Source: Nocardia asteroides
GTDB lineage: Bacteria; Actinomycetota; Actinomycetes; Mycobacteriales; Mycobacteriaceae
NCBI GenBank assembly: GCA_019930625.1
Contig: CP082844.1
Span: 3,720,001-3,784,000 of the forward strand
Reading direction: 5' to 3'
Length of the DNA: 64,000 nt
A model generated the notes under the pieces. The model saw only the letters and a list, made by a program, of their open reading frames with translations. It was not told where the DNA came from and made no database searches. Of this stretch, positions 1-64,000 are shown in pieces (the first letter of the stretch is position 1; the number at the start of each line of letters is the position of its first letter). The position numbers were made by a program, and so were the translations under genes.

Positions 1-263
1 GGCTCATCGCCGACGTCACCCGCCGCCGCAGCGCCGCCCGCGCCAAGCCGGCGCCGCAGCTGTCCGCGCTGACTCCCCGCGAGCGGGAAGTGCTCGAACT
101 GATCGCGAAAGGCATGTCGAACAGCGAGATCGCCGAAAGCCTCTTCGTGGCCGAACAGACCGTGAAAACCCATGTCTCCAAGGTCTTCTCCAAGCTCAAT
201 CTGCGCGATCGAGCCCAGGCGGTGGTCTTGGCCTACGAGACCGGCCTGGTCACGCCGGGCTGA
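1..263 (+). CDS. LuxR/NarL-type response regulator, C-terminal part
   Basis: The window opens inside this gene; the visible reading frame starts at base 3 and ends at TGA 261-263. The roughly 86 visible residues form a GerE/LuxR helix-turn-helix. It contains [18 protein letters not shown], followed by a recognition helix with [13 protein letters not shown], which is the usual C-terminal DNA-binding domain of NarL-family response regulators. The receiver domain and any partner kinase lie outside the window. The next gene is convergent and its stop is only 6 bp away. Its targets cannot be inferred. Confidence 0.9.
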
Positions 264-269
264 TCCGGC

Positions 270-1172
270 TCACAGTGGCGCGCAGGAGCCGCCGCGCAGT
301 TCGTCCAGATGACGCCCGAGCAGCTGCGCCATCCGGCTCAGGATGGCGGTGGAGTCCTCGAAGGTACCGGAATCGGCCTGCGCCGCGAGCGCCACGGCGA
401 TCATGCCGGACCGGACCGGCACCAGCCCGAACTGGCGGACGGTGTAGACGCCGGTCTCGTCGTCCGGGCCCCAGCCGCCCTTGAAAGCGGTGCCCTCGAG
501 CACGCCCAGACCCCACGCCTGTTCGGGTGTGATCTCCGTCATCAGCTCGGTGACGTGGAACGATTCGGGCAGGCACGGCAGCTGGGAGGCGAAGCGGACC
601 TGATTGGCCAGTGTCCATTCGGTGCCGCCGAAGGAGGTGTAGTCCAGTGTGGTGCGCGGGCCCGCCACACCGGTCGTGGCGTCGCCCGCCTCATCGATCA
701 CGTCCTGGACCGCCTTGGCCGCTTCCAGCCCGTCGCCGAGCGACTGCCACAGCGCCTCGGCGGCGTCGTTGTCCGACCAGGTGATGGCGGCCTCCACCTC
801 GTGGCGGATCTCCTCCTGGGAATCGTGACGCAGCGCCGCGATCGCGAGCGGCACCTTCATGGTGGACCACGCGATGCCGCTGACCCAGTCGCCGAAGACG
901 GTCATCCGGCCACCGCCCACGGGCATGATGGCCATGCCGACCTGTCCGCCCAGCCGCGGTTGCAACTGGGTGAAGTCCGCGGCCAGCGAGTCGGGAACGG
1001 ACACCGTGAGGTTCGGCCGCCAGGCTCCCACGGTGTCGACGACCACCGGCGGCGCTTCGGTGGCGGTGCGCTCGCCGGGAAACAGCGCGCACGAGGTCAG
1101 TGTGAGCAGCACCACCATCGCCACGGCGCGTAGCCCCGAACGACGCGTCGAAGCGGATCTCGTCGACCTCAC
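270..1172 (-). CDS. Secreted beta-lactamase-fold serine hydrolase lipoprotein
   Basis: A lipoprotein of about 300 residues. The signal peptide ends in the lipobox LTSC (Cys near residue 28), so the protein should be anchored outside the membrane. The mature part carries the class A beta-lactamase/PBP signatures in order: STMK (Ser near 103, Lys near 106), SDN near 133 and KGG in FKGGWG. These are the nucleophile, proton-transfer and beta3-strand motifs of penicillin-recognising enzymes, although the typical KTG is KGG here. A paralogue with the same motifs lies at 20145-21035. I chose the GTG at 1172 because GGGGAGGA precedes it by 7 nt; 1175 and 1226 are alternatives. Whether it hydrolyses beta-lactams or acts on peptidoglycan is unknown. 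Confidence 0.8.
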   Translation of the reverse strand: MRSTRSASTRRSGLRAVAMVVLLTLTSCALFPGERTATEAPPVVVDTVGAWRPNLTVSVPDSLAADFTQLQPRLGGQVGMAIMPVGGGRMTVFGDWVSGIAWSTMKVPLAIAALRHDSQEEIRHEVEAAITWSDNDAAEALWQSLGDGLEAAKAVQDVIDEAGDATTGVAGPRTTLDYTSFGGTEWTLANQVRFASQLPCLPESFHVTELMTEITPEQAWGLGVLEGTAFKGGWGPDDETGVYTVRQFGLVPVRSGMIAVALAAQADSGTFEDSTAILSRMAQLLGRHLDELRGGSCAPL

Positions 1173-1441
1173 CACCGAGTCCTCCCCACCACCAGTGGCG
1201 CGTCGCGCTGTTCTTCGGCGGTGCAAAATAGCTCATCGGGCTCGTCCGGTCGGTGACCGGACGAGAGACATCGCCGCGGCACGCGACGGTGTCGCCGGCA
1301 CGATATCTCGGACATAGTTTTGCGGATCTTCCCGGAGAATTCGAAACCCCGTGGCCACGGGGTCACCCGGTAGGCTCCGTGATCGATAGGAAAGCGCCCG
1401 GACGTGATGTCCGGTCGCCGCGGTCACCTGAAGGGGGCGTG

Positions 1442-3226
1442 TTGCTCGACAGCGGTGCGGTGTTCGCCGGGTTCACCATAGAGAAGCTGCTCGGCCAGGG
1501 CGGCATGGGGTCGGTGTATCTCGCCCGTCACCCCAGACTGCCGCGGCAGACCGCGCTCAAGCTGCTCAACCGGGAGCTGTTCACCGACGTGGAGGTCCGC
1601 GCCCGGTTCGAGCGGGAGGCGGACCTGGCGGCCCAGTTGGACCATCCGAACATCGTCGCGGTGTACGACCGCGGCGCCGAGGACGAACAACTGTGGATCT
1701 CCATGCAGTACGTCGACGGCATCGACGCGGCGACGGTGAATCCGCAGAGCCTGCCGCCGGATCGCGCCGTGCAGATCATCGAGGGCGTCGCGGCCGCACT
1801 GGATTACGCGCACGGGATGGGAGTGCTGCACCGGGACGTCAAGCCCGCGAACATCATGCTGGCCCGCGCGATGGGCGGCCATGGCGAGCGGGTCTTCCTC
1901 ACCGATTTCGGCATCGCCCGCCTGCGCGAGGATTCCACCCATCTGACCCAGACCGGCATGTTCACCGCGACGCTGGCCTACGCCTCGCCGGAGCAGATGA
2001 CCGGTGCGCACCTCGATCACCGCTCCGACCAGTACTCGCTGGCCTGCGCGCTGTACTGGTTGCTCACCGGCATCGCCCCATTCGACGCCCCGGCTCCGGC
2101 CGACATCATTCGCGGGCATCTCCAGTTGCCGCCGCCCTCCGTCGCGGCCCGCCGCGCCGGTTTGTCACCCGCGCTCGACGCGGTGATCGCCAGGGCCATG
2201 GCGAAGCGACCGGACGACCGTTTCGCCTCCTGCGCCGAATTCGCCGCGGCGGCCCGTCGGGCGCTCACCGAGCCCGCCCCGACCGTGGTGGCCGCCCAGT
2301 ACCAGCCGCAGCCCGCGCCAACCGTCCTCGCGCAACCGGCTCATCCGGCGCCGGAGGCGAGTCCGCCGATCTACGTTCCCGCGGGGGCCGCCCCGAGCTA
2401 CACGGCGCCGCCGCAGTACAACCCGAACCCGACCGGCGGACAGCACTTTCCCTCGTCCGACAATTACGCCGCGCCCGCTTCCCAGCCGAATTACACGGCG
2501 CCGCCCCCGTATTCCGCACCCCCCGGACCAATGGGTTATCCGTCCCAGCCGCCGGGCTATCCGTCGCAAGGTCGCTCCAATACGGGGCTGATCGTGACGA
2601 TCGTCCTGGTGATCGTGGCACTGCTCGTCGGAGGCGGCATCGTCGTCGCGAAGGTCGGATTCTCGGACTCCGCGTCGCCGCTCGACCTCGGCACCAAGAC
2701 GCCCGCGGGGCCGTCCGACGCGGACAAGCTCGCCAAGGCGTTCCCGGAATTGCTGCCGCAGGGGGTCGACACGAAATACGGTGTCGGCTCCGGGCCGGGT
2801 TATCGCGGCAAGACCTGCTTCCTCGGTACGGCCAAGCCGGGCAGCAAGGTCTCCAGCGGCAACGGGGTACCCGACTTCCCGAACTGGGCGACGGCCTGGA
2901 ACTGCTGGGGCACGCCGATCGACGAACCCGACTACGTCCTCATCGGCTTCAAGTCGCCGCAGGACGCCCGAGCCGCGGTACAAGACCTGCCGTCGAACAC
3001 GGCGGCCACCGAACGCAACGGTGGCACAGCGTATTCGACCTACCGGTGGCAGGAGAAGTCCGGCGGATTGCCGGACGGTTTCCTGGTCGTCGATTTCGAC
3101 GACGACCCGGCCCGGTCGAGCTACCTGCTGTTCGCCACGGTGACGCTCACCGACAGCATGCCGAGCTCCGGATTCGGCATCACCGCCGCGAAATTCAAGA
3201 CCTGGTTCGCCGAACTGCCGTTGTGA
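1442..3226 (+). CDS. PknF-like transmembrane Ser/Thr protein kinase
   Basis: A membrane receptor kinase of about 594 residues. The N-terminal Hanks-type kinase domain (about 10-275) has a GQGGMGSV nucleotide loop, ALK lysine at 40, HRDVKPAN catalytic loop (Asp near 132), DFG near 155 and an activation loop rich in Thr. A long Pro/Gln/Tyr linker follows, then one membrane helix near 382-405 (GLIVTIVLVIVALLVGGG) and an extracytoplasmic domain of about 190 residues. The opening FAGFTI...QGGMGSVYLARHPRLPRQ closely resembles mycobacterial PknF. AAGGGGG sits 4 nt before the TTG at 1442, which fixes the start; GTG 1439 is possible. It is divergent from the serine hydrolase lipoprotein, sharing a promoter region of about 270 bp. 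Confidence 0.9.
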   Translation: MLDSGAVFAGFTIEKLLGQGGMGSVYLARHPRLPRQTALKLLNRELFTDVEVRARFEREADLAAQLDHPNIVAVYDRGAEDEQLWISMQYVDGIDAATVNPQSLPPDRAVQIIEGVAAALDYAHGMGVLHRDVKPANIMLARAMGGHGERVFLTDFGIARLREDSTHLTQTGMFTATLAYASPEQMTGAHLDHRSDQYSLACALYWLLTGIAPFDAPAPADIIRGHLQLPPPSVAARRAGLSPALDAVIARAMAKRPDDRFASCAEFAAAARRALTEPAPTVVAAQYQPQPAPTVLAQPAHPAPEASPPIYVPAGAAPSYTAPPQYNPNPTGGQHFPSSDNYAAPASQPNYTAPPPYSAPPGPMGYPSQPPGYPSQGRSNTGLIVTIVLVIVALLVGGGIVVAKVGFSDSASPLDLGTKTPAGPSDADKLAKAFPELLPQGVDTKYGVGSGPGYRGKTCFLGTAKPGSKVSSGNGVPDFPNWATAWNCWGTPIDEPDYVLIGFKSPQDARAAVQDLPSNTAATERNGGTAYSTYRWQEKSGGLPDGFLVVDFDDDPARSSYLLFATVTLTDSMPSSGFGITAAKFKTWFAELPL

Positions 3227-3236
3227 GCTGGTCGGT

Positions 3237-5729
3237 TCAGTCGACCGCGAGCGCCTCCACGATGGGCAGCCGGGCCGCCCGCAGCGCGGGCGGGATCGAC
3301 CCGAGCAGCGCCAGCGCCAGTGCGATCAAGCCGTAGACCAGCAACATCGGGCTCGGCTGGTAGACGACGTCGATGGTCAAGGCATGTCCGATGGCCACCG
3401 TGGCCAGGTACTGCACCGCCGCGCCGAGAGCCAAACCCAGTACCGCGCCGACGAGCCCGATGCCCGCGGCTTCGGCCAGCACCGAACGCATCAGGAATCT
3501 GCGCCCGCTGCCCATGGCACGCAGCACGCCGAGTTCCCTGCGTCGCTCCAGCACCGAGAGCATCAACGTGTTGAGCAACGCCACCGTGGCGACCAGCACC
3601 ACGATCCAGAGAATGGCATTGCTCATCGCCATCCCCTGCCGGATGCTCGACGACGCGGCCACCACCGTGTCGGCGCCGGTGTCCACGTTCAACTCCGGCG
3701 GCACCACCTGCCGGATCGCCGCGAGGACCGCCGCGCGATCGGCGCCGGGTTCGAAGTCGACGGCGATGACCGTCTCGCCGGGCCGCTCGTACCAGTCGCG
3801 CATCAGATTCAAGTCCATCATCACCACGCCCGCGATGGCGGAGAAGTACGGGATCACCTGCAGCACCCGCACGGTGCGCGGGCCGGTCGGCGTCGGCAAG
3901 GTCAATTCCGCGCCCGCGCCGACGCCGAGTGAGCGAGCCACGTCGCGGGAGATCGCCACGCCCTCCCCGGCCGACAGCCGGGCGACCGAATCGTCGGTGA
4001 GCATGCGCATGCGGGTTTCGCGGGCATCCGGCGGAAACCCCTGCAGCATTACGCGACTGCCGCCGAGCGTGGCGAAGGCCATCTGCGCCGGGCTCAGATG
4101 CGCGACGCCGGGCACCGCCGCGAGCTTGCCCGCCAGATCCGCGGGCAGCAGCGGCCCGGTGGGGAATTGCGCCATCGACGCCGGACTGATGTAGGCGTCG
4201 TTGCGCGCGAGATCGGTGAAAGTCACGGTGGCCGAGTCGATCATGTTGCTCGACGCGCCGCTCATGCCGACGGTGGCCCCGACGCCGATCATCACCGTCA
4301 TCGCCGTGGCCCACACGCGACGCGGCGAGCGTTGCAGAGTGGTCGCGCCCAATGCGCCGGGAGCGCGGAACCAGCGTGCGATTCCGGCCGCGGCCCACAC
4401 GATCGGACCGGTGGCGGCGAAACACAGCAGGATCGCGGCGATGAAAGAGATCGAGATGGCGGTCAGCGAGTAACGGCCGAGATCGCTGCTCGCGATCAGC
4501 ACCGCGGCCCCGGCCAGCCCGCCGCCGACCGCGACGGCCAGCCAGCGCAGCAGCGGGCTTCCCGCATCGGACCGGCCCGCACCGACCGGAACGAGCGCCT
4601 CGATGGGCCGCACCTTGTACACCTGGCGGGCGGCCAGCGCCGCCGCGAGCACACTGGTGAACACGCACGCCACGACGGCGAACGGAATCACGTACCAGGG
4701 CACCGAGTATTCGGTGCGCGCCTCCACCGACTGCACGATCGCGGTGGGCAGGGTGCCGATCGCGACACTGCCCATGAAAACCCCCAGCGCCGCGCCCACC
4801 GCACCGCCCAGCACCCCGAGCAGCGCGGCCTCGGCCAAGAGGTCACGCACCATCGGGCCGCGTTTGCCGCCGATCGCGCGTAACAGCGACAGCATCGGCC
4901 TGCGCTGGGCGATCGCCATGCTCATCGCGTTGTAGATGAGGAACGCCGAGACGATCAGCGCGGCGGCGGAAGCCATGGTGGTGGAGTAACGCACGATCTG
5001 CACCGCGCCGCCCGCCTGCGCGGTGCGCAGACTGGGCTCGGCCACCACCGCGCGCCCGTCCACCGCTTCGGTGAGCGCCGCGCGCACCTGCGCCGCGTCG
5101 GCGCCCTCGGCCGGAACGATCTGGACGGAATCCAGCCGCCCCACCCGATGGGTAATCTTCTGCGCGAGCCCGAGGGGGGCGGCGATGAGATGCCCGTCGT
5201 TGAGTTTCCGGGAAGTCTCCTCGTCGAGGACGCCCGCGACCGTGACGGTCGTACCGCCCAGCGTGAACTGCTCGCCCTCGGCGCGGCCGAGCCCGGTGCC
5301 CACCAGTACCCCGTTGGGCACCGAGAGAAGCTTCCCCGTGAACGCGCCCATCGGGGCGGTCAATTCACTGCCCAGCGCCCCGATATTCGCGTCGGCGCCG
5401 ATCAGCAGCGCGCGGTCGGCGCCGGTGCCGATCTGCGCCCGCAGCATCGGCACCGCCACCGCGACGCCCGGTGTGGTCGCGATCCGCCGCAGCAATTGCT
5501 GGTCGAAGCCGGCGTCGGTGATCCCACTGACCTCCAACTGCGCCTTGCCGCCCAAGCCGCGGGTCAGCTTGTCCACCGAGCCGGTGACCGAGCCGGAGAT
5601 ACTGAGCACCGCCACCAGGAGCGACGCCGAGACACCCATCACCACCAGCGACATCAGGGTGCGGCCGCGGTGGGCGAGCAACTCGCCGATATTGAACAGT
5701 CGCAGCCGATCCCACGCGGCGCCGATCAT
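3237..5729 (-). CDS. ABC transporter permease, double FtsX domain
   Basis: An 830-residue integral membrane protein. It has an N-terminal membrane anchor and MacB-like periplasmic core (about 20-240), a three-helix FtsX unit (about 245-385), further membrane segments, a second periplasmic part, and a second FtsX unit at the C-terminus (about 700-825, including LGVLRAMGSGRRFLMRSVLAEAAG). This layout is typical of actinobacterial permeases that work with a LolD/MacB-type ATPase in lipoprotein or antibiotic export or envelope remodelling. The partner ATPase is encoded just upstream. The ATG is preceded by GGAGA at 7 nt. A five-codon ORF ending in TGA overlaps this ATG, possibly a relic of former coupling to the ATPase gene. 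The substrate is unknown. Confidence 0.9.
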   Translation of the reverse strand: MIGAAWDRLRLFNIGELLAHRGRTLMSLVVMGVSASLLVAVLSISGSVTGSVDKLTRGLGGKAQLEVSGITDAGFDQQLLRRIATTPGVAVAVPMLRAQIGTGADRALLIGADANIGALGSELTAPMGAFTGKLLSVPNGVLVGTGLGRAEGEQFTLGGTTVTVAGVLDEETSRKLNDGHLIAAPLGLAQKITHRVGRLDSVQIVPAEGADAAQVRAALTEAVDGRAVVAEPSLRTAQAGGAVQIVRYSTTMASAAALIVSAFLIYNAMSMAIAQRRPMLSLLRAIGGKRGPMVRDLLAEAALLGVLGGAVGAALGVFMGSVAIGTLPTAIVQSVEARTEYSVPWYVIPFAVVACVFTSVLAAALAARQVYKVRPIEALVPVGAGRSDAGSPLLRWLAVAVGGGLAGAAVLIASSDLGRYSLTAISISFIAAILLCFAATGPIVWAAAGIARWFRAPGALGATTLQRSPRRVWATAMTVMIGVGATVGMSGASSNMIDSATVTFTDLARNDAYISPASMAQFPTGPLLPADLAGKLAAVPGVAHLSPAQMAFATLGGSRVMLQGFPPDARETRMRMLTDDSVARLSAGEGVAISRDVARSLGVGAGAELTLPTPTGPRTVRVLQVIPYFSAIAGVVMMDLNLMRDWYERPGETVIAVDFEPGADRAAVLAAIRQVVPPELNVDTGADTVVAASSSIRQGMAMSNAILWIVVLVATVALLNTLMLSVLERRRELGVLRAMGSGRRFLMRSVLAEAAGIGLVGAVLGLALGAAVQYLATVAIGHALTIDVVYQPSPMLLVYGLIALALALLGSIPPALRAARLPIVEALAVD

Positions 5730-5747
5730 GCGGTGGTCTCCATGCTC

Positions 5748-5928
5748 ACGCTTCGCTGCCGCCTGCGGGCCTGACCGCTCACGTGGTGTTGGTTGTTCGC
5801 GTGAGCGGGGCCCTGCGGGGTTACGCTTCGCTGCCGCCTGCGGGCCTGACCGCTCACGTGGTGTTGGTTGTTCGCGTGAGCGGGGCCCTGCGGGGTTACG
5901 CTTCGCTGCCGCCTGCGGGCCTGACCGC

Positions 5929-5933
<5 letters not shown>
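5748..5933. repeat. 75-bp tandem repeat, 2.5 copies, with internal hairpins
   Basis: Copies begin at 5748, 5823 and 5898. The first two are identical 75-bp units, and the third stops after 36 bp. Each full unit contains the arms CCGCTCACG and CGTGAGCGG (for example 5775-5783 and 5800-5808) around a 16-nt loop, so a stable hairpin can form on either strand. The array fills the gap between the ATPase and permease genes. The TGA stop of the ATPase gene (5929-5931) lies inside a hairpin arm of the third copy. The unit is a multiple of three and is readable as a repeated 25-residue peptide in one frame, but that frame has no convincing start. Confidence 0.9.
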
Positions 5934-6636
<703 letters not shown>

Positions 6637-6689
6637 CGATGTCCCCCGCTCCGTACCGTCGATCAAAGTTGTTCGTCCCTCGTGGCGCG

Positions 6690-6998
6690 TTACCGCGCCA
6701 TGGCCTCCGACGCGAGTTTGCGGCGACGATACTGTGCATCGAGCACCGCGCGCAGCACCGGCTGCTCGGCCGCCAGCTCGAGATAGGCCTCCATCGCCGT
6801 CGATCCCTGGTCGAGTTTCGCGGCGTAATGAAGGTTCCATCGGTAGCGCAGCGTGAGCAATAGTCCGTCCACGCCCCCGAACAGTCGATCCAGGTCGGGG
6901 AGCCCCTCGAACAGGTCGGGATCGGCCGGGTCGAGCGCCGCGCGGGTGAGCACGGTGTGCACGATGTCGGTTCGAGCGTGCTGATCGGTCCAGGACAT
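6690..6998 (-). CDS. Small conserved-looking protein of unknown function
   Basis: About 102 residues with no signal peptide or membrane segment. The composition is helical, with acidic stretches (DPADPDLFEGLPDLDRLFGG) and an Arg-rich C-terminus (YRRRKLASEAMAR). I do not recognise the family. It is the first gene of the leftward ABC operon, 53 bp before the ATPase start. ATG 6998 is favoured because AGGAAGG lies 8 nt upstream; ATG 7004 would add two residues. Its position suggests a role linked to the transporter or its regulation, but nothing in the sequence proves this. Confidence 0.6.
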   Translation of the reverse strand: MSWTDQHARTDIVHTVLTRAALDPADPDLFEGLPDLDRLFGGVDGLLLTLRYRWNLHYAAKLDQGSTAMEAYLELAAEQPVLRAVLDAQYRRRKLASEAMAR

Positions 6999-7156
6999 GG
7001 CCATCGCCTTCCTCTGTGAACTACCGCCAACGCTACGGACGCGACTGTCTTGTTGTCGTCGTGCCAGGGACCCGAATGCGTCTCCGCCCACGGTAGGAGT
7101 GGCGGCCCGCTTCGGGGACGATGTACCGGCCCCCGGACGGCGGCTAGCCTTGGAGA

Positions 7157-8467
7157 ATGGGTTCGACCGGCGTATCCGCAGCACCGCCCGGTACGCCTCG
7201 GGCAGGCCGCGTGCGGGCCTCGATGCAGCGCATCCGCCTGCGGTGCGCCGAGTTCGGCCGCGATCCGGTCGCGGCGTTCCGGCGCAGCGTCGAGGAGTTG
7301 CCCTACGACTACCCGCCTTCGATCATCATCAGCGTCGACGTCGCGGTGCTCGTCGTGGCGGTCGCGGCGGCCGTGCAGCGGCACAGTTACTTCCCGACCG
7401 TGCTTCCGATCATCGCCGTGCTGCTGACGTGTGCCTTCGGTCCGCTGCACGCGTTGCTCGGCGTGCTCCCGCGCCCGCTGCTGCTCGGCGTGCTCGCCAT
7501 GGCGGCCGAGGCGCTGTTCCTCGCCCAACCGGTCGCGGCCGACTTCGCGCCCTTCGTCCTGGTGGCCGCCGCGGGTGAGATCGCGGCGATCGCGCCGAAG
7601 CGGGTGAGTATCCCGGTGACGGTCGCGATGATGCTCCAGCTGGTCGCCTTCGACGCGATCGGTCACGTGCCCGAAGGGCTGCCCACATACCTGGTCGGCA
7701 TCGCGTTCGGCTGGATGGCCGGACTGATGCTGCAATATCAGCGCCGTTTCCTCTACCAGGAACGCGGGTACCAGGACATCCGCGCGGCGCAGGCTGCCGA
7801 CGAAGAGCGCCACCGGATCGCCCGTGAAGTGCACGACGTGATCGCGCACTCGCTGAGCATCACCCTGTTGCATCTCACCGCCGCCCGGCACGCGCTCCAA
7901 ACCGATCGCGACGTGGACGAAGCCGTGGAAGCGCTGACCGACGCCGAGCGGCTCGGCAGGCAGGCCATGGCCGACATCCGCCGCACGGTGGGCCTGCTCG
8001 ACGCGCGCCCCTGGAAACAGGTACCGGAACCCGGCGTGGAGGACATCGAGGACTTGGTCGGCGATTTCGTGCGGGCCGGTCTGGACGTGCGCTACGACCG
8101 CCACGGCGACCTCGGGGCGGTGTCCCCCGCGGTCGGGCTCGCGCTGTACCGGATCGGCCAGGAGTCGCTGGCGAACGTCGTCAAGCACGCCCACGGCGCG
8201 TCCGCGCGGGTCCGGCTCGCGGTGGACGCGACGATGGTGACCCTCACGGTGGACAACACGCTGCCCGCCGGGCCGCCCGGGCAGCGCGGCGCGGGCATGG
8301 GCCTTTCCGGCATGCGGCAGCGCGCCGAACTGCTCGGTGGCCGGATGACGGCGGGCCCGTCCGATCGAGGTTGGTCGGTGCGCGCGGGCATTCCGCTCGC
8401 GCCCGGCCGCGGCGGATTCTCTTGTTCGGTGCTCGGCACCGCGGCGACCGGAAGGGAAGGGACGTGA
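7157..8467 (+). CDS. NarL-family sensor histidine kinase
   Basis: A kinase of about 436 residues. Several hydrophobic helices occupy roughly 55-190 (a membrane sensor with almost no extracellular loop). A HisKA_3 dimerisation helix follows, with the phospho-acceptor in REVHDVIAHSL (His near 225), and then a compact HATPase domain (RIGQESLANVVKHAHG as N box, GAGMGLSGMRQRAELLGG as G box). This is the intracellular-sensing architecture common in actinobacterial NarL systems such as DesK-like kinases. The cognate regulator follows 64 bp downstream. It is divergent from the ABC operon, and such pairs often control a neighbouring exporter; that link is inference. Confidence 0.92.
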   Translation: MGSTGVSAAPPGTPRAGRVRASMQRIRLRCAEFGRDPVAAFRRSVEELPYDYPPSIIISVDVAVLVVAVAAAVQRHSYFPTVLPIIAVLLTCAFGPLHALLGVLPRPLLLGVLAMAAEALFLAQPVAADFAPFVLVAAAGEIAAIAPKRVSIPVTVAMMLQLVAFDAIGHVPEGLPTYLVGIAFGWMAGLMLQYQRRFLYQERGYQDIRAAQAADEERHRIAREVHDVIAHSLSITLLHLTAARHALQTDRDVDEAVEALTDAERLGRQAMADIRRTVGLLDARPWKQVPEPGVEDIEDLVGDFVRAGLDVRYDRHGDLGAVSPAVGLALYRIGQESLANVVKHAHGASARVRLAVDATMVTLTVDNTLPAGPPGQRGAGMGLSGMRQRAELLGGRMTAGPSDRGWSVRAGIPLAPGRGGFSCSVLGTAATGREGT

Positions 8468-8531
8468 GGGAGCCCCAGCGAGTGAGTCGAGGCAGCGGCA
8501 CGACGGCGCCGAGCGTCGGCGAGGAGCGGTC

Positions 8532-9227
8532 GTGAGCGTGCCGTCGCCCGCGAGTGGCGAAGATGCCGTGACCGTACTGGTGGTCGACGACCAGGAACTC
8601 GTGCGCGGCGGTCTGCGGCGCATCCTGCGCAGGCGGGACGGCTTCGTGGTCGCCGAGTGCGCCGACGGCGACGAAGTGCCCGCCGCCGTCGCGCAGTCGC
8701 GCCCCGATGTGGTGCTGATGGACCTGCGGATGAAACGGGTCGGGGGGATCGACGCGACCAGGATGCTGCGGGCGCGCGAGGGCGCCCCGCCGGTGCTGGT
8801 GCTCACCACCTTCGACGACGACCAGTTGCTGTCCGGAGCGCTGCGCGCGGGCGCGGCCGGATTCATCCTCAAGGACTCGCCCGCCGAGGACCTCATCCGC
8901 GCGGTGCGGATGATCGCGGGCGGCGGAGCGTGGCTGGATCCCTCGGTGACCGGTCGTGTGCTGTCGGCCTACCGCACGGTACGTCCGGTCCGCACCACCA
9001 GCGATGCCCGGCTGTCCGAGCTGACCGCGCGGGAGTACGAGGTGCTCGAACTGATCGGGCGCGGTCGGGTCAACGCGGAAATCGCACGCGAGCTCGGCAT
9101 CTCGGAAGTGACCGTGAAAAGCCATGTGGGACATATCTTCGGCAAGCTCGATCTACGGGATCGAGCCGCGGCGATCGTGTTCGCGTTTGACCACGGGGTG
9201 GTGACACCCGGAGAATCCAATCTTTGA
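8532..9227 (+). CDS. NarL-family response regulator
   Basis: A 231-residue two-domain regulator. The receiver domain has acidic residues DDQE, phospho-acceptor Asp near 63 in VVLMDLRM, Thr in LTTFDDD and Lys in LKDSPAED. The LuxR/GerE helix-turn-helix follows (LTAREYEVLELIGRG, then TVKSHVGHIF). The GTG start has GAGGAG 5 nt upstream. It is the partner of the preceding histidine kinase. The 64-bp spacer contains a short inverted repeat (CGCCGA GCG TCGGCG) but no gene. The closest local candidate for its regulon is the divergent ABC exporter operon. Confidence 0.93.
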   Translation: MSVPSPASGEDAVTVLVVDDQELVRGGLRRILRRRDGFVVAECADGDEVPAAVAQSRPDVVLMDLRMKRVGGIDATRMLRAREGAPPVLVLTTFDDDQLLSGALRAGAAGFILKDSPAEDLIRAVRMIAGGGAWLDPSVTGRVLSAYRTVRPVRTTSDARLSELTAREYEVLELIGRGRVNAEIARELGISEVTVKSHVGHIFGKLDLRDRAAAIVFAFDHGVVTPGESNL

Positions 9228-9291
9228 CGGGCAGGCTCCGGTCGCGTACCGCGTGATCGTGGTGTGCTGCCCGGGATGCGGAGGATGACGG

Positions 9292-11460
9292 GTGCAGGAA
9301 CCTGGGCCGAGAACCGGAACGCGGTTCGGGCCGTACGAACTGCGGTCGTTGCTGGGCAAGGGGGGAATGGGGGAGGTCTACGAGGCATACGACACGGTCA
9401 AGGGCCGTGAGGTCGCGGTCAAGCTGCTGTCGGAAGAGCTCGCCGCGGACCCGACCTACCAGGTGCGGTTCCGCCGGGAATCGCAGGCCGCCGCGCGGCT
9501 GGCCGAACCGCACGTCATCCCGATCCACGACTGGGGCGTGATCGACGGTGTGCTGTTCATCGACATGCGGCTGGTCCGGGGCGTCGACCTGCGCACCCTG
9601 TTGCGCGGCCGGGGGCCGCTGAGTCCGGCTCGCGCCGTCGGCATCATCGAGCAGATCGCCTCGGCCCTGGACGCCGCGCACGCGAGCAATCTGGTGCACC
9701 GTGACGTCAAACCGGCGAACATCCTGGTCACGGACCAGGATTTCGCGTATCTCGCCGATTTCGGGATCGCGCACACCGAAGGCGACAGCGCGGTGACGCT
9801 GGTCGGCATGGCCGTCGGCTCCTACATCTACATGGCCCCGGAACGCTTCGACGTCGGACCGGTCACCGGCCGCGCCGACGTGTACTCACTGGCCTGCGTG
9901 CTGCACGAATGCCTGACCGGAGCGACGCCGTTCCCTTCGGGCAGCATGAACGTCTTGATCAAGTCGCATCTGTCCGATCCGCCGCCGCGGCCGAGCACTC
10001 AGGCACCTGGCGTTCCGGCCGCGTTGGACGAGGTGATCCGGCGCGGCATGGCCAAGGACCCGGCCGACCGCTTCCCGGCCGCGAGCGCACTGGCCGCAGC
10101 CGCACGCGCCGCCCTCGCCTCGGCGACGGCCACCGGACCGACGCTGGTCGTGCGCGCGCCCGACCGGACGCCACGCGCGGGCGAGCAAGCCGGTGCGGCG
10201 GTCGCACCGGAATCGACGGGCGAGTTGTCCTTGCCCGCGGTGATCCGTCCGAGCGCGCCGACGGTGGTCCGTCCGACGGAGCTCCAGTTCACGCCGCTCC
10301 CGTCGGTGGACCCGCCGCCGCAGGGTCCGCGAGCGCCGTACCCGCCCGAGGTGGAGCTGCCCCCGATGCGCCCGTTCCCGGACGCGCATCTGTACCCGGA
10401 GACCCAGGCGTACTTCGAGGCCGCGGGTCACCAAGACGCGCAGCACTACCCGGCCCCGCCCACGCAGGTGTACCCGCAAGGCATCCAACAGTCCTACCCG
10501 TCGCCGGACCTCGTCGGTTCCGCGCAGCCGTACGCCGAACAGCTGGACGACTCCGCGCCGGGTGCTCCCGACTCCACCCGGGCGTACCCGGAACCGGCCG
10601 CGGGATGGGCATACGCCGACCTGCCGCCGCAGGCGTACTCCCAGGCACCCGAGCAGGCCGAGGCGCAACGACATCCCGGAGTCGGGAACTACTCGGAGGA
10701 CACCAGGCGGTATCCGGAGCACCGACAGCCACCCGGCTCGGCCGCCCCGCCGGACGCGTCCGACCATCTCCCCGCCCCCGAGGCTGCCCCGACCGAATAT
10801 CTCGCGCCGGTGGGGCAGGACGGCCTCGCGACCCGCACGGACTATCCGCCCCGGGGCGACTACCCCGCGCGCACCGGCTACCCGCTGGGCCGCGACGAGC
10901 CGGAGTACGGCTACGACGACTACGACGAGTCCGCTTACTCTTCGTCGCGTCCCGGTCGCTCCATAGCGCTGCCCATCATGGCGGCCGTTCTCGCCGTCGT
11001 CGCGGTCGCCGTCGTCGGCGCGGTAGCCTGGCAGTCGTTCGGTTCCGGCGCAGTCGAGACGACCTCCGCCGCCGCGCACTCCGAGACGTCCGCGCCGGCC
11101 GTGCGTCCCAGCACTCGGGCGCCGAGCAGCACATCGGCCGCACGCGCGACGTCCACCTCGGTCAAGCCGACTCCGGTCAGCCTGCCCGCTGGTGCGCAGC
11201 CGTGCGGCGAGGGACGGGCGGCCTCCGGGTCGTTCACCCAGTCGGCGACGGGCACCGCCGTGACGAGTTGCGCCTTCGCCGAAGAGGTGCGCAGAGCCTA
11301 TGCCGAACTCGGCACGGCGCAGAACGCGGCACGCGACGCGCCGCGCACGGTCGTCGCGACCAGCCCCGTCACCGGACGGACCTACACGATGAGTTGCCAA
11401 CCCGAAGGTCAGATCATCACGTGCAGTGGCGGTGAGAATGCGGTCGTTTACGTCTACTGA
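9292..11460 (+). CDS. PknE/PknH-like transmembrane Ser/Thr protein kinase
   Basis: A 722-residue receptor kinase. The kinase domain (about 10-285) has GKGGMGEV, VAVKLL, HRDVKPANIL (Asp near 137), DFGIAH and YMAPERF. The opening FGPYELRSLLGKGGMGEVYEA and EPHVIPIHDWG...FIDMRLV match mycobacterial PknE/PknH. A very long Pro/Tyr/Gln-rich linker (about 285-555) follows, then one membrane helix near 559-582 and an extracytoplasmic tail of about 140 residues. The tail contains four Cys (CGEG, TSCAF, MSCQ, ITCSGG) that could form disulfides. GTG 9292 has GGAGGA 7 nt upstream. The ligand and substrates are unknown. Confidence 0.92.
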   Translation: MQEPGPRTGTRFGPYELRSLLGKGGMGEVYEAYDTVKGREVAVKLLSEELAADPTYQVRFRRESQAAARLAEPHVIPIHDWGVIDGVLFIDMRLVRGVDLRTLLRGRGPLSPARAVGIIEQIASALDAAHASNLVHRDVKPANILVTDQDFAYLADFGIAHTEGDSAVTLVGMAVGSYIYMAPERFDVGPVTGRADVYSLACVLHECLTGATPFPSGSMNVLIKSHLSDPPPRPSTQAPGVPAALDEVIRRGMAKDPADRFPAASALAAAARAALASATATGPTLVVRAPDRTPRAGEQAGAAVAPESTGELSLPAVIRPSAPTVVRPTELQFTPLPSVDPPPQGPRAPYPPEVELPPMRPFPDAHLYPETQAYFEAAGHQDAQHYPAPPTQVYPQGIQQSYPSPDLVGSAQPYAEQLDDSAPGAPDSTRAYPEPAAGWAYADLPPQAYSQAPEQAEAQRHPGVGNYSEDTRRYPEHRQPPGSAAPPDASDHLPAPEAAPTEYLAPVGQDGLATRTDYPPRGDYPARTGYPLGRDEPEYGYDDYDESAYSSSRPGRSIALPIMAAVLAVVAVAVVGAVAWQSFGSGAVETTSAAAHSETSAPAVRPSTRAPSSTSAARATSTSVKPTPVSLPAGAQPCGEGRAASGSFTQSATGTAVTSCAFAEEVRRAYAELGTAQNAARDAPRTVVATSPVTGRTYTMSCQPEGQIITCSGGENAVVYVY

Positions 11461-11476
11461 CGTGCACGACGGCGGG

Positions 11477-11875
11477 CTACGGCACGGCCGGCGTTCCGCC
11501 CGGGACCACTGCCAAGCCCGCCGCTTTCCATGCCCGGAAACCGCCGACGAGGTCGGTCACCCGGCGCAGGCCGAGACCGAGCCCGTCGGCGGCGGCCAGA
11601 CTCGACGCGTAGCCCTCGTTGCACACGATCACCACCGGGGTGTCCGCGGTGAGGCCGGGTAGCCGGTGTTCGCCGTTCGGATCGAGGCGCCACTCCAGGA
11701 CGATCCGTTCGACCACGACCGCACCGGGTATCTCGCCCTCGGCGAGCCGATTCGCGTGCGGCCTGATGTCCACGATCAATCCGCCGTCGGACTGCAACGC
11801 GGCCGCCTGCTCCGGCGCGACCCGCTGTAGTCGCGCCCTGGCTCGCGCCACCATTTCCCCGGCGCCTGTGCTCAT
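11477..11875 (-). CDS. Rhodanese-like sulfurtransferase
   Basis: A single-domain rhodanese of 132 residues. Features are the LIVDIRPHANRLAEGEIPGA segment (CH2A-like DIR...GxIPGA) and an active-site loop starting at the Cys of VIVCNEGYAS, followed by the terminal LVGGFRAWKAAGL helix. Such proteins carry a persulfide on the loop cysteine. Its start overlaps the stop of the cysteine dioxygenase gene by 4 bp (ATGA), so the two are translationally coupled. The pairing points to handling of sulfane sulfur or sulfite arising from cysteine breakdown. Confidence 0.88.
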   Translation of the reverse strand: MSTGAGEMVARARARLQRVAPEQAAALQSDGGLIVDIRPHANRLAEGEIPGAVVVERIVLEWRLDPNGEHRLPGLTADTPVVIVCNEGYASSLAAADGLGLGLRRVTDLVGGFRAWKAAGLAVVPGGTPAVP

Positions 11876-12420
11876 CGTTCACCTACTCCGCTCGCTGATG
11901 TCCCCGTGAAATCCGTGAGCGTACGGTACTCGCGAACCGGGCGCAGCGGCGGCGAGTACGCGTGCACCGACGCGGCGGGCCACGGCTTGTCGTTGCGGAG
12001 CTGGTGCGCTCGATCGGGCCCGAACGCGACCGTGTCACCGGCTCGCCGTTGCGCCTTCCGTACCTGGCCGCCGAGGTGCAGGTATTCCTCGCGGAGTTCG
12101 CCGACGGTCATGGTGAACGCACCGGAAGCGCCGCCGTGGTCGTGCGGTTCGGTGCCTTGACCCGGCGCCCAGGACAGCAGCCACAATTCGACGCCCATGG
12201 TCAAGGCGAGGCGGGTCCACCAGCGCTGCTGGGGATCGAAGCGCGCGATGTCCAGCAGCGGCGTCGCCAACTCCGCGGCCACTTCGCTGGTCAGTCTCTG
12301 TAGTTGCGCCGGCGACCACAGTGCCCGGTCCGGATGGAGGGCGTCTCGCACCACCGGCAGGTCTATGCCGGGATGGATGTCGCGAGCGTGCTTGAGATTC
12401 ACCGGAAGAGATGTGGTCAC
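11872..12420 (-). CDS. Cysteine dioxygenase (type I, cupin)
   Basis: About 182 residues of the CDO cupin family, which oxidises cysteine to cysteine sulfinate with a mononuclear iron. Iron ligands are visible as HDHGG (two His) and the later His in DRAHQLRN. The SVHAY segment carries the conserved Ser-His-Tyr of CDO. WLLSWAPGQGTEPHDHGGASGAF is the typical bacterial CDO core. The GTG at 12420 has AGGAG 5 nt upstream. It is the first gene of a two-gene operon with the rhodanese. The 179 bp upstream, up to the P450 stop, hold no gene that I can support. Confidence 0.88.
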   Translation of the reverse strand: MTTSLPVNLKHARDIHPGIDLPVVRDALHPDRALWSPAQLQRLTSEVAAELATPLLDIARFDPQQRWWTRLALTMGVELWLLSWAPGQGTEPHDHGGASGAFTMTVGELREEYLHLGGQVRKAQRRAGDTVAFGPDRAHQLRNDKPWPAASVHAYSPPLRPVREYRTLTDFTGTSASGVGER

Positions 12421-12599
12421 ATGTGCTCCTGACGTGTCGGTCGGATGAGCGCTCCGCGGCTGCGCCGCGTGGATTCTGCTGCATCCCGGCACGTTTGCCA
12501 CCAATCACGATCAGCGCGAACAAAATTCAACCGCCCGCCGCCCGGCCGCGCGATCCCGGCTACCGCCAGGCCCGAGAAGGCCGCCTGCACGCGGCCGTT

Positions 12600-13871
12600 C
12601 TACCCGAACGCGGGCAAGGGCGGGGATTTCGGGAAGACGACGGGCAGCGACACGAGGGCACGGTGGAATGGACCCGGCCGCCAGCCCAGTTCCTCCGGCG
12701 CGACCGCGAGCCGTAGCTCGGGCAGGGCATCGAGTAGTTGATCGATGGCGTCCTGCGCGATCAGGTAGGCCATGGATCTGGCGGGGCACGCGTGCGGTCC
12801 AGCACCCCACGCGAGATGCGCTCGGTTGTCGGTGTACTCGCCGGTGTGGATGGCCGGGTCGTTGTTGCACGCCGCCATGCTGATCACGACCGGCTGGTGC
12901 GCGGGCAACCACACGTCGTCGACCAGGATCGGCTGTTTCGGGTAGCTGAAGCAGTAGTTGGCTCCCGGCGGATCGGTGAACAGCACCTCGTCGAGGGCCT
13001 CGCGGGTGGAGAGGCTGCCGCCGAAGATCCCGCTCGCGAACCGGCGGTCGGTGAGCATCAACCGCAGGGTATTGGCGATCAGGTTCTGCTGTGGTTCGAT
13101 GCCCGCTCCGTACAGGGTGACCAGTTGGTGGATCATCTCCATGTCGTCGAGGCCGGTGGGGTGGCGCAGCAGCCGCGAGGTGATGTCGTCGCCCGGATTC
13201 CTTCGCTTCATCTGCACCAGGTCGAACAGCGCGTCGGCGAGCATCGCGTTGCCCTTTTCCGCGTTGACGCCCTCGAAGATGGCGGCCATGCCCATCGCGA
13301 CTTGCTGCCCGATCTCCGGCGGGCAGCCGAGCATCGAGTTGAGCACCGCGAACGTGAGGGGGAACGCGTACTGGCTGATCAGGTCTGCCGCGCCGTCCCG
13401 GCAGAAGGCATTGATCAGCGGGCCCGCGACCCGTTCGGTGGTCGTATGCAATGCGTGCAGATCGACCTCGACGAGGCTGGCGACATTCACTTGGCGGTAG
13501 CGCTGATGCTCGAACCCGGTATTGCGCAACGCGTTCGGCCGCCACTCCATCATCGGCAGGATGGGGCAGTCACCCGGAACGCCCTGCTGCCACGTCCGTG
13601 GATCGGCGGGAAAGTGCGTCGGGTCGTTGAGAATTCGCAGCGCCGCGTAGTAGCCGATCACCAATGTAGCGGGCACGTTCGGCGCCAGTTCGACCGGCAC
13701 GAGCGCACCGTACCGGCGGCGCATCTCACGGTAGGCGTGATGCGGGTCGGCGGCGAATGCTTCCGTGTACAACGCGATCCGGGGTTCGTCGGTATCGAGC
13801 GGTGAACCGTGCTGCACGGGGCAGCCTTTCGCGCTCTCCGAGGCGGATTGCGGGGATTGTGGCGTGGACAA
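12600..13871 (-). CDS. Atypical cytochrome P450 lacking the ExxR arginine (CYP157-like)
   Basis: A 423-residue soluble P450-like protein. The heme ligand loop is WGAGPHACPAR (Cys near 362), with Trp in place of the usual Phe. The I-helix has GAGIEPQQN, keeping an acidic residue but with Pro instead of the conserved Thr. The K-helix reads EALDEVLFTDPP, so the nearly invariant ExxR is ExxF (Glu near 295). Loss of ExxR is known from the Streptomyces CYP157 family, and the WGAGPHACPAR style also fits that group. CYP157 genes usually sit in conservon operons; none is visible here. TTG 13871 has GGAG 9 nt upstream. The substrate is unknown and catalysis is uncertain. Confidence 0.85.
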   Translation of the reverse strand: MSTPQSPQSASESAKGCPVQHGSPLDTDEPRIALYTEAFAADPHHAYREMRRRYGALVPVELAPNVPATLVIGYYAALRILNDPTHFPADPRTWQQGVPGDCPILPMMEWRPNALRNTGFEHQRYRQVNVASLVEVDLHALHTTTERVAGPLINAFCRDGAADLISQYAFPLTFAVLNSMLGCPPEIGQQVAMGMAAIFEGVNAEKGNAMLADALFDLVQMKRRNPGDDITSRLLRHPTGLDDMEMIHQLVTLYGAGIEPQQNLIANTLRLMLTDRRFASGIFGGSLSTREALDEVLFTDPPGANYCFSYPKQPILVDDVWLPAHQPVVISMAACNNDPAIHTGEYTDNRAHLAWGAGPHACPARSMAYLIAQDAIDQLLDALPELRLAVAPEELGWRPGPFHRALVSLPVVFPKSPPLPAFG

Positions 13872-14131
13872 AGGGCTCGACTCCAGAGGGCAGACTCTTC
13901 GATGACGCGGTCGATGCGTGCGGCACGCGGTCGGCTACGCGCCGGTCAGGTGCGTGTTCACGATGTGCCACGGGATCGTAAGCAGTCCGAACCCGGCCGT
14001 GGGGTCGTTTGCGCCGCTTGATCAGTGAATGCGGAGCTATCCGCTCCGAGGTCGCGTCGGCTGTGGACCTGCCGCGTACGGGAGTAGTCGCTCGTTCGCC
14101 GTGCCTTCCGACGCTGTTGAGCGCGGCGACG

Positions 14132-14187
14132 GCGGACGAAGCGGCGCGGGCAGCTCGAATCGCCGAGCCTGCCGCCGCTTCGTCCGC
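14132..14187 (-). terminator. Perfect 15-bp inverted repeat downstream of SRPBCC gene
   Basis: GCGGACGAAGCGGCG at 14132-14146 is matched exactly by its reverse complement at 14173-14187, with a 26-nt loop that can pair further in part. It lies about 40 bp past the stop of the ArsR/SRPBCC operon and before the P450 start. There is no T-run, so it may be a G+C-rich terminator or a protein site. The rest of the 357-bp gap 13872-14228 shows no gene that I can support. Confidence 0.55.
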
Positions 14188-14228
14188 GCGGCGCAGTCGG
14201 GCATCCTCGTGCGGGGGCGGGGATTCGC

Positions 14229-15188
14229 TTACTCGCCGAGGTCCGCCGCATACCGTTCGGCCAGCACGGCGACGCGCTCGGCAGGCCAGGGGCAGCGGAT
14301 GTCGCCTTGGGTGGCGGCGAAGAAGAGTTCCAGGTGTACGTGCCAGGCGGCCAGTAAGGTCGGCCGCAGCCGAGCCAGTCGCGCCGGTACGGTCTGGGTG
14401 AGTTCCACCCACACGCCGAAGTCGGGATCGGCTTCGAAGGACCAGCGCACCGTGCCGACGACGGTGCCCTCGTGCCGCCACCGGTATTCCATCGATCGGG
14501 GCGGATCGACGCCGAGGAGTGCGCCCGCCTCGACATGCTGGTTCGTCGCGCGGGCGGGTGGGGGAGCGCCCACGGCGGGAATCTCGTCCTCGACGAGCAG
14601 TGACCAGAGCGTTTCCGGCGGCTGCCACACCAGATCGCGGGCGAACCGCAGCACGTAGCCGTCGGGGACCTCGTCACACATGCCGGTGTCGAGCCCGAAA
14701 TCCGCGACGTAGCTTTCGATGTCCGTCAGCCAGCTCCCGTCCGGCTCGGTGTGGGCGCCGTCGAGGTCGGCGGCGAGCGCGGACAGGCAGCGGTCCCAAC
14801 CGACCGCCGACCTGGCGGCGCCGAGCCGTGCTCGCGGTCCTCCGCCGAGGACGTGGGTGAAGATCAGCAATGTCCCGTCGCCGTCGGCCACGAGCTCGAA
14901 TCGCAGCACGTCCTGGCTCCAGCGGAACATGTAGACCTTGGGCGGGTCGACTTCGAGTACCTCTCCCGCGGAGACGCTGTCGGTGGTCTCGGGTGCGTCG
15001 GCGAAGGTGAAGCGCATCGCGGCGCCCGGTCGCAGCTCGGTCGTGACAGCCGCCGGGAACCAGGCGGCCATCTCGGCCGGGTCGCTGATCGCGCGCCACA
15101 CCTTCTCCGGCGGATGTGCCAGCCTGCGTTCGAAACGCAGGGTCGGGGCGCCGTCGATCGTGTGCAGCCGTGCTCGGGAATCGGTCAT
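14229..15188 (-). CDS. Two-domain SRPBCC (AHSA1-type) protein
   Basis: A 319-residue protein made of two START-like/AHSA1 folds. The first (about 10-150) shows RFERRLAHPPEKVWRAISDPAEMAAWFPA and GEVLEVDPPKVYMFRW, the standard ligand-binding helix-grip signature. The second (about 165-315) is more divergent. Its ATG overlaps the TGA of the ArsR gene by 4 bp, and AAAGGA lies 5 nt upstream. ArsR plus AHSA1 operons are common in actinobacteria, where the SRPBCC protein is thought to bind or sense a small hydrophobic ligand. No catalytic role can be read from the sequence. Confidence 0.88.
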   Translation of the reverse strand: MTDSRARLHTIDGAPTLRFERRLAHPPEKVWRAISDPAEMAAWFPAAVTTELRPGAAMRFTFADAPETTDSVSAGEVLEVDPPKVYMFRWSQDVLRFELVADGDGTLLIFTHVLGGGPRARLGAARSAVGWDRCLSALAADLDGAHTEPDGSWLTDIESYVADFGLDTGMCDEVPDGYVLRFARDLVWQPPETLWSLLVEDEIPAVGAPPPARATNQHVEAGALLGVDPPRSMEYRWRHEGTVVGTVRWSFEADPDFGVWVELTQTVPARLARLRPTLLAAWHVHLELFFAATQGDIRCPWPAERVAVLAERYAADLGE

Positions 15189-15508
15189 GGTCGTCCTTTC
15201 TCGTCGGGCATAGCGTCGAGATGGCGTTCCAGGGCGTCGAGGCTGGATTCCCACATCCGACGGTAAGGCGCGAGCCATGCCTCGATCTCGGCCAGCGGTT
15301 CCGGTCGCAACCGGTACCAGCGCCGCTGCGCGTCGTGGCGGACCTCCACCAAACCCGCGCCCCGCAGAACCTTCAGGTGCTTGGACACGGTGGGCTGGGC
15401 CAACCGCAACTCCGCCACCAACTCGCCGACCAGTCGCTCCCGCGCGCGCAGCAAGTCGAGAATCTCCCGGCGGCGAGGCTCGGCCAGCGCCTCGAACGTT
15501 GATGCCAT
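15185..15508 (-). CDS. ArsR-family transcriptional regulator
   Basis: A winged-helix repressor of about 107 residues. ALAEPRRREILDLLRARERLVGELVAEL and the recognition helix QPTVSKHLKVLRGAGLVEVRHDAQRRWYRL are the classic ArsR segments. No metal-binding Cys motif (ELCVCDL) is present, so it belongs to the non-metal group typically paired with AHSA1 proteins. I chose ATG 15508 because TATATT ends 6 nt before it, consistent with a leaderless transcript, and a palindrome overlaps this start. The first gene of the pair is likely autoregulated. Confidence 0.9.
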   Translation of the reverse strand: MASTFEALAEPRRREILDLLRARERLVGELVAELRLAQPTVSKHLKVLRGAGLVEVRHDAQRRWYRLRPEPLAEIEAWLAPYRRMWESSLDALERHLDAMPDEKGRP

Positions 15509-15519
15509 ATTGGCAATAT
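15507..15519. promoter_or_regulatory. Palindromic operator at the ArsR start codon
   Basis: ATATTGGCAATAT is a 13-bp palindrome overlapping the ATG of the ArsR gene. On the minus strand the upper half forms a TATATT -10-like box 6 nt before the ATG, as in leaderless actinobacterial promoters. An ArsR dimer bound here would block RNA polymerase directly. Confidence 0.6.
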
Positions 15520-15575
15520 AGCCGAAATGGAATATACGTGCCAGTGTTCTGCCGGAAGGACTCACAGAACGAGGG

Positions 15576-16163
15576 TCAGAGGCAGGGCCAGGACCGTAGT
15601 GCGATGTCCACGGTGCGGCGCAAGTGGGGCGATCTCGCGCCCGCGGCCGCCTGGACCGCGATCCCGTCGGAGATCGTCATGAGGTAGCGGGCCAGGTCGG
15701 CGGGTTTGCTGTCGCGCGGTAGGTCGCCGTCGGCGCGCGCCTGCTCCAGGCGCCGCCGCAGCGCGGCCTCACCGGCCAGGCGGAGCGCCACCGCGCTCTT
15801 GCGGCTGTGCTCGGCCTCCGGCCCGCAGGCCTGCGCGCTGCGCACCGAGAGGCAGCCGGGGCTGTCGTGCCCGGTGGTCAGCTGGATCGCCCCCTCGAGG
15901 AACGCGGCAGCGACCGCTCGGGCGGTCGGGAGTTCGAGCGCTTCGGCGACGTAACCGCCCGGACCCTCGGCATAGCGGGCGAGCACCCGATCGAACAGTT
16001 CGGCCTTGCTGCCGAAGGCGGCGTACAAGCTGGGACGGTTGATGCCCATCGCCGCGGTGAGATCCGACAACGCGGCGCCCTCGTAGCCGTACCGCCAGAA
16101 CACCTCCAGTGCTCGATCCAGCGCACTGTCGATGTCGAAACTGCGGGGCCGACCTCCCGGCAT
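15576..16163 (-). CDS. TetR/AcrR-family regulator
   Basis: A 195-residue regulator. The N-terminal TetR helix-turn-helix reads LDRALEVFWRYGYEGAALSDLTAAMGINRPSLYAAFGSKAELF, and a ligand-binding domain follows with SPGCLSVRSAQACG, typical of the YxaF/LmrA-like branch. The ATG at 16163 has GGGAGG 5 nt upstream. A TACC-N4-GGTA palindrome lies 18 bp upstream, and the same palindrome precedes the neighbouring oxidoreductase gene, so the regulator probably controls both itself and that gene. Confidence 0.9.
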   Translation of the reverse strand: MPGGRPRSFDIDSALDRALEVFWRYGYEGAALSDLTAAMGINRPSLYAAFGSKAELFDRVLARYAEGPGGYVAEALELPTARAVAAAFLEGAIQLTTGHDSPGCLSVRSAQACGPEAEHSRKSAVALRLAGEAALRRRLEQARADGDLPRDSKPADLARYLMTISDGIAVQAAAGARSPHLRRTVDIALRSWPCL

Positions 16164-16181
16164 GGACACCTCCCGGTTTCT

Positions 16182-16193
16182 TACCTTTCGGTA
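16182..16193. promoter_or_regulatory. TetR operator candidate (TACC-N4-GGTA), site 1
   Basis: TACCTTTCGGTA lies between the TetR start and the end of the oxidoreductase gene, about 18 bp upstream of the TetR ATG. It matches the site at 17493-17504 in both half-sites and in spacing. The remainder of the gap 16194-16344 has no visible gene. Confidence 0.6.
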
Positions 16194-16344
16194 CCTTACT
16201 CGGCGATCTCGAGGCGAGCCGTCCGGTTCACCGCCTCCACGAGCCGACCGTCACACACTTCAGTCGGGTTTCCCAGCCGATCGCCCGGTCGGGGGGCGTC
16301 ACACGCGCGTTGTCGTCGCGGCCCGGCCGTCCTCGCGAGGAGCC

Positions 16345-17475
16345 TCATAACTCGGTGACATCCTGTCGCACGCCGGTTTCCGCTGCTTCGGTGACGGCGT
16401 CGAGGAGGCGGCGCTGGCGCAAGCCGACGGTGAAGTCGGGGCGGGCGGCCCTGCCCTCGGTGATGGCGGCGGCGGTCTCGCGGTAGACGCCCGCCACGTG
16501 GGCAGTCGGGCCTGTGGGCAGCGTGGGCGGCACCGAGCGATAGTGGTCCGGGACATGGAGCTCCTCGACCGATCCGCCGTTGGAGCGCAAGTGGATTCGC
16601 CAGTCGGCCCAGTGCATATACATCCCGGACTGGAGCGGGCCGATGGACAGGGTTCCCTCTGACCCGCGAATGTGGAGCGCGAATCCGTCCGGGGCGTCGG
16701 CATTTCCTCCGTGCACGGTCACCGCGACCGCCGCGCCACTGGCCAGGCGGCCGACCAGTGCCAGTTGCCCGGGCTGCCGGTTCGGGATGCTCCGGCCGGT
16801 TCCGAGCACGGTGAGTTCGTCGTGCAGCGTGGCGAGGACGGCGGCTACTTCGGTGAGTTCGCCCGCCAGGTGCTCGAGGACGCCGAGCACGTGCCCGGCC
16901 ATGATCGTCAGCAGCCCGCTGCCCTTGGCGGGATCGGCGCTCCAGGCCAGTTCGGGCCGAATCGATCCGCCGCCGAACGGATCTCCGGCCGCGACGATGG
17001 TGACCGCGGAAACGGCGCCGATGCGGCCCGTGGCGAGCAGGTCCTTGACGTAGTTCACCGATGGCGAGTGGTAGCCCTGCAGGACAACGGTGTGCACGAC
17101 ATCCGCCGCCATCGCCGCGGCGGTGAGCTCGGCGGACTCGGCCGCGCTCGTGCCCATCGGCCATTCGCAGACGACGTGCTTCCCCGCCGCGAGCGCCGCG
17201 CGCACCACCGCCGCGTGCCCGGTGGACTTGATCGCCGCCACAACCAGATCCACCTCCGGATGCGCCGCCAGCTCCGCCGCGTCGGTGAACGCGTGCCGCG
17301 CCCGGGCGGCTTCGGCCGCGGCCGTGGCCGACGCGCGATTCGTCGTCGCCACGGCCGTGATGCGGAACTCCGGCAATGCCGCCAGCGCGGGCAGGTGGGT
17401 CGCGGCGGCCCAGCTTCCAGCGGGATTCGCGCCGACGATGCCGACACCGATGGGTGCGGTGGTGTGACCGGTCAT
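16345..17475 (-). CDS. Gfo/Idh/MocA-family NAD(P)-dependent oxidoreductase
   Basis: A 376-residue dehydrogenase. The Rossmann N-terminus is GVGIVGANPAGSWAAATHLPAL, with a glycine-rich loop like that of galactose-1-dehydrogenase-type members. VAAIKSTGHAAVVRAALAAG and the EWPMG segment replace the usual EKP (the Lys is not present at that position), which is seen in fungal Gal80-like and related members. The C-terminal alpha/beta domain has GSGLLTIMAGHVLGVLEHL. AGGAG precedes the ATG. A 30-bp imperfect palindrome lies just upstream and matches the TetR gene's own site. The substrate is unknown; a sugar or sugar-like alcohol is the family norm. Confidence 0.85.
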   Translation of the reverse strand: MTGHTTAPIGVGIVGANPAGSWAAATHLPALAALPEFRITAVATTNRASATAAAEAARARHAFTDAAELAAHPEVDLVVAAIKSTGHAAVVRAALAAGKHVVCEWPMGTSAAESAELTAAAMAADVVHTVVLQGYHSPSVNYVKDLLATGRIGAVSAVTIVAAGDPFGGGSIRPELAWSADPAKGSGLLTIMAGHVLGVLEHLAGELTEVAAVLATLHDELTVLGTGRSIPNRQPGQLALVGRLASGAAVAVTVHGGNADAPDGFALHIRGSEGTLSIGPLQSGMYMHWADWRIHLRSNGGSVEELHVPDHYRSVPPTLPTGPTAHVAGVYRETAAAITEGRAARPDFTVGLRQRRLLDAVTEAAETGVRQDVTEL

Positions 17476-17483
17476 AAGGGCTC

Positions 17484-17513
17484 CTAGTTATGTACCGTTT
17501 GGTAGTAAACTAG
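17484..17513. promoter_or_regulatory. TetR operator candidate, site 2 (30-bp palindrome)
   Basis: The symmetric layout is CTAGTT, 3 nt, TACC, GTTT, GGTA, 3 nt, AACTAG, immediately upstream of the oxidoreductase start. The inner TACC-N4-GGTA (17493-17504) is shared with the site before the TetR gene. Confidence 0.65.
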
Positions 17514-17595
17514 GCGCTGCGCCGTCGACCGGCAACCGGTAAGGCCACTCGTCGACGGAGGCGTGGGGTTCGAGTGGGTCGGGCATAGTGGGGCT

Positions 17596-17931
17596 ATGAA
17601 GTACGTGTTGCTGATCTGTGACGACGAGAAGGTGTCCCCGTCCATGGAGGAGATCGCGGCGGATCCGGCACATCGGGCGTATGCGGCGGAGGTGGATCGA
17701 CGGGGAGCCGCGCGCGGTGGCGCGCGGCTGCGTCCGGTGGCGGACGCGACCACGGTCCGGGTGCGTGACGGGGAGACCCTGGTGTCGGATGGCCCGTTCG
17801 CGGAGACGAAGGACTTCATCGGCGGTATCGACATCCTGGAGTGCGCTGATCTGGACGAGGCGATCGCGCTCGCGGCGCTGCATCCCTACGCGAGTCGGGG
17901 CTGTGTCGAGGTCCGCCCCGTGTGGGAATGA
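17596..17931 (+). CDS. YCII/DGPF-domain protein paired with an ECF42 sigma factor
   Basis: A 111-residue protein of the DGPF/YCII family. It begins [11 protein letters not shown] and contains the name-giving DGPF motif in [20 protein letters not shown] proteins are encoded next to group ECF42 sigma factors across actinobacteria and proteobacteria, usually as target or partner genes. Its stop overlaps the sigma factor start by 4 bp (ATGA at 17928-17931). The biochemical function is not established. The ATG has a GTGGGGCT run upstream. Confidence 0.9.
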
Positions 17932-19145
17932 CGTCGCCGGAGGCGGTTCGTTCCGCGGTCGACGCGGCGTATCGGCAGGAGTGGGGCCAGGTGGTCGCCA
18001 CGCTGATCGGGCTGACCGGCGACTGGGACCTGGCGGAGGACTGCGCGCAGGACGCGTTCGCCGCGGCGCTGGCGACGTGGGGGCGCGATGGAGTTCCGGC
18101 TCGTCCTGGTGCGTGGCTCACCACCACGGCCCGTCACCGGGCGACCGATCGGCTGCGGCGTGACACGACGGGAGCGGCGAAAGTGCGGCAGCTCGCCGTG
18201 CTGGCCCGAGATCCGATCTCGCGGCCTGCCGAGGAGATTCCGGACGAGCGATTACGACTGATTTTCACGTGCTGCCATCCCGCACTGCCGTTCCCCGCCA
18301 GGGTCGCCCTCACGTTACGCACGTTGGCAGGGCTGAGCACGGGCGAGATCGCCAAGGCGCTCCTGACCTCGGAGCCGACGATGGCGCAACGCTTGGTGCG
18401 CGCCAAGCGCAAGATCGTCGAGGCCGGGATCCCGTACCGGGTCCCACCGGCGGAGTCGCTGCCCCAGCGGCTGGCCGCTGTCCTCGCGGTCCTGTACCTG
18501 ATCTTCAACGAGGGCTACGACGAACAAGACGGGCGCAGGGCACTGGCCGCTGAGGGAATCCACCTCGCCAGGGTGCTGGTTGGTCTGATGCCGAACGAAC
18601 CCGAGGCGCACGGTCTGCTGGCCTTGATGTTGCTGCTCGAGGCCCGCCGCGCGAGTCGCACCGAGGGCGGCGTGCTGGTCACGTTGGAGGATCAGGACCG
18701 GTCCCGATGGAATCGCGCGATGATCGCCGAAGGTGTCGCGGTGCTCGACGAAGCGCTGGCGATGCGGCGTTGCGGGCCGTATCAGGTGCAGGCCGCGATC
18801 GCCGCATGTCACGCCACCGCACCCGACGCCGCTGCTACCGATTGGCCGCAGATCGCCGCCCTCTACTCCGAGCTCGCGCGGCTGGCGCCGTCTCCCGTGG
18901 TGGACCTCAACCGCGCCGTGGCGATCGCGATGGCCGACGGCATCGCCGCCGGACTCGCCCTCGTCGACGAGCTCGCCGAGTCCGGCGAACTGGATGGCTA
19001 CTACCTGCTGCCCGCGACGCGGGCGGATCTTCTGCGCCGGGCCGGCCGCGTCGCCGAGGCCGCCGATTTCTACGCACAGGCGTTGGAACGGGCGCCGACC
19101 GACGCCGAACGCCGCTACTTGACGGCTCGTCTGCGAAGCCTTTGA
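17928..19145 (+). CDS. ECF42-type sigma factor with C-terminal helical (TPR-like) extension
   Basis: A sigma factor of about 405 residues. Region 2 is near 10-80 ([35 protein letters not shown]) and region 4 near 115-175 ([36 protein letters not shown]). A C-terminal extension of about 230 residues includes [26 protein letters not shown] sequence and the conserved AIAACHA and DLNRAVA motifs typical of ECF42. There is no anti-sigma gene alongside; ECF42 factors are thought to be controlled by their own extension. It is coupled to the upstream DGPF gene and followed by an SRPBCC gene. Confidence 0.92.
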
Positions 19146-19257
19146 ACAGCGCTACCGCGCGTGCATCGGATTTCTGGAAATTCTTCCGCGTCGGTGTCGA
19201 TCCCGGGCGGCCTCCTTCGTCGGTGGTGCGAAACCACCGAACAGAGAGGCAGCAACC

Positions 19258-19752
19258 ATGTCGAACACCGAGTACCTGACCGCCGCCACGACCGTCGACC
19301 GGACGCCGGAGGAGGTCTTCTCCGCCATTACCAACGTGCGCGGGTGGTGGAGCGAGAACATCATCGGCGACACCGCCGCCGTGCGCGACGAGTTCGTCTT
19401 CACCGATGACAGCACCCACGCCGGGGAGGCCGCCCAAGGCAAGAAAGGCATCCGTTTCGCCCGGTTCCAGCTCACCGAGGTCGTGCCGAACCGACGGGTG
19501 GTCTGGCACGTCGTGGACTCCTACCTCGACTTCATCGACGACCACGACGAGTGGACCGGCACCGATGTCATCTTCGACCTCACCGCCGCCGCGCGGGGCA
19601 CGACGCTGCGCTTCAGGCACGAAGGGCTCACCGCGAAGAAATCCGCCTGCTTCGAAGCGTGCTCGCGTGGCTGGACCTTCTACATCACCGAGAGCTTGCC
19701 GCAGCTGATCACCACCGGCGCCGGCCGCCCCATTCCGAGCTACAACCGCTGA
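19258..19752 (+). CDS. SRPBCC (AHSA1-type) protein
   Basis: A 164-residue single START-like domain. It contains AATTVDRTPEEVFSAITNVRGWWSENIIG near the N-terminus and the conserved YLDFIDDHDEWTGTDVIFDL core. GAGAGG lies upstream of the ATG. It follows the ECF42 gene after 112 bp and probably belongs to the same functional module. DGPF and SRPBCC genes are both frequent ECF42 neighbours. The ligand is unknown. Confidence 0.87.
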   Translation: MSNTEYLTAATTVDRTPEEVFSAITNVRGWWSENIIGDTAAVRDEFVFTDDSTHAGEAAQGKKGIRFARFQLTEVVPNRRVVWHVVDSYLDFIDDHDEWTGTDVIFDLTAAARGTTLRFRHEGLTAKKSACFEACSRGWTFYITESLPQLITTGAGRPIPSYNR

Positions 19753-19825
19753 CACCTGCGGTGATACTCCAATGCTATTGACTGAGGCCGGTATGCGGCG
19801 ATCTGTTCCGCAATGGCTCTCGCGG

Positions 19826-19978
19826 TCAGCTGATTTCGGCGAACTGGGGCGTAACCAATTCATCTAGTACGTTCTCCGGGATAACGAGAAGCAGTTCTCG
19901 GGTGAGGCCGGCGCTCAGCAGCGCCGGTTCCGATCCCGGCCGCTCGGCGACATCGGGCGGGTAGGTGGAGGTGGCCAT
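19826..19978 (-). CDS. Possible 50-residue small protein
   Basis: A short frame opposite to its neighbours, in the 392-bp gap 19753-20144. It encodes an acidic/hydrophobic peptide (LLSAGLTRELLLVIP followed by ENVLDELVTPQFAEIS) with about 74 percent G or C at third codon positions by my hand count, which is coding-like. There is no convincing ribosome-binding site and I do not recognise a family. It could be a real small protein, a peptide precursor or chance. The rest of the gap shows no supported gene. Confidence 0.3.
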   Translation of the reverse strand: MATSTYPPDVAERPGSEPALLSAGLTRELLLVIPENVLDELVTPQFAEIS

Positions 19979-20144
19979 GCTTGTTGACCGCGCCGTCGTC
20001 ATGTGGCGGGGAGACAAGAATCAGCCGACTCGTGGCCGCGCCCCTGCCGTCGCGGCCGGCGGTCGGCGTGCCGGACCAGGACGGTGCCCGGACGCCGCTC
20101 CGGCATCGCAGCCCGGCGGAGTTCGCGGAAAGAGTGTGTCGAGA

Positions 20145-21035
20145 ATGTCCACTGGTCGATTTCGCAGAGCTCGAAACGTTCTGGGCTGTGCGGCCCTCGT
20201 CGTATCGCTGGTAGCCGGGTGCGGCGCCGACCGCCCCGAGGATCCGGCGACGAGCGAACCCACCATCACCGAGGCCGCGGCGCGCACCGACCAGAAAGGC
20301 TTGTCGCTCATCGTGCCGGGCACCCTGGCCGCGAGCTACGCCGAACTGGCCGCGAGCGTGCGCGGCAAGCTCGGCATGGCCATCATGCCGGTCGGCGGCG
20401 AGCAGGTGGTCACCTTCGGTGAATGGACCAGCGGCCCGGCCTGGTCGACGATGAAGGTCCCGCTGACCGTCGCCGCGCTGCGGCGCAGTCCCGGCGCCAC
20501 GAGCTACGCCGCGTCGGCGGCGATCACGCAATCCGACAACGCCGCCGCCGACGTGCTCTGGCAGTCGCTGGGCAGCGCGCAGGAGGCGGCGCAGGCCGTG
20601 CAGGCGGTGCTGCGCGAAGGCGGGGACAGCAAGACCGTCGTGCCCGCCACGCGCACCCGCTCGGAGCATTCGGCCTTCGGGCAGGCGGACTGGTCGCTGA
20701 CCGATCAGGTGCGGTTCGCCTCGCGGTTGCCCTGCCTGCCCCAGGGCGACCGCGTGACCGCGTTGATGGAGCAGGTCGTCGCGAGTCAGCGCTGGGGTCT
20801 CGGCGAGTTCAGCGGCGCCGAATTCAAGGGCGGCTGGGGCCCGGACGCCTCGGGCGCCTACCTGGTGCGGCAGTTCGGGATCATCAGCATCCCCTCGGGG
20901 CAGATCGCGATCGCGGTCGCGGTGCAGCCGGATTCCGGGGCGTTCAGCGACGGCATGAACGTTCTGGACAGGCTCGCCACGGTCGTCTCCCAGCATCTCG
21001 ACGAGCTGGCCGGGGGGCGCTGCCAGGCCGCATGA
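20145..21035 (+). CDS. Secreted beta-lactamase-fold serine hydrolase lipoprotein (paralogue)
   Basis: A lipoprotein of about 296 residues. The signal peptide ends at LVAGC (lipobox), and then come STMK in [19 protein letters not shown] in [17 protein letters not shown] and KGG in FKGGWGPD. It is clearly paralogous to the protein at 270-1172: the stretches around all three motifs and the C-terminal HLDEL..G.C are shared. The start is uncertain. ATG 20145 gives a normal lipoprotein signal; GTG 20136, just after GGAAAGAG, is the alternative. In mycobacteria gatC and gatA occupy the position before pfkA, but here this gene does. Confidence 0.8.
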
Positions 21036-21117
21036 GGTCATCTGTCCAGGTCAGTGTTACGCGCCGTTCACGGGGGTGGGGCTGCCGAGATCGGACAAGA
21101 GGGGCAAGATAGCGGCC

Positions 21118-22152
21118 ATGCGCATCGGAGTTCTGACCGGAGGCGGAGACTGCCCAGGACTGAACGCGGTCATCCGCGCCGTCGTTCGCACCGCGAACGG
21201 CCGCTACGGAGACGCGATCGTCGGCTTCGAGGACGGGTGGCGCGGCCTATTGGAGGACCGAAAGATCCAGATCCGCAACGATGACCGCACCGACCGGATC
21301 CTGACCAAAGGCGGCACCATCCTCGGCACCGCCCGCACCAACCCCGACGTGCTGCGCGCCGGATTGGGCCGGATCAAACAGACCCTCGACGACAACGGCA
21401 TCGAAGCGCTCATCCCGATCGGCGGCGAGGGCACCCTCACGGCCGCGAGCTGGTTGTCCGACGAAGGCGTCCCGGTGGTCGGCGTCCCGAAGACCATCGA
21501 CAACGACATCGACTGCACCGACGTCACTTTCGGTCACGACACCGCGCTGAGCATCGCCACCGAGGCGATCGACCGGCTGCACACCACCGCCGAGTCGCAC
21601 CAGCGCGTCATGCTCATCGAGGTCATGGGCCGGCACGCGGGCTGGATCGCGATCAGCGCGGGCATGGCGGCGGGCGCGCACCTGACTCTGGTGCCGGAGG
21701 TCCCGTTCGAGGTGGACGAGGTGTGCGCCATGATCAAACGGCGTTTCCAGCGCGGCGACAAGCACTTCATCTGCGTCGTCGCCGAGGGGTCGCACCCGGC
21801 GCCGGATTCCGGATTCACCTTGCGCGAGGGTGGTATCGACGAGTTCGGCCACGAGCGTTTCACCGGTGTCGCCCAGCAGCTCGGTGTGGAGATCGAGCGG
21901 CGCATCGGCAAAGAGGTACGCACCACCGTGCTCGGTCATGTGCAGCGCGGCGGCAGCCCCACGCCCTACGACCGGGTGCTGGCCACCCGCTTCGGCCTGC
22001 ACGCCGCGGAGGCGGTGCACGCGGGCAAGTTCGGTCAGATGGTCGCGCTGCACGGCACCTCCATCGACCTGGTTCCCCTGTCGGAAGCCACCAAGCAGCT
22101 CAAGCGGGTGCCTACGGAGCGCTACCGCGAAGCGGAGGCGTTCTTCGGCTGA
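21118..22152 (+). CDS. pfkA: 6-phosphofructokinase
   Basis: A 344-residue group A phosphofructokinase converting fructose 6-phosphate to fructose 1,6-bisphosphate in glycolysis. It opens [23 protein letters not shown]. The phosphate-donor positions read GGEGT (Gly where PPi enzymes have Asp) and PKTIDNDI (Lys where classic ATP enzymes have Gly). This mixed signature is the one found in actinobacterial ATP-dependent enzymes, so ATP use is inferred. The catalytic Asp residues of TIDNDID and the MGRHAGW substrate segment are intact. The gene order pfkA then gatB is conserved in Mycobacteriales. Confidence 0.95.
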
Positions 22153-22253
22153 GTGCGGTGCCGGAGCGCGACAGTCTGGACAAGCACGTCGCCTCGGATG
22201 GCATCATGGCGTCGTGATCAGGACTGTCAGCCATCGTTGGCAGAGGTCGTCCC

Positions 22254-22406
22254 ATGGATGAGCCGCGCCCGTTGCTCCCGACGCCGCAGATCAGCGCCGC
22301 CGAGCTGAAGCGACGGCTGGCTCGCTGGGCTCATGCCTGCACCGCTGCCGAGGAACGCGCACAGGTGGATGCGATTTTCGGTGAAGACCGGATCGATGAC
22401 CAGTGA
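22254..22406 (+). CDS. Small hypothetical protein, 50 residues
   Basis: A short frame with ATG preceded by AGAGG at 7-8 nt. It encodes a charged helical peptide (ISAAELKRRLARWAHACTAAEE, ending IFGEDRIDDQ in broad outline). Composition and ribosome-binding site look genuine, and it is co-directional with the flanking genes. It lies 73 bp before the FitA-like gene. I do not recognise the family. The remaining parts of the pfkA to 22480 interval carry nothing else that I can support. Confidence 0.5.
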   Translation: MDEPRPLLPTPQISAAELKRRLARWAHACTAAEERAQVDAIFGEDRIDDQ

Positions 22407-22479
22407 ACGCAGGCGCACCAGCGACTGAAACCGCTTCTGTGTCTGCGGTCCGCGCCGTTGCCCCGCTACGCTTGCCCGC

Positions 22480-22923
22480 ATGGCCGAGTTCCACCTGAAC
22501 GATCTGCCCGATGCCGCCGTCGCCGTATTGCGCCGCCGGGCGCGTTCGGCCGAGCTACCGCTGCCGGACTACATCGGGCGCGAACTGGTCGCGCTTGCGC
22601 GGCGGCGCACCGCCGATGACACGATCGTCGAATTCCTGGAAGCGGAAGGACGCGACCTGGCACCGGAGATCGGCGAAGACGCCGTGGCGCTCGTCCGGAG
22701 TTACGACCTGCCCATCGAGGCGCTCGGCGTTCTCGGCCGCCGAGCTCGCTCCGCCGGAGTCCCGCTGGGGGAGTACGTGCGTCGGGAACTGGTCCGGCTC
22801 GCTCGGCAGACGACCGTCGAGGACGCGCTGCTGGAGTTCGGCGAGGTGCAGGAACGGGAGCCGGGCCTGCGGCTGGACATGGCGGAGATCGCCGCGGCGG
22901 TGCGGTACGCGCGCGGCGAATAG
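22480..22923 (+). CDS. Tandem-duplicated FitA/VapB-like antitoxin-type protein
   Basis: A 147-residue protein built from two similar halves. VAVLRRRARSAELPLPDYIG followed by RELVALARRRT is repeated as LGVLGRRARSAGVPLGEYV followed by RRELVRLARQT, each ending in a DALLEF/DTIVEF-type segment. The pattern (ALKRRA...G.SLQEYLRREL) is that of ribbon-helix-helix FitA/VapB antitoxins, normally 70-90 residues with one copy. No PIN-domain toxin gene is adjacent. It may be an orphan antitoxin or a DNA-binding protein. The fusion is seen in sequence; the function is inference. Confidence 0.65.
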   Translation: MAEFHLNDLPDAAVAVLRRRARSAELPLPDYIGRELVALARRRTADDTIVEFLEAEGRDLAPEIGEDAVALVRSYDLPIEALGVLGRRARSAGVPLGEYVRRELVRLARQTTVEDALLEFGEVQEREPGLRLDMAEIAAAVRYARGE

Positions 22924-22959
22924 CTCAGGTCGAGCCGGACTGTCGGTACTGTGAATCGC

Positions 22960-24336
22960 ATGCGCAGTGGGCGACTGATCGCGTTGGCTCTGTTCATGAT
23001 CGCGGCATTGATGGCCGGGTGCTCGGAGTCGAATCCGCCCGAGCCGACCACCGGTGATTGGCACGGCGACATCGAGGTCCCCGGACAGCCGCTACAGGTC
23101 GGGGTCAGTTTCCGCGACGACGGCACGGCCACCATCGACATCCCGCTGCAAGGTGTGACGGACGCCCAGCTGAAGGACGTCAGCTCCGATCGCAACGGTG
23201 TGACCTTCGCGATCCCCGACATCCCGGGCGACCCGGTGTTCCGCGGCAAGTACGAATCCGGAACCGACCGGATCACCGGCGATTTCACGCAGGCGGGCCA
23301 GAGCTTCCGGCTGGCGCTGAGCCGAGGCGAAGTCGAACCGCCCGCGCGCCCGCAGGAACCGAAGCCGCCGTTCCCGTACAAGACCGAGGACGTCACCTAC
23401 CGCAACGGCGACATCACCATCGCGGGCACATTGACCGAACCACGGGATTCCGGCCCGTTCCCCGCCATCTTGATGATCAGCGGAAGCGGTCCGCAGGACC
23501 GCAACGAGGAACTCATGGGCCACAAGCCGTTCCTGCTGCTGGCCGACACCTTCACCCGCGCGGGCTACGCCGTGCTGCGCACCGACGATCGCGGCGTCGG
23601 CGGCACGAGCGGCAAGCTGGACGAGGCGAACTACACCGACCTGGCCGCAGACGCGGCCGCGGGCGTCGGCTTCCTGCGTGCCCGCACCGAGATCGACCCG
23701 GCCCGGGTCGGGCTCTTCGGCCACAGCGAAGGCGGCTATCTCGCTCCGCTGGTCGCCACGCGTCCGGACAGCGGCGTCGCGTTCGCCGTCCTGATGGCCG
23801 GGCCCGGCGTCCCGGGTTCGGACGTGCTCATCGAGCAGACCCGCCTGATCGCCACCGCGAACGGCACCCCGCCCGACCAGGTGGACGCCCGGGTGCGCGA
23901 CACCACCGAGCTGGCCGCGCTGTTGAAAGCAGGGGACCTCGACGGCGCCAGGCAGCTGGCCATCCGGCAGAACCAAGCCCTGCCCGCCGACCAGCGCGTG
24001 CCGGACGACCAAGCGGCCGCGCAGATCACGCCGTATCTGGCCGCCCTGGTCGCCTACGATCCCGCGCCCGCCCTTTCCGCCCTGCGCGTCCCGGTGCTCG
24101 CCTTCTTCGGCGACAAAGACCTCCAGGTCCCCGCCGCGCAGAGCGCGCAGCCGATGCGCGAGCACCTCGCCGCCGACCCCGATGCGACCGTCCACGTCTT
24201 CCCGGGTCTCAATCACCTGATGCAGCCCACCGAGACCGGCCGTCCCAGCGAATACAGCACCATCGAAACGACCGTCGCTCCCGAGGTGCTCGACTACGTC
24301 ACCGGCTGGCTGCGGCAGCGGGTCCCGCCGAAATAG
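22960..24336 (+). CDS. Alpha/beta hydrolase lipoprotein
   Basis: A lipoprotein of about 458 residues. The signal peptide ends at ALMAGC. An N-terminal beta-rich domain (about 30-145, DUF3887-like position) precedes the alpha/beta hydrolase domain. The nucleophile elbow is GHSEGG, the acid is in FFGDKD and the His is in PGLNHLMQP, with an oxyanion-type GSGPQDRNE segment. This matches the family of secreted bacterial peptidase/esterase-like hydrolases often annotated as lysophospholipase or dienelactone-type. ATG 22960 was chosen; GTG 22951 is an alternative. The substrate is unknown. Confidence 0.87.
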   Translation: MRSGRLIALALFMIAALMAGCSESNPPEPTTGDWHGDIEVPGQPLQVGVSFRDDGTATIDIPLQGVTDAQLKDVSSDRNGVTFAIPDIPGDPVFRGKYESGTDRITGDFTQAGQSFRLALSRGEVEPPARPQEPKPPFPYKTEDVTYRNGDITIAGTLTEPRDSGPFPAILMISGSGPQDRNEELMGHKPFLLLADTFTRAGYAVLRTDDRGVGGTSGKLDEANYTDLAADAAAGVGFLRARTEIDPARVGLFGHSEGGYLAPLVATRPDSGVAFAVLMAGPGVPGSDVLIEQTRLIATANGTPPDQVDARVRDTTELAALLKAGDLDGARQLAIRQNQALPADQRVPDDQAAAQITPYLAALVAYDPAPALSALRVPVLAFFGDKDLQVPAAQSAQPMREHLAADPDATVHVFPGLNHLMQPTETGRPSEYSTIETTVAPEVLDYVTGWLRQRVPPK

Positions 24337-24393
24337 CGCGTCGGCCACGACGCGAGAGCCGCTGCGCTGCGGCGGGAGCGCTTACCTAAACTG

Positions 24394-25905
24394 ATGGCCA
24401 TGAGCGCACCCACGGTCGACCTGATGGATTACTCGGATGTCATCGCCCGGTTCGAGCCGGTGCTCGGCATGGAGGTCCACGTCGAGCTGTCCACCGCGAC
24501 GAAGATGTTCTGCGGTTGCCCGACCGAGTTCGGCGCCGAGCCGAACACCCAGGTCTGCCCGGTGTGCCTCGGTCTGCCCGGTTCGCTTCCGGTGGTCAAC
24601 CAGAAGGCCGTCGAGTCCGCGATCCGGATCGGGCTGGCGCTCAACTGCTCGATCACACCGTGGGGCCGCTTCGCGCGCAAGAACTACTTCTACCCCGATC
24701 AGCCGAAGAACTACCAGATCAGCCAGTACGACGAGCCGATAGCCACGAACGGGCACCTGGACGTGGTGCTCGACGACGGCAGCATCTTCCGAGTGGACAT
24801 CGAGCGCGCGCACATGGAGGAGGACACCGGCAAGTCGGTGCATGTCGGCGGCGCGACCGGTCGCATCCACGGCGCGAGCCACTCCCTGCTGGACTACAAC
24901 CGCGCCGGCGTGCCGCTGATCGAGATCGTCACCAAGCCGATCACCGGCGCGGGTGAGCGGGCCCCGGAAGTCGCGCGGGCCTACGTCACGGCGCTGCGGG
25001 ATCTGCTGAAGTCGCTCGGGGTCTCCGACGTGAAGATGGAGCAGGGTTCGCTGCGCTGTGACGCGAACGTCTCCTTGATGCCTGTCGGCGCGACAGAATT
25101 CGGCACCCGCACGGAGACCAAGAACGTCAACTCGCTGCGCAGCGTCGAGGTCGCGGTGCGCTACGAGATGCGCAGGCAGGGCGCGGTGCTCGCGAGCGGC
25201 GGCACGGTCGTGCAGGAGACCAGGCACTTCCACGAGGCCGACGGCAGCACCTCGCCGGGACGCCGCAAGGAGACCGCCGAGGACTACCGCTACTTCCCCG
25301 AGCCCGACCTCGAGCCCGTCGCCCCCGACGCGGAATGGGTCGAGCAGTTGCGCGGCACCATCCCCGAGTACCCCTGGCTGCGCCGCGCGCGCATCCAGAC
25401 CGACTGGGGCCTGTCCGACGAGGTGATGCGCGACCTGGTCAACGCGGGCGCGCTGGATCTGATCATCGCCACCGTCGACGCGGGCGCCCCGGCCAACGAG
25501 GCGCGCTCCTGGTGGGTCGCCTACCTCACCGAGAAGGCCAAGGAGCGCGAGGTCCCGCTGGACGAGCTGCCGATCACCCCCGCCCAGGTCGCCGAGGTGA
25601 TCAAGCTGGTCGACGCGAAGACGATCAACAACAAGGTGGCCAAGCAGGTCGTCGACCACGTGCTGGCGGGCGAGGGCGATCCGGCGCAGATCGTCGAGGC
25701 CAAGGGCCTGGGCATGGTCAGCGACGACAGCGCTTTGCAGTCCGAGGTGGAGAAGGCGCTGGCCGCCAACCCCGACATCGCCGACAAGATCCGCTCCGGC
25801 AAGGTCCAGGCCGCGGGCAAGATCGTCGGCGACGTCATGAAGGCCACTCGCGGCCAGGCCGACGCGGCCCGGGTCCGCGAACTCGTGCTCGCCGCCTGTA
25901 GCTAG
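24394..25905 (+). CDS. gatB: Asp-tRNA(Asn)/Glu-tRNA(Gln) amidotransferase subunit B
   Basis: The 503-residue GatB subunit. It activates misacylated Glu-tRNA(Gln) or Asp-tRNA(Asn) by phosphorylation for amidation within GatCAB. It has GLE-type [20 protein letters not shown], the zinc-binding Cys pairs CGCP and [12 protein letters not shown] and [12 protein letters not shown]-terminal GatB/YqeY tRNA-binding tail begins around 360. GatA and GatC are not upstream of pfkA in this window, unlike the mycobacterial gatC-gatA-pfkA-gatB order that I recall. ATG 24400 is an alternative start (TAAACT lies 7 nt before it). Confidence 0.97.
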
Positions 25906-26860
25906 CGGCCGAACCGGCTGTTCGAGGTCGGTCGATCGCGACGGCGCTGTAGGGCGTGGTGGGCGTCGGCGGCGTGGTGAAGCGGGCGTTCGGCAGGTAC
26001 AGGCGCTCGCCGAACGCCGCGACGGTCGTCGGTATGTCGAAACGCGGGTCGGTGACGCGCCGTACGACCGTGCCTGTCGCGCCGGTGGGATCGAGTGCGA
26101 TCACGGCGATCGCGTTGGACCGGTTCTGGACGACCAGCAGCGTGCTGCCGCGTAAGAGCAGGCCGTCACCGTTGGGCAGCTGCTCGGCGCCGAGGTCGAC
26201 CTGCCGCGTCACGCCCGTCGCCGGGTCGACGTGGAACAGCCTGCCGGTTGCCGACTGCATGACGATCAGCCCCGTGCCGTCGGGCGTGCGCACGATCCCA
26301 TTGGCGTTGATCGCTCCGCGCTCGTAACGGATAGCGCCGGTCAGCTCTCGTCGCATCACCGCCGCGACCGGCGGAAGCGCGGCGTCGTGGCCGAGGGGGA
26401 GGTGGTAGAGCACCGGCGTGCGCGAGTCGGTGAACCACGCACCCGCGGGCGTGAGAACCACGTCGTTGACGAACGTGTCCGGCGGCGTCGCGAGCCGGTA
26501 GCTGGCCAGCACCTCGCCCGTGCGGGTGTCCACGACGCGAGCGTCACCGCCGGTGCCGCCCGCGACGAACAGCCGACCGCGATGGTCGATCTGGAGCCCG
26601 AGCGCCGGTGTACCCGGCCCGGGGCTCAGGATGGCGCCCTGCCCGGTCACCAGGCTGGCGCGGTAGATGGAGCCGTCCGCCCGCGAGCCGAAGTAGGCCA
26701 CCGGCAGCGACCCGATCGCGATACCCTCCGGCTGGAACCCTGCGGGGAGGTCGATCGCGGCGTGGAGCACCGGACGGTGCGCAGCCGGTCGATCCGCGGG
26801 TATCAGCGCCGCGACGCCGACGCAGGCGAGCGCGATCGAGATACCGAGGACTCACTTCAT
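25835..26860 (-). pseudogene. SMP-30/NHL-like beta-propeller protein with stop at codon 3
   Basis: The frame encodes a secreted beta-propeller of about 340 residues (SMP-30/gluconolactonase-like superfamily): blades with FVNDVVLTPAGAWFTDS, INANGIVRTPDG and LPNGDGLLL. An ideal start exists at ATG 26860 with GGAGGAACGG before it, but codon 3 is TGA (26852-26854). Straight after it comes a perfect signal-peptide sequence (VLGISIALACVGVAALIPA). CGA to TGA would be a single transition. The first usable start after the stop is GTG 26770, which loses the signal peptide. The 3' end overlaps the end of gatB by 71 bp on the opposite strand. The gene is either inactivated or carries a sequence error. 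Confidence 0.7.
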
Positions 26861-26943
26861 CCGTTCCTCCGTTATGGCAATCGGGTCCGTCGGTATGGTC
26901 TTGCGATCGACACACCAAGTGAGTCGGTCCCGATCGTGCGTGC

Positions 26944-27576
26944 TCAGTAGCCGACGGTGAAATGTCTGCTCGCGCTGGGATTCTCGAGCTCGTCGAGAAC
27001 GGCCACGGCGAGATCTTCGACCGAGATCCTGGACGTGCCGTCGGCGCGGGTGACGAGGGTGGTGGCACCGCGCCGGTAGCCACCGGTGCGCGCTCCGGGT
27101 TCGAGGAGGGCGGGAGGGCTGAGATAGATCCAGTCGGCCGGGTGTGCTCGGCAGGTCTCCCACTGCGCGAGGCTGGCGGCGGCGATCGGGCGGACGGCTT
27201 CCGGCACGTACTCCGGGCTGTCGAGAACGAGCCGGTCGGGATGCCCTGGGGCCCGAAGCGGGGCCGCTCCGCCGGCGACGAGAATGCGCGTCCGGGTAGC
27301 CGTGGCCGCGTCCAGCAGCGCCTTGGTCGTCGCCGTGACGGTGTCTTCGTGCCCGGGAGCCGGACGGGTAGCGGCCACGATCGCGTCGGCGCCGTCGAGC
27401 AGTTCGCTCATCCGGACGGGGTCGTTCGCGTCGCCTTCGACGGCCCTCACTCCGGAAGGCAGGCCGGTCGGCCGCTGTCTGCGGAATACGGCGATGAGTT
27501 CATGACCTCGGCTCGCGGCTTCGGTGACGACGCGTGAGCCGACCATGCCGGTGGCTCCGACGACGGCGATCTTCAT
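26944..27576 (-). CDS. NAD(P)H-binding (atypical SDR, YwnB-like) protein
   Basis: A 210-residue protein with the Rossmann motif VVGATGMVGSRVV and the DANDPVRMSELLDGADAIVAA segment of NAD(P)-binding SDR_a5/YwnB/BVR-B-like proteins. It has LSPPALLEPGARTGGYRRG near the C-terminus, common in this family. No catalytic YxxxK is present. AAAGGA lies 7 nt before the ATG. The start overlaps the stop of the EamA gene by 4 bp, giving a two-gene operon controlled from the LysR-side promoter. Proposed roles in the family range from flavin reductase to redox sensing; no substrate can be assigned. Confidence 0.87.
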   Translation of the reverse strand: MKIAVVGATGMVGSRVVTEAASRGHELIAVFRRQRPTGLPSGVRAVEGDANDPVRMSELLDGADAIVAATRPAPGHEDTVTATTKALLDAATATRTRILVAGGAAPLRAPGHPDRLVLDSPEYVPEAVRPIAAASLAQWETCRAHPADWIYLSPPALLEPGARTGGYRRGATTLVTRADGTSRISVEDLAVAVLDELENPSASRHFTVGY

Positions 27577-28466
27577 CGAGGTGTCCTTTCAGGTGTGTGG
27601 GTCGTGGTGGAGGTGGAAGAGCGCGTGGGCGCGGGAAGCTGTCCCGCGACGATCGCGGCGAGGGCGAGCCCGAATCCCACGAGTTGGATCGGACCGAGTA
27701 TCTGGCCGAGCAGGATGGCGCCGAGGACGGCGGCGACCAGCGGCGAGAGCAGGACGAGCACCGCGACCGAGGTGACGGGCAAGGCGCCGATGCCGCGGAA
27801 CCAGAGGACATAGGCGATCAGTCCGCCGACCAGACCCAACCAGAGGTAGCCCAGAGCAGCGGGCGGGTCGATCGGGGGAGGCGGCCCCTCGACCAGGAAC
27901 GTGAGGGGTAGCAGAAACAGGCCCCCAGCGGTGAGTTGCCAGCCCGCGAAAGCGGTGGGACCGGCCTCGGCCGGCCGTCCCCACCGTTTGGTGAGCGTCA
28001 GGCCGAGTGCCATCGAGGCCGCGGCGGCGAGGCCCGCCACGACACCGAGGGGGTCGAGCGCCGCGTCCGGCCCGATCACCACCAAGCCGACGCCGACCAC
28101 GCCTATCGCGCCCCAGCCGATCCGCCACGCCGAGGGGTTCTCGTGCAGGACTGCCAAGACCAGGACGGCTACGACGAGCGGCTGCGCCGCCGCCAGGGTC
28201 GCGGCCACGCCGCCCGGTAGGCGTTCGGCGGCGAGGAACAGCAGCGGGAACAGCAGCCCGATGTTGAGCACGCCCAGCACCGCGGCCTTCCACCACCAAG
28301 TCCCGTGCGGCAATCTCCGTGTGAGCGCCAGTGCGATCAGACCGGCAGGCAACGCGCGCAGAAGTCCTGCGAACAGCGGGTGCCCCGGTGGCAGGAGTTC
28401 GGTGGTGACGACATATGTCGTGCCCCACGACACGGGAGCGAGGGCCGTCAGGACGGCGCGAGACAT
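27573..28466 (-). CDS. EamA/DMT-family exporter (RhaT-like)
   Basis: A membrane protein of about 297 residues with ten predicted helices arranged as two EamA repeats. The first opens with PVSWGTTYVVTTELLPPGHPLFAGLLRALPAGL and the second with GLTLTKRWG. The WGTTYVVTTE...P.G.PL opening is typical of the DMT transporters that export amino acids or drugs. I chose the ATG at 28466; upstream sequence contains the divergent LysR control region. The 141-bp gap to the LysR gene holds a T-N11-A-type palindrome. Regulation by that LysR protein is likely. Confidence 0.88.
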   Translation of the reverse strand: MSRAVLTALAPVSWGTTYVVTTELLPPGHPLFAGLLRALPAGLIALALTRRLPHGTWWWKAAVLGVLNIGLLFPLLFLAAERLPGGVAATLAAAQPLVVAVLVLAVLHENPSAWRIGWGAIGVVGVGLVVIGPDAALDPLGVVAGLAAAASMALGLTLTKRWGRPAEAGPTAFAGWQLTAGGLFLLPLTFLVEGPPPPIDPPAALGYLWLGLVGGLIAYVLWFRGIGALPVTSVAVLVLLSPLVAAVLGAILLGQILGPIQLVGFGLALAAIVAGQLPAPTRSSTSTTTHTPERTPR

Positions 28467-28583
28467 ATGTCCCAGCGGCGCGTCACCGTTTCGGCCACCG
28501 GAAACAATCTGTGCAGCTGGGCTTTTCACACATGCAGTCTCGCCGGGAGGCATCAATGAGTCCAACACATGTTTGTCACTTCA

Positions 28584-28604
28584 TCAATCGCGATTCACGA
28601 TTGA
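28584..28604. promoter_or_regulatory. LysR-type operator candidate
   Basis: TCAATCG, 7 nt, CGATTGA is a 21-bp interrupted palindrome ending 3 bp before the LysR ATG. It fits the T-N11-A LysR box and sits between the divergent EamA and LysR genes, where an autoregulatory site is expected. Confidence 0.6.
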
Positions 28605-28607
28605 ACG

Positions 28608-29495
28608 ATGGAACTCCAGCAGATGCGCTACGTCGTCGCCGTCGCCGAGACCAACAGCTTCACCCGGGCGGCCGAACGATGTCTGGTCGTCCAGTCCGCC
28701 CTCAGTCACCAGATCGCGCGCTTGGAACGGGAACTGGGCGCGAGACTGTTCGAGCGCACCAGCCGCCGGGTGCGCCTGACACCGGCCGGCGCCGCGTTCC
28801 TCCCGGCCGCCCGCCAGTGCCTGGACGCCGCCGAGCGCGCGGCCGCCGAGGTCGCCGCGGCGGTGGGAGAGGTTCGCGGACGGCTCGCCGTGGGCCTCAT
28901 CCCCACCGTCGCCGCTGTCGATGTCCCGGATGCGTTGCGCGAGTTCCGCCTGCGGCACCCGCACGTGCGCATCAGCCTGCGGGTGGGCGCGAGCGAGGAA
29001 CTGGTCGAGAAGGTCGAGCAAGGAGCCCTCGACGTGGCCTTCCTCGGCCTGCCGACCACCGCGCGACCCCGAGGTGTCGCCGCCCAGGAACTCGCCCGCG
29101 ACCGGCTGGTCGCCGTGGTCGCGCCGGACCATCCCCTCGCCGGCGAGCCGACGATCGATCTTCGCAGGTTGTCCACCGAGGTCTTCGTGGACCTGCCGGC
29201 CGGGACAGCCGGACGCCTCCAATCCGACCAAGCCTTCTCGGCCGCCGGTCTCGACCGGGACGTCGCCTTCGAAGTGACCAGCGCGGACTACATCGCTCGC
29301 CTCGTCAGACCCGGCCTGGCCGTGGCCATGCTCCCCTCCGCCTTCGCGCCACAGCTGGAGGGCGTAGTCACCATCGAAGTAGCCGACGCACCGGCTCGCG
29401 TCGAATACGTCATCTGGAACCGCACCCGCACACCCGCGGCAACTGCCTTCCTCGCCATTCTCGGCATCCCCGCACAAGATCGACCCGACTCCTGA
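28608..29495 (+). CDS. LysR-family transcriptional regulator
   Basis: A 295-residue LysR regulator. The N-terminal winged helix reads MELQQMRYVVAVAETNSFTRAAERCLVVQSALSHQIARLE in overlapping pieces of the standard LTTR pattern, and an effector-binding domain follows (about 90-290) with LRVGASEELVEKVEQGALDVAFLG. It is divergent from the EamA/NAD(P)-binding operon, the typical arrangement for a LysR activator of an exporter gene. A 21-bp palindrome directly precedes its ATG and no clear Shine-Dalgarno is seen. Confidence 0.93.
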   Translation: MELQQMRYVVAVAETNSFTRAAERCLVVQSALSHQIARLERELGARLFERTSRRVRLTPAGAAFLPAARQCLDAAERAAAEVAAAVGEVRGRLAVGLIPTVAAVDVPDALREFRLRHPHVRISLRVGASEELVEKVEQGALDVAFLGLPTTARPRGVAAQELARDRLVAVVAPDHPLAGEPTIDLRRLSTEVFVDLPAGTAGRLQSDQAFSAAGLDRDVAFEVTSADYIARLVRPGLAVAMLPSAFAPQLEGVVTIEVADAPARVEYVIWNRTRTPAATAFLAILGIPAQDRPDS

Positions 29496-29603
29496 GACGC
29501 CCCGCTGGATCTGCCACATGGCCAGCTGGTCCGGAGCTCGTGCAGCCAGGGGACCGCAAGCGACCGCGAATACGCCGCGCGAAGGCGCGGAATCGAATAC
29601 CGC

Positions 29604-30710
29604 TCAGTCCGTTCCGCCGCCTCCGGCCTGGGGCGGCGGGATGCGTACGACGCGGTCGTCGAAGGGTCCCGGCTGGCCGTCGGTCTTGTTCACCGTGGTC
29701 ACCCAGACGGTTCCGTCGGCGCCGACCGCCGCGCCACCGAGCTGGCCGTATCTGTCCTGCGCCAACAGGGTCGGGGCCGCGGTGACCGCGTGGGTGTTCG
29801 GGTCGGCGGCGGCGATGGCGAGGGCTTTCGCGCGGGTCAGCGAGATGGCGACGCCGTCGGGGGCCGCCGCGCAGCCCGCGACGCCGGGCCGGTCCGGCCA
29901 GGTCCACATGGTGGTGACCACGCCGTCGCCGCCGAGCCGCTGCAACCGGTCCTCGGCGGCGGTGCGGTCGGTGATCCAGATGCTGTCTTTGCTGTCGCGG
30001 CACACGTCGCCGGCGGTGCCTATGCCCGAGACGGCGATCTCCGGCGCGGGCGTACGGCCGGGCACCGGCGAGTTCACGCGCAGCAACTTGCCCGCGAGCG
30101 AGCTCGCCGACGCGGCCGCGCCGGGGTTGCCCGCGTCGCCGGTCAGCACGAGCATCTGGTCGGGTGAGACGAAGTCGATCGCGCCCCGGTTCCCGCTGTC
30201 GCCTTTCGGGATCCCGGTGAGCACGTCCTTCGGGGAGCCGCCCTCGCCGATGCGGACCACCCGGTTGTCGCTCGCTGTGGTGATGTAGGCGTACATCAGG
30301 CCGTCTTCGCGGTAGGTGGGCGACAGCGCGATATCGCTGAGGCCGCCGTCGCCGGAGCCGTCCACGTCCAGTCGCGCGATCTCGACCGGCGGCTGCTCCG
30401 GGACCACCTTCATGATGCGGCCGGTCCTGCGCTCGGCGACCAGCGCGCCGTCGGCCAGGGTGACCAGGCCGCCGGTGGTGTCCAGGCACGTGGCCACGAC
30501 CGCCGGGTCCGGGTCGATGCACGGGCCGCTGGGGCGGGTGGTGGAGGTGGGTGACTGGTTCGGTTTCTTCGGGTCGATGTCGGCTCCGCGCAGGGTCGGT
30601 TCCGGGGTGAACGGGCTGGACGCCGAATCGTCGAACCGGGCGCACCCGACCAGCAGGGCGGAACCGAGCGCCAAGCTCGCCGCGACGCGGCCCACGACAA
30701 CCAAACTCAT
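29604..30710 (-). CDS. LppZ-like PQQ-type beta-propeller lipoprotein
   Basis: A 368-residue lipoprotein. The signal ends at ALLVGC (Cys near 23), a Ser/Thr/Pro linker follows, then a beta-propeller of the GSDH/sorbosone dehydrogenase-like class (GGLSDIALSPTYREDGLMYAYITT, GNRGAIDFVSPDQMLVLTGDAGNP). The N-terminal C...SPCIDPDPAVVATCLDTTGGLV pattern and its place between gatB and the DoxX gene match mycobacterial LppZ (Rv3006) as I recall it. TAACGT lies 7 nt before the ATG with no Shine-Dalgarno, suggesting a leaderless transcript. Function is unknown; catalytic residues of glucose dehydrogenases cannot be confirmed. Confidence 0.87.
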   Translation of the reverse strand: MSLVVVGRVAASLALGSALLVGCARFDDSASSPFTPEPTLRGADIDPKKPNQSPTSTTRPSGPCIDPDPAVVATCLDTTGGLVTLADGALVAERRTGRIMKVVPEQPPVEIARLDVDGSGDGGLSDIALSPTYREDGLMYAYITTASDNRVVRIGEGGSPKDVLTGIPKGDSGNRGAIDFVSPDQMLVLTGDAGNPGAAASASSLAGKLLRVNSPVPGRTPAPEIAVSGIGTAGDVCRDSKDSIWITDRTAAEDRLQRLGGDGVVTTMWTWPDRPGVAGCAAAPDGVAISLTRAKALAIAAADPNTHAVTAAPTLLAQDRYGQLGGAAVGADGTVWVTTVNKTDGQPGPFDDRVVRIPPPQAGGGGTD

Positions 30711-30830
30711 AGTTCAGACGTTACGGAAATACCGTCGCCCGCGCCCCCTCCGGGTGGGGTGTCGCGCGCACACTGACACGCCACGCCGTTACTCGCCCGC
30801 TATAGCGCGGTGCCGCATAGGGTATTGGCC

Positions 30831-31706
30831 GTGACCGACAAGCCGAAAGACACGCCCGAATCCAAGGCCGGGAACGCCACGCCCTCCACGGCAGAGCAGT
30901 CGGCGGTGTCGTCCACCGGTCGAGGGGTGACCAGCCCGTACGATTCGCCGACCGAGCAGTTCGAGCGGGTGGACACGGCCCAGCGGCCGGGATTGCGCAA
31001 GGACGTCCCGCGCACCGAGGAGGAGCTCGGACTCGACCCGGAGGTCCCGAGCACCGCCGAGAGCAAGGCCGCCGGGGGCGCGGCGCCCACCTACGATTAC
31101 GCCAGCATCCCGCCCGCCCCGGCACCGCCGAACGAGACCGGGCGTCTGCGCCGCCGCACCGGCGAGAACCGCCGGGGAACGCTCGATCTCGGTTTGCTGC
31201 TGTTGCGTCTGGTCGTCGGCGCCACCTTCCTCTACCACGGTCTGCAGAAGCTCACCGGCTGGTTCCACGGCCCCGGTCTGGACGGCACGCGCGACATGAT
31301 GGAGCGCGGCGGCTGGGATCATCCGACGGTGTCCACCATCCTGCTCACCGCGGGCGAGGTCGGCGGCGGTGTCCTGCTGATCCTCGGGCTCGCCACCCCG
31401 TTGGCGGCGGGCGCGGTGCTGGCGGTGATCCTGGACGCCTGGGCCTGGAAGCAGGGCATGGCCCCCGGATTCCAGTACAAAGCCGGACCCGGAGCGGTGG
31501 AAATGGAGAGCATCCTCGCGGGTGTCGCCACCGTCATCATCCTGACCGGCCCGGGTCGCTTGTCCTTCGACCGCAACCGAGGCTGGGCGATCCGCCCCGC
31601 CGCGGGCTCCTTCGTCGTGCTGCTCCTCGCCATCGCGGCCGCGGTCGGGGCCTACTGGTACCTGCACGGCGGCAACCCGCTGACGGGCATCGGTCCCTTC
31701 GCCTGA
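30831..31706 (+). CDS. DoxX-family membrane protein
   Basis: A protein of about 291 residues. An acidic, disordered, Pro-rich cytoplasmic N-terminus (about 1-115) is followed by a four-helix DoxX domain: LDLGLLLLRLVVGATFLYHGLQKLTGWFHGPGLDGT in pieces, then GGGVLLILGLATPLAAGAVL. It corresponds to mycobacterial Rv3005c, part of a thiol-oxidant resistance complex with superoxide dismutase in M. tuberculosis (known for that homologue). GTG 30831 is chosen. TAGGGT sits 7 nt before it, so the message may be leaderless; GTG 30810 is the alternative. It diverges from the LppZ-like gene. Confidence 0.88.
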   Translation: MTDKPKDTPESKAGNATPSTAEQSAVSSTGRGVTSPYDSPTEQFERVDTAQRPGLRKDVPRTEEELGLDPEVPSTAESKAAGGAAPTYDYASIPPAPAPPNETGRLRRRTGENRRGTLDLGLLLLRLVVGATFLYHGLQKLTGWFHGPGLDGTRDMMERGGWDHPTVSTILLTAGEVGGGVLLILGLATPLAAGAVLAVILDAWAWKQGMAPGFQYKAGPGAVEMESILAGVATVIILTGPGRLSFDRNRGWAIRPAAGSFVVLLLAIAAAVGAYWYLHGGNPLTGIGPFA

Positions 31707-31724
31707 GTTGCCGGACGAAGCGAA

Positions 31725-31758
31725 AGGCCCCTTCATCCGATCGAGGATGAAGGGGCCG
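31725..31758. terminator. Bidirectional hairpin terminator between DoxX gene and ilvD
   Basis: GGCCCCTTCATCC at 31726-31738 pairs perfectly with GGATGAAGGGGCC at 31745-31757 around a 6-nt loop. It lies between the convergent ends of the DoxX gene and ilvD. AAA precedes and no long T-run follows, as is usual for high-G+C actinobacterial terminators. Confidence 0.85.
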
Positions 31759-31800
31759 TCGTGTTCGTAACGGAGCTGCTGCCCCGTGAAGACGCGGACC

Positions 31801-33642
31801 TTACGGCACGTGCCGGACCGCGCCCTTGTCTGCGGAAGTGGCCAGCGCGGCGTAGGCGCGCAGAGCGGTCGTCACCGGACGGTCGCGGTTGACCGGCTGC
31901 CAGGGCCGCTCGGAGGCTTCCATCTTCGCGCGGCGCTCGGCCAGGACGGCGTCGTCGACGAGCACCTCGAGGGTGCGGGTGGAAACGTCGATGCGGATCT
32001 GATCACCGTTCTCGATCAAGCCGATGACGCCGCCGCTGGCCGCCTCGGGAGAGATGTGCCCGATCGACAGGCCGGAAGTGCCGCCGGAGAACCGGCCGTC
32101 GGTGATCAGGGCGCACTGCTTGCCGAGCCCGGAACCCTTCAGGAAGGCGGTCGGGTGCAGCATCTCCTGCATGCCGGGGCCGCCCGCGGGGCCCTCGTAG
32201 CGGACCACGATCACGTCGCCGGGCTTGATCTTCTTGCCGAGGATGACCGACACGGCTTCTTCCTGCGACTCCACCACGACCGCCGGGCCCTGGAAGGAGA
32301 ACAGCTCTTCGTCGATACCTGCGGTCTTGAGCACCGCCCCGTCGGGCGCGATGTTGCCGCGCAGCACGACCAGCCCGCCTTCCTTGGTGTAGGCGTGCTC
32401 GAGGTCGCGGATGCAACCGCCTTCGGCGTCGGTATCCAGCGACGACCAACGGTTGTCGGTGGAGAACGGCTCGGTGGTGCGCACCCCGCCCGGCGCGGCG
32501 TGGAACAGTTCGATGGCTTCCCGGGAGGCCTTGCCGGAGCGGATGTCCCAGGTGTCGAGCCACTCGTCGAAGCTCGCGGTGTGCACCGTGGTGACATCGG
32601 TCTCCAGCAGCCCGGCGCGGCGCAGCTCGCCCAGGATGGCGGGGATGCCACCGGCGCGGTGCACGTCCTCCATGTGGTAGTCCGAGTTGGGCGACACCTT
32701 CGACAGGGTGGGCACCCGGCGGCTGATCTCCTCGATGGAGTGCAGATCGAAGTCGATCTCACCTTCCTGCGCTGCGGCCAGCGTGTGCAGCACGGTGTTG
32801 GTCGAGCCGCCCATCGCGACGTCCAACGCCATCGCGTTGCGGAAGGCTTTGACGTCGGCCACGTTCCGCGGCAGCACGGACGCGTCGTCCTCGCGGTACC
32901 AGCGGTTGGCGATGTCCACCACCACGGTGCCCGCCCGCTCGAACAGCGCCCGGCGCGCGGCGTGCGTCGCGAGGGTGGAGCCGTTGCCGGGCAGCGAGAG
33001 ACCGAGCGCTTCGGTGAGGCAGTTCATCGAGTTCGCGGTGAACATGCCCGAGCACGAGCCGCAGGTCGGGCACGCCGACCGCTCGACCTCGGACAGGCCC
33101 TCATCCGAGACGGCCTGATTCGCGCTCGCGGAGATCGCGGTGACCAAGTCGGTGGGCGCTTGCGCGACGCCGCCGACGACCACCGCCTTGCCCGCCTCCA
33201 TCGGCCCGCCGGAGACGAACACCGTCGGAATGTTCAGCCGCATAGCGGCATTCAGCATGCCGGGGGTGATCTTGTCGCAGTTGGAGATGCAGACCAGCGC
33301 GTCCGCGGTGTGCGCGTTCACCATGTATTCGACGGAGTCGGCGATGATCTCGCGCGAAGGCAGCGAGTAGAGCATGCCGCCGTGGCCCATGGCGATGCCG
33401 TCGTCGACGGCGATGGTGTGGAATTCGCGCGGCACGCCACCGGCGGCGCGCACCGACTCGGCCACGATCTCGCCGACGTTCTTCAGGTGCACGTGGCCGG
33501 GCACGAACTGGGTGTAGGAGTTCGCGATGGCGACGATCGGCTTGCCGAAGTCGGTGTCGGTCATGCCGGTGGCGCGCCAGAGTGCGCGTGCGCCTGCGGC
33601 ATTGCGGCCGATGGTGGTGGTTCGTGAACGAAGCGGTGGCAT
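31801..33642 (-). CDS. ilvD: Dihydroxy-acid dehydratase
   Basis: A 613-residue IlvD that dehydrates dihydroxy-isovalerate and dihydroxy-methylvalerate in valine and isoleucine synthesis. Iron-sulfur cluster cysteines appear in [11 protein letters not shown] and in [20 protein letters not shown]. The Mg-binding VDDGIAMGH and the C-terminal [16 protein letters not shown] are intact. GAGGA lies 8 nt before the ATG at 33642. In M. tuberculosis ilvD is elsewhere on the chromosome, so its presence beside ilvBNC here is a local linkage. It is transcribed towards the DoxX gene and away from ilvBNC. Confidence 0.97.
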
Positions 33643-34056
33643 TTCGATGGTCCTCGGGTCGCGGGGGCTGACGTGCGACGGCGCAGAGCCTGCTCGGCGG
33701 AGCACCACGTTACTCCCGGTAGGCGTGTCCGCCCGCCGGGGTGCGGCCGCGGCGTCCATGGCTGTCAGCCGGGTTCGGTTTGCCGCCCCTGTGTGGTGTC
33801 GCGGGCGGCGACGGTGACGCCGGAGGTGCCGGGCCGTCGAGGGTGGGGATGCGAAGGAGGATCACTGCTCCGGTGAAATCATCCCATCACCCGACCGCAA
33901 CAGCTTACGTGGAGGGAATGTTCCACCTCGACGCGATCGCTGAGTTCACTGCGTACCAGCGGGGCATCCACGCGGCCCAGCGGGGCGGCGGGTTCGTCGT
34001 CGCCGGTCAGGTGCGGTCGGCCCCGCTCGGGATCCGGAGCCCTGTGCGAGTAATCG
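33643..34056. other. 414-bp interval upstream of ilvD without a supported gene
   Basis: It lies between the ilvD start and the stop of the PH-domain gene, both leftward. It should contain the ilvD promoter, but I could not pick clear -35/-10 boxes. Open frames exist on both strands (for example from GTG 33874, preceded by GAAGGAGG), but they run antisense into the neighbour and lack coding-like composition. Confidence 0.5.
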
Positions 34057-34641
34057 CTACGGCGTGTCCTCGCCGGTGGAGTCCTCGGCGGACTTCGCCG
34101 TCCCGTTGGTTCGCAGTCCGCCGTCGCCACTCGCGTTCGTGTCCGGTTCCGCGGATCCTGCGGGGGACTCGTCCTCCAGGGACGTGTCCGGCCGCGCGAA
34201 CGGGTCCGGGATCCGTCCGCCGGAGGCCGCCGCCAGATCGCGCAGCCGGTCGTAGCTCACCGCGGGCAACTTCACCTCGGTGCCGTCGGTCAGGTCGGCG
34301 CGCACGTAGCCGCGCTTGGGGATGCGGACCCCTTTCACCTGTGACCAGTCGAGGTGACGCGAACCGAACAGCGTCCGCAGGTCCAGTCCCGCGCCGGAGA
34401 CCGTGGTCTGGGTCCGCAGCACCCACACCAGCACCACGACGGGGAGCAGCAGCAGCCACCACAGTCCGGCCGGCCAGCCGACGAACGGGAAGAACACGCA
34501 CATCAGCAGGATGAACACGCCCAGGAAGGCCAGCCGTGGGATGCGGATCACACGGGCGTCCGAGACGCCACCCGTATCCGTTGTCGCGGCAGGAGTGTGG
34601 GACGATTCAAAAGGTGGCACGGACTGATGCGGTGATGACAC
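34057..34641 (-). CDS. CFP-6-like membrane protein with PH domain
   Basis: A protein of about 194 residues. Two adjacent membrane helices (LAFLGVFILLMCVFFPFVG and a WWLLLLPVVVLVWVL helix) lie near 40-85. A bacterial PH-like domain follows (TQTTVSGAGLDLRTLFGSRHLDWSQVKGVRIPKRGYVRADL), then an acidic disordered tail. This is the architecture of mycobacterial Rv3004/CFP-6, which lies next to ilvB1 there. GTG 34641 has GAGG about 8 nt upstream. It is divergent from ilvB. Function is unknown. Confidence 0.83.
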   Translation of the reverse strand: MSSPHQSVPPFESSHTPAATTDTGGVSDARVIRIPRLAFLGVFILLMCVFFPFVGWPAGLWWLLLLPVVVLVWVLRTQTTVSGAGLDLRTLFGSRHLDWSQVKGVRIPKRGYVRADLTDGTEVKLPAVSYDRLRDLAAASGGRIPDPFARPDTSLEDESPAGSAEPDTNASGDGGLRTNGTAKSAEDSTGEDTP

Positions 34642-34718
34642 ACCACCATCCTCGCATCCTGGTGAAGGGCACAAGCATCCGCACTGTCCCACATAATGGG
34701 ACACAAGGGGTCATCTGT

Positions 34719-34748
34719 TTGACTCTTCGGTTCACACCCGCTTAACGT
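34719..34748 (+). promoter_or_regulatory. ilvBNC promoter
   Basis: TTGACT (34719-34724) and TAACGT (34743-34748) are separated by 18 bp, close to the sigma-A consensus. The expected start point, about 7 nt further on, coincides with the GTG of the leader peptide at 34756, so the transcript is probably leaderless for that peptide. Confidence 0.75.
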
Positions 34749-34755
34749 CGTGCGC

Positions 34756-34803
34756 GTGAATCGAAACGAGTTGCTCGTAATCGGCCGGCGCGTCCAGCGT
34801 TGA
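34756..34803 (+). CDS. ilvB leader peptide (branched-chain attenuator)
   Basis: A 15-codon ORF encoding MNRNELLVIGRRVQR. It contains consecutive Leu-Leu-Val-Ile codons and resembles the known Streptomyces ilvB leader peptide of the form ...ILVLGKRVG. It starts at the predicted transcription start and is followed about 55 bp later by a terminator hairpin with six T. Ribosome stalling at the Leu/Val/Ile codons when charged tRNAs are scarce would favour read-through into ilvBNC. An in-frame GTG at 34750 would add two residues but overlaps the promoter. Confidence 0.8.
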   Translation: MNRNELLVIGRRVQR

Positions 34804-34859
34804 GCCTGACACACTGAGTCGAATACGTCAGCTCGCGTTGCGACGCGCCACCCTCGATC

Positions 34860-34885
34860 AGCCCTGTGCTGTCGGGGGCTTTTTT
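34860..34885 (+). terminator. Attenuator terminator hairpin upstream of ilvB
   Basis: AGCCC at 34860-34864 pairs with GGGCT at 34876-34880, followed by a T run (34880-34885). A T-tract terminator is rare in this G+C-rich DNA. It lies after the leader peptide and 92 bp before the ilvB GTG, so attenuation is the natural reading. The alternative antiterminator pairing was not resolved by eye. Confidence 0.7.
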
Positions 34886-34976
34886 ATGTTCGGACTAATG
34901 TCCAGCATGGCGAAGCGCAAGACACCGCTGGCACAAATTCCGGGGTCAGAACCACAACCAGTAAGGAACGAAGACG

Positions 34977-36911
34977 GTGAGCGCACCTACCGCACGGCCC
35001 GGGCCCTCGGCCCGAAGGCCAGCGCCTTCGGCGAACCAGCAGGCCACGCCCGCTGCCAACCCGACCTCCGCGGCCAACCGCCGCCCGGTCCCGCCCGAGC
35101 GGGTCACCGGCGCGCAGTCGGTCGTCCGGTCGCTCGAGGAGCTCGGCGTCGACACCGTATTCGGCATCCCGGGCGGTGCGATCCTTCCCGTGTACGACCC
35201 GCTGTTCGATTCCACCAAGGTGCGCCACGTCCTGGTCCGGCACGAGCAGGGCGCCGGTCACGCGGCCACCGGCTATGCCCAGGCCACCGGCAAGGTCGGT
35301 GTGTGCATGGCCACATCCGGTCCCGGCGCGACCAACCTTGTCACCCCGATCGCCGACGCGCAGATGGACTCGGTCCCGATCGTGGCCATCACCGGCCAGG
35401 TCGGTCGCAGCCTGATCGGCACCGATGCGTTCCAGGAAGCCGACATCTCCGGCATCACCATGCCGATCACCAAGCACAACTTCCTGATCACCGACGGCAT
35501 CGACATCCCGCGCATCATCGCGGAGGCGTTCTACCTCGCCTCGTCCGGCCGCCCCGGCGCCGTGCTCGTCGACATCCCCAAGGACGTGCTGCAGGCGCAG
35601 ACCACCTTCAGCTGGCCGCCGGAGATGCGGCTGCCCGGCTACCGTCCGGTCACCAAGCCGCACGGCAAGCAGGTGCGCGAAGCCGCGCGGATGATCATGG
35701 AAGCCAAGGCTCCCGTGCTCTACGTCGGCGGCGGCGTGATCAAAGCGGACGCCTCCGCCGAGCTGCTGCGGCTGGCCGAGCTGACCGGCATCCCCGTGGT
35801 CACCACGCTGATGGCGCGCGGCGCGTTCCCCGACAGCCACCGCCTGAACATGGGCATGCCCGGCATGCACGGCACCGTGGGCGCCGTCGCCGCGTTGCAG
35901 CGGTCGGACCTGCTGATCACGCTCGGCGCCCGCTTCGACGACCGCGTCACCGGCCAGCTGGACTCCTTCGCGCCCGGCGCCAAGGTGATCCACGCCGACA
36001 TCGACCCGGCAGAGATCGGCAAGAACCGGCACGCCGACGTCCCGATCGTCGGCGACTGCCGCGAGGTGATCGTCGAGCTCATCGAGACGCTGAAGGCCGA
36101 TCCCGCCGCGGGCAATTCGCTGCCGCTGCCGTTGACCGACTGGTGGACCTACCTCGACGGCGTGCGCGACGCCTACCCGCTGGGCTGGACCCCGCCCGCG
36201 GACGGCTCGCTGTCGCCGGAGTTCGTCATCGAGGCGCTGGGTCGGCTGGCCGGACCCGACGCGATCTACTGCGCGGGCGTCGGTCAGCACCAGATGTGGG
36301 CCGCGCAGTTCATCAAGTACGAGAAGCCGCGCACCTGGCTCAACTCCGGCGGCCTCGGCACCATGGGCTACGCCGTCCCGGCGGCCATGGGCGCGAAGAT
36401 GGGCGCGCCGGACAAAGAGGTGTGGGCGGTCGACGGTGACGGCTGCTTCCAGATGACCAACCAGGAGCTGGCCACCTGCGCCGTCGAGGGCGTCCCGATC
36501 AAGGTCGCGCTGATCAACAACGGCAACCTCGGCATGGTGCGCCAGTGGCAGACGCTGTTCTACCAGGAGCGTTACTCCAACACCGACCTGGGCACGCACA
36601 CCCTGCGCATCCCCGACTTCGTGAAGCTCGCCGAAGCCCTCGGCTGCCACGGCATCCGGGTGGAGCGCGAGGAGGACGTCGAGGCCGCCATCCGCGAGGC
36701 GCAGTCCATCAACGACCGTCCCGTGGTGATCGACTTCATCGTCGGCAAGGACGCCCAGGTGTGGCCCATGGTGGCGGCGGGCACCAGCAACGACGAGATC
36801 ATGGCCGCTCGCGGCATCCGCCCGCTGTTCGACGAGGACGAGCAGGCCGCCGAGCCCTCGGTCATCCACGCGGCGATGTCGCACGAACAGAACAAGGTGA
36901 ACAACGGATGA
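34977..36911 (+). CDS. ilvB: Acetolactate synthase large subunit
   Basis: A 644-residue ThDP-dependent synthase forming acetolactate and acetohydroxybutyrate, the first common step to branched-chain amino acids. It has a disordered Ala/Pro-rich N-terminus (about 1-40). The PYR domain carries the catalytic Glu in [14 protein letters not shown], a central FAD-binding domain follows, and the PP domain has the ThDP motif [14 protein letters not shown]...NNGNLGM. GTG 34977 is preceded by AAGGA at 9 nt. It ends in an ATGA overlap with ilvN. Expression should respond to the leader peptide and attenuator. Confidence 0.97.
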
Positions 36912-37411
36912 GCACCACGCATACCCTCAGCGTTCTCGTCGAGGACAAACCGGGCGTGCTGGCACGAGTCGCGGCGCTGTTCTCCCGCCGCGGCTTCAAT
37001 ATCGAATCGCTGGCGGTCGGCGGCACCGAGCTGCCGGAGATCTCGCGCATGACCATCGTCGTCACCGTCGAGGATCTGCCGCTGGAGCAGGTCACCAAGC
37101 AGCTCAACAAGCTGGTGAACGTCATCAAGATCGTGGAGCAGGACTCCGACAGCTCGGTGGCCCGCGAACTGATCCTGGTGAAGGTGCGCGCCGACGCCAG
37201 CGTGCGGACCCAGGTGATCGAAGCCGTCGGGCTGTTCCGCGCGAAGGTCATCGACGTGTCGCCGGACGCGCTCACCGTCGAGGCGACCGGAACCCGGTCC
37301 AAGCTCGACGCGCTGCTGCGGATGCTCGAGCCGTACGGCATCAGGGAGATCGTGCAGTCCGGTGTCGTCGCGGTGGGCCGTGGGCCGAAGTCCATCACCG
37401 CCACTCGGTGA
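36908..37411 (+). CDS. ilvN: Acetolactate synthase regulatory subunit
   Basis: A 167-residue small subunit. An N-terminal ACT domain ([35 protein letters not shown]) binds valine for feedback inhibition, and a C-terminal ACT-like domain ([21 protein letters not shown]) follows. It overlaps the stop of ilvB by 4 bp, so synthesis of the two subunits is coupled. Length and motifs are normal. A 215-bp spacer with unusual repeats separates it from ilvC. Confidence 0.97.
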
Positions 37412-37488
37412 GATAGCGAGCGGCACACCGATGGGGCCGACCGTCCGGCGGCGGCCACACGCTAGTCTTTCTGCGATCGACGGTTGGC

Positions 37489-38640
<1,152 letters not shown>

Positions 38641-38660
38641 CCTCTCGGCTGATTCGCACG

Positions 38661-38692
38661 GGTGGCCCGCTCCGGACTCGGAGCGGGCCACC
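38661..38692. terminator. Hairpin terminator after ilvC
   Basis: GGTGGCCCGCTCC (38661-38673) pairs perfectly with GGAGCGGGCCACC (38680-38692) around a 6-nt loop. It lies between the convergent ends of ilvC and the small secreted protein gene, so it can serve both. Confidence 0.85.
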
Positions 38693-38709
38693 GGCGTCTT
38701 CACGGACTT

Positions 38710-38997
38710 CTAGCTGCTGCCGAACATGCCTGGCGCTTGCTGCCCGAAACCCTGACCGAAGGGGCCGCCGTACTGGTTGTCGCCCCAGCCCAACAGCGGG
38801 TTGTTGTTGCAACTCCAATTCTGGAACGGACCGAAGGCGCACCGGTCGTAATACGGGTCGTACCAGGCGTGAGTGACCCCGGGTGTGCCCGGGGTGGCCG
38901 AGGCAGGCATCGCCGACACGGTCAACGGGATTGCGGTGATCGCACCGGCGACGGCCACGCGGGCCAGGGTGCGGCGTGCGCTGATTGTGGAGAACAA
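38710..38997 (-). CDS. Small secreted protein, 95 residues
   Basis: TTG 38997 is preceded by AAAGGA at 6 nt. It starts a clear Sec signal peptide (LARVAVAGAITAIPLTVSAM, cleavage after PASA). The mature part of about 60 residues has two Cys (DRCAFGPFQNWSCNN) and a Gly/Gln/Phe-rich tail (GGPFGQGFGQQAPGMFGSS). I do not recognise the family. Small Cys-pair secreted proteins of this kind are common and uncharacterised in Nocardia and mycobacteria. It is convergent with ilvC. Confidence 0.75.
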   Translation of the reverse strand: MFSTISARRTLARVAVAGAITAIPLTVSAMPASATPGTPGVTHAWYDPYYDRCAFGPFQNWSCNNNPLLGWGDNQYGGPFGQGFGQQAPGMFGSS

Positions 38998-39402
38998 CGT
39001 AAATCCTTTCGTTCTACGGTGAGTGTTTCGCTCACCATCCCCCCGTTGCGGGTCTGCCCACGGCCTTACCCCCGCAGACAGGTCTGGATCTACGGTCGCT
39101 GCTTCGCGGTCGCGCGCAACGACGGGCAGCGGCTGCTGTTTCACTCTTGCGCACTTGCCGCGAAAGGTCACGGGTGTTCGCGCCTTTGCGGGTGAAATCG
39201 AACCGCCGTATTAGGGGCAACCCCTATACGCGTTGCTCGCCGATCGCAGAAGCTTGTGTCTTCCCCTCGACGAGGTGATTGGCGGCGGCGCACTGCGCGG
39301 GCCCAGGCTGGTTACTCGCTCGTACCGACGGCAGCGCCTAGGGTTCTCCCGGACAACGGGGTCGAATAGCCGAGAATTCTCTGCCCGAACGGAGGGTGAC
39401 CC
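38998..39402. other. 405-bp divergent intergenic region with a TAGGGG palindrome
   Basis: This separates the small secreted protein gene from the thioesterase gene and should carry both promoters. The most regular element is TAGGGG-CAA-CCCCTA at 39212-39226, followed by TATACG. The half-site order is opposite to CsoR/RicR copper sites, so I do not assign a regulator. No gene is supported here. Confidence 0.5.
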
Positions 39403-40451
39403 TTGCCCGACTCGCCACACCCGCGCCCTGTCGCGACCGCCCCGAATCCGGCCTCGATCGGTCGGCGTCCCGAGGCGATCCACCGCTTCCTCGTCCAACC
39501 CGCCGACGCGGGCATCCTCGGATCGGTCGACGGCGGCAAACTCCTCGAATGGATCGACAAAGTCGCCTATGCGGCGGCGGCCCAGTGGAGCGGCCGCTAC
39601 TGCGTCACCGCCTATGTCGGAAACATCCATCTCGACCGTCCGATCGCGGTCGGCGAACTGGTCGAATTGCACGCCAACCTCGTCCACACCGGGCGCACCA
39701 GCATGCACATCCTCGTGACGGTCTATTCCACCGATCCCACCCGGGTGAAGCAGGTGCAGTCGGCGCAATGCCTGACGATCTTCGTCGCGGTGGACGAGGA
39801 GAGGCGCAATGTGGAAGTCCCGCAATGGAATCCGACGACCTTGCTGGAAATGCAGCGGCATCGGCAGGCGCGGGCCAGGATTTCGGTGCGCAAGCAGATC
39901 GAGGAGGCGATGGCCGCGCAGCGGTACACCTCCGCGGGCACCGCGCCGAGCGCCACGCTGCGCTTCCTGGCAGCCCCTTCGGACATCAACTGGGGCGGCA
40001 AAGTTCACGGTGGCCGGACGATGCGGTGGATCGACGAGGCGGCGTACGTGTGCGGCGCCGACTGGGCCGGGCAGCGCGTCCTCACCTCCTACTTCGGTGG
40101 CATCCGCTTCTACCGTCCGATCGTGATCGGCCACGTCGTCGAGGTCACCGCGCGATTGATCCACACCGGCCGCGCAGCATGCATGTCAGCGTGCACGTGA
40201 CCTCCACCGAGGCCCACTCCGACGAACCCGCGCTGGCGGCGCACGGTCTCGCGGTGGTCGTCGCGGTGGACGACGACGGAAAAGCGCGTGCCGTGCGCCA
40301 GTGGGAGCCGGTCTCCGAGGAGGATCGCGCCCTCGAGGCGCACGCCCGGCACTTGGTCGAACTGCGCGCGCTGGTGGAACCGTTCACCATGGCGAGCGCC
40401 GTACCCTCCGATGCCGAACCGAGCCATTTCCGAGTGCCGAGGCCGAGCTGA
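39403..40451 (+). pseudogene. Acyl-CoA thioesterase (double hotdog), frameshifted
   Basis: Two hotdog domains of an acyl-CoA thioesterase (YciA/BACH type, about 349 residues when repaired). The first (about 30-140) has ILGSVDGGKLLEWIDKVAYAAAAQW and LVHTGRTSMHILV; the second has INWGGKVHGGRTMRWIDEAAYVCG and LIHTGR. At about 40172 the frame changes. The sequence reads GGCCGCGCAGC where GGCCGC-CGC-AGC would continue into SMHVSVHVTSTEAHSDEPA. The first frame ends at 40200, and the shifted frame continues to 40451 with clear homology to the first domain. The start is TTG 39403 with GGAGGG 6 nt upstream. It is a 1-nt deletion, genuine or a sequence error. Confidence 0.8.
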
Positions 40452-40488
40452 TGCCGAGCTTGCCTCGCTAGGCTGGTTCCCTATTCCG

Positions 40489-41055
40489 TTGGCGGGAACG
40501 CGACCGCGTGAGGGGGCGACCATCGAGCAGCGAGGGGCAACGCAGCATCGATCGAGAAGAGCAGCGAGGATACTGGGTGCGACGGTGGCATCAGCGATCC
40601 TGGTGAGCTGCCAGCCGGGCGACGACGCGATCCCGGAGACCTTTTCCACCCCGATCCTGAATTGCGACGGCACGATGCCGATCGGCCCGCAAATGATCTC
40701 CGATCCGAGCTTCTCGAAATTCGTCGCCGGACTGGGTCTGCGATCAGACGTGCAGGTGGCCACTGGTGGAGCGAAGGTCTCGACTACTCATCCCGATGCG
40801 GTAGACCTCTCGCTCGATCTGTGCTTGCCGGGCTCGGATGGGCTGCACGAGCTGCTCACAGTGGCGACCGAGATCGCATACGCGCTCAAACAACACCCGC
40901 TCGGGTCTCGCGCAGCCACTTTATCGATCGCCCGCGTCGGCCCTGATGCCGTGAGGCGGAGGGAGGTTCGCGATCCGCACTTCCGAAGCCGCCCATGGGA
41001 CAGGACGACCTCGCGGGAGGCCGAGTCGCGAACGTGGGAAGTGGTCGACGGGTAG
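40489..41055 (+). CDS. Putative lipoprotein of unknown family
   Basis: About 188 residues. A basic stretch, the helix ILGATVASAILVSC (lipobox Cys near 39) and a mature domain with CDGTMPIGPQMISDPSFSKFVAGL, VDLSLDLCLPGSDGLHELLTV and a C-terminal FRSRPWD...TWEVV. No ATG or GTG fits the frame. TTG 40489 is the best start but lacks a clear ribosome-binding site, so the 5' end is uncertain. It follows the thioesterase gene by 37 bp. I do not recognise the family. Confidence 0.6.
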   Translation: MAGTRPREGATIEQRGATQHRSRRAARILGATVASAILVSCQPGDDAIPETFSTPILNCDGTMPIGPQMISDPSFSKFVAGLGLRSDVQVATGGAKVSTTHPDAVDLSLDLCLPGSDGLHELLTVATEIAYALKQHPLGSRAATLSIARVGPDAVRRREVRDPHFRSRPWDRTTSREAESRTWEVVDG

Positions 41056-41140
41056 ACCGCGATGCGAAGAAGCGGATGGGTTCGAGGTCGGGTTTCCGAC
41101 CGTAGACAACCTCTGGATCGTCAGGTGAAGCCGCACCTGG

Positions 41141-41743
41141 CTAGTCCGCATCAGCCTGCTGAAGCTCGCGAATCAGAACGTCGAACTGCGGGGCGCCAAG
41201 CCAGCTCGGGCGCAGAGTGCCGACCCGGTACCACCCCCACCGGCGATACTTGTCATACGCCCGGTGATTATCCGGGCGAACCAGCAATGTCGCGCGCCGC
41301 TCGGGCCGGAACGCGAGCAGTTCGTCATGCAGGGCGCGCGCGATACCCTTCCCGGTGAACTGTGCGCGCACCATGATCTCGCTGAACGCGAATGTGCGAG
41401 AGCCGTTCTCGGCAGTGAAGGCCGCCCGGTCGCCTTCGTCGAGCCTCAGCCCGTCCCACCACGCGGTGTGGGCGTTGAGCGGCCAACCCCACGCCTGGCC
41501 GCAGAACTCACCGTCCAAGCGGGCGATTACCAACTCGAACCCACCGGCGCGGGCAGGGTCGGTGTAGGCATCGAATCGGTGCATAAACGACTCGGGGGAT
41601 TCGAACTCTCCGCCGGACTCGATCGTATCGACGTAGGAGTCGCGGAAGATGCGTTCTACTTCATCGCGGAGTTCGCGGGCCTGTGCGGCGGTGTAGTGCT
41701 GGAAGTCGATGCCGTCTGCCGCCGGGGACTGCTCGGGCTTCAC
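41141..41743 (-). CDS. GNAT-family acetyltransferase
   Basis: A 200-residue GNAT-like protein. FAFSEIMVRAQFTGKGIARALHDELLA contains the acetyl-CoA pyrophosphate loop (Q/RxxGxG/A as QFTGKGIA), then RATLLVRPDNHRAYDKYRRWGWYRVG, the usual C-terminal strand-helix. The long N-terminal part carries the acceptor site, which cannot be predicted. Its start overlaps the stop of the XRE regulator gene by 4 bp. GNAT proteins coupled to this XRE-TPR regulator type are common in actinobacteria, with unknown targets. Confidence 0.85.
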   Translation of the reverse strand: MKPEQSPAADGIDFQHYTAAQARELRDEVERIFRDSYVDTIESGGEFESPESFMHRFDAYTDPARAGGFELVIARLDGEFCGQAWGWPLNAHTAWWDGLRLDEGDRAAFTAENGSRTFAFSEIMVRAQFTGKGIARALHDELLAFRPERRATLLVRPDNHRAYDKYRRWGWYRVGTLRPSWLGAPQFDVLIRELQQADAD

Positions 41744-43080
41744 GCAGGAACAACCTTCCCCGCCAGTTCGTCGAAACGGGTTGTGAACTCATCGAAACGG
41801 CCTTCTGCCGCGACGCGCACCGAATCCAGCCGGCGCAGGGTGCGAATGGAAGACACGGAACCTTCAAGGTCGGCCAGAACGGAGATCCCTTGCTCGACGG
41901 CAGCGTCGATTTCGCCGATCTCTGCTAGCGCCGTCGCCGAGCCTGCCCGGTAGCACGCCGAGTTTCGAGCTCCAGCCTGTTCCAGAACAAGGCCGGCGTG
42001 CAGGTCGGCGGACTTCGCGTAGTCGCCGAAATGTCCATATGCGCAGGCTTCGTGGTACCTGATTTCGCTGTTGTTGACGAATCGCACCCATGACGGGCAT
42101 TCGTCGTGCGCCTCGTAGTCGAGCGCAAAATCGAGTTCCCGCCATGCTGTAGCGATGGATTTACCGAACGCGGCCCGGTCGCCGAGAATCCCGTACGCTT
42201 GCGCCTCGCGTGTGGCGATGAGGGCATGGATAAGGCCGGGTGCGTCGCCACGGGTGAGTTCCCGGGCGCGGTCGGAGAGGTTGAGCGCGTGATGGGGGTT
42301 CGCCTCTCCGCTGCGCTCACGGGATACCGCCAGCAGTGCGGCGTTCAAACACACGTGTACGGTGAGCGCGTCGTTGCCTGCCTGGTTCGCCAAACCGAAT
42401 GCGTCGGCGTAGCAGCGACGGGCGAGTGGGTACAGTTCGGAGTCGTACGCCAGCCATCCGGCGATGGTCGCGAGTTCTCCTGTGGCGCTCATGAATGCGC
42501 GGCCGGCGTTTTCGGAGAAAGCGCACGTGTCGAGCAGGCGCTTCGCAGCTTCGAGCGCTTGGACGGCATCTTGCACCAGCGCCGCGCCGCCGATTTCCTG
42601 TTCGCGGTGGCACAGGTAGGCGGCGAAATCATCGAGTCGCCGCGCGTCGGCGACGCCGATGCGAGCCGGAGCCGCATCACCATCGGCGCTTGCCGCTAGC
42701 ATTGCGGCTCCCATCAGCATTCCGAATTCGCGTCGCTTCACATCAACCTCGGTTTCCGCCGTGCTGTGTTGGCCGCCCACAACCAGGTTATCGCCCGCCG
42801 CCTCGGTGGGGCGTTGGCGAGCGAGCGGTATCGCGGCGTCGCGCAGGTCGTGGACCTCGGCTCGAAAGCGGGCACGCTGTTCGTCTGTGAGCCGAGCGAG
42901 TTCGGTGTCCAATGCGCTTGCGGAGTCATTGCGTACTGGCTTGTCCGCGGTGGCGCGCTCCCACTTGCGGATCGTCGCAACCTGAAAGCCTGTTCGTTCC
43001 GCGAACTGCTCCTGCGTCAGCCGAAGGGCCGCCGAGCGCAGCGCCTTGACTTCGACCTTCGTCCATTTGTTGACGATCAT
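41740..43080 (-). CDS. XRE-family regulator with C-terminal TPR-like domain
   Basis: A 446-residue regulator. The N-terminal helix-turn-helix reads LTQEQFAERTGFQVATIRKWERA (about 20-45), and a long alpha-helical TPR-like sensor follows (about 130-440), with repeats such as CFLNAALLAVSRERSGEANPHHAL-type and ACAYGHFGDYAKSADLHAGL. ATG 43080 has AGGGGG 5 nt upstream. The layout resembles Streptomyces XRE-TPR regulators. It is coupled to the GNAT gene and divergent from three small unknown genes, and it may control both sides through the 189-bp gap. Confidence 0.85.
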   Translation of the reverse strand: MIVNKWTKVEVKALRSAALRLTQEQFAERTGFQVATIRKWERATADKPVRNDSASALDTELARLTDEQRARFRAEVHDLRDAAIPLARQRPTEAAGDNLVVGGQHSTAETEVDVKRREFGMLMGAAMLAASADGDAAPARIGVADARRLDDFAAYLCHREQEIGGAALVQDAVQALEAAKRLLDTCAFSENAGRAFMSATGELATIAGWLAYDSELYPLARRCYADAFGLANQAGNDALTVHVCLNAALLAVSRERSGEANPHHALNLSDRARELTRGDAPGLIHALIATREAQAYGILGDRAAFGKSIATAWRELDFALDYEAHDECPSWVRFVNNSEIRYHEACAYGHFGDYAKSADLHAGLVLEQAGARNSACYRAGSATALAEIGEIDAAVEQGISVLADLEGSVSSIRTLRRLDSVRVAAEGRFDEFTTRFDELAGKVVPA

Positions 43081-43269
43081 CCTCACCCCCTGATTCCCCT
43101 GCAATGCATGGTGGCGCAAGCGTATTACGTCTATGCGGCTTCTATGGCTGGGATCACATGCCGAACATGGCGAAGCTGAAGGCAGCCCCACCGCCGGGTC
43201 GAATCGGACCTACACGGACTCCCCGGCGGTGGGTGCCTACCACGTTGAACCAGGCGGAGGGACACCCGA

Positions 43270-43761
43270 ATGAGTTCGCCGAACGACATCCAGGACACGC
43301 CGTTGTCGGTGTGCCATTTCTACCGAAAGGTGTGTGATCTGCCCGCTGAAGTAGACCCGCCGCATACGGGGCGGATCGTGATCCGAACCGGCGTTGTGTG
43401 CGGGCTGATGATGCCAGCCTTCATCGGCTCTGAAGTGAAGATGCGGATGCAGTGCCACGGCCAGCAGGTCGGCCCGATTCTGACGCATCCGCGTTCGCAA
43501 AGCTGGACATTCCTGGCGTGTGCGGACCTCCCGGACGCGATCGGGTTGTTCGCAGAGATGTCGCGGTTGCAGGTCTCCATCATCTGTGGCGGAGGGATCA
43601 TTGCCCTACCTGGCCCGGGCCAGCGCCCGGGTTTTTTCCGTGCGTGGGTGCAGCCGCCGCGCGACCCGTTCCGCCCGTCCGGGACTGCCGTGATCGATGC
43701 GATTCGGGGATGTGTTGTGCAGCGTGCGAGCAAGCGGCGGGGCCTGGTGAACCATGTCTGA
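43270..43761 (+). CDS. Hypothetical protein, 163 residues
   Basis: A good ribosome-binding site (GGAGGG, 8 nt) precedes ATG 43270. The protein is Cys-containing and mostly beta, with GRIVIRTGVVCGLMMPAFIGSEV and CADLPDAIGLFAEMSRLQVSIICGGG. It ends in a basic tail. I do not recognise a named domain. Similar genes sit beside XRE-TPR regulators in other actinobacteria. Its stop overlaps the next start by 8 bp, making it the first of three coupled genes. Confidence 0.65.
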   Translation: MSSPNDIQDTPLSVCHFYRKVCDLPAEVDPPHTGRIVIRTGVVCGLMMPAFIGSEVKMRMQCHGQQVGPILTHPRSQSWTFLACADLPDAIGLFAEMSRLQVSIICGGGIIALPGPGQRPGFFRAWVQPPRDPFRPSGTAVIDAIRGCVVQRASKRRGLVNHV

Positions 43762-44071
43762 TGGCGCGCACGGATGCGGTCCGGAATGCGAACCATGGAT
43801 CACCGCAACGCATTGTGGCGTGACGAAGTTCGATCACGCGACAGGTGAACTTCTGGCAGTGCGCTGCCCGTCGAAGACCTGCTGTGACCTCGTTGTGCCG
43901 CTCACTGCAGGCCGGATCGCACCGCATGCCGCTCCGGTCGGTGTGACTCGCAGCCGGTGCCCGTGGATCGGCATGCGTGTGGTTGATGACCGCAACCCGT
44001 TCCAGACCGGAGTCGCCGAGCTACACCCGACCGATCTGTGTACTCCTGGGGAAGGGCGGTCCGAGTCGTGA
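43754..44071 (+). CDS. Hypothetical Cys-rich protein, 105 residues
   Basis: A small soluble protein with Cys/His-rich segments: AHGCGPECEPWITATHCGV near the N-terminus and VRCPSKTCCDLVV in the middle, plus single Cys residues later. The spacing suggests metal binding, but no known zinc-ribbon signature is exact. It overlaps the preceding gene by 8 bp and the following gene by 4 bp, so the three form a tight operon. The function is unknown. Confidence 0.6.
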   Translation: MSDGAHGCGPECEPWITATHCGVTKFDHATGELLAVRCPSKTCCDLVVPLTAGRIAPHAAPVGVTRSRCPWIGMRVVDDRNPFQTGVAELHPTDLCTPGEGRSES

Positions 44072-44364
44072 ACTACGACGCCCGATATGAGGCGGAAATC
44101 GACGTGCTCATGGACGTGCTGACAGCGCTCGCCAACACCGCCGAGCGACCCGCCGACTGCAATCTGAGCGAGGCCGACCGTGTGCGCCTGTTCGCCGTGG
44201 TGCTGTACGAGCTGATCGTCAGTGCGCGTAGCGTGGCCGGCCCCGACGCCGGACGGTTGTACGCCGCGCCGATCCTGGACCCGATAATCGAAGGTGTCGT
44301 CGAGGAGGTGACGCCGTTGGATCTGCTGATATCAGCGCTCCTCGTCCACCAGACCCCGACATAG
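44068..44364 (+). CDS. Hypothetical helical protein, 98 residues
   Basis: GTG 44068 overlaps the preceding stop (GTGA). The protein is predicted almost entirely helical, with AEIDVLMDVLTALANTAERPAD and VRLFAVVLYELIVSARSVAG, and lacks Cys clusters or signal peptide apart from one Cys. It is the last gene of the three-gene unit divergent from the XRE regulator. No family was recognised. The 79 bp after it precede the convergent NgoMIV-like gene. Confidence 0.55.
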   Translation: MNYDARYEAEIDVLMDVLTALANTAERPADCNLSEADRVRLFAVVLYELIVSARSVAGPDAGRLYAAPILDPIIEGVVEEVTPLDLLISALLVHQTPT

Positions 44365-44443
44365 AGGTGTCGAATTGCCGTGGATCGCAAAGATCGCGCC
44401 TCGATCGATCTGCGAAGATGCCTTAGTCACTCGGTCTATCGAG

Positions 44444-45331
44444 TCAAGAATTTTCTTCGCTCCCCGCGATCGCTGACTGATAGATAGGTAGGCGCCTAAT
44501 CTCGTCAACTAGGTCTTGATACGGACGAACGCGCCGCTGTGCGACCATCCGCTCGAGGTTGACTCTAGGCAGCCAGATTCCGCCGCGCTGTGCTTCGATG
44601 GCTTGAGCGGCGATGCGAAGCTCAGGCAACGCCAGATGATATACGCAGTCGACAGCACCCGATCCGTACGCGATGAGTTTCAGCATCGCAGGACGCGGCT
44701 CCATCGTCAGAACTGCATAGTGAGGCATGTGCCCTCGGCGTAGATTGACCAGTTTCGCGCCCTGGGAGACGCAATCCTGGGCTCGGTCGGTGCGAAGGGT
44801 CCACTTAGAGGACAAGCCGACAAGCAACCGAGCCGGCGTGTTCGGCGCACTGACGGTGATGTCAATCTTGAGCATCGATTCCTCGGGCATTGTGCCCACG
44901 AGCTGAGACACAAGGCCGTGGTTCTCTTGGACGCCTTCTCTCACGGCTTGAAGGCGAACCGTGAGGTCGGTGATCGCGGGAGATGGGGGTAGCTGCTGTA
45001 GGTCTCGGAGGACGAGTTCCAGCTCGTCGGTCGGTTGGCGATATGACTTCTGGAACTGGCGAAACACGCCGAGGTGGCGGTACTGCTCGAAATCCATCGC
45101 TGGCCTGGACTGTCGAATAGCCAGGTCCGGTCGCACTGATTTCAGGTGCTCCGCAGCGGCGTTCTCCATCATCCTGCCGACATTGGGAATCTCATGTCTC
45201 CCCGGCTCTACGCCAAGAGTCTGGAACATTGCGTGACCCCATTCGATCGACCCGGCATCGTTGTTGTCAGACGTCGACGGGTTGCCGTTGCGACGGTAGC
45301 CGCAAAGTGCGGCTGCGAATGGTGCGGTCAC
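44444..45331 (-). CDS. NgoMIV-like type II restriction endonuclease
   Basis: A 295-residue enzyme of the NgoMIV family (CCGG-group PD-(D/E)XK nucleases). Alignment from memory to NgoMIV (G^CCGGC) matches the N-terminal Ser/Asn/Asp-rich stretch, a helix Glu near 56 (GRMMENAAAEH), the catalytic Asp near 157 in LKIDITVSA, and the diagnostic SSKWTLRTDRAQD (Ser-x-Lys near 174-176). Late similarity is AYGSGAVDCVYHLALPELR. The start at 45331 is preferred because similarity begins at the first residues. It should cleave GCCGGC or a closely related CCGG-type site. Its visibly lower G+C suggests transfer. Confidence 0.85.
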   Translation of the reverse strand: MTAPFAAALCGYRRNGNPSTSDNNDAGSIEWGHAMFQTLGVEPGRHEIPNVGRMMENAAAEHLKSVRPDLAIRQSRPAMDFEQYRHLGVFRQFQKSYRQPTDELELVLRDLQQLPPSPAITDLTVRLQAVREGVQENHGLVSQLVGTMPEESMLKIDITVSAPNTPARLLVGLSSKWTLRTDRAQDCVSQGAKLVNLRRGHMPHYAVLTMEPRPAMLKLIAYGSGAVDCVYHLALPELRIAAQAIEAQRGGIWLPRVNLERMVAQRRVRPYQDLVDEIRRLPIYQSAIAGSEENS

Positions 45332-45678
45332 GGTACAACCATGCCAGCTGCGAACCGGATTAGCGGCACCACCCCTCGGTCGTGGTGGTTGACGTCGACA
45401 TCGGTGCGCTCACGGTGTCCTCCGTCAGCATGGAAAGCTCGGCATCAGTCCCGTGGAGGCGTGATGGCACCGTCTGTACTGAGACCGTTGCCGGTCCCTG
45501 GGTGGTGGCGGCAGTGGCACCCCGCAGGCGTACGCGTACCCGCAACGTGGCGTACTGGTCGCAGCCCACGGGGTCCATCAAGATCGACGGGATCCGAGAT
45601 GCTCCCGCTCGATGAGGTTGTGCCTGTGGGGGATACAAAAGCCTCGGGAAGTCGGAAACGTCAGGAGGGCGCTATGCC
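45332..45678. other. 347-bp gap between the two restriction enzyme genes
   Basis: This is a divergent region that should hold promoters for both endonuclease genes. Short frames occur on both strands (minus 45360-45638, plus 45382-45615, and a 27-codon plus frame from ATG 45599 whose stop overlaps the NaeI-like start). None has convincing support. The last one could couple translation to the NaeI-like gene. Confidence 0.4.
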
Positions 45679-46653
45679 TTGAGTTACGTTCCTACGGTGA
45701 GTGACCCAAGTGCGTTGTTTGAAGTTCAGACTCCATCCCAGCCTCGATCAGTCTCGAAGCCTGCTGGCGAGGATGCAGGCTTGGATGAGGTCGTAGCGTG
45801 GTTTCGAGGTCAAAAGAACCTAGAGGCGCGTTTCGCTGCGGTTTTCCGACAAGCTCTCGACGAAGTTCTCGACGGACAGCGAACCGGTCGGTTTGATATT
45901 AATCAGCTTGCGAAGACCGAAAAGACCTATCTCGGCACCAAGGTTGAGATCGTTGTACGCGCTGCCTTCGAGCTTTCTCCCGGTGACCGCATGGACTACA
46001 AAGTTGCAGGCCATGACATCGATGCCAAGTTCTCCTTGTCCGGCGGGTGGGCGATACCGACTGAAGCCATGGGGCATCTCTGCCTGCTCATGGCAGCAAA
46101 TGATCACAAGGGCGTGTTCGACGTGGGCATCATGCGAATACGAGCGGACGTGCTGAACAAGGGCTTCAATAAGGATGGCAAGACAACGATCACCAAGAAT
46201 GCTAGGGAGTCCATCGTCTGGTTGGCTCGAAACTCCTCCCTACCGCGCAACTTGCTGCTCTCGCTTCCGGAGAACGACGTCAAGCAAATCATGGGTGCCA
46301 GGTCAGGGCAGCAGCGGATCAATGAGTTGCTGCGTCGCGTGCAAGGAGTGATTATCGATCGCAACACGGCCGTGACGGTGGCTCAGCAGCATGACGGATT
46401 GAAGCGGTGCCGCGACGCACGTCCGGTACTGCGTCGGGAGGGTATTGCAGTCCTGGGTCATCAAAAAGACAGCCCGAGGATTGCTCGAGGGTTAGAACTG
46501 CCGGTACCGGCGAAGGGTAATTTTATCGCCGTTCGGCTTGTTCGTGTCGCCGACGGTGCTGTTGGTCGACCAGCAGTACTGATAGGTGGGCACCGCTATG
46601 TCGCAGCGCATCCCGAGGAGCCACTTGAGTACCTTCCGGACATCCTTTATTGA
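45679..46653 (+). CDS. NaeI-like type II restriction endonuclease
   Basis: A 324-residue member of the NaeI family. The N-terminal endonuclease domain has DEVLDGQRTGRFDINQLAKT and TEKTYLGTKVEI. The catalytic motif MDYKVAGHDIDAKFS follows (Asp 106, Asp 115, Lys 117), then GWAIPTEAMGHLCLLMAAND. The C-terminal effector domain has ARSGQQRINELLRRVQG and AVLGHQKDSPRIARGLELPVP. NaeI itself recognises GCC^GGC and needs a second site as effector, with topoisomerase-like behaviour when mutated. TTG 45679 has GGAGG about 10 nt upstream; GTG 45697 is possible. It converges on the methyltransferase gene with a 7-bp overlap of ends. Confidence 0.9.
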   Translation: MSYVPTVSDPSALFEVQTPSQPRSVSKPAGEDAGLDEVVAWFRGQKNLEARFAAVFRQALDEVLDGQRTGRFDINQLAKTEKTYLGTKVEIVVRAAFELSPGDRMDYKVAGHDIDAKFSLSGGWAIPTEAMGHLCLLMAANDHKGVFDVGIMRIRADVLNKGFNKDGKTTITKNARESIVWLARNSSLPRNLLLSLPENDVKQIMGARSGQQRINELLRRVQGVIIDRNTAVTVAQQHDGLKRCRDARPVLRREGIAVLGHQKDSPRIARGLELPVPAKGNFIAVRLVRVADGAVGRPAVLIGGHRYVAAHPEEPLEYLPDILY

Positions 46654-47837
46654 TGCCCGTCGCACAACCGGCACGACGGCCGCCTTGACTTCTTTTTGCC
46701 CTGCTCTCCGGCCGTGCCACGCAGGTACGGCTTGAGGTGGTGAGCGATGGCCTCCGCGAGTATGGGCGGAACGGCGTTGCCGATCTGCTTTGCGACCTCG
46801 ATCTTGCTGCCGCACCAACCGAACGAGTCGGGGAAGCTTTGCAGACGTGCTGCCTCATAGTGGGTGATCGGGCGATCCACGCTTCGGTCTGGATCGTGCC
46901 GGTCCCATTGAGGATGCAGGTACTGACCCTTCTCTGGCTTGTAAAACTCGGTCCGAATCGTGAGAGATGGCATATCCCACCGCATACGGCCCATGACGTC
47001 GGTCGTGCCGGTCTTCTTCTCCCTCCAGCACCGCGACAACAAGTGGTCCGGCAGATCGAATCGGCCACCGCCGGGCGGGATATGGCGATAGCGCTGCAGA
47101 GACAGGGCCGTCGGATTGCGTCCAATGTGTAGTTCCGGAGTCTTGAACACCCCTCGTACTCTCTCGCCGAAGACCTGAATCCAGGAGTCGGGCAGTTCCC
47201 GAGTCGGAGGGACCTCGGGGAGACCTGCCAACACATCACTAGTCGTATGCCAGGCTGGCTCGTCTCCCATAGAGCCAGGTCGGCGATGCGTCGGGTTCGG
47301 CAGGGGGATCGAACCGATACGTGATCCGATGACAATCGTCCGCTTGCGCCGCTGTGGAACGCCGAAGTCGGCAGCCAGCAGTAACCCGGACTCTAGGTGA
47401 TACTCCTCCAACAACCCTCCAGGCCGCGCTTCGGCTTGGAGGAGGGCGAACTCGCTGGAGGAGAAAAACCGATCGACGTTCTCGATGACAAAGACCTTCG
47501 GGTGGGCGTGGCGGACGAAGCGGATGTACTCCTTCCACAGCTTGTTTCGTGGGTCGTCCACGTTCTTTGAGCCGAGGTTGGAGAAGCCCTGGCATGGGGG
47601 CCCGCCGATGACGATGTCGGCTTGCGGGATCTCGTCATCGCCTATATCGGCGATGTCGGCGTAGTGGGTGTGGCCCTCACCGAAGTTCAGTGCATAGGTT
47701 GCTGCCGCCTCCAGGTTGAACTCCACCGCCATGACGGGCTTATAGCCCTTAGCGGCCGCAAAGCCTGAGGTCATTCCGCCGCAGCCTGCGAACAAGTCGA
47801 TCATCGTTAAGGATCGTGAACCCACGGTTCGAGACAT
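46647..47837 (-). CDS. DNA (cytosine-5)-methyltransferase
   Basis: A 396-residue C5-methyltransferase. Motif I is DLFAGCGGMTSGF, motif IV GGPPCQGFSNLGS (catalytic Cys near 82), motif VI ENVDRF, motif VIII QRRKRTIVIG, then a target-recognition region about 225-310 and motifs IX/X (YEAARLQSFPDSF, KQIGNAVPP). It is the only methyltransferase in the locus and presumably protects the GCCGGC-type site of both flanking endonucleases. The ATG overlaps the stop of a 21-codon upstream ORF (TAATG). A perfect 26-bp palindrome lies about 80 bp upstream, suggesting feedback control. Confidence 0.95.
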   Translation of the reverse strand: MSRTVGSRSLTMIDLFAGCGGMTSGFAAAKGYKPVMAVEFNLEAAATYALNFGEGHTHYADIADIGDDEIPQADIVIGGPPCQGFSNLGSKNVDDPRNKLWKEYIRFVRHAHPKVFVIENVDRFFSSSEFALLQAEARPGGLLEEYHLESGLLLAADFGVPQRRKRTIVIGSRIGSIPLPNPTHRRPGSMGDEPAWHTTSDVLAGLPEVPPTRELPDSWIQVFGERVRGVFKTPELHIGRNPTALSLQRYRHIPPGGGRFDLPDHLLSRCWREKKTGTTDVMGRMRWDMPSLTIRTEFYKPEKGQYLHPQWDRHDPDRSVDRPITHYEAARLQSFPDSFGWCGSKIEVAKQIGNAVPPILAEAIAHHLKPYLRGTAGEQGKKKSRRPSCRLCDGHQ

Positions 47838-47902
47838 TAGCCGACCCCTCCGACAATCCGCCGGATTGCCTGTACAAGTTCGCTCCAGTGATTTGCTTGC
47901 AT
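47837..47902 (-). CDS. 21-residue upstream ORF coupled to the methyltransferase
   Basis: ATG 47902 has GGGGAG 5 nt upstream, the best ribosome-binding site of the locus. The peptide begins MQANHWSELVQAIRR and ends GGVG. Its TAA overlaps the methyltransferase ATG as TAATG, so translation of the enzyme is probably coupled to it. It starts 14 bp after the 26-bp palindrome. It may be only a translation-coupling leader or may have a function of its own. Confidence 0.6.
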   Translation of the reverse strand: MQANHWSELVQAIRRIVGGVG

Positions 47903-47915
47903 GTCATCTCCCCAA

Positions 47916-47941
47916 GTCAGAGGTGGATATCCACCTCTGAC
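47916..47941. promoter_or_regulatory. Perfect 26-bp palindromic operator O1
   Basis: The half-site GTCAGAGGTGGAT is followed immediately by its exact reverse complement. It lies in the divergent region between the methyltransferase leader and the RHH-like gene. The inner AGGTGGATATCCACCT is shared in part with a second site 35 bp away. Confidence 0.8.
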
Positions 47942-47956
47942 TGTATCGCATGCTTC

Positions 47957-47971
47957 GATGGATATCCACCT
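47957..47971. promoter_or_regulatory. Second operator-like site O2
   Basis: TGGATATCCACCT repeats 13 nt of O1, with the 10-bp palindrome TGGATATCCA at 47959-47968. The centres of O1 and O2 are 35 bp apart. O2 lies about 17 bp before the ATG of the RHH-like gene. Confidence 0.65.
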
Positions 47972-47987
47972 GTAGGATGGTGGAACC

Positions 47988-48188
47988 ATGCCCAGCCAAC
48001 ACCGCTTCCCTGCCGCGATCTACCGGGCCGACCCCCAGCTGCAACGAAGAGTGAAGATGGCTGTCAGTCAGTTGGATTCGGACGTCAACAGCCACATCGT
48101 GGCTTTCCTTCGCTGGCTGGTGCACGACACCGAAGAACTACCACCTCGACCAGCCAGGCCGGTACCGCGGATTGACGAGACAAAATGA
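47988..48188 (+). CDS. Ribbon-helix-helix-like small protein, candidate RM controller
   Basis: A 66-residue protein with a layout fitting a ribbon-helix-helix DNA-binding fold. There is a short strand (HRFPAAIYR), helix A (DPQLQRRVKMAVSQLD), a turn with S.VN and helix B (SHIVAFLRWLVHD), then a Pro/Arg tail. It is divergent from the methyltransferase, with two palindromic sites in between. GGATGGTGG precedes the ATG. This suggests a repressor or controller acting on the restriction-modification locus and on itself. The fold is inferred from pattern only. The 146 bp downstream hold no supported gene. Confidence 0.6.
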   Translation: MPSQHRFPAAIYRADPQLQRRVKMAVSQLDSDVNSHIVAFLRWLVHDTEELPPRPARPVPRIDETK

Positions 48189-48334
48189 GGGCGGGGTCCG
48201 AGATAGTGCCGCGATTCTGATTCGAACTGGTAGCTGGTCCTGAGTACTGCACCAGTGTGCGGCTGCGTCCGCTTCGCCTGTCGACGTCGCGCTCCTTGGC
48301 AACGCGAGGACCTCCGCAACACAGTTGAGGACGT

Positions 48335-49699
48335 TCAGGCCGACGGCGTGGTCAGCGCTGCGTTACGCAACCGCACCGTCACCGGGAGGTGGTTCACTTC
48401 CAGGGTCGCGCGCGCAACTTCGTGCACAGCAGCGCCCGGCACCAACTCCAGCCGCGCCCGCGCAACGACCGTAGCCAAAATGGCGACCGCTTCGTACCAC
48501 GCGAACGGTTCGCCGATGCAGTTTCGGTTGCCGAGGCCGAAGGGCTGGTATATCCCGGATCGGGTGACGGTCGTGCGGTATTCCGGCGTCCATCGGTCCG
48601 GGTCGAACCGGGCCGGATCGTCGAAGTGCTTCGGGTTGTTGTGCAGCGTGTACGGCGAGTAGAAGAGCGTGGTGCCCGCGGGGAGTGGGACTCCGCCGAG
48701 GTCGAGTTTCTCGATCGTCTCGCGTGTGCCGAGCCAGGTGGGAGCGTATCGGCGCAGTGTCTCTGCCATCACTCGTTCGGTGTATTGGAGACGCTGGATG
48801 TTGTCAGCGGTTACCGGGCCGCCGCGCAGCACCTCGGCGACTTCCTCTTCGACTCGCTCTCGCACGTCCGCGCGCCGCGCCAACTCGTAGAAGGCGAAAG
48901 CCATGGTGTTGGCTGTGGTTGCGAAACCCGCGGCGTAGAGCGTCATCACCTCGTCGTGGAGTTCTCGATCGGTGAGTCCGGTGCCGTCGTCGAAACGGGC
49001 TGTGAGCAGCATCGACACCAAGTCGCCGTAATCGGTTTCGCCTGCTCGGTATTCGGCGATGATGCGGTCGATCGCATCGGAGAGCCTGCGCACTGCGGCG
49101 TCGAAAGTGCGGTTGCGCAGTGGGATGTGCGCCAGCCACGGCAGCATGGTGCGTTTCGGTAGCTCGTCGACGATCACCGGAAACGAACGCAGCGACTCCG
49201 CGACCACCGCTTCGCCGAGTTCGCTGGCGAACAAAGCCTTCGCGACGATCCGCATAGCCAGCACCCGCAACCGGTCATCGAGCTCCAATCGCGCGCCGTC
49301 ACTCCAGCCGTCCACCATGGCATCGGCTTCCTGCTGCATGATCCGCACATAGTCGGCGATCTTCTCGTGGTGAAAGGCCGGTGCCATCAGGCGGCGATGC
49401 CGCAGGTGCTTGGGCTCGGCCGACACCGACAGACCATCGCCCAGCAGTGCGCGCATGGCCTCGAAGAACGCCCCCTTCTCGACGCTGTGCGCCTCCTTGC
49501 CGCGCAGCAACGAAACGATCAGCTCCGGCGCGGTCACCAGGTAGGCGTCTCTGCTGCCCAACCGGATGCGCGCCAACGGCTCCGGCGCCCGGTGCAGCTC
49601 GGCGAAGAATTCCAATGGCCTGCGTCGTAGGGTCAGGCCGTGACCGACGACCGGCCATGCTCGCTGGACCGGGCGGCCGACAGCCGTACGCGTACTCAT
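48335..49699 (-). CDS. Cytochrome P450 with altered I-helix
   Basis: A 454-residue P450. The heme-binding loop PFGLGNRNCIGEPFA is canonical (Cys near 394), and the K-helix ETLRRY keeps ExxR (313-316). The I-helix reads YAAGFATTANT: the two Thr are present, but the acidic residue of (A/G)GxD/ETT is Ala at 260. The N-terminus has the Pro-rich WPVVGHGLTLRRRPLEFF typical of soluble bacterial P450s of the CYP4/CYP102-related group. ATG 49699 has GAGGGG 6 nt upstream. No redox partner gene is adjacent. The substrate is unknown. Confidence 0.9.
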   Translation of the reverse strand: MSTRTAVGRPVQRAWPVVGHGLTLRRRPLEFFAELHRAPEPLARIRLGSRDAYLVTAPELIVSLLRGKEAHSVEKGAFFEAMRALLGDGLSVSAEPKHLRHRRLMAPAFHHEKIADYVRIMQQEADAMVDGWSDGARLELDDRLRVLAMRIVAKALFASELGEAVVAESLRSFPVIVDELPKRTMLPWLAHIPLRNRTFDAAVRRLSDAIDRIIAEYRAGETDYGDLVSMLLTARFDDGTGLTDRELHDEVMTLYAAGFATTANTMAFAFYELARRADVRERVEEEVAEVLRGGPVTADNIQRLQYTERVMAETLRRYAPTWLGTRETIEKLDLGGVPLPAGTTLFYSPYTLHNNPKHFDDPARFDPDRWTPEYRTTVTRSGIYQPFGLGNRNCIGEPFAWYEAVAILATVVARARLELVPGAAVHEVARATLEVNHLPVTVRLRNAALTTPSA

Positions 49700-49826
49700 G
49701 AAGGCCCCTCGTGAGAGTTCCTTCGCCATTTTCGCTTACCTGTTCGCGTTTGTCGCGGCCGTCGACAGTGAGTGCCGGGATGTCGCGCGGAGGACGTTGG
49801 GATAGGGTTCGGCGGGAGGTTCGGGG

Positions 49827-50294
49827 ATGAGTTTCAGGCTGGCGGCATACGCCGTCTGCATCGAGGATGGACGGGTGCTGCTCGTCCGTTACGTACCACC
49901 GAGGGGCGAGACCAACTGGACTCTTCCGGGCGGTGGGGTCGAGCACGCGGAGGACCCGTTCGACGCGGTGACCCGAGAGCTCGCTGAAGAAACCGGCTGC
50001 CACGGGGTGGTCGAACGTCTACTCGGCGTGGACTCGAGGGTAATTCCCGCGGCAGCCGCGCATGCCGGATCCGAGCACCAGAATATCGGCATCTTCTACC
50101 GGGTCCGCGTTACCGGCGGGCGACTGCGGCATGAGCCCAATGGTGAGACCGCCGAGCCGATCTGGACCCCGATTCCCGATGTCGCCTGGCTGCGCCGGTC
50201 ATCACTGGTCGACATCGGTCTGGCGCTGGCTCGGACCGCTCCGGCAACCGGCCATGTCGCTCCCGTCCCGGTCGGCGGCTTGATCCAGCATTGA
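49827..50294 (+). CDS. Nudix hydrolase
   Basis: A 155-residue Nudix domain. The box is intact: GGGVEHAEDPFDAVTRELAE followed by ETG (GX5EX7REUXEEXGU). The preceding LVRYVPPRGETNWTLPGGG segment is usual. Such proteins hydrolyse nucleoside diphosphates linked to another group; the substrate cannot be predicted. It diverges from the P450 gene across 127 bp and is convergent with iolG. Confidence 0.9.
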   Translation: MSFRLAAYAVCIEDGRVLLVRYVPPRGETNWTLPGGGVEHAEDPFDAVTRELAEETGCHGVVERLLGVDSRVIPAAAAHAGSEHQNIGIFYRVRVTGGRLRHEPNGETAEPIWTPIPDVAWLRRSSLVDIGLALARTAPATGHVAPVPVGGLIQH

Positions 50295-50332
50295 AGCGCT
50301 GCCAGCCTCTCTCGGGTCTTCCCGGCGACCTC

Positions 50333-51352
50333 TCAACGCCGGACTTCAGCTATCTCGACAGCCCGGCCGTCCCGCCGAGACAGATCGCAGGCTTCGGCAA
50401 CGTAGAACGCCTCCAATGCGTCGGCCGGAGGGCAGGGATTCTCGAGTTGACCGGTCGCGACTTCGATGAACGCCGCCAATTCGTCGGCATAGGCCAAACG
50501 GAACCGCTCCATGAAACCCCCATAGGGGGGATAGAGGGAGGGGCTGTGGTCGGGTTCGACGGAAGTCAGCGGCGCGCGGTCGTCCAGTCCGACAATGGCG
50601 TTCCCCTCGGAGCCCAACGCCTCGAGCCGGACGTCGTATCCCGCCCCGTTGTAGCGGGTCAGCGACACGGTCGCGAGGGTTCCGTCGTCCAGGCGCAACA
50701 GCACGGCGGCGGTGTCCACGTCGTCTGCTTCGGCGAAGAACGGCGCACCCCGGTTCGCCCCGAGCGCGAACACCTCGGTGACCTCCCGCCCCGTCACCCA
50801 CCGGATGATGTCGAAATCGTGCACCCCGCAGTCGCGGAAGATGCCGCCTGAGCGCGGGATGTAGTCGGCGGGCGGCGGAGAAGGGTCGAGGGTGGTCGCG
50901 CGCAACGTATGCAGCCAGCCGAGTTCGCCCGACCGGACGGCGTCGCGGGCGGCTCGGTAGCCGGCGTCGAAGCGGCGTTGGAAGCCGATCTGGACGGGAA
51001 CGCGGGAGTCGCGGATGTGGTCGACCACGGCGAGGGTGCCGGTGATGTCGGCGGCCACGGGCTTCTCACAGAAGACGGGGATGCCCGCGTCGACGGCGCG
51101 GATGATCAGGTCGGGGTGGGAGTCGGTGGCGGTGGCGATGATCAGGCCGTCGAGGTCGGCGGCGAAGAGGGCGTCGAGGTCGGGGGCGAATTCGATGCCG
51201 AGGTCGGTGGCGGCGGCGCGGGCGCGGTCGGGGACGGCGTCGGCGACCAGGACGGTGGCCACGTTCGGGAGTTTCCTCAGGGTAGCGGCGTGCGAGGTCC
51301 CGATGCGGCCGGTTCCGGCGAGGCCCAGCGTGACGGCTCGGTGGGAGGACAT
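50333..51352 (-). CDS. iolG: Myo-inositol 2-dehydrogenase-like oxidoreductase
   Basis: A 339-residue Gfo/Idh/MocA dehydrogenase. The Rossmann motif is LGLAGTGRIGTSHAATLRKLPN, EKPVAADI supplies the conserved Lys, and the catalytic segment SGGIFRDCGVHDFDIIRWVTG has the Asp and His of inositol dehydrogenases. It should oxidise myo-inositol to scyllo-inosose with NAD, the first step of the pathway encoded to the right. AAGGAG lies 6 nt before the ATG. It is followed from 11 bp upstream by lacI in the same leftward direction, so the two form an operon divergent from iolE. Confidence 0.87.
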   Translation of the reverse strand: MSSHRAVTLGLAGTGRIGTSHAATLRKLPNVATVLVADAVPDRARAAATDLGIEFAPDLDALFAADLDGLIIATATDSHPDLIIRAVDAGIPVFCEKPVAADITGTLAVVDHIRDSRVPVQIGFQRRFDAGYRAARDAVRSGELGWLHTLRATTLDPSPPPADYIPRSGGIFRDCGVHDFDIIRWVTGREVTEVFALGANRGAPFFAEADDVDTAAVLLRLDDGTLATVSLTRYNGAGYDVRLEALGSEGNAIVGLDDRAPLTSVEPDHSPSLYPPYGGFMERFRLAYADELAAFIEVATGQLENPCPPADALEAFYVAEACDLSRRDGRAVEIAEVRR

Positions 51353-51362
51353 CGGCTCTCCT

Positions 51363-52397
51363 TCAGGGGGAATCGCGACGGGCATCAGGGACGGTTCGGC
51401 GTGGGGCGGTCGTGGTGGCGCGAACGATGAGCGAGGGTTCCACTCGGCGGCGGACCGGTGTGGTGCGGCCGTCGCGGAGGCGTTCGGCGAGGGCGTCGAT
51501 CGCGAGGCGGCCCATCCGGATGCGCGGTTGGTCGATGGTGGTCAGCGCGACGTGCCGCAGGGCGGCCAGCGAGGTGTTGTCGTAGCCGACCACCGAGACG
51601 TCCTCCGGCACCCGCAATCCCGCTTCCTCCAGCGCGGACATCGCCCCCACGGCGTTGAAGTCGTTGCCGCACACCAGCGCCGTGGGAAAGTTGTCGTGGG
51701 AGAACAGGTTCAGCAGTTTGCGCACCGCGGCCATGCCCGCGGAGTCGGTGTGCTCGCTGGGCACGACCATCGGTTCCAGGCCGTGGCGTTGCATGGCGGC
51801 GCGGTAGCCCTTGCGGCGCGGCGCGGAGGTGAAAGCGCCGCCGCCGTCCATGTGGACGATGCGCCGATGCCCGAGCGAGACCAGGTGATCGACGGCGAGG
51901 GCGGCGCCTGCCTCGCCGTCGTCGGTGACAGTGTCGACAGCGGCGACGGTGGAGGAGCGGGAGACCAGCACCAAGGGAGCTTGGTGCGCCGCTGCGCGAA
52001 TGGCGGCGGCGGGCAGGATGGGGGACAGCAGGATGACGCCGCCGGGCCGGAAGGAGAGCAGGCTCTCCAACGCGGTGCGTTCGCGCGCTGCGCTGCGCCG
52101 GCCGGTGTTGAGGATCAGTTCGAGGCCGGATTCCCGCGCGGCGGCGTCCATGCCCTCGACGACATCGGCGAAGAAGGCGTTGCGCAGGTCGGAGACCATG
52201 ACGCCGACGATGTTCGAGGTACGGCTGGCCAGCGACCGGGCCATGAAGTGCGGTTGATAGCCGAGGTCTTTCGCCGCGTCCAGCACGGCGCGGCGGCGGT
52301 GCTCGCTGACCTTGGGGGAGTTGCGCATGACGAGTGAGACCAGAGCGCGGGAGACGCCCGCGCGGGCGGCGACGTCCTCCATGGTCGGGCGTGCCAT
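51363..52397 (-). CDS. LacI-family repressor of the inositol cluster
   Basis: A 344-residue LacI regulator. The helix-turn-helix is TMEDVAARAGVSRALVSLVMRNSPKVSEHRR, a hinge helix follows, then a periplasmic-binding-protein-like sensor domain with VPEDVSVVGYDNTSLAALRHVALTTIDQP. GGAGG precedes the ATG at 52397. Two perfect palindromes around GAGCGCTC occupy the divergent region with iolE, the expected operator type for this family. The inducer is probably inositol or a catabolite. Other actinobacteria often use GntR-type IolR instead. Confidence 0.92.
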   Translation of the reverse strand: MARPTMEDVAARAGVSRALVSLVMRNSPKVSEHRRRAVLDAAKDLGYQPHFMARSLASRTSNIVGVMVSDLRNAFFADVVEGMDAAARESGLELILNTGRRSAARERTALESLLSFRPGGVILLSPILPAAAIRAAAHQAPLVLVSRSSTVAAVDTVTDDGEAGAALAVDHLVSLGHRRIVHMDGGGAFTSAPRRKGYRAAMQRHGLEPMVVPSEHTDSAGMAAVRKLLNLFSHDNFPTALVCGNDFNAVGAMSALEEAGLRVPEDVSVVGYDNTSLAALRHVALTTIDQPRIRMGRLAIDALAERLRDGRTTPVRRRVEPSLIVRATTTAPRRTVPDARRDSP

Positions 52398-52465
52398 GTC
52401 GCCTCCGTTCCCGTCCTCCGAGCCCTGCCGGGTCGGACGATACAAGGTGGGTGGGAGCGAGGCAA

Positions 52466-52477
52466 TAGAGCGCTCTA
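52466..52477. promoter_or_regulatory. LacI operator candidate near lacI
   Basis: TAGAGCGCTCTA is a 12-bp perfect palindrome 69 bp upstream of the LacI ATG. It shares AGAGCGCTCT/GGAGCGCTCC symmetry with the site next to the iolE promoter. Confidence 0.7.
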
Positions 52478-52559
52478 ATCGGACTCCCCGGACACCGCTA
52501 CTCAGTCAAATCCGAAATATCCGCAGGTAGTGACGCTTTGGGTAATGAATAGGCGGCTC

Positions 52560-52601
52560 TTGACACGATATGACCTGCGTTACATAGTTGGAGCGCTCCA
52601 A
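52560..52601 (+). promoter_or_regulatory. iol promoter with overlapping LacI operator
   Basis: TTGACA at 52560-52565 is a consensus -35. The -10 lies at 52581-52588 (TACATAGT, spacing 15-17). The 14-bp perfect palindrome TTGGAGCGCTCCAA at 52588-52601 begins at the expected start point, so a bound LacI protein would block initiation. It drives iolE and the genes downstream. Confidence 0.75.
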
Positions 52602-52640
52602 CAGAGCGCAGTCAACTCGACGTCGAAGGTCGGAGTGCCG

Positions 52641-53537
52641 ATGACCGAATCCCTCTCCCCACTGCGCATCGCGGCCGCGCCGATCTCGTGGGGAGTCTGC
52701 GAGGTCCCCGGCTGGGGCCACGTGCTCGACGCACGCACCGTCCTGTCGGAGATGGCCGCGCTCGGCCTGACTGCCACCGAGCTCGGACCACCCGGCTACC
52801 TGCCGGGCGACCCGGGTGAACTGCGTCGGCTGCTCGAGAACTTCGGAATCGCTCCGGTCGGCGGGTTCCTCGCCGTCGTGCTGCACCGCGATCGGCAGTC
52901 GGCCCTCGCGCACGCCGAGCGCACGGCGGCGTTGCTGGCCGCCACGGGTGCGGAAGTCCTCGTGCTCGCCGCCGCGACGGGTCTCGGCGGATACGACGAG
53001 CGCCCGCGCCTCGACGACGCAGAATGGCGGGCCTTGGTCGACGCCTCCCGCGCCATCCGCGATGCCGCCGCCGCGCACGGCCTGCGCACGGTACTGCACC
53101 CGCATGTCGGCACGCACGTGGCGAGCGAGGCCGAGGTCGAGCGGTTCCTCGCCGATTCCGACCTCGACATCTGCCTGGACACCGGGCATCTGCTCATCGG
53201 CGGCGCCGATCCGGTCCGGCTCGCGCGGCGACATGCCGAGCGGATCGGGCACATCCATCTCAAGGACGTCCGTGGCGCGCTGGCCGAGGAGGTCCGCGCC
53301 GGAACGCTGGAGTACAGCGCGGCCGTGCGCCGTGGGCTGTATGTCCCACTGGGTGAGGGTGACGTCGATATCGCGGCACTCGTGCGCACCGTGCAGGCCA
53401 CGGGCTATCGGGGCTGGTACGTGCTGGAGCAGGACACCGCGCTGTGGCCGGGCGACTCGGCGCGGCAGGCGAGCATCGACACCGGGCGCAGCTTGCGCCG
53501 TCTCGCGGACATCGCGCTGGCCGCGGCCGGGATCTAG
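52641..53537 (+). CDS. iolE: Inosose dehydratase-like TIM-barrel protein
   Basis: A 298-residue AP-endonuclease-2-like TIM barrel (IolE family). The opening AAAPISWGVCEVPGWGHVLD is diagnostic for inosose dehydratases, and metal-binding residues appear in LHPHVGTHV, CLDTGHLLIG, HIHLKDV and GWYVLEQD. IolE converts scyllo-inosose to 3,5/4-trihydroxycyclohexane-dione. GGAG lies 5 nt before ATG 52641. It is the first gene of the rightward operon under the LacI-controlled promoter. Confidence 0.9.
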   Translation: MTESLSPLRIAAAPISWGVCEVPGWGHVLDARTVLSEMAALGLTATELGPPGYLPGDPGELRRLLENFGIAPVGGFLAVVLHRDRQSALAHAERTAALLAATGAEVLVLAAATGLGGYDERPRLDDAEWRALVDASRAIRDAAAAHGLRTVLHPHVGTHVASEAEVERFLADSDLDICLDTGHLLIGGADPVRLARRHAERIGHIHLKDVRGALAEEVRAGTLEYSAAVRRGLYVPLGEGDVDIAALVRTVQATGYRGWYVLEQDTALWPGDSARQASIDTGRSLRRLADIALAAAGI

Positions 53538-53551
53538 AGGAAGCGACGAGG

Positions 53552-54559
53552 ATGTTTTCGAGACCGCAACGCGGCGCGAGCGCGGGACGGCGGCGTTCGA
53601 GCCGCCTGTTGCCGTGGATCGCCACGGCCGCTCTTTTGGCCGCGTGCAGCGGTCCCGGCGCCGACGCGCCCGCCCCTACCCAGCCGCCTGTCGCCGCCGG
53701 GACGGTGAGATCGGTAGCGGTGGTGACCCACGGCAGCCCCGGCGACGCGTTCTGGAATGTCGTCAAGAACGGCGCGGAGGCCGCGGGCGAGGATCTCGGT
53801 ATCCGGGTGGAGTACAACGCCTCCGGTGATCCGGGGCAGCAGGCGAAGCTGATCGACAACGCGGTGGCCCAAGGCGTCGACGGCCTCGTCGTCTCCATGG
53901 CCAATCCCGAAGCGCTTCGCCGATCCGTGGAAAAGGCGCTGGCCGTGGGTATTCCGGTGGTGACGATCAATTCGGGCGAATCCGAGAGCGCGAAGTTCGG
54001 CGCGTTCGTCCATGTGGGGCAAAGCGAGTCGCTGGCCGGGCAGGCCGCGGGCAAACGGCTCGCCGAGGCCCGGCGCACGAAGATGCTGTGCGTCATCCAC
54101 GAAGCGGGCAATATCGGCGCGAACGAGCGCTGCGCGGGCGCGACGAAAGCGTTCGGCACCGCGGTCACGCTCCAGGTGGACATCAACAATCCGACCGACG
54201 CGCAGTCGAGGATCAAGGGCGCGCTCGAGGCCGACCGGTCCATCGACGCGGTCCTGACGTTGAACTCACAGGTCGCGGCGCGGGCCGTGGACGCCGTCCG
54301 GGAGGCCGGTTCGCCTGCCGCCGTAGCCACGTTCGACCTCAATTCCGAAGTGGTGGAGGGGATTCGGGCCGGAAGGCTGCTGTTCGCGGTCGATCAGCAG
54401 CAGTACGAGCAGGGCTACCTGCCGATCGTGCTGCTGCGGCTGTACCGGACGAACCTGAACACCGTCGGAGGCGGCGCGCCGGTGCAGACCGGGCCGGGCT
54501 TCGTCGACAAGAGCAATGTGGAAGCCGTCGCCGCGCTCGTCGCGCAGGGCACGCGCTGA
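53552..54559 (+). CDS. Sugar/inositol ABC transporter substrate-binding lipoprotein
   Basis: A 335-residue lipoprotein. The signal ends at LLAAC (Cys near 32). The mature part is a Peripla_BP_4 (ribose-binding-like) domain with VTHGSPGDAFWNVVKNGAEAA, NPEALRRSVEKALAVGIPVVTINSG and VDQQQYEQGY. It begins the transporter set for CUT2-type uptake, 15 bp after iolE. Its place in an iol operon suggests inositol as ligand. GAGG precedes the ATG. Confidence 0.9.
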   Translation: MFSRPQRGASAGRRRSSRLLPWIATAALLAACSGPGADAPAPTQPPVAAGTVRSVAVVTHGSPGDAFWNVVKNGAEAAGEDLGIRVEYNASGDPGQQAKLIDNAVAQGVDGLVVSMANPEALRRSVEKALAVGIPVVTINSGESESAKFGAFVHVGQSESLAGQAAGKRLAEARRTKMLCVIHEAGNIGANERCAGATKAFGTAVTLQVDINNPTDAQSRIKGALEADRSIDAVLTLNSQVAARAVDAVREAGSPAAVATFDLNSEVVEGIRAGRLLFAVDQQQYEQGYLPIVLLRLYRTNLNTVGGGAPVQTGPGFVDKSNVEAVAALVAQGTR

Positions 54560-54577
54560 GGTCGGGAGCCGAGGAAA

Positions 54578-55618
54578 ATGACAGCCACCACAGAGACGTC
54601 CGAGAAGGCGCACGAGGGACTTTCACCGCTCCAACGTCTGGCCGTGCGGCCGGAGATCGGCGCGGCGCTGGGCGCACTGCTGGTATTCGTGTTCTTCTCC
54701 CTCGTCACCGACCGGTTCCTCAGCCCGCTCGGCGTCGCGACCTGGCTGGACGACGCCTCCACGCTGGGCATCATGGCGGTGGCCGTGGCGCTGCTGATGA
54801 TCGGCGGCGAGTTCGACCTGTCCGCGGGCGTGATGACCGCCTCCACGGCGCTGGTCACCGCGTTGCTCGCGGTGCACGCCGGATGGAACGTCTGGTTCGC
54901 CCTACTCGCTTCGCTGGCGTTCGCCTTGGCCGTCGGCGCGTTCAACGGCTGGGTGGTGATGCGCACCGGCCTGCCCAGTTTCATCGTCACGCTGGGCACC
55001 TTCCTCGCCCTGCAGGGCCTGAACCTCGGCGTGACTCGGCTGGTCACCGACACGGTGCAGGTGTCGGGAATGCGCAGCGCGGACGGCTACCAGTCGGCGG
55101 GTTGGGTGTTCGCCTCGACGCTCGACATCGGGGACGCGCACATCCAGGCCTCGGTGGTCTGGTGGATCGTGCTCACCGCGATCGCCGCGCTCGTCCTGGT
55201 CCGCACCAGGTTCGGCAACTGGATCTTCGCCGTCGGCGGTGCGCTGCCCAGTGCGCGCGCGGTCGGCGTGCCCGCCGATCGCACCAAGATCCTGCTGTTT
55301 ATGGGCACCGCGTTCGCGGGCTGGGTGGTCGGCTCCTGCAACATCCTGCGGTTCGCGAGCGTGCAGGCCAACCAGGGCGTCGGGCTCGAACTGCACTACA
55401 TCATCGCCGCGGTGGTCGGGGGGTGCCTGCTCACCGGCGGCTTCGGCTCGGCGGTCGGCGCCGCGATCGGCGCGCTGATCTTCGGCATGGCGCGCCAGGG
55501 CATCGTGTTCGCCCGCTGGGACAGTGACTGGTTCATGCTGTTCCTCGGTGTGCTGCTGCTGGCGGCGGTGCTGGTCAACAACAGATTCCAGAAACGAGCC
55601 GAAAGGGTGCGCCGATGA
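54578..55618 (+). CDS. ABC sugar transporter permease (CUT2, RbsC-like)
   Basis: A 346-residue membrane protein of the BPD_transp_2 family with eight to ten helices. Diagnostic stretches are [43 protein letters not shown] and [25 protein letters not shown]. The stop overlaps the ATPase start by 4 bp (ATGA). With the lipoprotein before it and the ATPase after it, it forms a complete importer, probably for inositol. Confidence 0.92.
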
Positions 55619-56397
55619 CTCCCCTCATCGAGGCTGTGGACCTCGGCAAGAGTTACGGCGGTGTCGTCGCTCTGCGCGAGGTGTCCACGGTGGTGAAAGC
55701 GGGCGAGGTGACCTGCGTGCTCGGCGACAACGGCGCGGGCAAGTCGACGCTGATCAAGATCCTGGCCGGGGTGCATCGGCACGACCGCGGCGAACTGCGC
55801 GTCGAAGGAGTACCGGTCCGGTTCGCATCACCACGCGAGGCCTTGGATCGCGGTATCGCCACGGTCTATCAGGATCTCGCGGTGGTGCCGTTGATGAGCG
55901 TGTGGCGCAACTTCGTGCTCGGCTCCGAGCCCACCTTCGGCTACGGCCCCTTCCGGTTGCTGGACCGCAAGAAGGGCTGCGAGATCGCGCGAACCGCATT
56001 GGCGGACATGGGTATCGAGATTCGCGATCTGGAACAGCCGGTCGGCACGTTGTCCGGTGGCCAGCGGCAATGCGTAGCCATCGCACGGGCCGTTCATTAC
56101 GGCGCGAAGGTGTTGATCCTCGACGAGCCGACCGCCGCGCTGGGCGTGAAACAGGCCGGGGTGGTGCTGAAGTACGTCGTGCAGGCGCGTGAACGCGGAC
56201 TCGGTGTCGTGCTGATCACGCACAACCCACACCACGCCTACCCGGTCGGTGACCGGTTCCTGCTGCTGAAGCGGGGCGCGGTGCTCGGTTCGTACGAGAA
56301 ATCGGAGATCGAACTGCCGGAACTGACCCGACAGATGGCGGGCGGGGCGGAACTGGAGGCGTTGCAGCACGAATTGCGGCGCGTGGTGACGCCGTGA
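55615..56397 (+). CDS. ABC sugar transporter ATPase (single domain)
   Basis: A 260-residue ATPase. Walker A is GDNGAGKST, the Q-loop [20 protein letters not shown], the signature LSGGQRQ, Walker [13 protein letters not shown], and the switch His is in LITHN. The FVLGSEP segment is typical of CUT2 ATPases. Most CUT2 ATPases (RbsA type) have two nucleotide-binding domains and about 500 residues, but this one is single, so it likely works as a homodimer. It is coupled to the permease by ATGA. Confidence 0.92.
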
Positions 56398-56417
56398 ATA
56401 CGCCAGGAGGCGAGTTC

Positions 56418-57356
56418 GTGACCGAACTGGAGGCGTTGACCGTCGGCCGGGTCGGGGTGGACTTGTATCCCGAACAGAGCGGCGTCGCTTTGGCGCAGGT
56501 GCGTAGTTTCGCGAAATCGCTGGGCGGCACCGCCACCAACGTCGCCGTGGCGGCTGCCCGGCTCGGCCGTCGTTCGGCGGTGCTGACGAAGGTGGGCCCC
56601 GACGGCTTCGGCGACTTCGTGCGCACGGCGCTCGAGGACTTCGGCGTGTCGTCCCATTACGTGACGACCGCGCCGGACCTGCAGACGCCCGTGGTCTTCT
56701 GCGAGCTGATGCCGCCGTCGGATCCGCCACTGCTGTTCTACCGTGCGCCGGTCGCGCCGGATCTCACCATCACCGCGGATGACGTGCCCTGGGAAGTCGT
56801 GGACGCCGCGCCGCTGCTGTGGGTCACGGGCACCGGAGTGAGCGCGGAACCGGCGCGCGGCACGCAGCGGGAGATGCTGCTGCGGCGCGCTCGACGCGGG
56901 CACACGGTGCTCGACCTGGACTACCGGCCGATGTTCTGGCCCGACGTCGACACCGCTCGGGCCGAGATCGGGTGGATGGTCGACCACGTGAACGTGGTGG
57001 TCGGTAACCGCACGGAGGCCGAGGTGGCAGTGGGCACCGCCGACCCGGACGCGGCGGCCGATCGGCTGCTCGACCGTGGGGTGCGCCTGGCGGTGATCAA
57101 GCAGGGCGGCGACGGCGTGCTGGTGGCCACCGCCGAAGAACGCTGGACGGTGCCGCCGTGCCGGGTGGACGTGGTGTGCGGGCTGGGTGCGGGCGACGGT
57201 TTCGGCGGCGCGCTGATCCACGGCCTGCTCTCGGATTGGGACCCACAGCGCGTCGCCACCTACGCCAACGCGGCGGGCGCGCTGGTCGCCGCGCGTCTGG
57301 CCTGCGCGGATGCGATGCCCACGGCGGCGGAGATCGAGGAATTGCTGTGCGGCTGA
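56418..57356 (+). CDS. iolC: 5-dehydro-2-deoxygluconokinase (PfkB family)
   Basis: A 312-residue PfkB kinase. The N-terminal GG switch is in SFAKSLGGTATNVAVAAARLG, and the catalytic signature is CGLGAGDGFGGALIHGLL with the base Asp. IolC phosphorylates 2-deoxy-5-keto-gluconate. GTG 56418 is favoured because AGGAGG lies 7 nt upstream; the earlier GTG 56394 overlaps the ATPase stop. The last codons (GAGGAATTGCTGTGCGGCTGA region) form the first unit of the degenerate tandem repeat that fills the downstream gap. Confidence 0.9.
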   Translation: MTELEALTVGRVGVDLYPEQSGVALAQVRSFAKSLGGTATNVAVAAARLGRRSAVLTKVGPDGFGDFVRTALEDFGVSSHYVTTAPDLQTPVVFCELMPPSDPPLLFYRAPVAPDLTITADDVPWEVVDAAPLLWVTGTGVSAEPARGTQREMLLRRARRGHTVLDLDYRPMFWPDVDTARAEIGWMVDHVNVVVGNRTEAEVAVGTADPDAAADRLLDRGVRLAVIKQGGDGVLVATAEERWTVPPCRVDVVCGLGAGDGFGGALIHGLLSDWDPQRVATYANAAGALVAARLACADAMPTAAEIEELLCG

Positions 57357-57626
57357 ACCGGCGTGGAAATCGAGGAACCACTGTGCGGCTGCGCCAGGAC
57401 GGGAGTGGGGACACTGTTGTACGGCTGAGCGGGGCGCAGAGTGGAGACACCGTTGTGCCGCTGGGCGGAGTGGAGAGCCTGCTGTGCCGCTGAGCAGGGC
57501 GCGGGCAGGAGGAGCAGTTGTGCGGCCGAGTCGTACGCGGCATGGCGGAACTACTGCTGTGCCGCTGAGCGGGGCAGCCCAGATCAGAAGAGCGGCTGAG
57601 TATCGAGCGCGGAAGGAGGCGCCGCC
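57347..57626. repeat. Degenerate 36-bp tandem repeat between iolC and the aldolase gene
   Basis: A recurring GTGCGGCTGA-like decamer occurs at 57347, 57383, 57419, 57455, 57484, 57520, 57559 and 57590. Spacings are 36, 36, 36, 29, 36, 39 and 31 bp, and the last unit runs into the GTG start of the next gene at 57627. Units begin with the end of iolC (CTGTGCGGCTGA) and are followed by GGGGCGCAGAGTGGAGACAC-type purine-rich DNA, so each carries a Shine-Dalgarno-like run, a GTG and a nearby TGA. The 270-bp gap has no other gene. Confidence 0.8.
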
Positions 57627-58520
57627 GTGCATGTGACCGACGAACGTTGGCGTGAGTTACTGCACGTACGTGCCACAGACCCGGCAGCGGTCGAACGGGC
57701 CTACGCGAAACGGGTGCGCCGCGCCGACCTGCTGGCGGGCAAACAGACCTTGTTCCTGGTCGCCGCCGATCACCCCGCTCGCGGCGCGCTCGGTGTCGGC
57801 GCGGACCGCACGGCCATGGCCGATCGGCGCACCCTGCTGGAACGGCTGTTGATCGCATTGGCGAACCCGGACGTCGACGGTGTGCTCGGCTCCCCGGACG
57901 TGGTGGAGGAGCTTCTGCTGCTGGACGCGCTGGACGACAAGGTCGTGATCGGGTCGATGAACCGCGGCGGGCTGGCGGGCGCGGAATGGGAGATCGATGA
58001 CCGCTTCACCGGATACGACGCGGACTCCCTGGCTCGGTTCCGGCTCGACGGCGGCAAGATGCTGCTGCGCTTGGTCGATTCCGACGCGGGGACCGTGCCG
58101 ACGCTGCAAGCCTGCGCGCGGGCGGTCTCGGCGTTGGCGGCGCACGAGTTGATGGCGATGGTCGAGCCGTTGCCGTACCACCGGGACGCCACCGGTGCGC
58201 TGGTGATGAGCAAGGACGCGGTGTCGCTGTCGAGGGCGATCACGGTGGCTTCCGGTCTCGGCGTCACCTCGGCCTACACCTGGTTGAAGATTCCCGCGCC
58301 GCAGGACATCTCGGTACTGGACGCGACCACCTTGCCGGTGGTGGTGCTCGGCGGCGCACCCTCCGGCGACCAAGCGGTGGATCGCGCGTTGTGGGGTGGA
58401 GCGCTCGGCCACGACGTGGTACGAGGACTCGTCGTCGGGCGCACCTTGCTGTACCCGCCGGACGGCGACGTCGCGCGGGCGGTGGACTCCGCCGCTCGTT
58501 TGCTGAAGGAAACCCGATGA
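57627..58520 (+). CDS. Aldolase-like (beta/alpha)8 protein of the inositol pathway (Cgl0159 family)
   Basis: A 297-residue TIM-barrel protein related to class I aldolases (DeoC/LacD superfamily). It contains KQTLFLVAADHPARGALGVG near the N-terminus, TGYDADSLARFRLDGGKMLLRL in the middle and VTSAYTWLKIP with a candidate Schiff-base Lys. It corresponds to the corynebacterial Cgl0159-type gene found in iol clusters, where it is thought to supply the aldolase step normally done by IolJ. GGAAGGAGG lies upstream of the GTG. The family name is from memory; the reaction is inferred. Confidence 0.8.
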   Translation: MHVTDERWRELLHVRATDPAAVERAYAKRVRRADLLAGKQTLFLVAADHPARGALGVGADRTAMADRRTLLERLLIALANPDVDGVLGSPDVVEELLLLDALDDKVVIGSMNRGGLAGAEWEIDDRFTGYDADSLARFRLDGGKMLLRLVDSDAGTVPTLQACARAVSALAAHELMAMVEPLPYHRDATGALVMSKDAVSLSRAITVASGLGVTSAYTWLKIPAPQDISVLDATTLPVVVLGGAPSGDQAVDRALWGGALGHDVVRGLVVGRTLLYPPDGDVARAVDSAARLLKETR

Positions 58521-58605
58521 AGCGGGGAAGTGTCGCCGGACATAACTGGGCACCGACCTCGCCGCCGTTCGCCGGTGTCCCCGAACCTTGTACGGAGGAG
58601 GCACG

Positions 58606-59496
58606 ATGACACTTCATCGGCCCGACGGCTCGCTGTGCCGTGACGGCGATCCGATCCTGTTGACCCCCGAGGACGCCGGATGGACTTACGCGGGGCTGCG
58701 CGTCCTGCGGATCGGCGCAGGCGAGTCACGGACCGTGCGGACGGGGGAGTTCGAGGCGTTCGTCCTGCCACTGGCCGGAGCGTGCACCGTGCGTGTCGAT
58801 GACGCGACCTTCACGCTGGTAGGCCGGGAATCGGTGTTCACCCGGGTGACGGATTTCGTCTACGTCCCGAGAGACGCCGAGGTGGAGTTGGTGGCCGAGG
58901 GCAGCGACTTCGAGGTGGCGCTTCCGATGGCTCGCTGCGCGAAACGGCTGGAGCCGCGATACGGACCGGCCGAGCGGGTCCCGGTCGAAGTCCGCGGTGC
59001 GGGCAGCGCGACGCGCCAGGTCACCAACTTCGGGATACCCGGCGTGTGGGAGCACGCGGACAAGCTCAACGCCTGCGAGCTGATCACCCCGGACGGCAAC
59101 TGGTCGTCCTACCCGCCGCACAAGCACGACGAAGTGAGCGAGTGCGAGGTCGTCAACGAGGAGATCTACTACTTCCGCATCGCCGGACCGGATGGGGTCA
59201 CGCCGTCCCGCGAAGGATTCGGTATGCACCGGACCTACACGGCCGACGGCACGGTGAACGAGAACGTCGCGGTCGGTGACGGTGACGTCTTCCTGATCCC
59301 ACGCGGCTATCACGGGCCGTGCGTCGCGGCGCCCGGCTACCCCATGTACTACCTGAACGTGCTGGCCGGTCCGGCGCCCGAACGATCGATGGCGTTCTGC
59401 GACGATCCGGCGCACAGTTGGGTGCGGGCGCGCTGGGACGACGAGCCCCTCGATCCGCGCTGTCCGGTCACCTCGCACGAAGGACGGGTGCGATGA
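58606..59496 (+). CDS. iolB: 5-deoxy-glucuronate isomerase
   Basis: A 296-residue two-cupin protein of the KduI/IolB family. It isomerises 5-deoxy-glucuronate to 2-deoxy-5-keto-gluconate. The metal site is visible as SSYPPHKHDEVSECEVVNEE (two His and Glu) and the later GYHGPCVAAPGYPMYYLNVL. GGAGGAGG precedes ATG 58606. An 85-bp spacer separates it from the aldolase-like gene. It is coupled to iolD by ATGA. Confidence 0.94.
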   Translation: MTLHRPDGSLCRDGDPILLTPEDAGWTYAGLRVLRIGAGESRTVRTGEFEAFVLPLAGACTVRVDDATFTLVGRESVFTRVTDFVYVPRDAEVELVAEGSDFEVALPMARCAKRLEPRYGPAERVPVEVRGAGSATRQVTNFGIPGVWEHADKLNACELITPDGNWSSYPPHKHDEVSECEVVNEEIYYFRIAGPDGVTPSREGFGMHRTYTADGTVNENVAVGDGDVFLIPRGYHGPCVAAPGYPMYYLNVLAGPAPERSMAFCDDPAHSWVRARWDDEPLDPRCPVTSHEGRVR

Positions 59497-61334
59497 AACT
59501 GACCACGGCGCAGGCGCTGGTGGCCTGGATGATCGCCCAGCGTTCCGAGACACTCGACGGCAACGAAGTGCCGCTGTTCCCCGCCGTCTTCGGCATCTTC
59601 GGTCACGGCAACGTGCTCGGCCTCGGCACCGCGCTGCACGAGCGGCGCGCCGAACTCCCGCTCTGGCGCGGGCACACCGAGGAGGGGATGGCGCTCGCGG
59701 CCGTCGGCTATACCAAGGCCACCCACCGGCGTCAGGTCGGTGTCGCGACATCGTCGATCGGCCCCGGCGCGCTCAACATGGTGACGGCGGCGGGCGTCGC
59801 GCACGCGAACCGTCTTCCGCTGCTGCTGCTCCCGGGTGACACCTTCGCCGGTCGGGCGCCCGACCCCGTTCTGCAGCAGGTCGAGCACTTCGGCGACCCG
59901 ACCCTCACGGTGAACGACGCGTTCCGGGCGGTGAGCAGGTATTTCGACCGCATCACCCGCCCGGAACAGCTGATCGCCACCCTGCCGCAGGCGGTCGGGG
60001 TGCTCACGGATCCGGCCGATGCCGGTCCGGTCGTCCTGGCGCTGCCGCAGGACGTTCAGGCCGAGACCTACGACTTCCCCGACGCGCTGTTCGATCCGGT
60101 GGCGCACCGGCTCACCCGGCCACGCCCCGATCAGCGGGCACTCGCCGCCGCCGGCGCCGCACTGCGCGTCGCGCGCCGCCCGCTGCTTGTCCTCGGCGGC
60201 GGTGTCCGCTATTCGGGTGCGGGACGCACCGTGCTGGAGTTCGCCGAGCGCCATGGCATTCCGGTCGTGGAGACCACCGCGGGCCGCACCCTCGCGCCGC
60301 ACGATCACCCGCTGTTCGCGGGACCGCTCGGCATCACCGGCTCGGCGTCGGCGAACGCGATGGCGGCCGGAGCCGATCTCGTCCTCGCGGTGGGGACCCG
60401 GTTGCAGGACTTCACCACCGCGTCCTGGACGGTCTTCGCGCCGGACGTCCGGCTGGTGACGATCAACGTGGCACGTTTCGACGCCGTCAAGCACGGCGCT
60501 CTCGCGGTGGTCGGTGATGCCGAGGTCACCGTGCGTGAGCTGGCCGGGCAGCTGGGGCAGTGGCGCGTCGACCCCGGGTGGACCGCGCGCGCCGCCGCAC
60601 TGCGCAGCACCTGGGACGCGCACATCGACGGTCTGCGCGCACCGACCCCGGGCACGCCCAGCTATGCCCAGGTCGTGGGCGCGGTGAACGACCTGAGTGA
60701 GCCGACCGATTACGTGATGACGGCATCCGGCGGGCTGCCCGGCGAACTCGTCGGCGGCTGGCGGGCCGGCGGCGGCGCGCCGACCATGGACGTGGAGTAC
60801 GGCTTCTCCTGCATGGGCTACGAGCTGGCCGGCGCGTGGGGCGCGGCCATGGCGCACATCGGCGGCGTGGTGACGACCCTGCTCGGGGACGGCTCGTATC
60901 TGATGCTGAACTCGGAATTGTTCTCCGCGGCGTTCGCCGGGCACGCGTTCGTCGCGGTGGTGTGCGACAACGACGGCTACGCCGTGATCGCCCGGCTGCA
61001 AGAGGGCCAGGGCGGCGAGCCGTTCAACAACTTCTACGCCGACTGCCGCACCACGCACGAGCATCCGCCGCGCGTCGACTTCGCCACCCATGCCGCAGCG
61101 CTCGGCTGTTCCGTTTTCACCGCCCGCGACCTGACCGAATTCCGGGACGCCTACGCGCGGGCGCGGGCGGCGGCAACGGCCGAGCGCCGTCCGGCCGTGC
61201 TCGTCGTGCGCACGCAGCCCTCGGCGTGGACCGACGCGGGCGCTTGGTGGGAGGTCGGCGTGCCGGAGCATCTGCCGGGCCGCGAGAGCTACGAGGCGAC
61301 GAAACCGCGTCAGGTGCGCTACCTCCGGTCGTGA
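59493..61334 (+). CDS. iolD: 3D-(3,5/4)-trihydroxycyclohexane-1,2-dione hydrolase
   Basis: A 613-residue ThDP-dependent enzyme that opens the inositol-derived ring. It has FGIFGHGNVLGLG near the N-terminus, the ThDP-activating Glu in GHTEEGMALAAVGYTKA, and the ThDP/Mg motif LLGDGSYLMLNSELFSA...VVCDNDGYAVIARLQ. The length is normal. The ATG overlaps the iolB stop. It is the last gene of the cluster. No iolA (methylmalonate-semialdehyde dehydrogenase) is present in the window, so the final steps are encoded elsewhere. Confidence 0.95.
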   Translation: MKLTTAQALVAWMIAQRSETLDGNEVPLFPAVFGIFGHGNVLGLGTALHERRAELPLWRGHTEEGMALAAVGYTKATHRRQVGVATSSIGPGALNMVTAAGVAHANRLPLLLLPGDTFAGRAPDPVLQQVEHFGDPTLTVNDAFRAVSRYFDRITRPEQLIATLPQAVGVLTDPADAGPVVLALPQDVQAETYDFPDALFDPVAHRLTRPRPDQRALAAAGAALRVARRPLLVLGGGVRYSGAGRTVLEFAERHGIPVVETTAGRTLAPHDHPLFAGPLGITGSASANAMAAGADLVLAVGTRLQDFTTASWTVFAPDVRLVTINVARFDAVKHGALAVVGDAEVTVRELAGQLGQWRVDPGWTARAAALRSTWDAHIDGLRAPTPGTPSYAQVVGAVNDLSEPTDYVMTASGGLPGELVGGWRAGGGAPTMDVEYGFSCMGYELAGAWGAAMAHIGGVVTTLLGDGSYLMLNSELFSAAFAGHAFVAVVCDNDGYAVIARLQEGQGGEPFNNFYADCRTTHEHPPRVDFATHAAALGCSVFTARDLTEFRDAYARARAAATAERRPAVLVVRTQPSAWTDAGAWWEVGVPEHLPGRESYEATKPRQVRYLRS

Positions 61335-61482
61335 ACAGAATTTAACGAACAGTGCGCGCGGTGGCTCCGCGGACGTAGGCTGAAATGTCGACGCCTGCGT
61401 GGGTGAACTGGAATTCGTTGCGGCACAAGCGAATCGGTAGCACATGCGTATCGAGGCCGAGCCGCGTCGAAGAAGGAGTTCC

Positions 61483-61647
61483 ATGATGTCGGGCGCGGTG
61501 GCCCCTCCGAATGGGTTGTGTTCGTCGAGGGAGGACGGCGGGTGTTATCCCGGGCGGAGTGTGGGTACCCGCGTGACGGGTCCGGTGGTGTTGCCCGGAT
61601 CGGACCCGGACCGAACGTGGGAGGTGACAGGCGCAGTCCGCTCGTGA
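61483..61647 (+). CDS. Possible 54-residue small protein
   Basis: GAAGAAGGAG lies 4 nt before an ATG-ATG pair, a strong ribosome-binding site. The peptide starts MMSGAVAPPNGLCSSREDGG and has two Cys. It resembles no family that I know. A competing frame overlaps it. It lies upstream of cspA and could be a real small gene or part of its leader. Confidence 0.35.
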   Translation: MMSGAVAPPNGLCSSREDGGCYPGRSVGTRVTGPVVLPGSDPDRTWEVTGAVRS

Positions 61648-61723
61648 ACGAGCGTCGGCAAGTGAACCAAGAACAGCGCGCGCGAGAGCGCAGACGAAGC
61701 TGTGCGCCCGCCGAGGCGACGTC

Positions 61724-61739
61724 GTGAGCGTTAGCTCAC
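61724..61739. promoter_or_regulatory. Palindrome upstream of cspA
   Basis: GTGAGC-GTTA-GCTCAC is a perfect interrupted palindrome about 107 bp before the cspA ATG. The half-sites recall CRP/GlxR sites, but the spacing is two bases longer than their consensus, so no regulator is assigned. Confidence 0.45.
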
Positions 61740-61845
61740 AGTTGATGGTCCGATACGTGAGGAATTCATCGGATCATGGCATCGTTGATCTACGAGGCCA
61801 GGGAATCTCATAACACCTCTCTGGCTCGTCTACAGAAAGTATGAA

Positions 61846-62049
61846 ATGGCTCAAGGCATTGTGAAGTGGTTCAACAGCGAGAAGGGCTTCGGCTTCATCG
61901 CACAAGACGGCGGGGGGCCCGACGTCTTCGTGCATTACTCGGCTGTGAGCGGCTCGGGTTTCCGGTCCCTCGATGAGGGGCAGCGCGTGGAGTTCGAGAT
62001 CGGCCAGGGACAGAAGGGTCCGCAGGCCCAGGACGTCCGCGTTCTCTGA
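61846..62049 (+). CDS. cspA: Cold-shock protein
   Basis: A 67-residue OB-fold cold-shock domain. RNP1 is KGFGFIA and RNP2 DVFVHYSAV, preceded by [11 protein letters not shown]. It binds single-stranded nucleic acid and acts as an RNA chaperone. The ATG lies just inside another short ATG frame (ATGAAATGG), which may affect initiation. A strong terminator follows directly. A long upstream region without other genes is typical of cold-shock genes. Confidence 0.95.
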
Positions 62050-62065
62050 TCGCGACCTAGCTTCC

Positions 62066-62100
62066 GAAAGGCCCCGCACCGGGACGGTGCGGGGCCTTTC
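62066..62100 (+). terminator. Terminator after cspA
   Basis: GAAAGGCCCCGCACC (62066-62080) pairs perfectly over 15 bp with GGTGCGGGGCCTTTC (62086-62100) around a 5-nt loop, directly after the cold-shock gene. The TTTC end gives a short T tract. Confidence 0.88.
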
Positions 62101-62168
62101 GCCTGTTCGGAGGCATGACTTCTGATTGTATATTGCAAGCAGTAGCCGCCGCTCGAGAGGAGTGCCGG

Positions 62169-62693
62169 ATGAGGCAGGACGGACGGTCGGGGTGCCCGAT
62201 CAACGCGACCATCGAAGTGATCGGCGATCGGTGGACGCTGCTGGTGCTGCGTGACGTGATGTTCGGCAACCGGCGCCACTTCCGCGAGCTGCTGGCCGGC
62301 TCGGAGGAGGGCATCGCCTCCAACATCCTCTCCGATCGGCTCAAGCGGCTGGTGGCGGCCGGACTGCTCAGCCGGGCGGACACCCGGCCCGGCCAGAAGG
62401 CCGAATACCGGCTCACCGAACCCGCTATCCAGCTGGTGCCCGTCATGGCCCAGCTCGGTGCGTGGGGATTGCGGCACCGCCCGACCACCGAGCATCTTCG
62501 GGTGCGGGCCGAATTGCTCGAGGCGGGCGGTCCGCCACTCTGGGGTGAATTCATGGACGAACTCCGTGAGAGCCACCTCGGAATCCCGCGCCCGGACCCG
62601 GATCGTCCGTCGGCGACGCACCGACTCGCGCAGGCTTACACGGACGCGGTGGCCGCGTCGGGCGACCCGGACGAGCCGAAAGCCGCGTCGTAG
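62169..62693 (+). CDS. HxlR-family transcriptional regulator
   Basis: A 174-residue winged-helix regulator. It has the HxlR signature GCPINATIEVIGDRWTLLVLRDVMFG and RHFRELLAGSEEGIASNILSDRL, then a C-terminal helical tail. AGGAG lies 6 nt before ATG 62169. TTGTATATTGCAA, just upstream (about 62132-62144), is a partial palindrome at promoter position and may be its operator. There is no adjacent divergent target; the following gene is convergent. Confidence 0.92.
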   Translation: MRQDGRSGCPINATIEVIGDRWTLLVLRDVMFGNRRHFRELLAGSEEGIASNILSDRLKRLVAAGLLSRADTRPGQKAEYRLTEPAIQLVPVMAQLGAWGLRHRPTTEHLRVRAELLEAGGPPLWGEFMDELRESHLGIPRPDPDRPSATHRLAQAYTDAVAASGDPDEPKAAS

Positions 62694-62701
62694 GCGCTCG
62701 G

Positions 62702-63507
62702 TCAGCCCGCCAGCGCCTCGGCGCGGAAGAACTCCGCGGTGATCGCCCGGGCATGCGTGAGATCGCGGGGCCCGGACTTGACGAACACCTCGGCGGCGCA
62801 GGCAAGTTCGCTGGTGATGAACGCGGTGACCGGCGCGGGAACCGACCCGCTGCCCATCTCGCGGGTCCGCGACTTCAGATCGGTCAACTCTGTCACCGCC
62901 GCCGACAACTCGGTGGGCAGATCGCACTGCCGCAGCAGCGTCGGCAGATGCATCGGCGCCACCGCCGCCGCGGGATGCTCGCGCAGCCACCGCAGCGCCA
63001 TCGCCGGACGCAGCGCGTAGAACACCTTCTTCAGCGACCCGGTGCGCTCGAACAATGCCCACTGCTTGGCGCCCAAGTGCAGATAGTGCCGAGCGACCTT
63101 GTCGCGGTCGGCGACCTCGTCGGCCACCGCGCGCAGTCGGTCGCGGAACCGGCGTCGCCCCGGTAGACGATCGGTGACATCAGCCACTCGATGAGCACGG
63201 CGTTGCCCTGCACCAGCAGCCGCAGCGCCTTGCCGAGATCCCAGCCGTTCACGTCGAGCAAGCCCGCCAGCGGCGTCTCCACCACGTCGCGGGTGCGCCA
63301 CGGGGACAGATAGGTCTCCAGCGCCGCGACGTACACGAACCGGCAGTCGTAGTCGGAGTCGGGTGACGGGAATCCCCAGGCACGGCTGCCGCTCTCGATC
63401 GCCAGCCGAATCGACACCCGATGTTCCCGCTCGACCCGGTCCAGCTCCCCATCGATGGACCCGACCACCGCCGGGTCCATCGAAGCCGGAATCGCGCGCA
63501 GAGACAT
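62702..63507 (-). pseudogene. Predicted nucleotidyltransferase (YbdL/DUF4254-type unclear), frameshifted
   Basis: The N-terminal part from ATG 63507 reads REHRVSIRLAIESGSRAWGF and PSPDSDYDCRFVYVA, the G-S-x(n)-D-x-D motif of the predicted nucleotidyltransferase superfamily (PF10127-like). It then has SPWRTRDVVETPLAGLLDVNGWDLGKAL. Near 63152 the frame changes. The sequence reads GACGCCGG where one extra base would join YRGD to RFRDRLRAVADEVADRDKVA. The rest of the protein (KQWALFERTGSLKKVFYALRPAMALRW) continues to the stop at 62702. This is a 1-nt deletion, genuine or an error. No Shine-Dalgarno is seen. Confidence 0.75.
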
Positions 63508-63558
63508 GGACGAATGGTAGGTGCCCGAACGCGACTGTCGCAGCCGCTTTTTCGTCGG

Positions 63559-64000
63559 TCAGGGTCGGCGCGCGCCGCTGCCGGACGCGGCCACGAGCAC
63601 GGCGACCACGGCGAGCGCACCGCCCAGCCACATGGCGGCGGCGACGGTGATCCCGTCCGCGGCCAGTCCGCCGGCCGATGCCCCCAGTGCGATGGCGGCG
63701 TTGAAGACCCCGGCGAACAGTGCCGAAGCGCCCTCCTCGGCTCCGGGCGACGCGGCGAAGACCCAGCTCTGGGTACTCACCGAGACGCCACCGTAGGAGA
63801 CGCCCCATACGAACATCAGCACGAATGTCTGCGGGAGCGAGGCCCCGAGCAGGGGCAGGGCGATCGCGGCCGCGGCCAGGACCGAGCCGATAGCGATCAA
63901 GGTCTTCCTCGGTGCCCGCGCCGCCGCAGCGCCCGCGGCGAAATTCCCTGCTACCCCGGCGACTCCGTAGATCAGCAGCAGTGTGCCGATCGTCTCCGCG
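63559..64000 (-). CDS. MFS transporter, C-terminal part
   Basis: The gene enters from the right edge of the window; the frame is open from 64000 to the stop at 63559, about 146 residues. Hydrophobic helices include TLLLIYGVAGVAGNFAAG, LPQTFVLMFVWGVSYGGVS and GVFNAAIALGASAGGLAADG. The last resembles the terminal helices of DHA1-type exporters (AraJ/YdhP-like, with FN.AI..G...GG). The substrate is unknown. Confidence 0.85.
   Translation of the reverse strand, partial: AETIGTLLLIYGVAGVAGNFAAGAAAARAPRKTLIAIGSVLAAAAIALPLLGASLPQTFVLMFVWGVSYGGVSVSTQSWVFAASPGAEEGASALFAGVFNAAIALGASAGGLAADGITVAAAMWLGGALAVVAVLVAASGSGARRP

Follow-up and report, generated by a model that had tools for sequence, protein, structure and literature searches.

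A Gln-Type NgoMIV Relative and a NaeI-Like Nuclease Beside One C5-Methyltransferase in Nocardia asteroides: A Recurrent Gene Pairing

Introduction

Type II restriction-modification systems are pictured in textbooks as one cutter and one guard. BbvCI and LlaJI are two-nuclease systems that need both of their restriction proteins. NgoMIV belongs to the CCGG family and cuts G^CCGGC. NgoMIV is classed as a Type IIF and NaeI as a Type IIE enzyme, on the alpha and the beta branch of the fold, respectively (PMC4081073). The outer base pair of the NgoMIV site is read by Asp34 and Arg227, according to PMC4652773. A further study describes Kpn2I, a CCGG-family enzyme that cuts T^CCGGA and has Gln at the place of the catalytic Glu201 of NgoMIV, and reports that replacement of PfoI Glu113, a residue near the Glu70 place, caused an approximately 50-fold loss of activity (PMC6344858).

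In this study, we describe a locus of Nocardia asteroides in which an NgoMIV-like and a NaeI-like gene stand with a single methyltransferase gene. LlaJI and a Clostridium cellulovorans cluster resemble this trio in having two restriction genes per system but, according to PMC11779793, have two methyltransferases instead of one. The same paper describes the LlaJI restriction proteins as a heterodimer, whereas the nuclease families of the trio each also occur alone with one methyltransferase. A literature search, with REBASE and most subscription papers outside its scope, found no described NaeI and NgoMIV pair and no case of two neoschizomers or two cutters under one methyltransferase; the original prediction, too, was aware of no such locus.

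The Locus and Its Setting

The window, that is, the whole stretch of DNA analysed, comprises 64,000 nucleotides of contig CP082844.1. The host genome (G000) has 7.4 Mb, and the closest proteins with a name come from Nocardia. Gene calls and profiles confirmed that the two nuclease genes adjoin, are divergent, and stand with one C5-methyltransferase gene. The NgoMIV-family gene (295 aa) lies at 44444–45331 on the minus strand and the NaeI-family gene (324 aa, with a TTG start) at 45679–46653 on the plus strand, separated by a gap at 45332–45678 that holds no GCCGGC. The sole methyltransferase gene of the trio (396 aa) follows at 46647–47837 on the minus strand; its product scored 196.9 bits against PF00145 (cut-off 22) and has the motifs PCQ, ENV, and QRR. 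In 2-kb windows, G+C was 0.59–0.62 at 43–49 kb and 0.64–0.73 in the rest of the window. In one relative (G419) the flanks align at 91% and 87% identity, but other genes, among which are AAA and VWA genes, stand in place of the 7.3 kb with the locus; in another (G445) the corresponding slot is occupied by a C5-methyltransferase and an HNH nuclease. The trio locus is the occupant of an exchangeable slot. As to carriage by mobile elements, searches of plasmids found no relative of the NgoMIV-like protein's branch above 60% identity, with 16 weaker matches, and searches of phages gave one weak match to this protein; three plasmid records had a NaeI-like match.

Several possible additions to the system were considered. 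Within 43800–48400, GCCGGC occurs only at 44236 and 44832, and self-regulation through promoter GCCGGC was rejected because the intergenic gaps of the trio hold none. A 66-aa frame at 47988–48188 has matches in 11 of 59 genus genomes, its own included. When 12 of these loci were fetched, the methyltransferase lay nearby in just two, L190 (that of the window) and L200, and the frame is not claimed as a dedicated controller or as part of the system. The same frame stands at the same place in locus L004. The top PADLOC model of the methyltransferase is DruM2. DruE and DruK had relatives in L206 and L207 only, with none found in the window or in L002–L032, for which reason a Druantia link of the trio was rejected.

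Families of the Two Nucleases

The NaeI family call of the original prediction was upheld, with 312.6 bits against PF09126 (cut-off 25) over positions 15–286 of the 288 in the profile, which covers both domains, and a match to the NaeI structure 1ev7 across chain residues 30–309 of 317. The protein resembles NaeI along its whole length. Its active site is kept as Glu90, Asp106, Asp115, and Lys117, which correspond to Glu70, Asp86, Asp95, and Lys97 of NaeI. It differs from NaeI in being partnered by an NgoMIV-like gene and in the clade of its methyltransferase, which is not that of L066, a locus whose NaeI is identical to the solved NaeI across the residues compared.

The NgoMIV family call was upheld as well. 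The protein belongs to the family by its score against PF09015 (81.8 bits, above the cut-off) and by its likeness to 1fiu in sequence and in the fold of its predicted structure, and its N-terminus is common to homologues. Alignment with NgoMIV placed Glu56 (codon 45164–45166, minus strand), Asp157, Ser174, and Lys176 at Glu70, Asp140, Ser185, and Lys187, and the CCGG-reading R-(D/E)R motif is present as Arg180, Asp182, and Arg183, equivalent to Arg191, Asp193, and Arg194. Unlike NgoMIV, the protein has Gln190 (codon 44762–44764, minus strand) at the catalytic Glu201. The two residues for the outer base pair fared differently: Asp34 is kept as Asp22, and Arg227 is replaced by Met216, with Arg213 three residues before. 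Among the matches listed, a set of 121 sequences made up of the window protein and 120 listed of 242 homologues found, the four aligned active-site residues, the three residues of the motif, and Gln190, Arg213, and Met216 were each invariant (121/121), and the acidic residue at the Glu201 place was missing throughout. In the Glu-type members of the fetched loci, the place of Gln190 is taken by Glu, that of Arg213 by Thr, Leu, Phe, or Met, and that of Met216 by Arg. A tree of 91 rows, built with the columns of these three places and of position 56 left out, recovered three single groups: nine Glu-type proteins (support 99), 77 Gln-type proteins with Glu56 (support 90), and five Gln-type proteins without it (support 96). 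Judged by sequence, the window's protein is a member of a separate branch of the NgoMIV family and not a plain NgoMIV, a point that the original prediction had missed.

Recurrence of the Pairing

A survey of genomes for the same trio, as had been proposed, showed the arrangement to be recurrent. The scan took one genome per species and may have left out near relatives of the host genome; it used two peptide patterns drawn from the Gln-branch, so its counts describe this branch. Among the 31 loci with a Gln-type gene, 23 had a NaeI-like gene and two (L012 and L030) had as second gene a canonical, Glu-type NgoMIV, which brings pairing to 25 of 31. Eight gene arrangements were seen among the 24 trios, the window included. 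Neither partner adjoined in the remaining six (L006, L008, L013, L029, L031, and L032). The L031 genome has a NaeI gene 22 kb away and a broken Gln-type gene, and L032 holds a Gln-type remnant in a locus without methyltransferase. Whole-genome searches of L006, L008, L013, L029, and L032 gave no PF09126 match and one PF09015 gene only. In the first four of these genomes an intact Gln-type gene stands beside a methyltransferase, and the Gln-type protein is the sole nuclease of the NgoMIV and NaeI families found. The two restriction genes are hence not found exclusively together in the manner of LlaJI or BbvCI. Overall, Gln-type genes were uninterrupted in 27 of 31 loci, the interrupted or remnant copies being those of L010, L022, L031, and L032.

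All 23 NaeI partners had a plausible active site (Glu-Asp-Asp-Lys in 16, Gln-Asp-Asp-Lys in one, and Gln-Asp-Glu-Lys in six). A tree of the NaeI proteins was built with 49 rows. Of these, 24 were paired with a Gln-type gene, four with a Glu-type gene, and 21 were unpaired (two of these, L139 and L143, with an NgoMIV gene elsewhere in the genome). The label of pairing with a Gln-type gene required 12 changes on this tree, at least eight of them forced by well-supported branches. The pairing has arisen or ended repeatedly.

Within the order, 397 genomes were surveyed; PF09015 was found in 14, PF09126 in 25 (24 over the cut-off), and both in five, and in all five the two genes lay less than 2.5 kb apart. 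The NgoMIV gene was Glu-type in four of these five (G057, G071, G105, and G216), so that pairing extends beyond the Gln-branch. Near the genes of G105 and G216 lies a C5-methyltransferase that falls in the same clade as the window's; the 18 kb fetched from G057 and G071 contained no C5-methyltransferase, and Druantia-like genes adjoin there. NaeI is independent of NgoMIV, as 20 of the 25 NaeI genomes of the order had no NgoMIV gene. In the 59 genomes of the genus, PF09015 was found in eight, PF09126 in six, and both in two, one of them unlinked, which is not above chance (p 0.18).

The Methyltransferase and the Common Target

A methyltransferase tree of 52 rows placed the window's enzyme in a clade of 37 rows (support 98) that accompanies all six nuclease combinations: Gln-type with NaeI (23 rows), Gln-type alone (4), NaeI alone (3), Glu-type alone (3), Gln-type with Glu-type (2), and Glu-type with NaeI (2). 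The target-recognition stretch was similar among the rows of this clade that were compared, and the Glu-type NgoMIV genes beside it keep Arg227. The methyltransferases beside canonical NgoMIV genes and beside prototype-like NaeI genes, such as that of L066, fall together in a separate clade of 14 rows, so that here, too, a single guard type goes with both nuclease families. The methyltransferase found in L022 is isolated at the end of a very long branch. The deep joins of the tree are unsure because long branches attract, as the tree program warned.

The occurrence of one methyltransferase clade beside NaeI alone, beside NgoMIV alone, and beside the pairs makes a common target probable, and the word shared by the methyltransferase and both nucleases would most simply be GCCGGC. 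A guard that recognises the CCGG core would fit the clade data too. The shared GCCGGC target of the original prediction is supported to this extent by the common clade, but the window's methyltransferase does not group with those of canonical NgoMIV and prototype-like NaeI systems, and no member of known specificity was among the rows gathered for the 37-row clade. Site avoidance was uninformative as evidence for the target. In 400 kb of the host, GCCGGC was at 0.44 of expected, but it was equally rare in some of seven genus genomes without either family (0.38, 0.43, 0.46, 0.68, 0.71, 0.74, and 0.88), and the values were 0.42, 0.50, and 0.75 in three genomes that carry one or both families. 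The host CCGG is not rare (0.98 of expected).

Activity of the Gln-Type Protein

Gln190 was at first read as the mark of a dead enzyme. This reading was weakened by the Kpn2I precedent and by the four genomes in which the Gln-type protein has no NgoMIV- or NaeI-family partner, observations from which we judge that the Gln-type protein probably cuts, and it stays as a rival. The window's protein is plausibly active, given the Gln of Kpn2I and its own retained Glu56. Proteins without either acid are probably much weaker cutters. The acid at the Glu70 place is lost in 15 of the 31 loci, and L025 is without the lysine too. The sub-branch without Glu56 has no common acid at residues 52–60 as a substitute, and its site-reading residues are still invariant. 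Pairing was seen in 15 of 15 loci where Glu56 is lost vs. 10 of 15 where it is kept (Fisher p 0.042; the residue is missing in L032), a p-value that deserves little weight because the tree traces the loss to a single event.

How the Trio May Act

We consider it moderately probable that both nucleases cut unmethylated GCCGGC while the methyltransferase protects the host copies. The NgoMIV-like protein would bind two sites as a tetramer and, through a Gln active site like that of Kpn2I, cut ahead of the first C, and the NaeI-like protein would cut when its effector domain is occupied by a second site. One methylation would block both. The methyltransferase would set the common target, behind which cutters of either family could be added, lost, or swapped, and an invader able to evade or block one of the cutters would still meet the other, which is the layered restriction envisaged in the original prediction. 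We infer every step of this scheme from target to protection. It is supported by the families, the fold, the kept residues, the Gln of Kpn2I, the four partnerless genomes, the intact NaeI active sites, the six combinations in one clade, and the recurrent pairing. It is weakened by the changes of Glu201 to Gln and Arg227 to Met, by the loss of the Glu70 place in 15 of 31 loci, by a GCCGGC rarity in the host that does not reveal the target, by the lack of an NgoMIV gene in 20 of the 25 NaeI genomes of the order, and by a methyltransferase clade that had no member of known specificity among the rows gathered and is distinct from that of the prototype-like NaeI genes.

The Gln at the Glu201 place throughout the branch, the unchanged site-reading residues, and the sub-branch that lacks the Glu70 place and has a complete nuclease next to it in each of its 15 loci could also mean that the NgoMIV-like protein no longer double-cuts. 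It would then bind its sites, or nick them, and by keeping hold of them or bridging them would either assist or hold back the NaeI-like nuclease. We think this unlikely, as Kpn2I has Gln there (PMC6344858), the window's protein retains Glu56, Asp157, and Lys176, Gln-type proteins are partnerless in four genomes, and the association with Glu56 loss goes back to a single event and is not independent evidence. A fixed complex is also disfavoured because the Gln-type protein joins unrelated partners: NaeI or, in L012 and L030, a Glu-type NgoMIV. It is likewise doubtful that the Gln-branch is on its way from restriction enzyme to a helper that nicks or does not cut at all. Such a protein would still read its site, would shed its metal-site acids stepwise, and would become a permanent neighbour of a complete cutter under the same methylase, be it NaeI or a Glu-type NgoMIV, so that neoschizomers would make up a two-protein restriction machine. 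The replacement of Arg227 by Met216 with Arg213 nearby, in 121/121 among the matches listed, and the position of the methyltransferase outside the canonical GCCGGC-type clade would suit an NgoMIV-like protein that cuts another CCGG-containing word under a methyltransferase that protects a wider word, e.g., CCGG; the same clade, however, accompanies NaeI-like and Arg227-keeping Glu-type NgoMIV genes, and the host CCGG frequency is against it, so that we hold this to be quite improbable. The most improbable of the alternatives in our judgement is that the second nuclease is a passenger, with genes piling up behind a compatible methyltransferase in a defence-exchange slot without gain. The slot is indeed swapped in relatives, for a C5-methyltransferase and an HNH nuclease (L205) or for AAA and VWA genes (L202), and interrupted or remnant Gln-type copies occur in the four loci named above; against this stand the 27 uninterrupted genes, the 25 paired loci, and a pairing repeatedly gained or ended.

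Implications

The guard appears to be what stays constant in these systems, and the cutters what is exchanged, two with different cutting rules having been repeatedly joined. If both nucleases cut, the trio would be a natural test of whether protection at the same sites is raised by adding a nuclease with another trigger. Should one of them no longer cut, the trio would be an example of a restriction enzyme becoming an accessory. The Gln-branch also offers a large natural set of NgoMIV variants for active-site work.

Genomic setting of the restriction genes

The chromosomal slot at 41060–48332 of the window is exchangeable: its flanks are conserved and its cargo differs among three genomes of the genus, the corresponding stretches in the two relatives being 5943–14703 of locus L202 and 12202–16686 of locus L205.

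Upstream of the methyltransferase gene, in the region 47915–47968, lie a perfect inverted repeat of 28 bases with GATATC at its centre (47915–47942) and a second GGATATCC at 47960. Adjoining both is a divergent frame of 66 amino acids (47988–48188). A relative of this frame (68% over 59 amino acids) occupies the same place by the methyltransferase gene of Nocardia caishijiensis (L004), where two GGATATCC are also found. As a guess, the frame and repeats could be a small regulator with its operator.

Genes for Vsr mismatch endonucleases were identified by Pfam beside the methyltransferase at three compared loci (L013, 6249–6722; L029, 10054–10515; L031, 8854–9399), and look-alikes judged by eye stand beside it in L012 and L030. 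No Vsr gene was seen adjoining the trio of the window.

Variant enzyme pairs

A divergent group of NaeI-like proteins (L014, L019, L020, L024, L025, and L027) has the active site Gln-Asp-Glu-Lys versus Glu-Asp-Asp-Lys. The loci of this group carry NgoMIV-family proteins with Gln at the place of the catalytic Glu201 and without Glu56, the window-protein residue at the place of NgoMIV Glu70. At L206 (genome G057) and L207 (genome G071), an NgoMIV-family gene of the Glu type adjoins a NaeI-like gene with Druantia-like DruE and DruK genes alongside, and a C5-methyltransferase of the searched kind was not found within 18 kb.

Palindromes in the host genome

Among 45 palindromes counted in a 400-kb sample of the host's own genome (L088–L107), AAGCTT was the rarest relative to expectation, with 4 occurrences seen and 22 expected. 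This scarcity may reflect another restriction system in the host.
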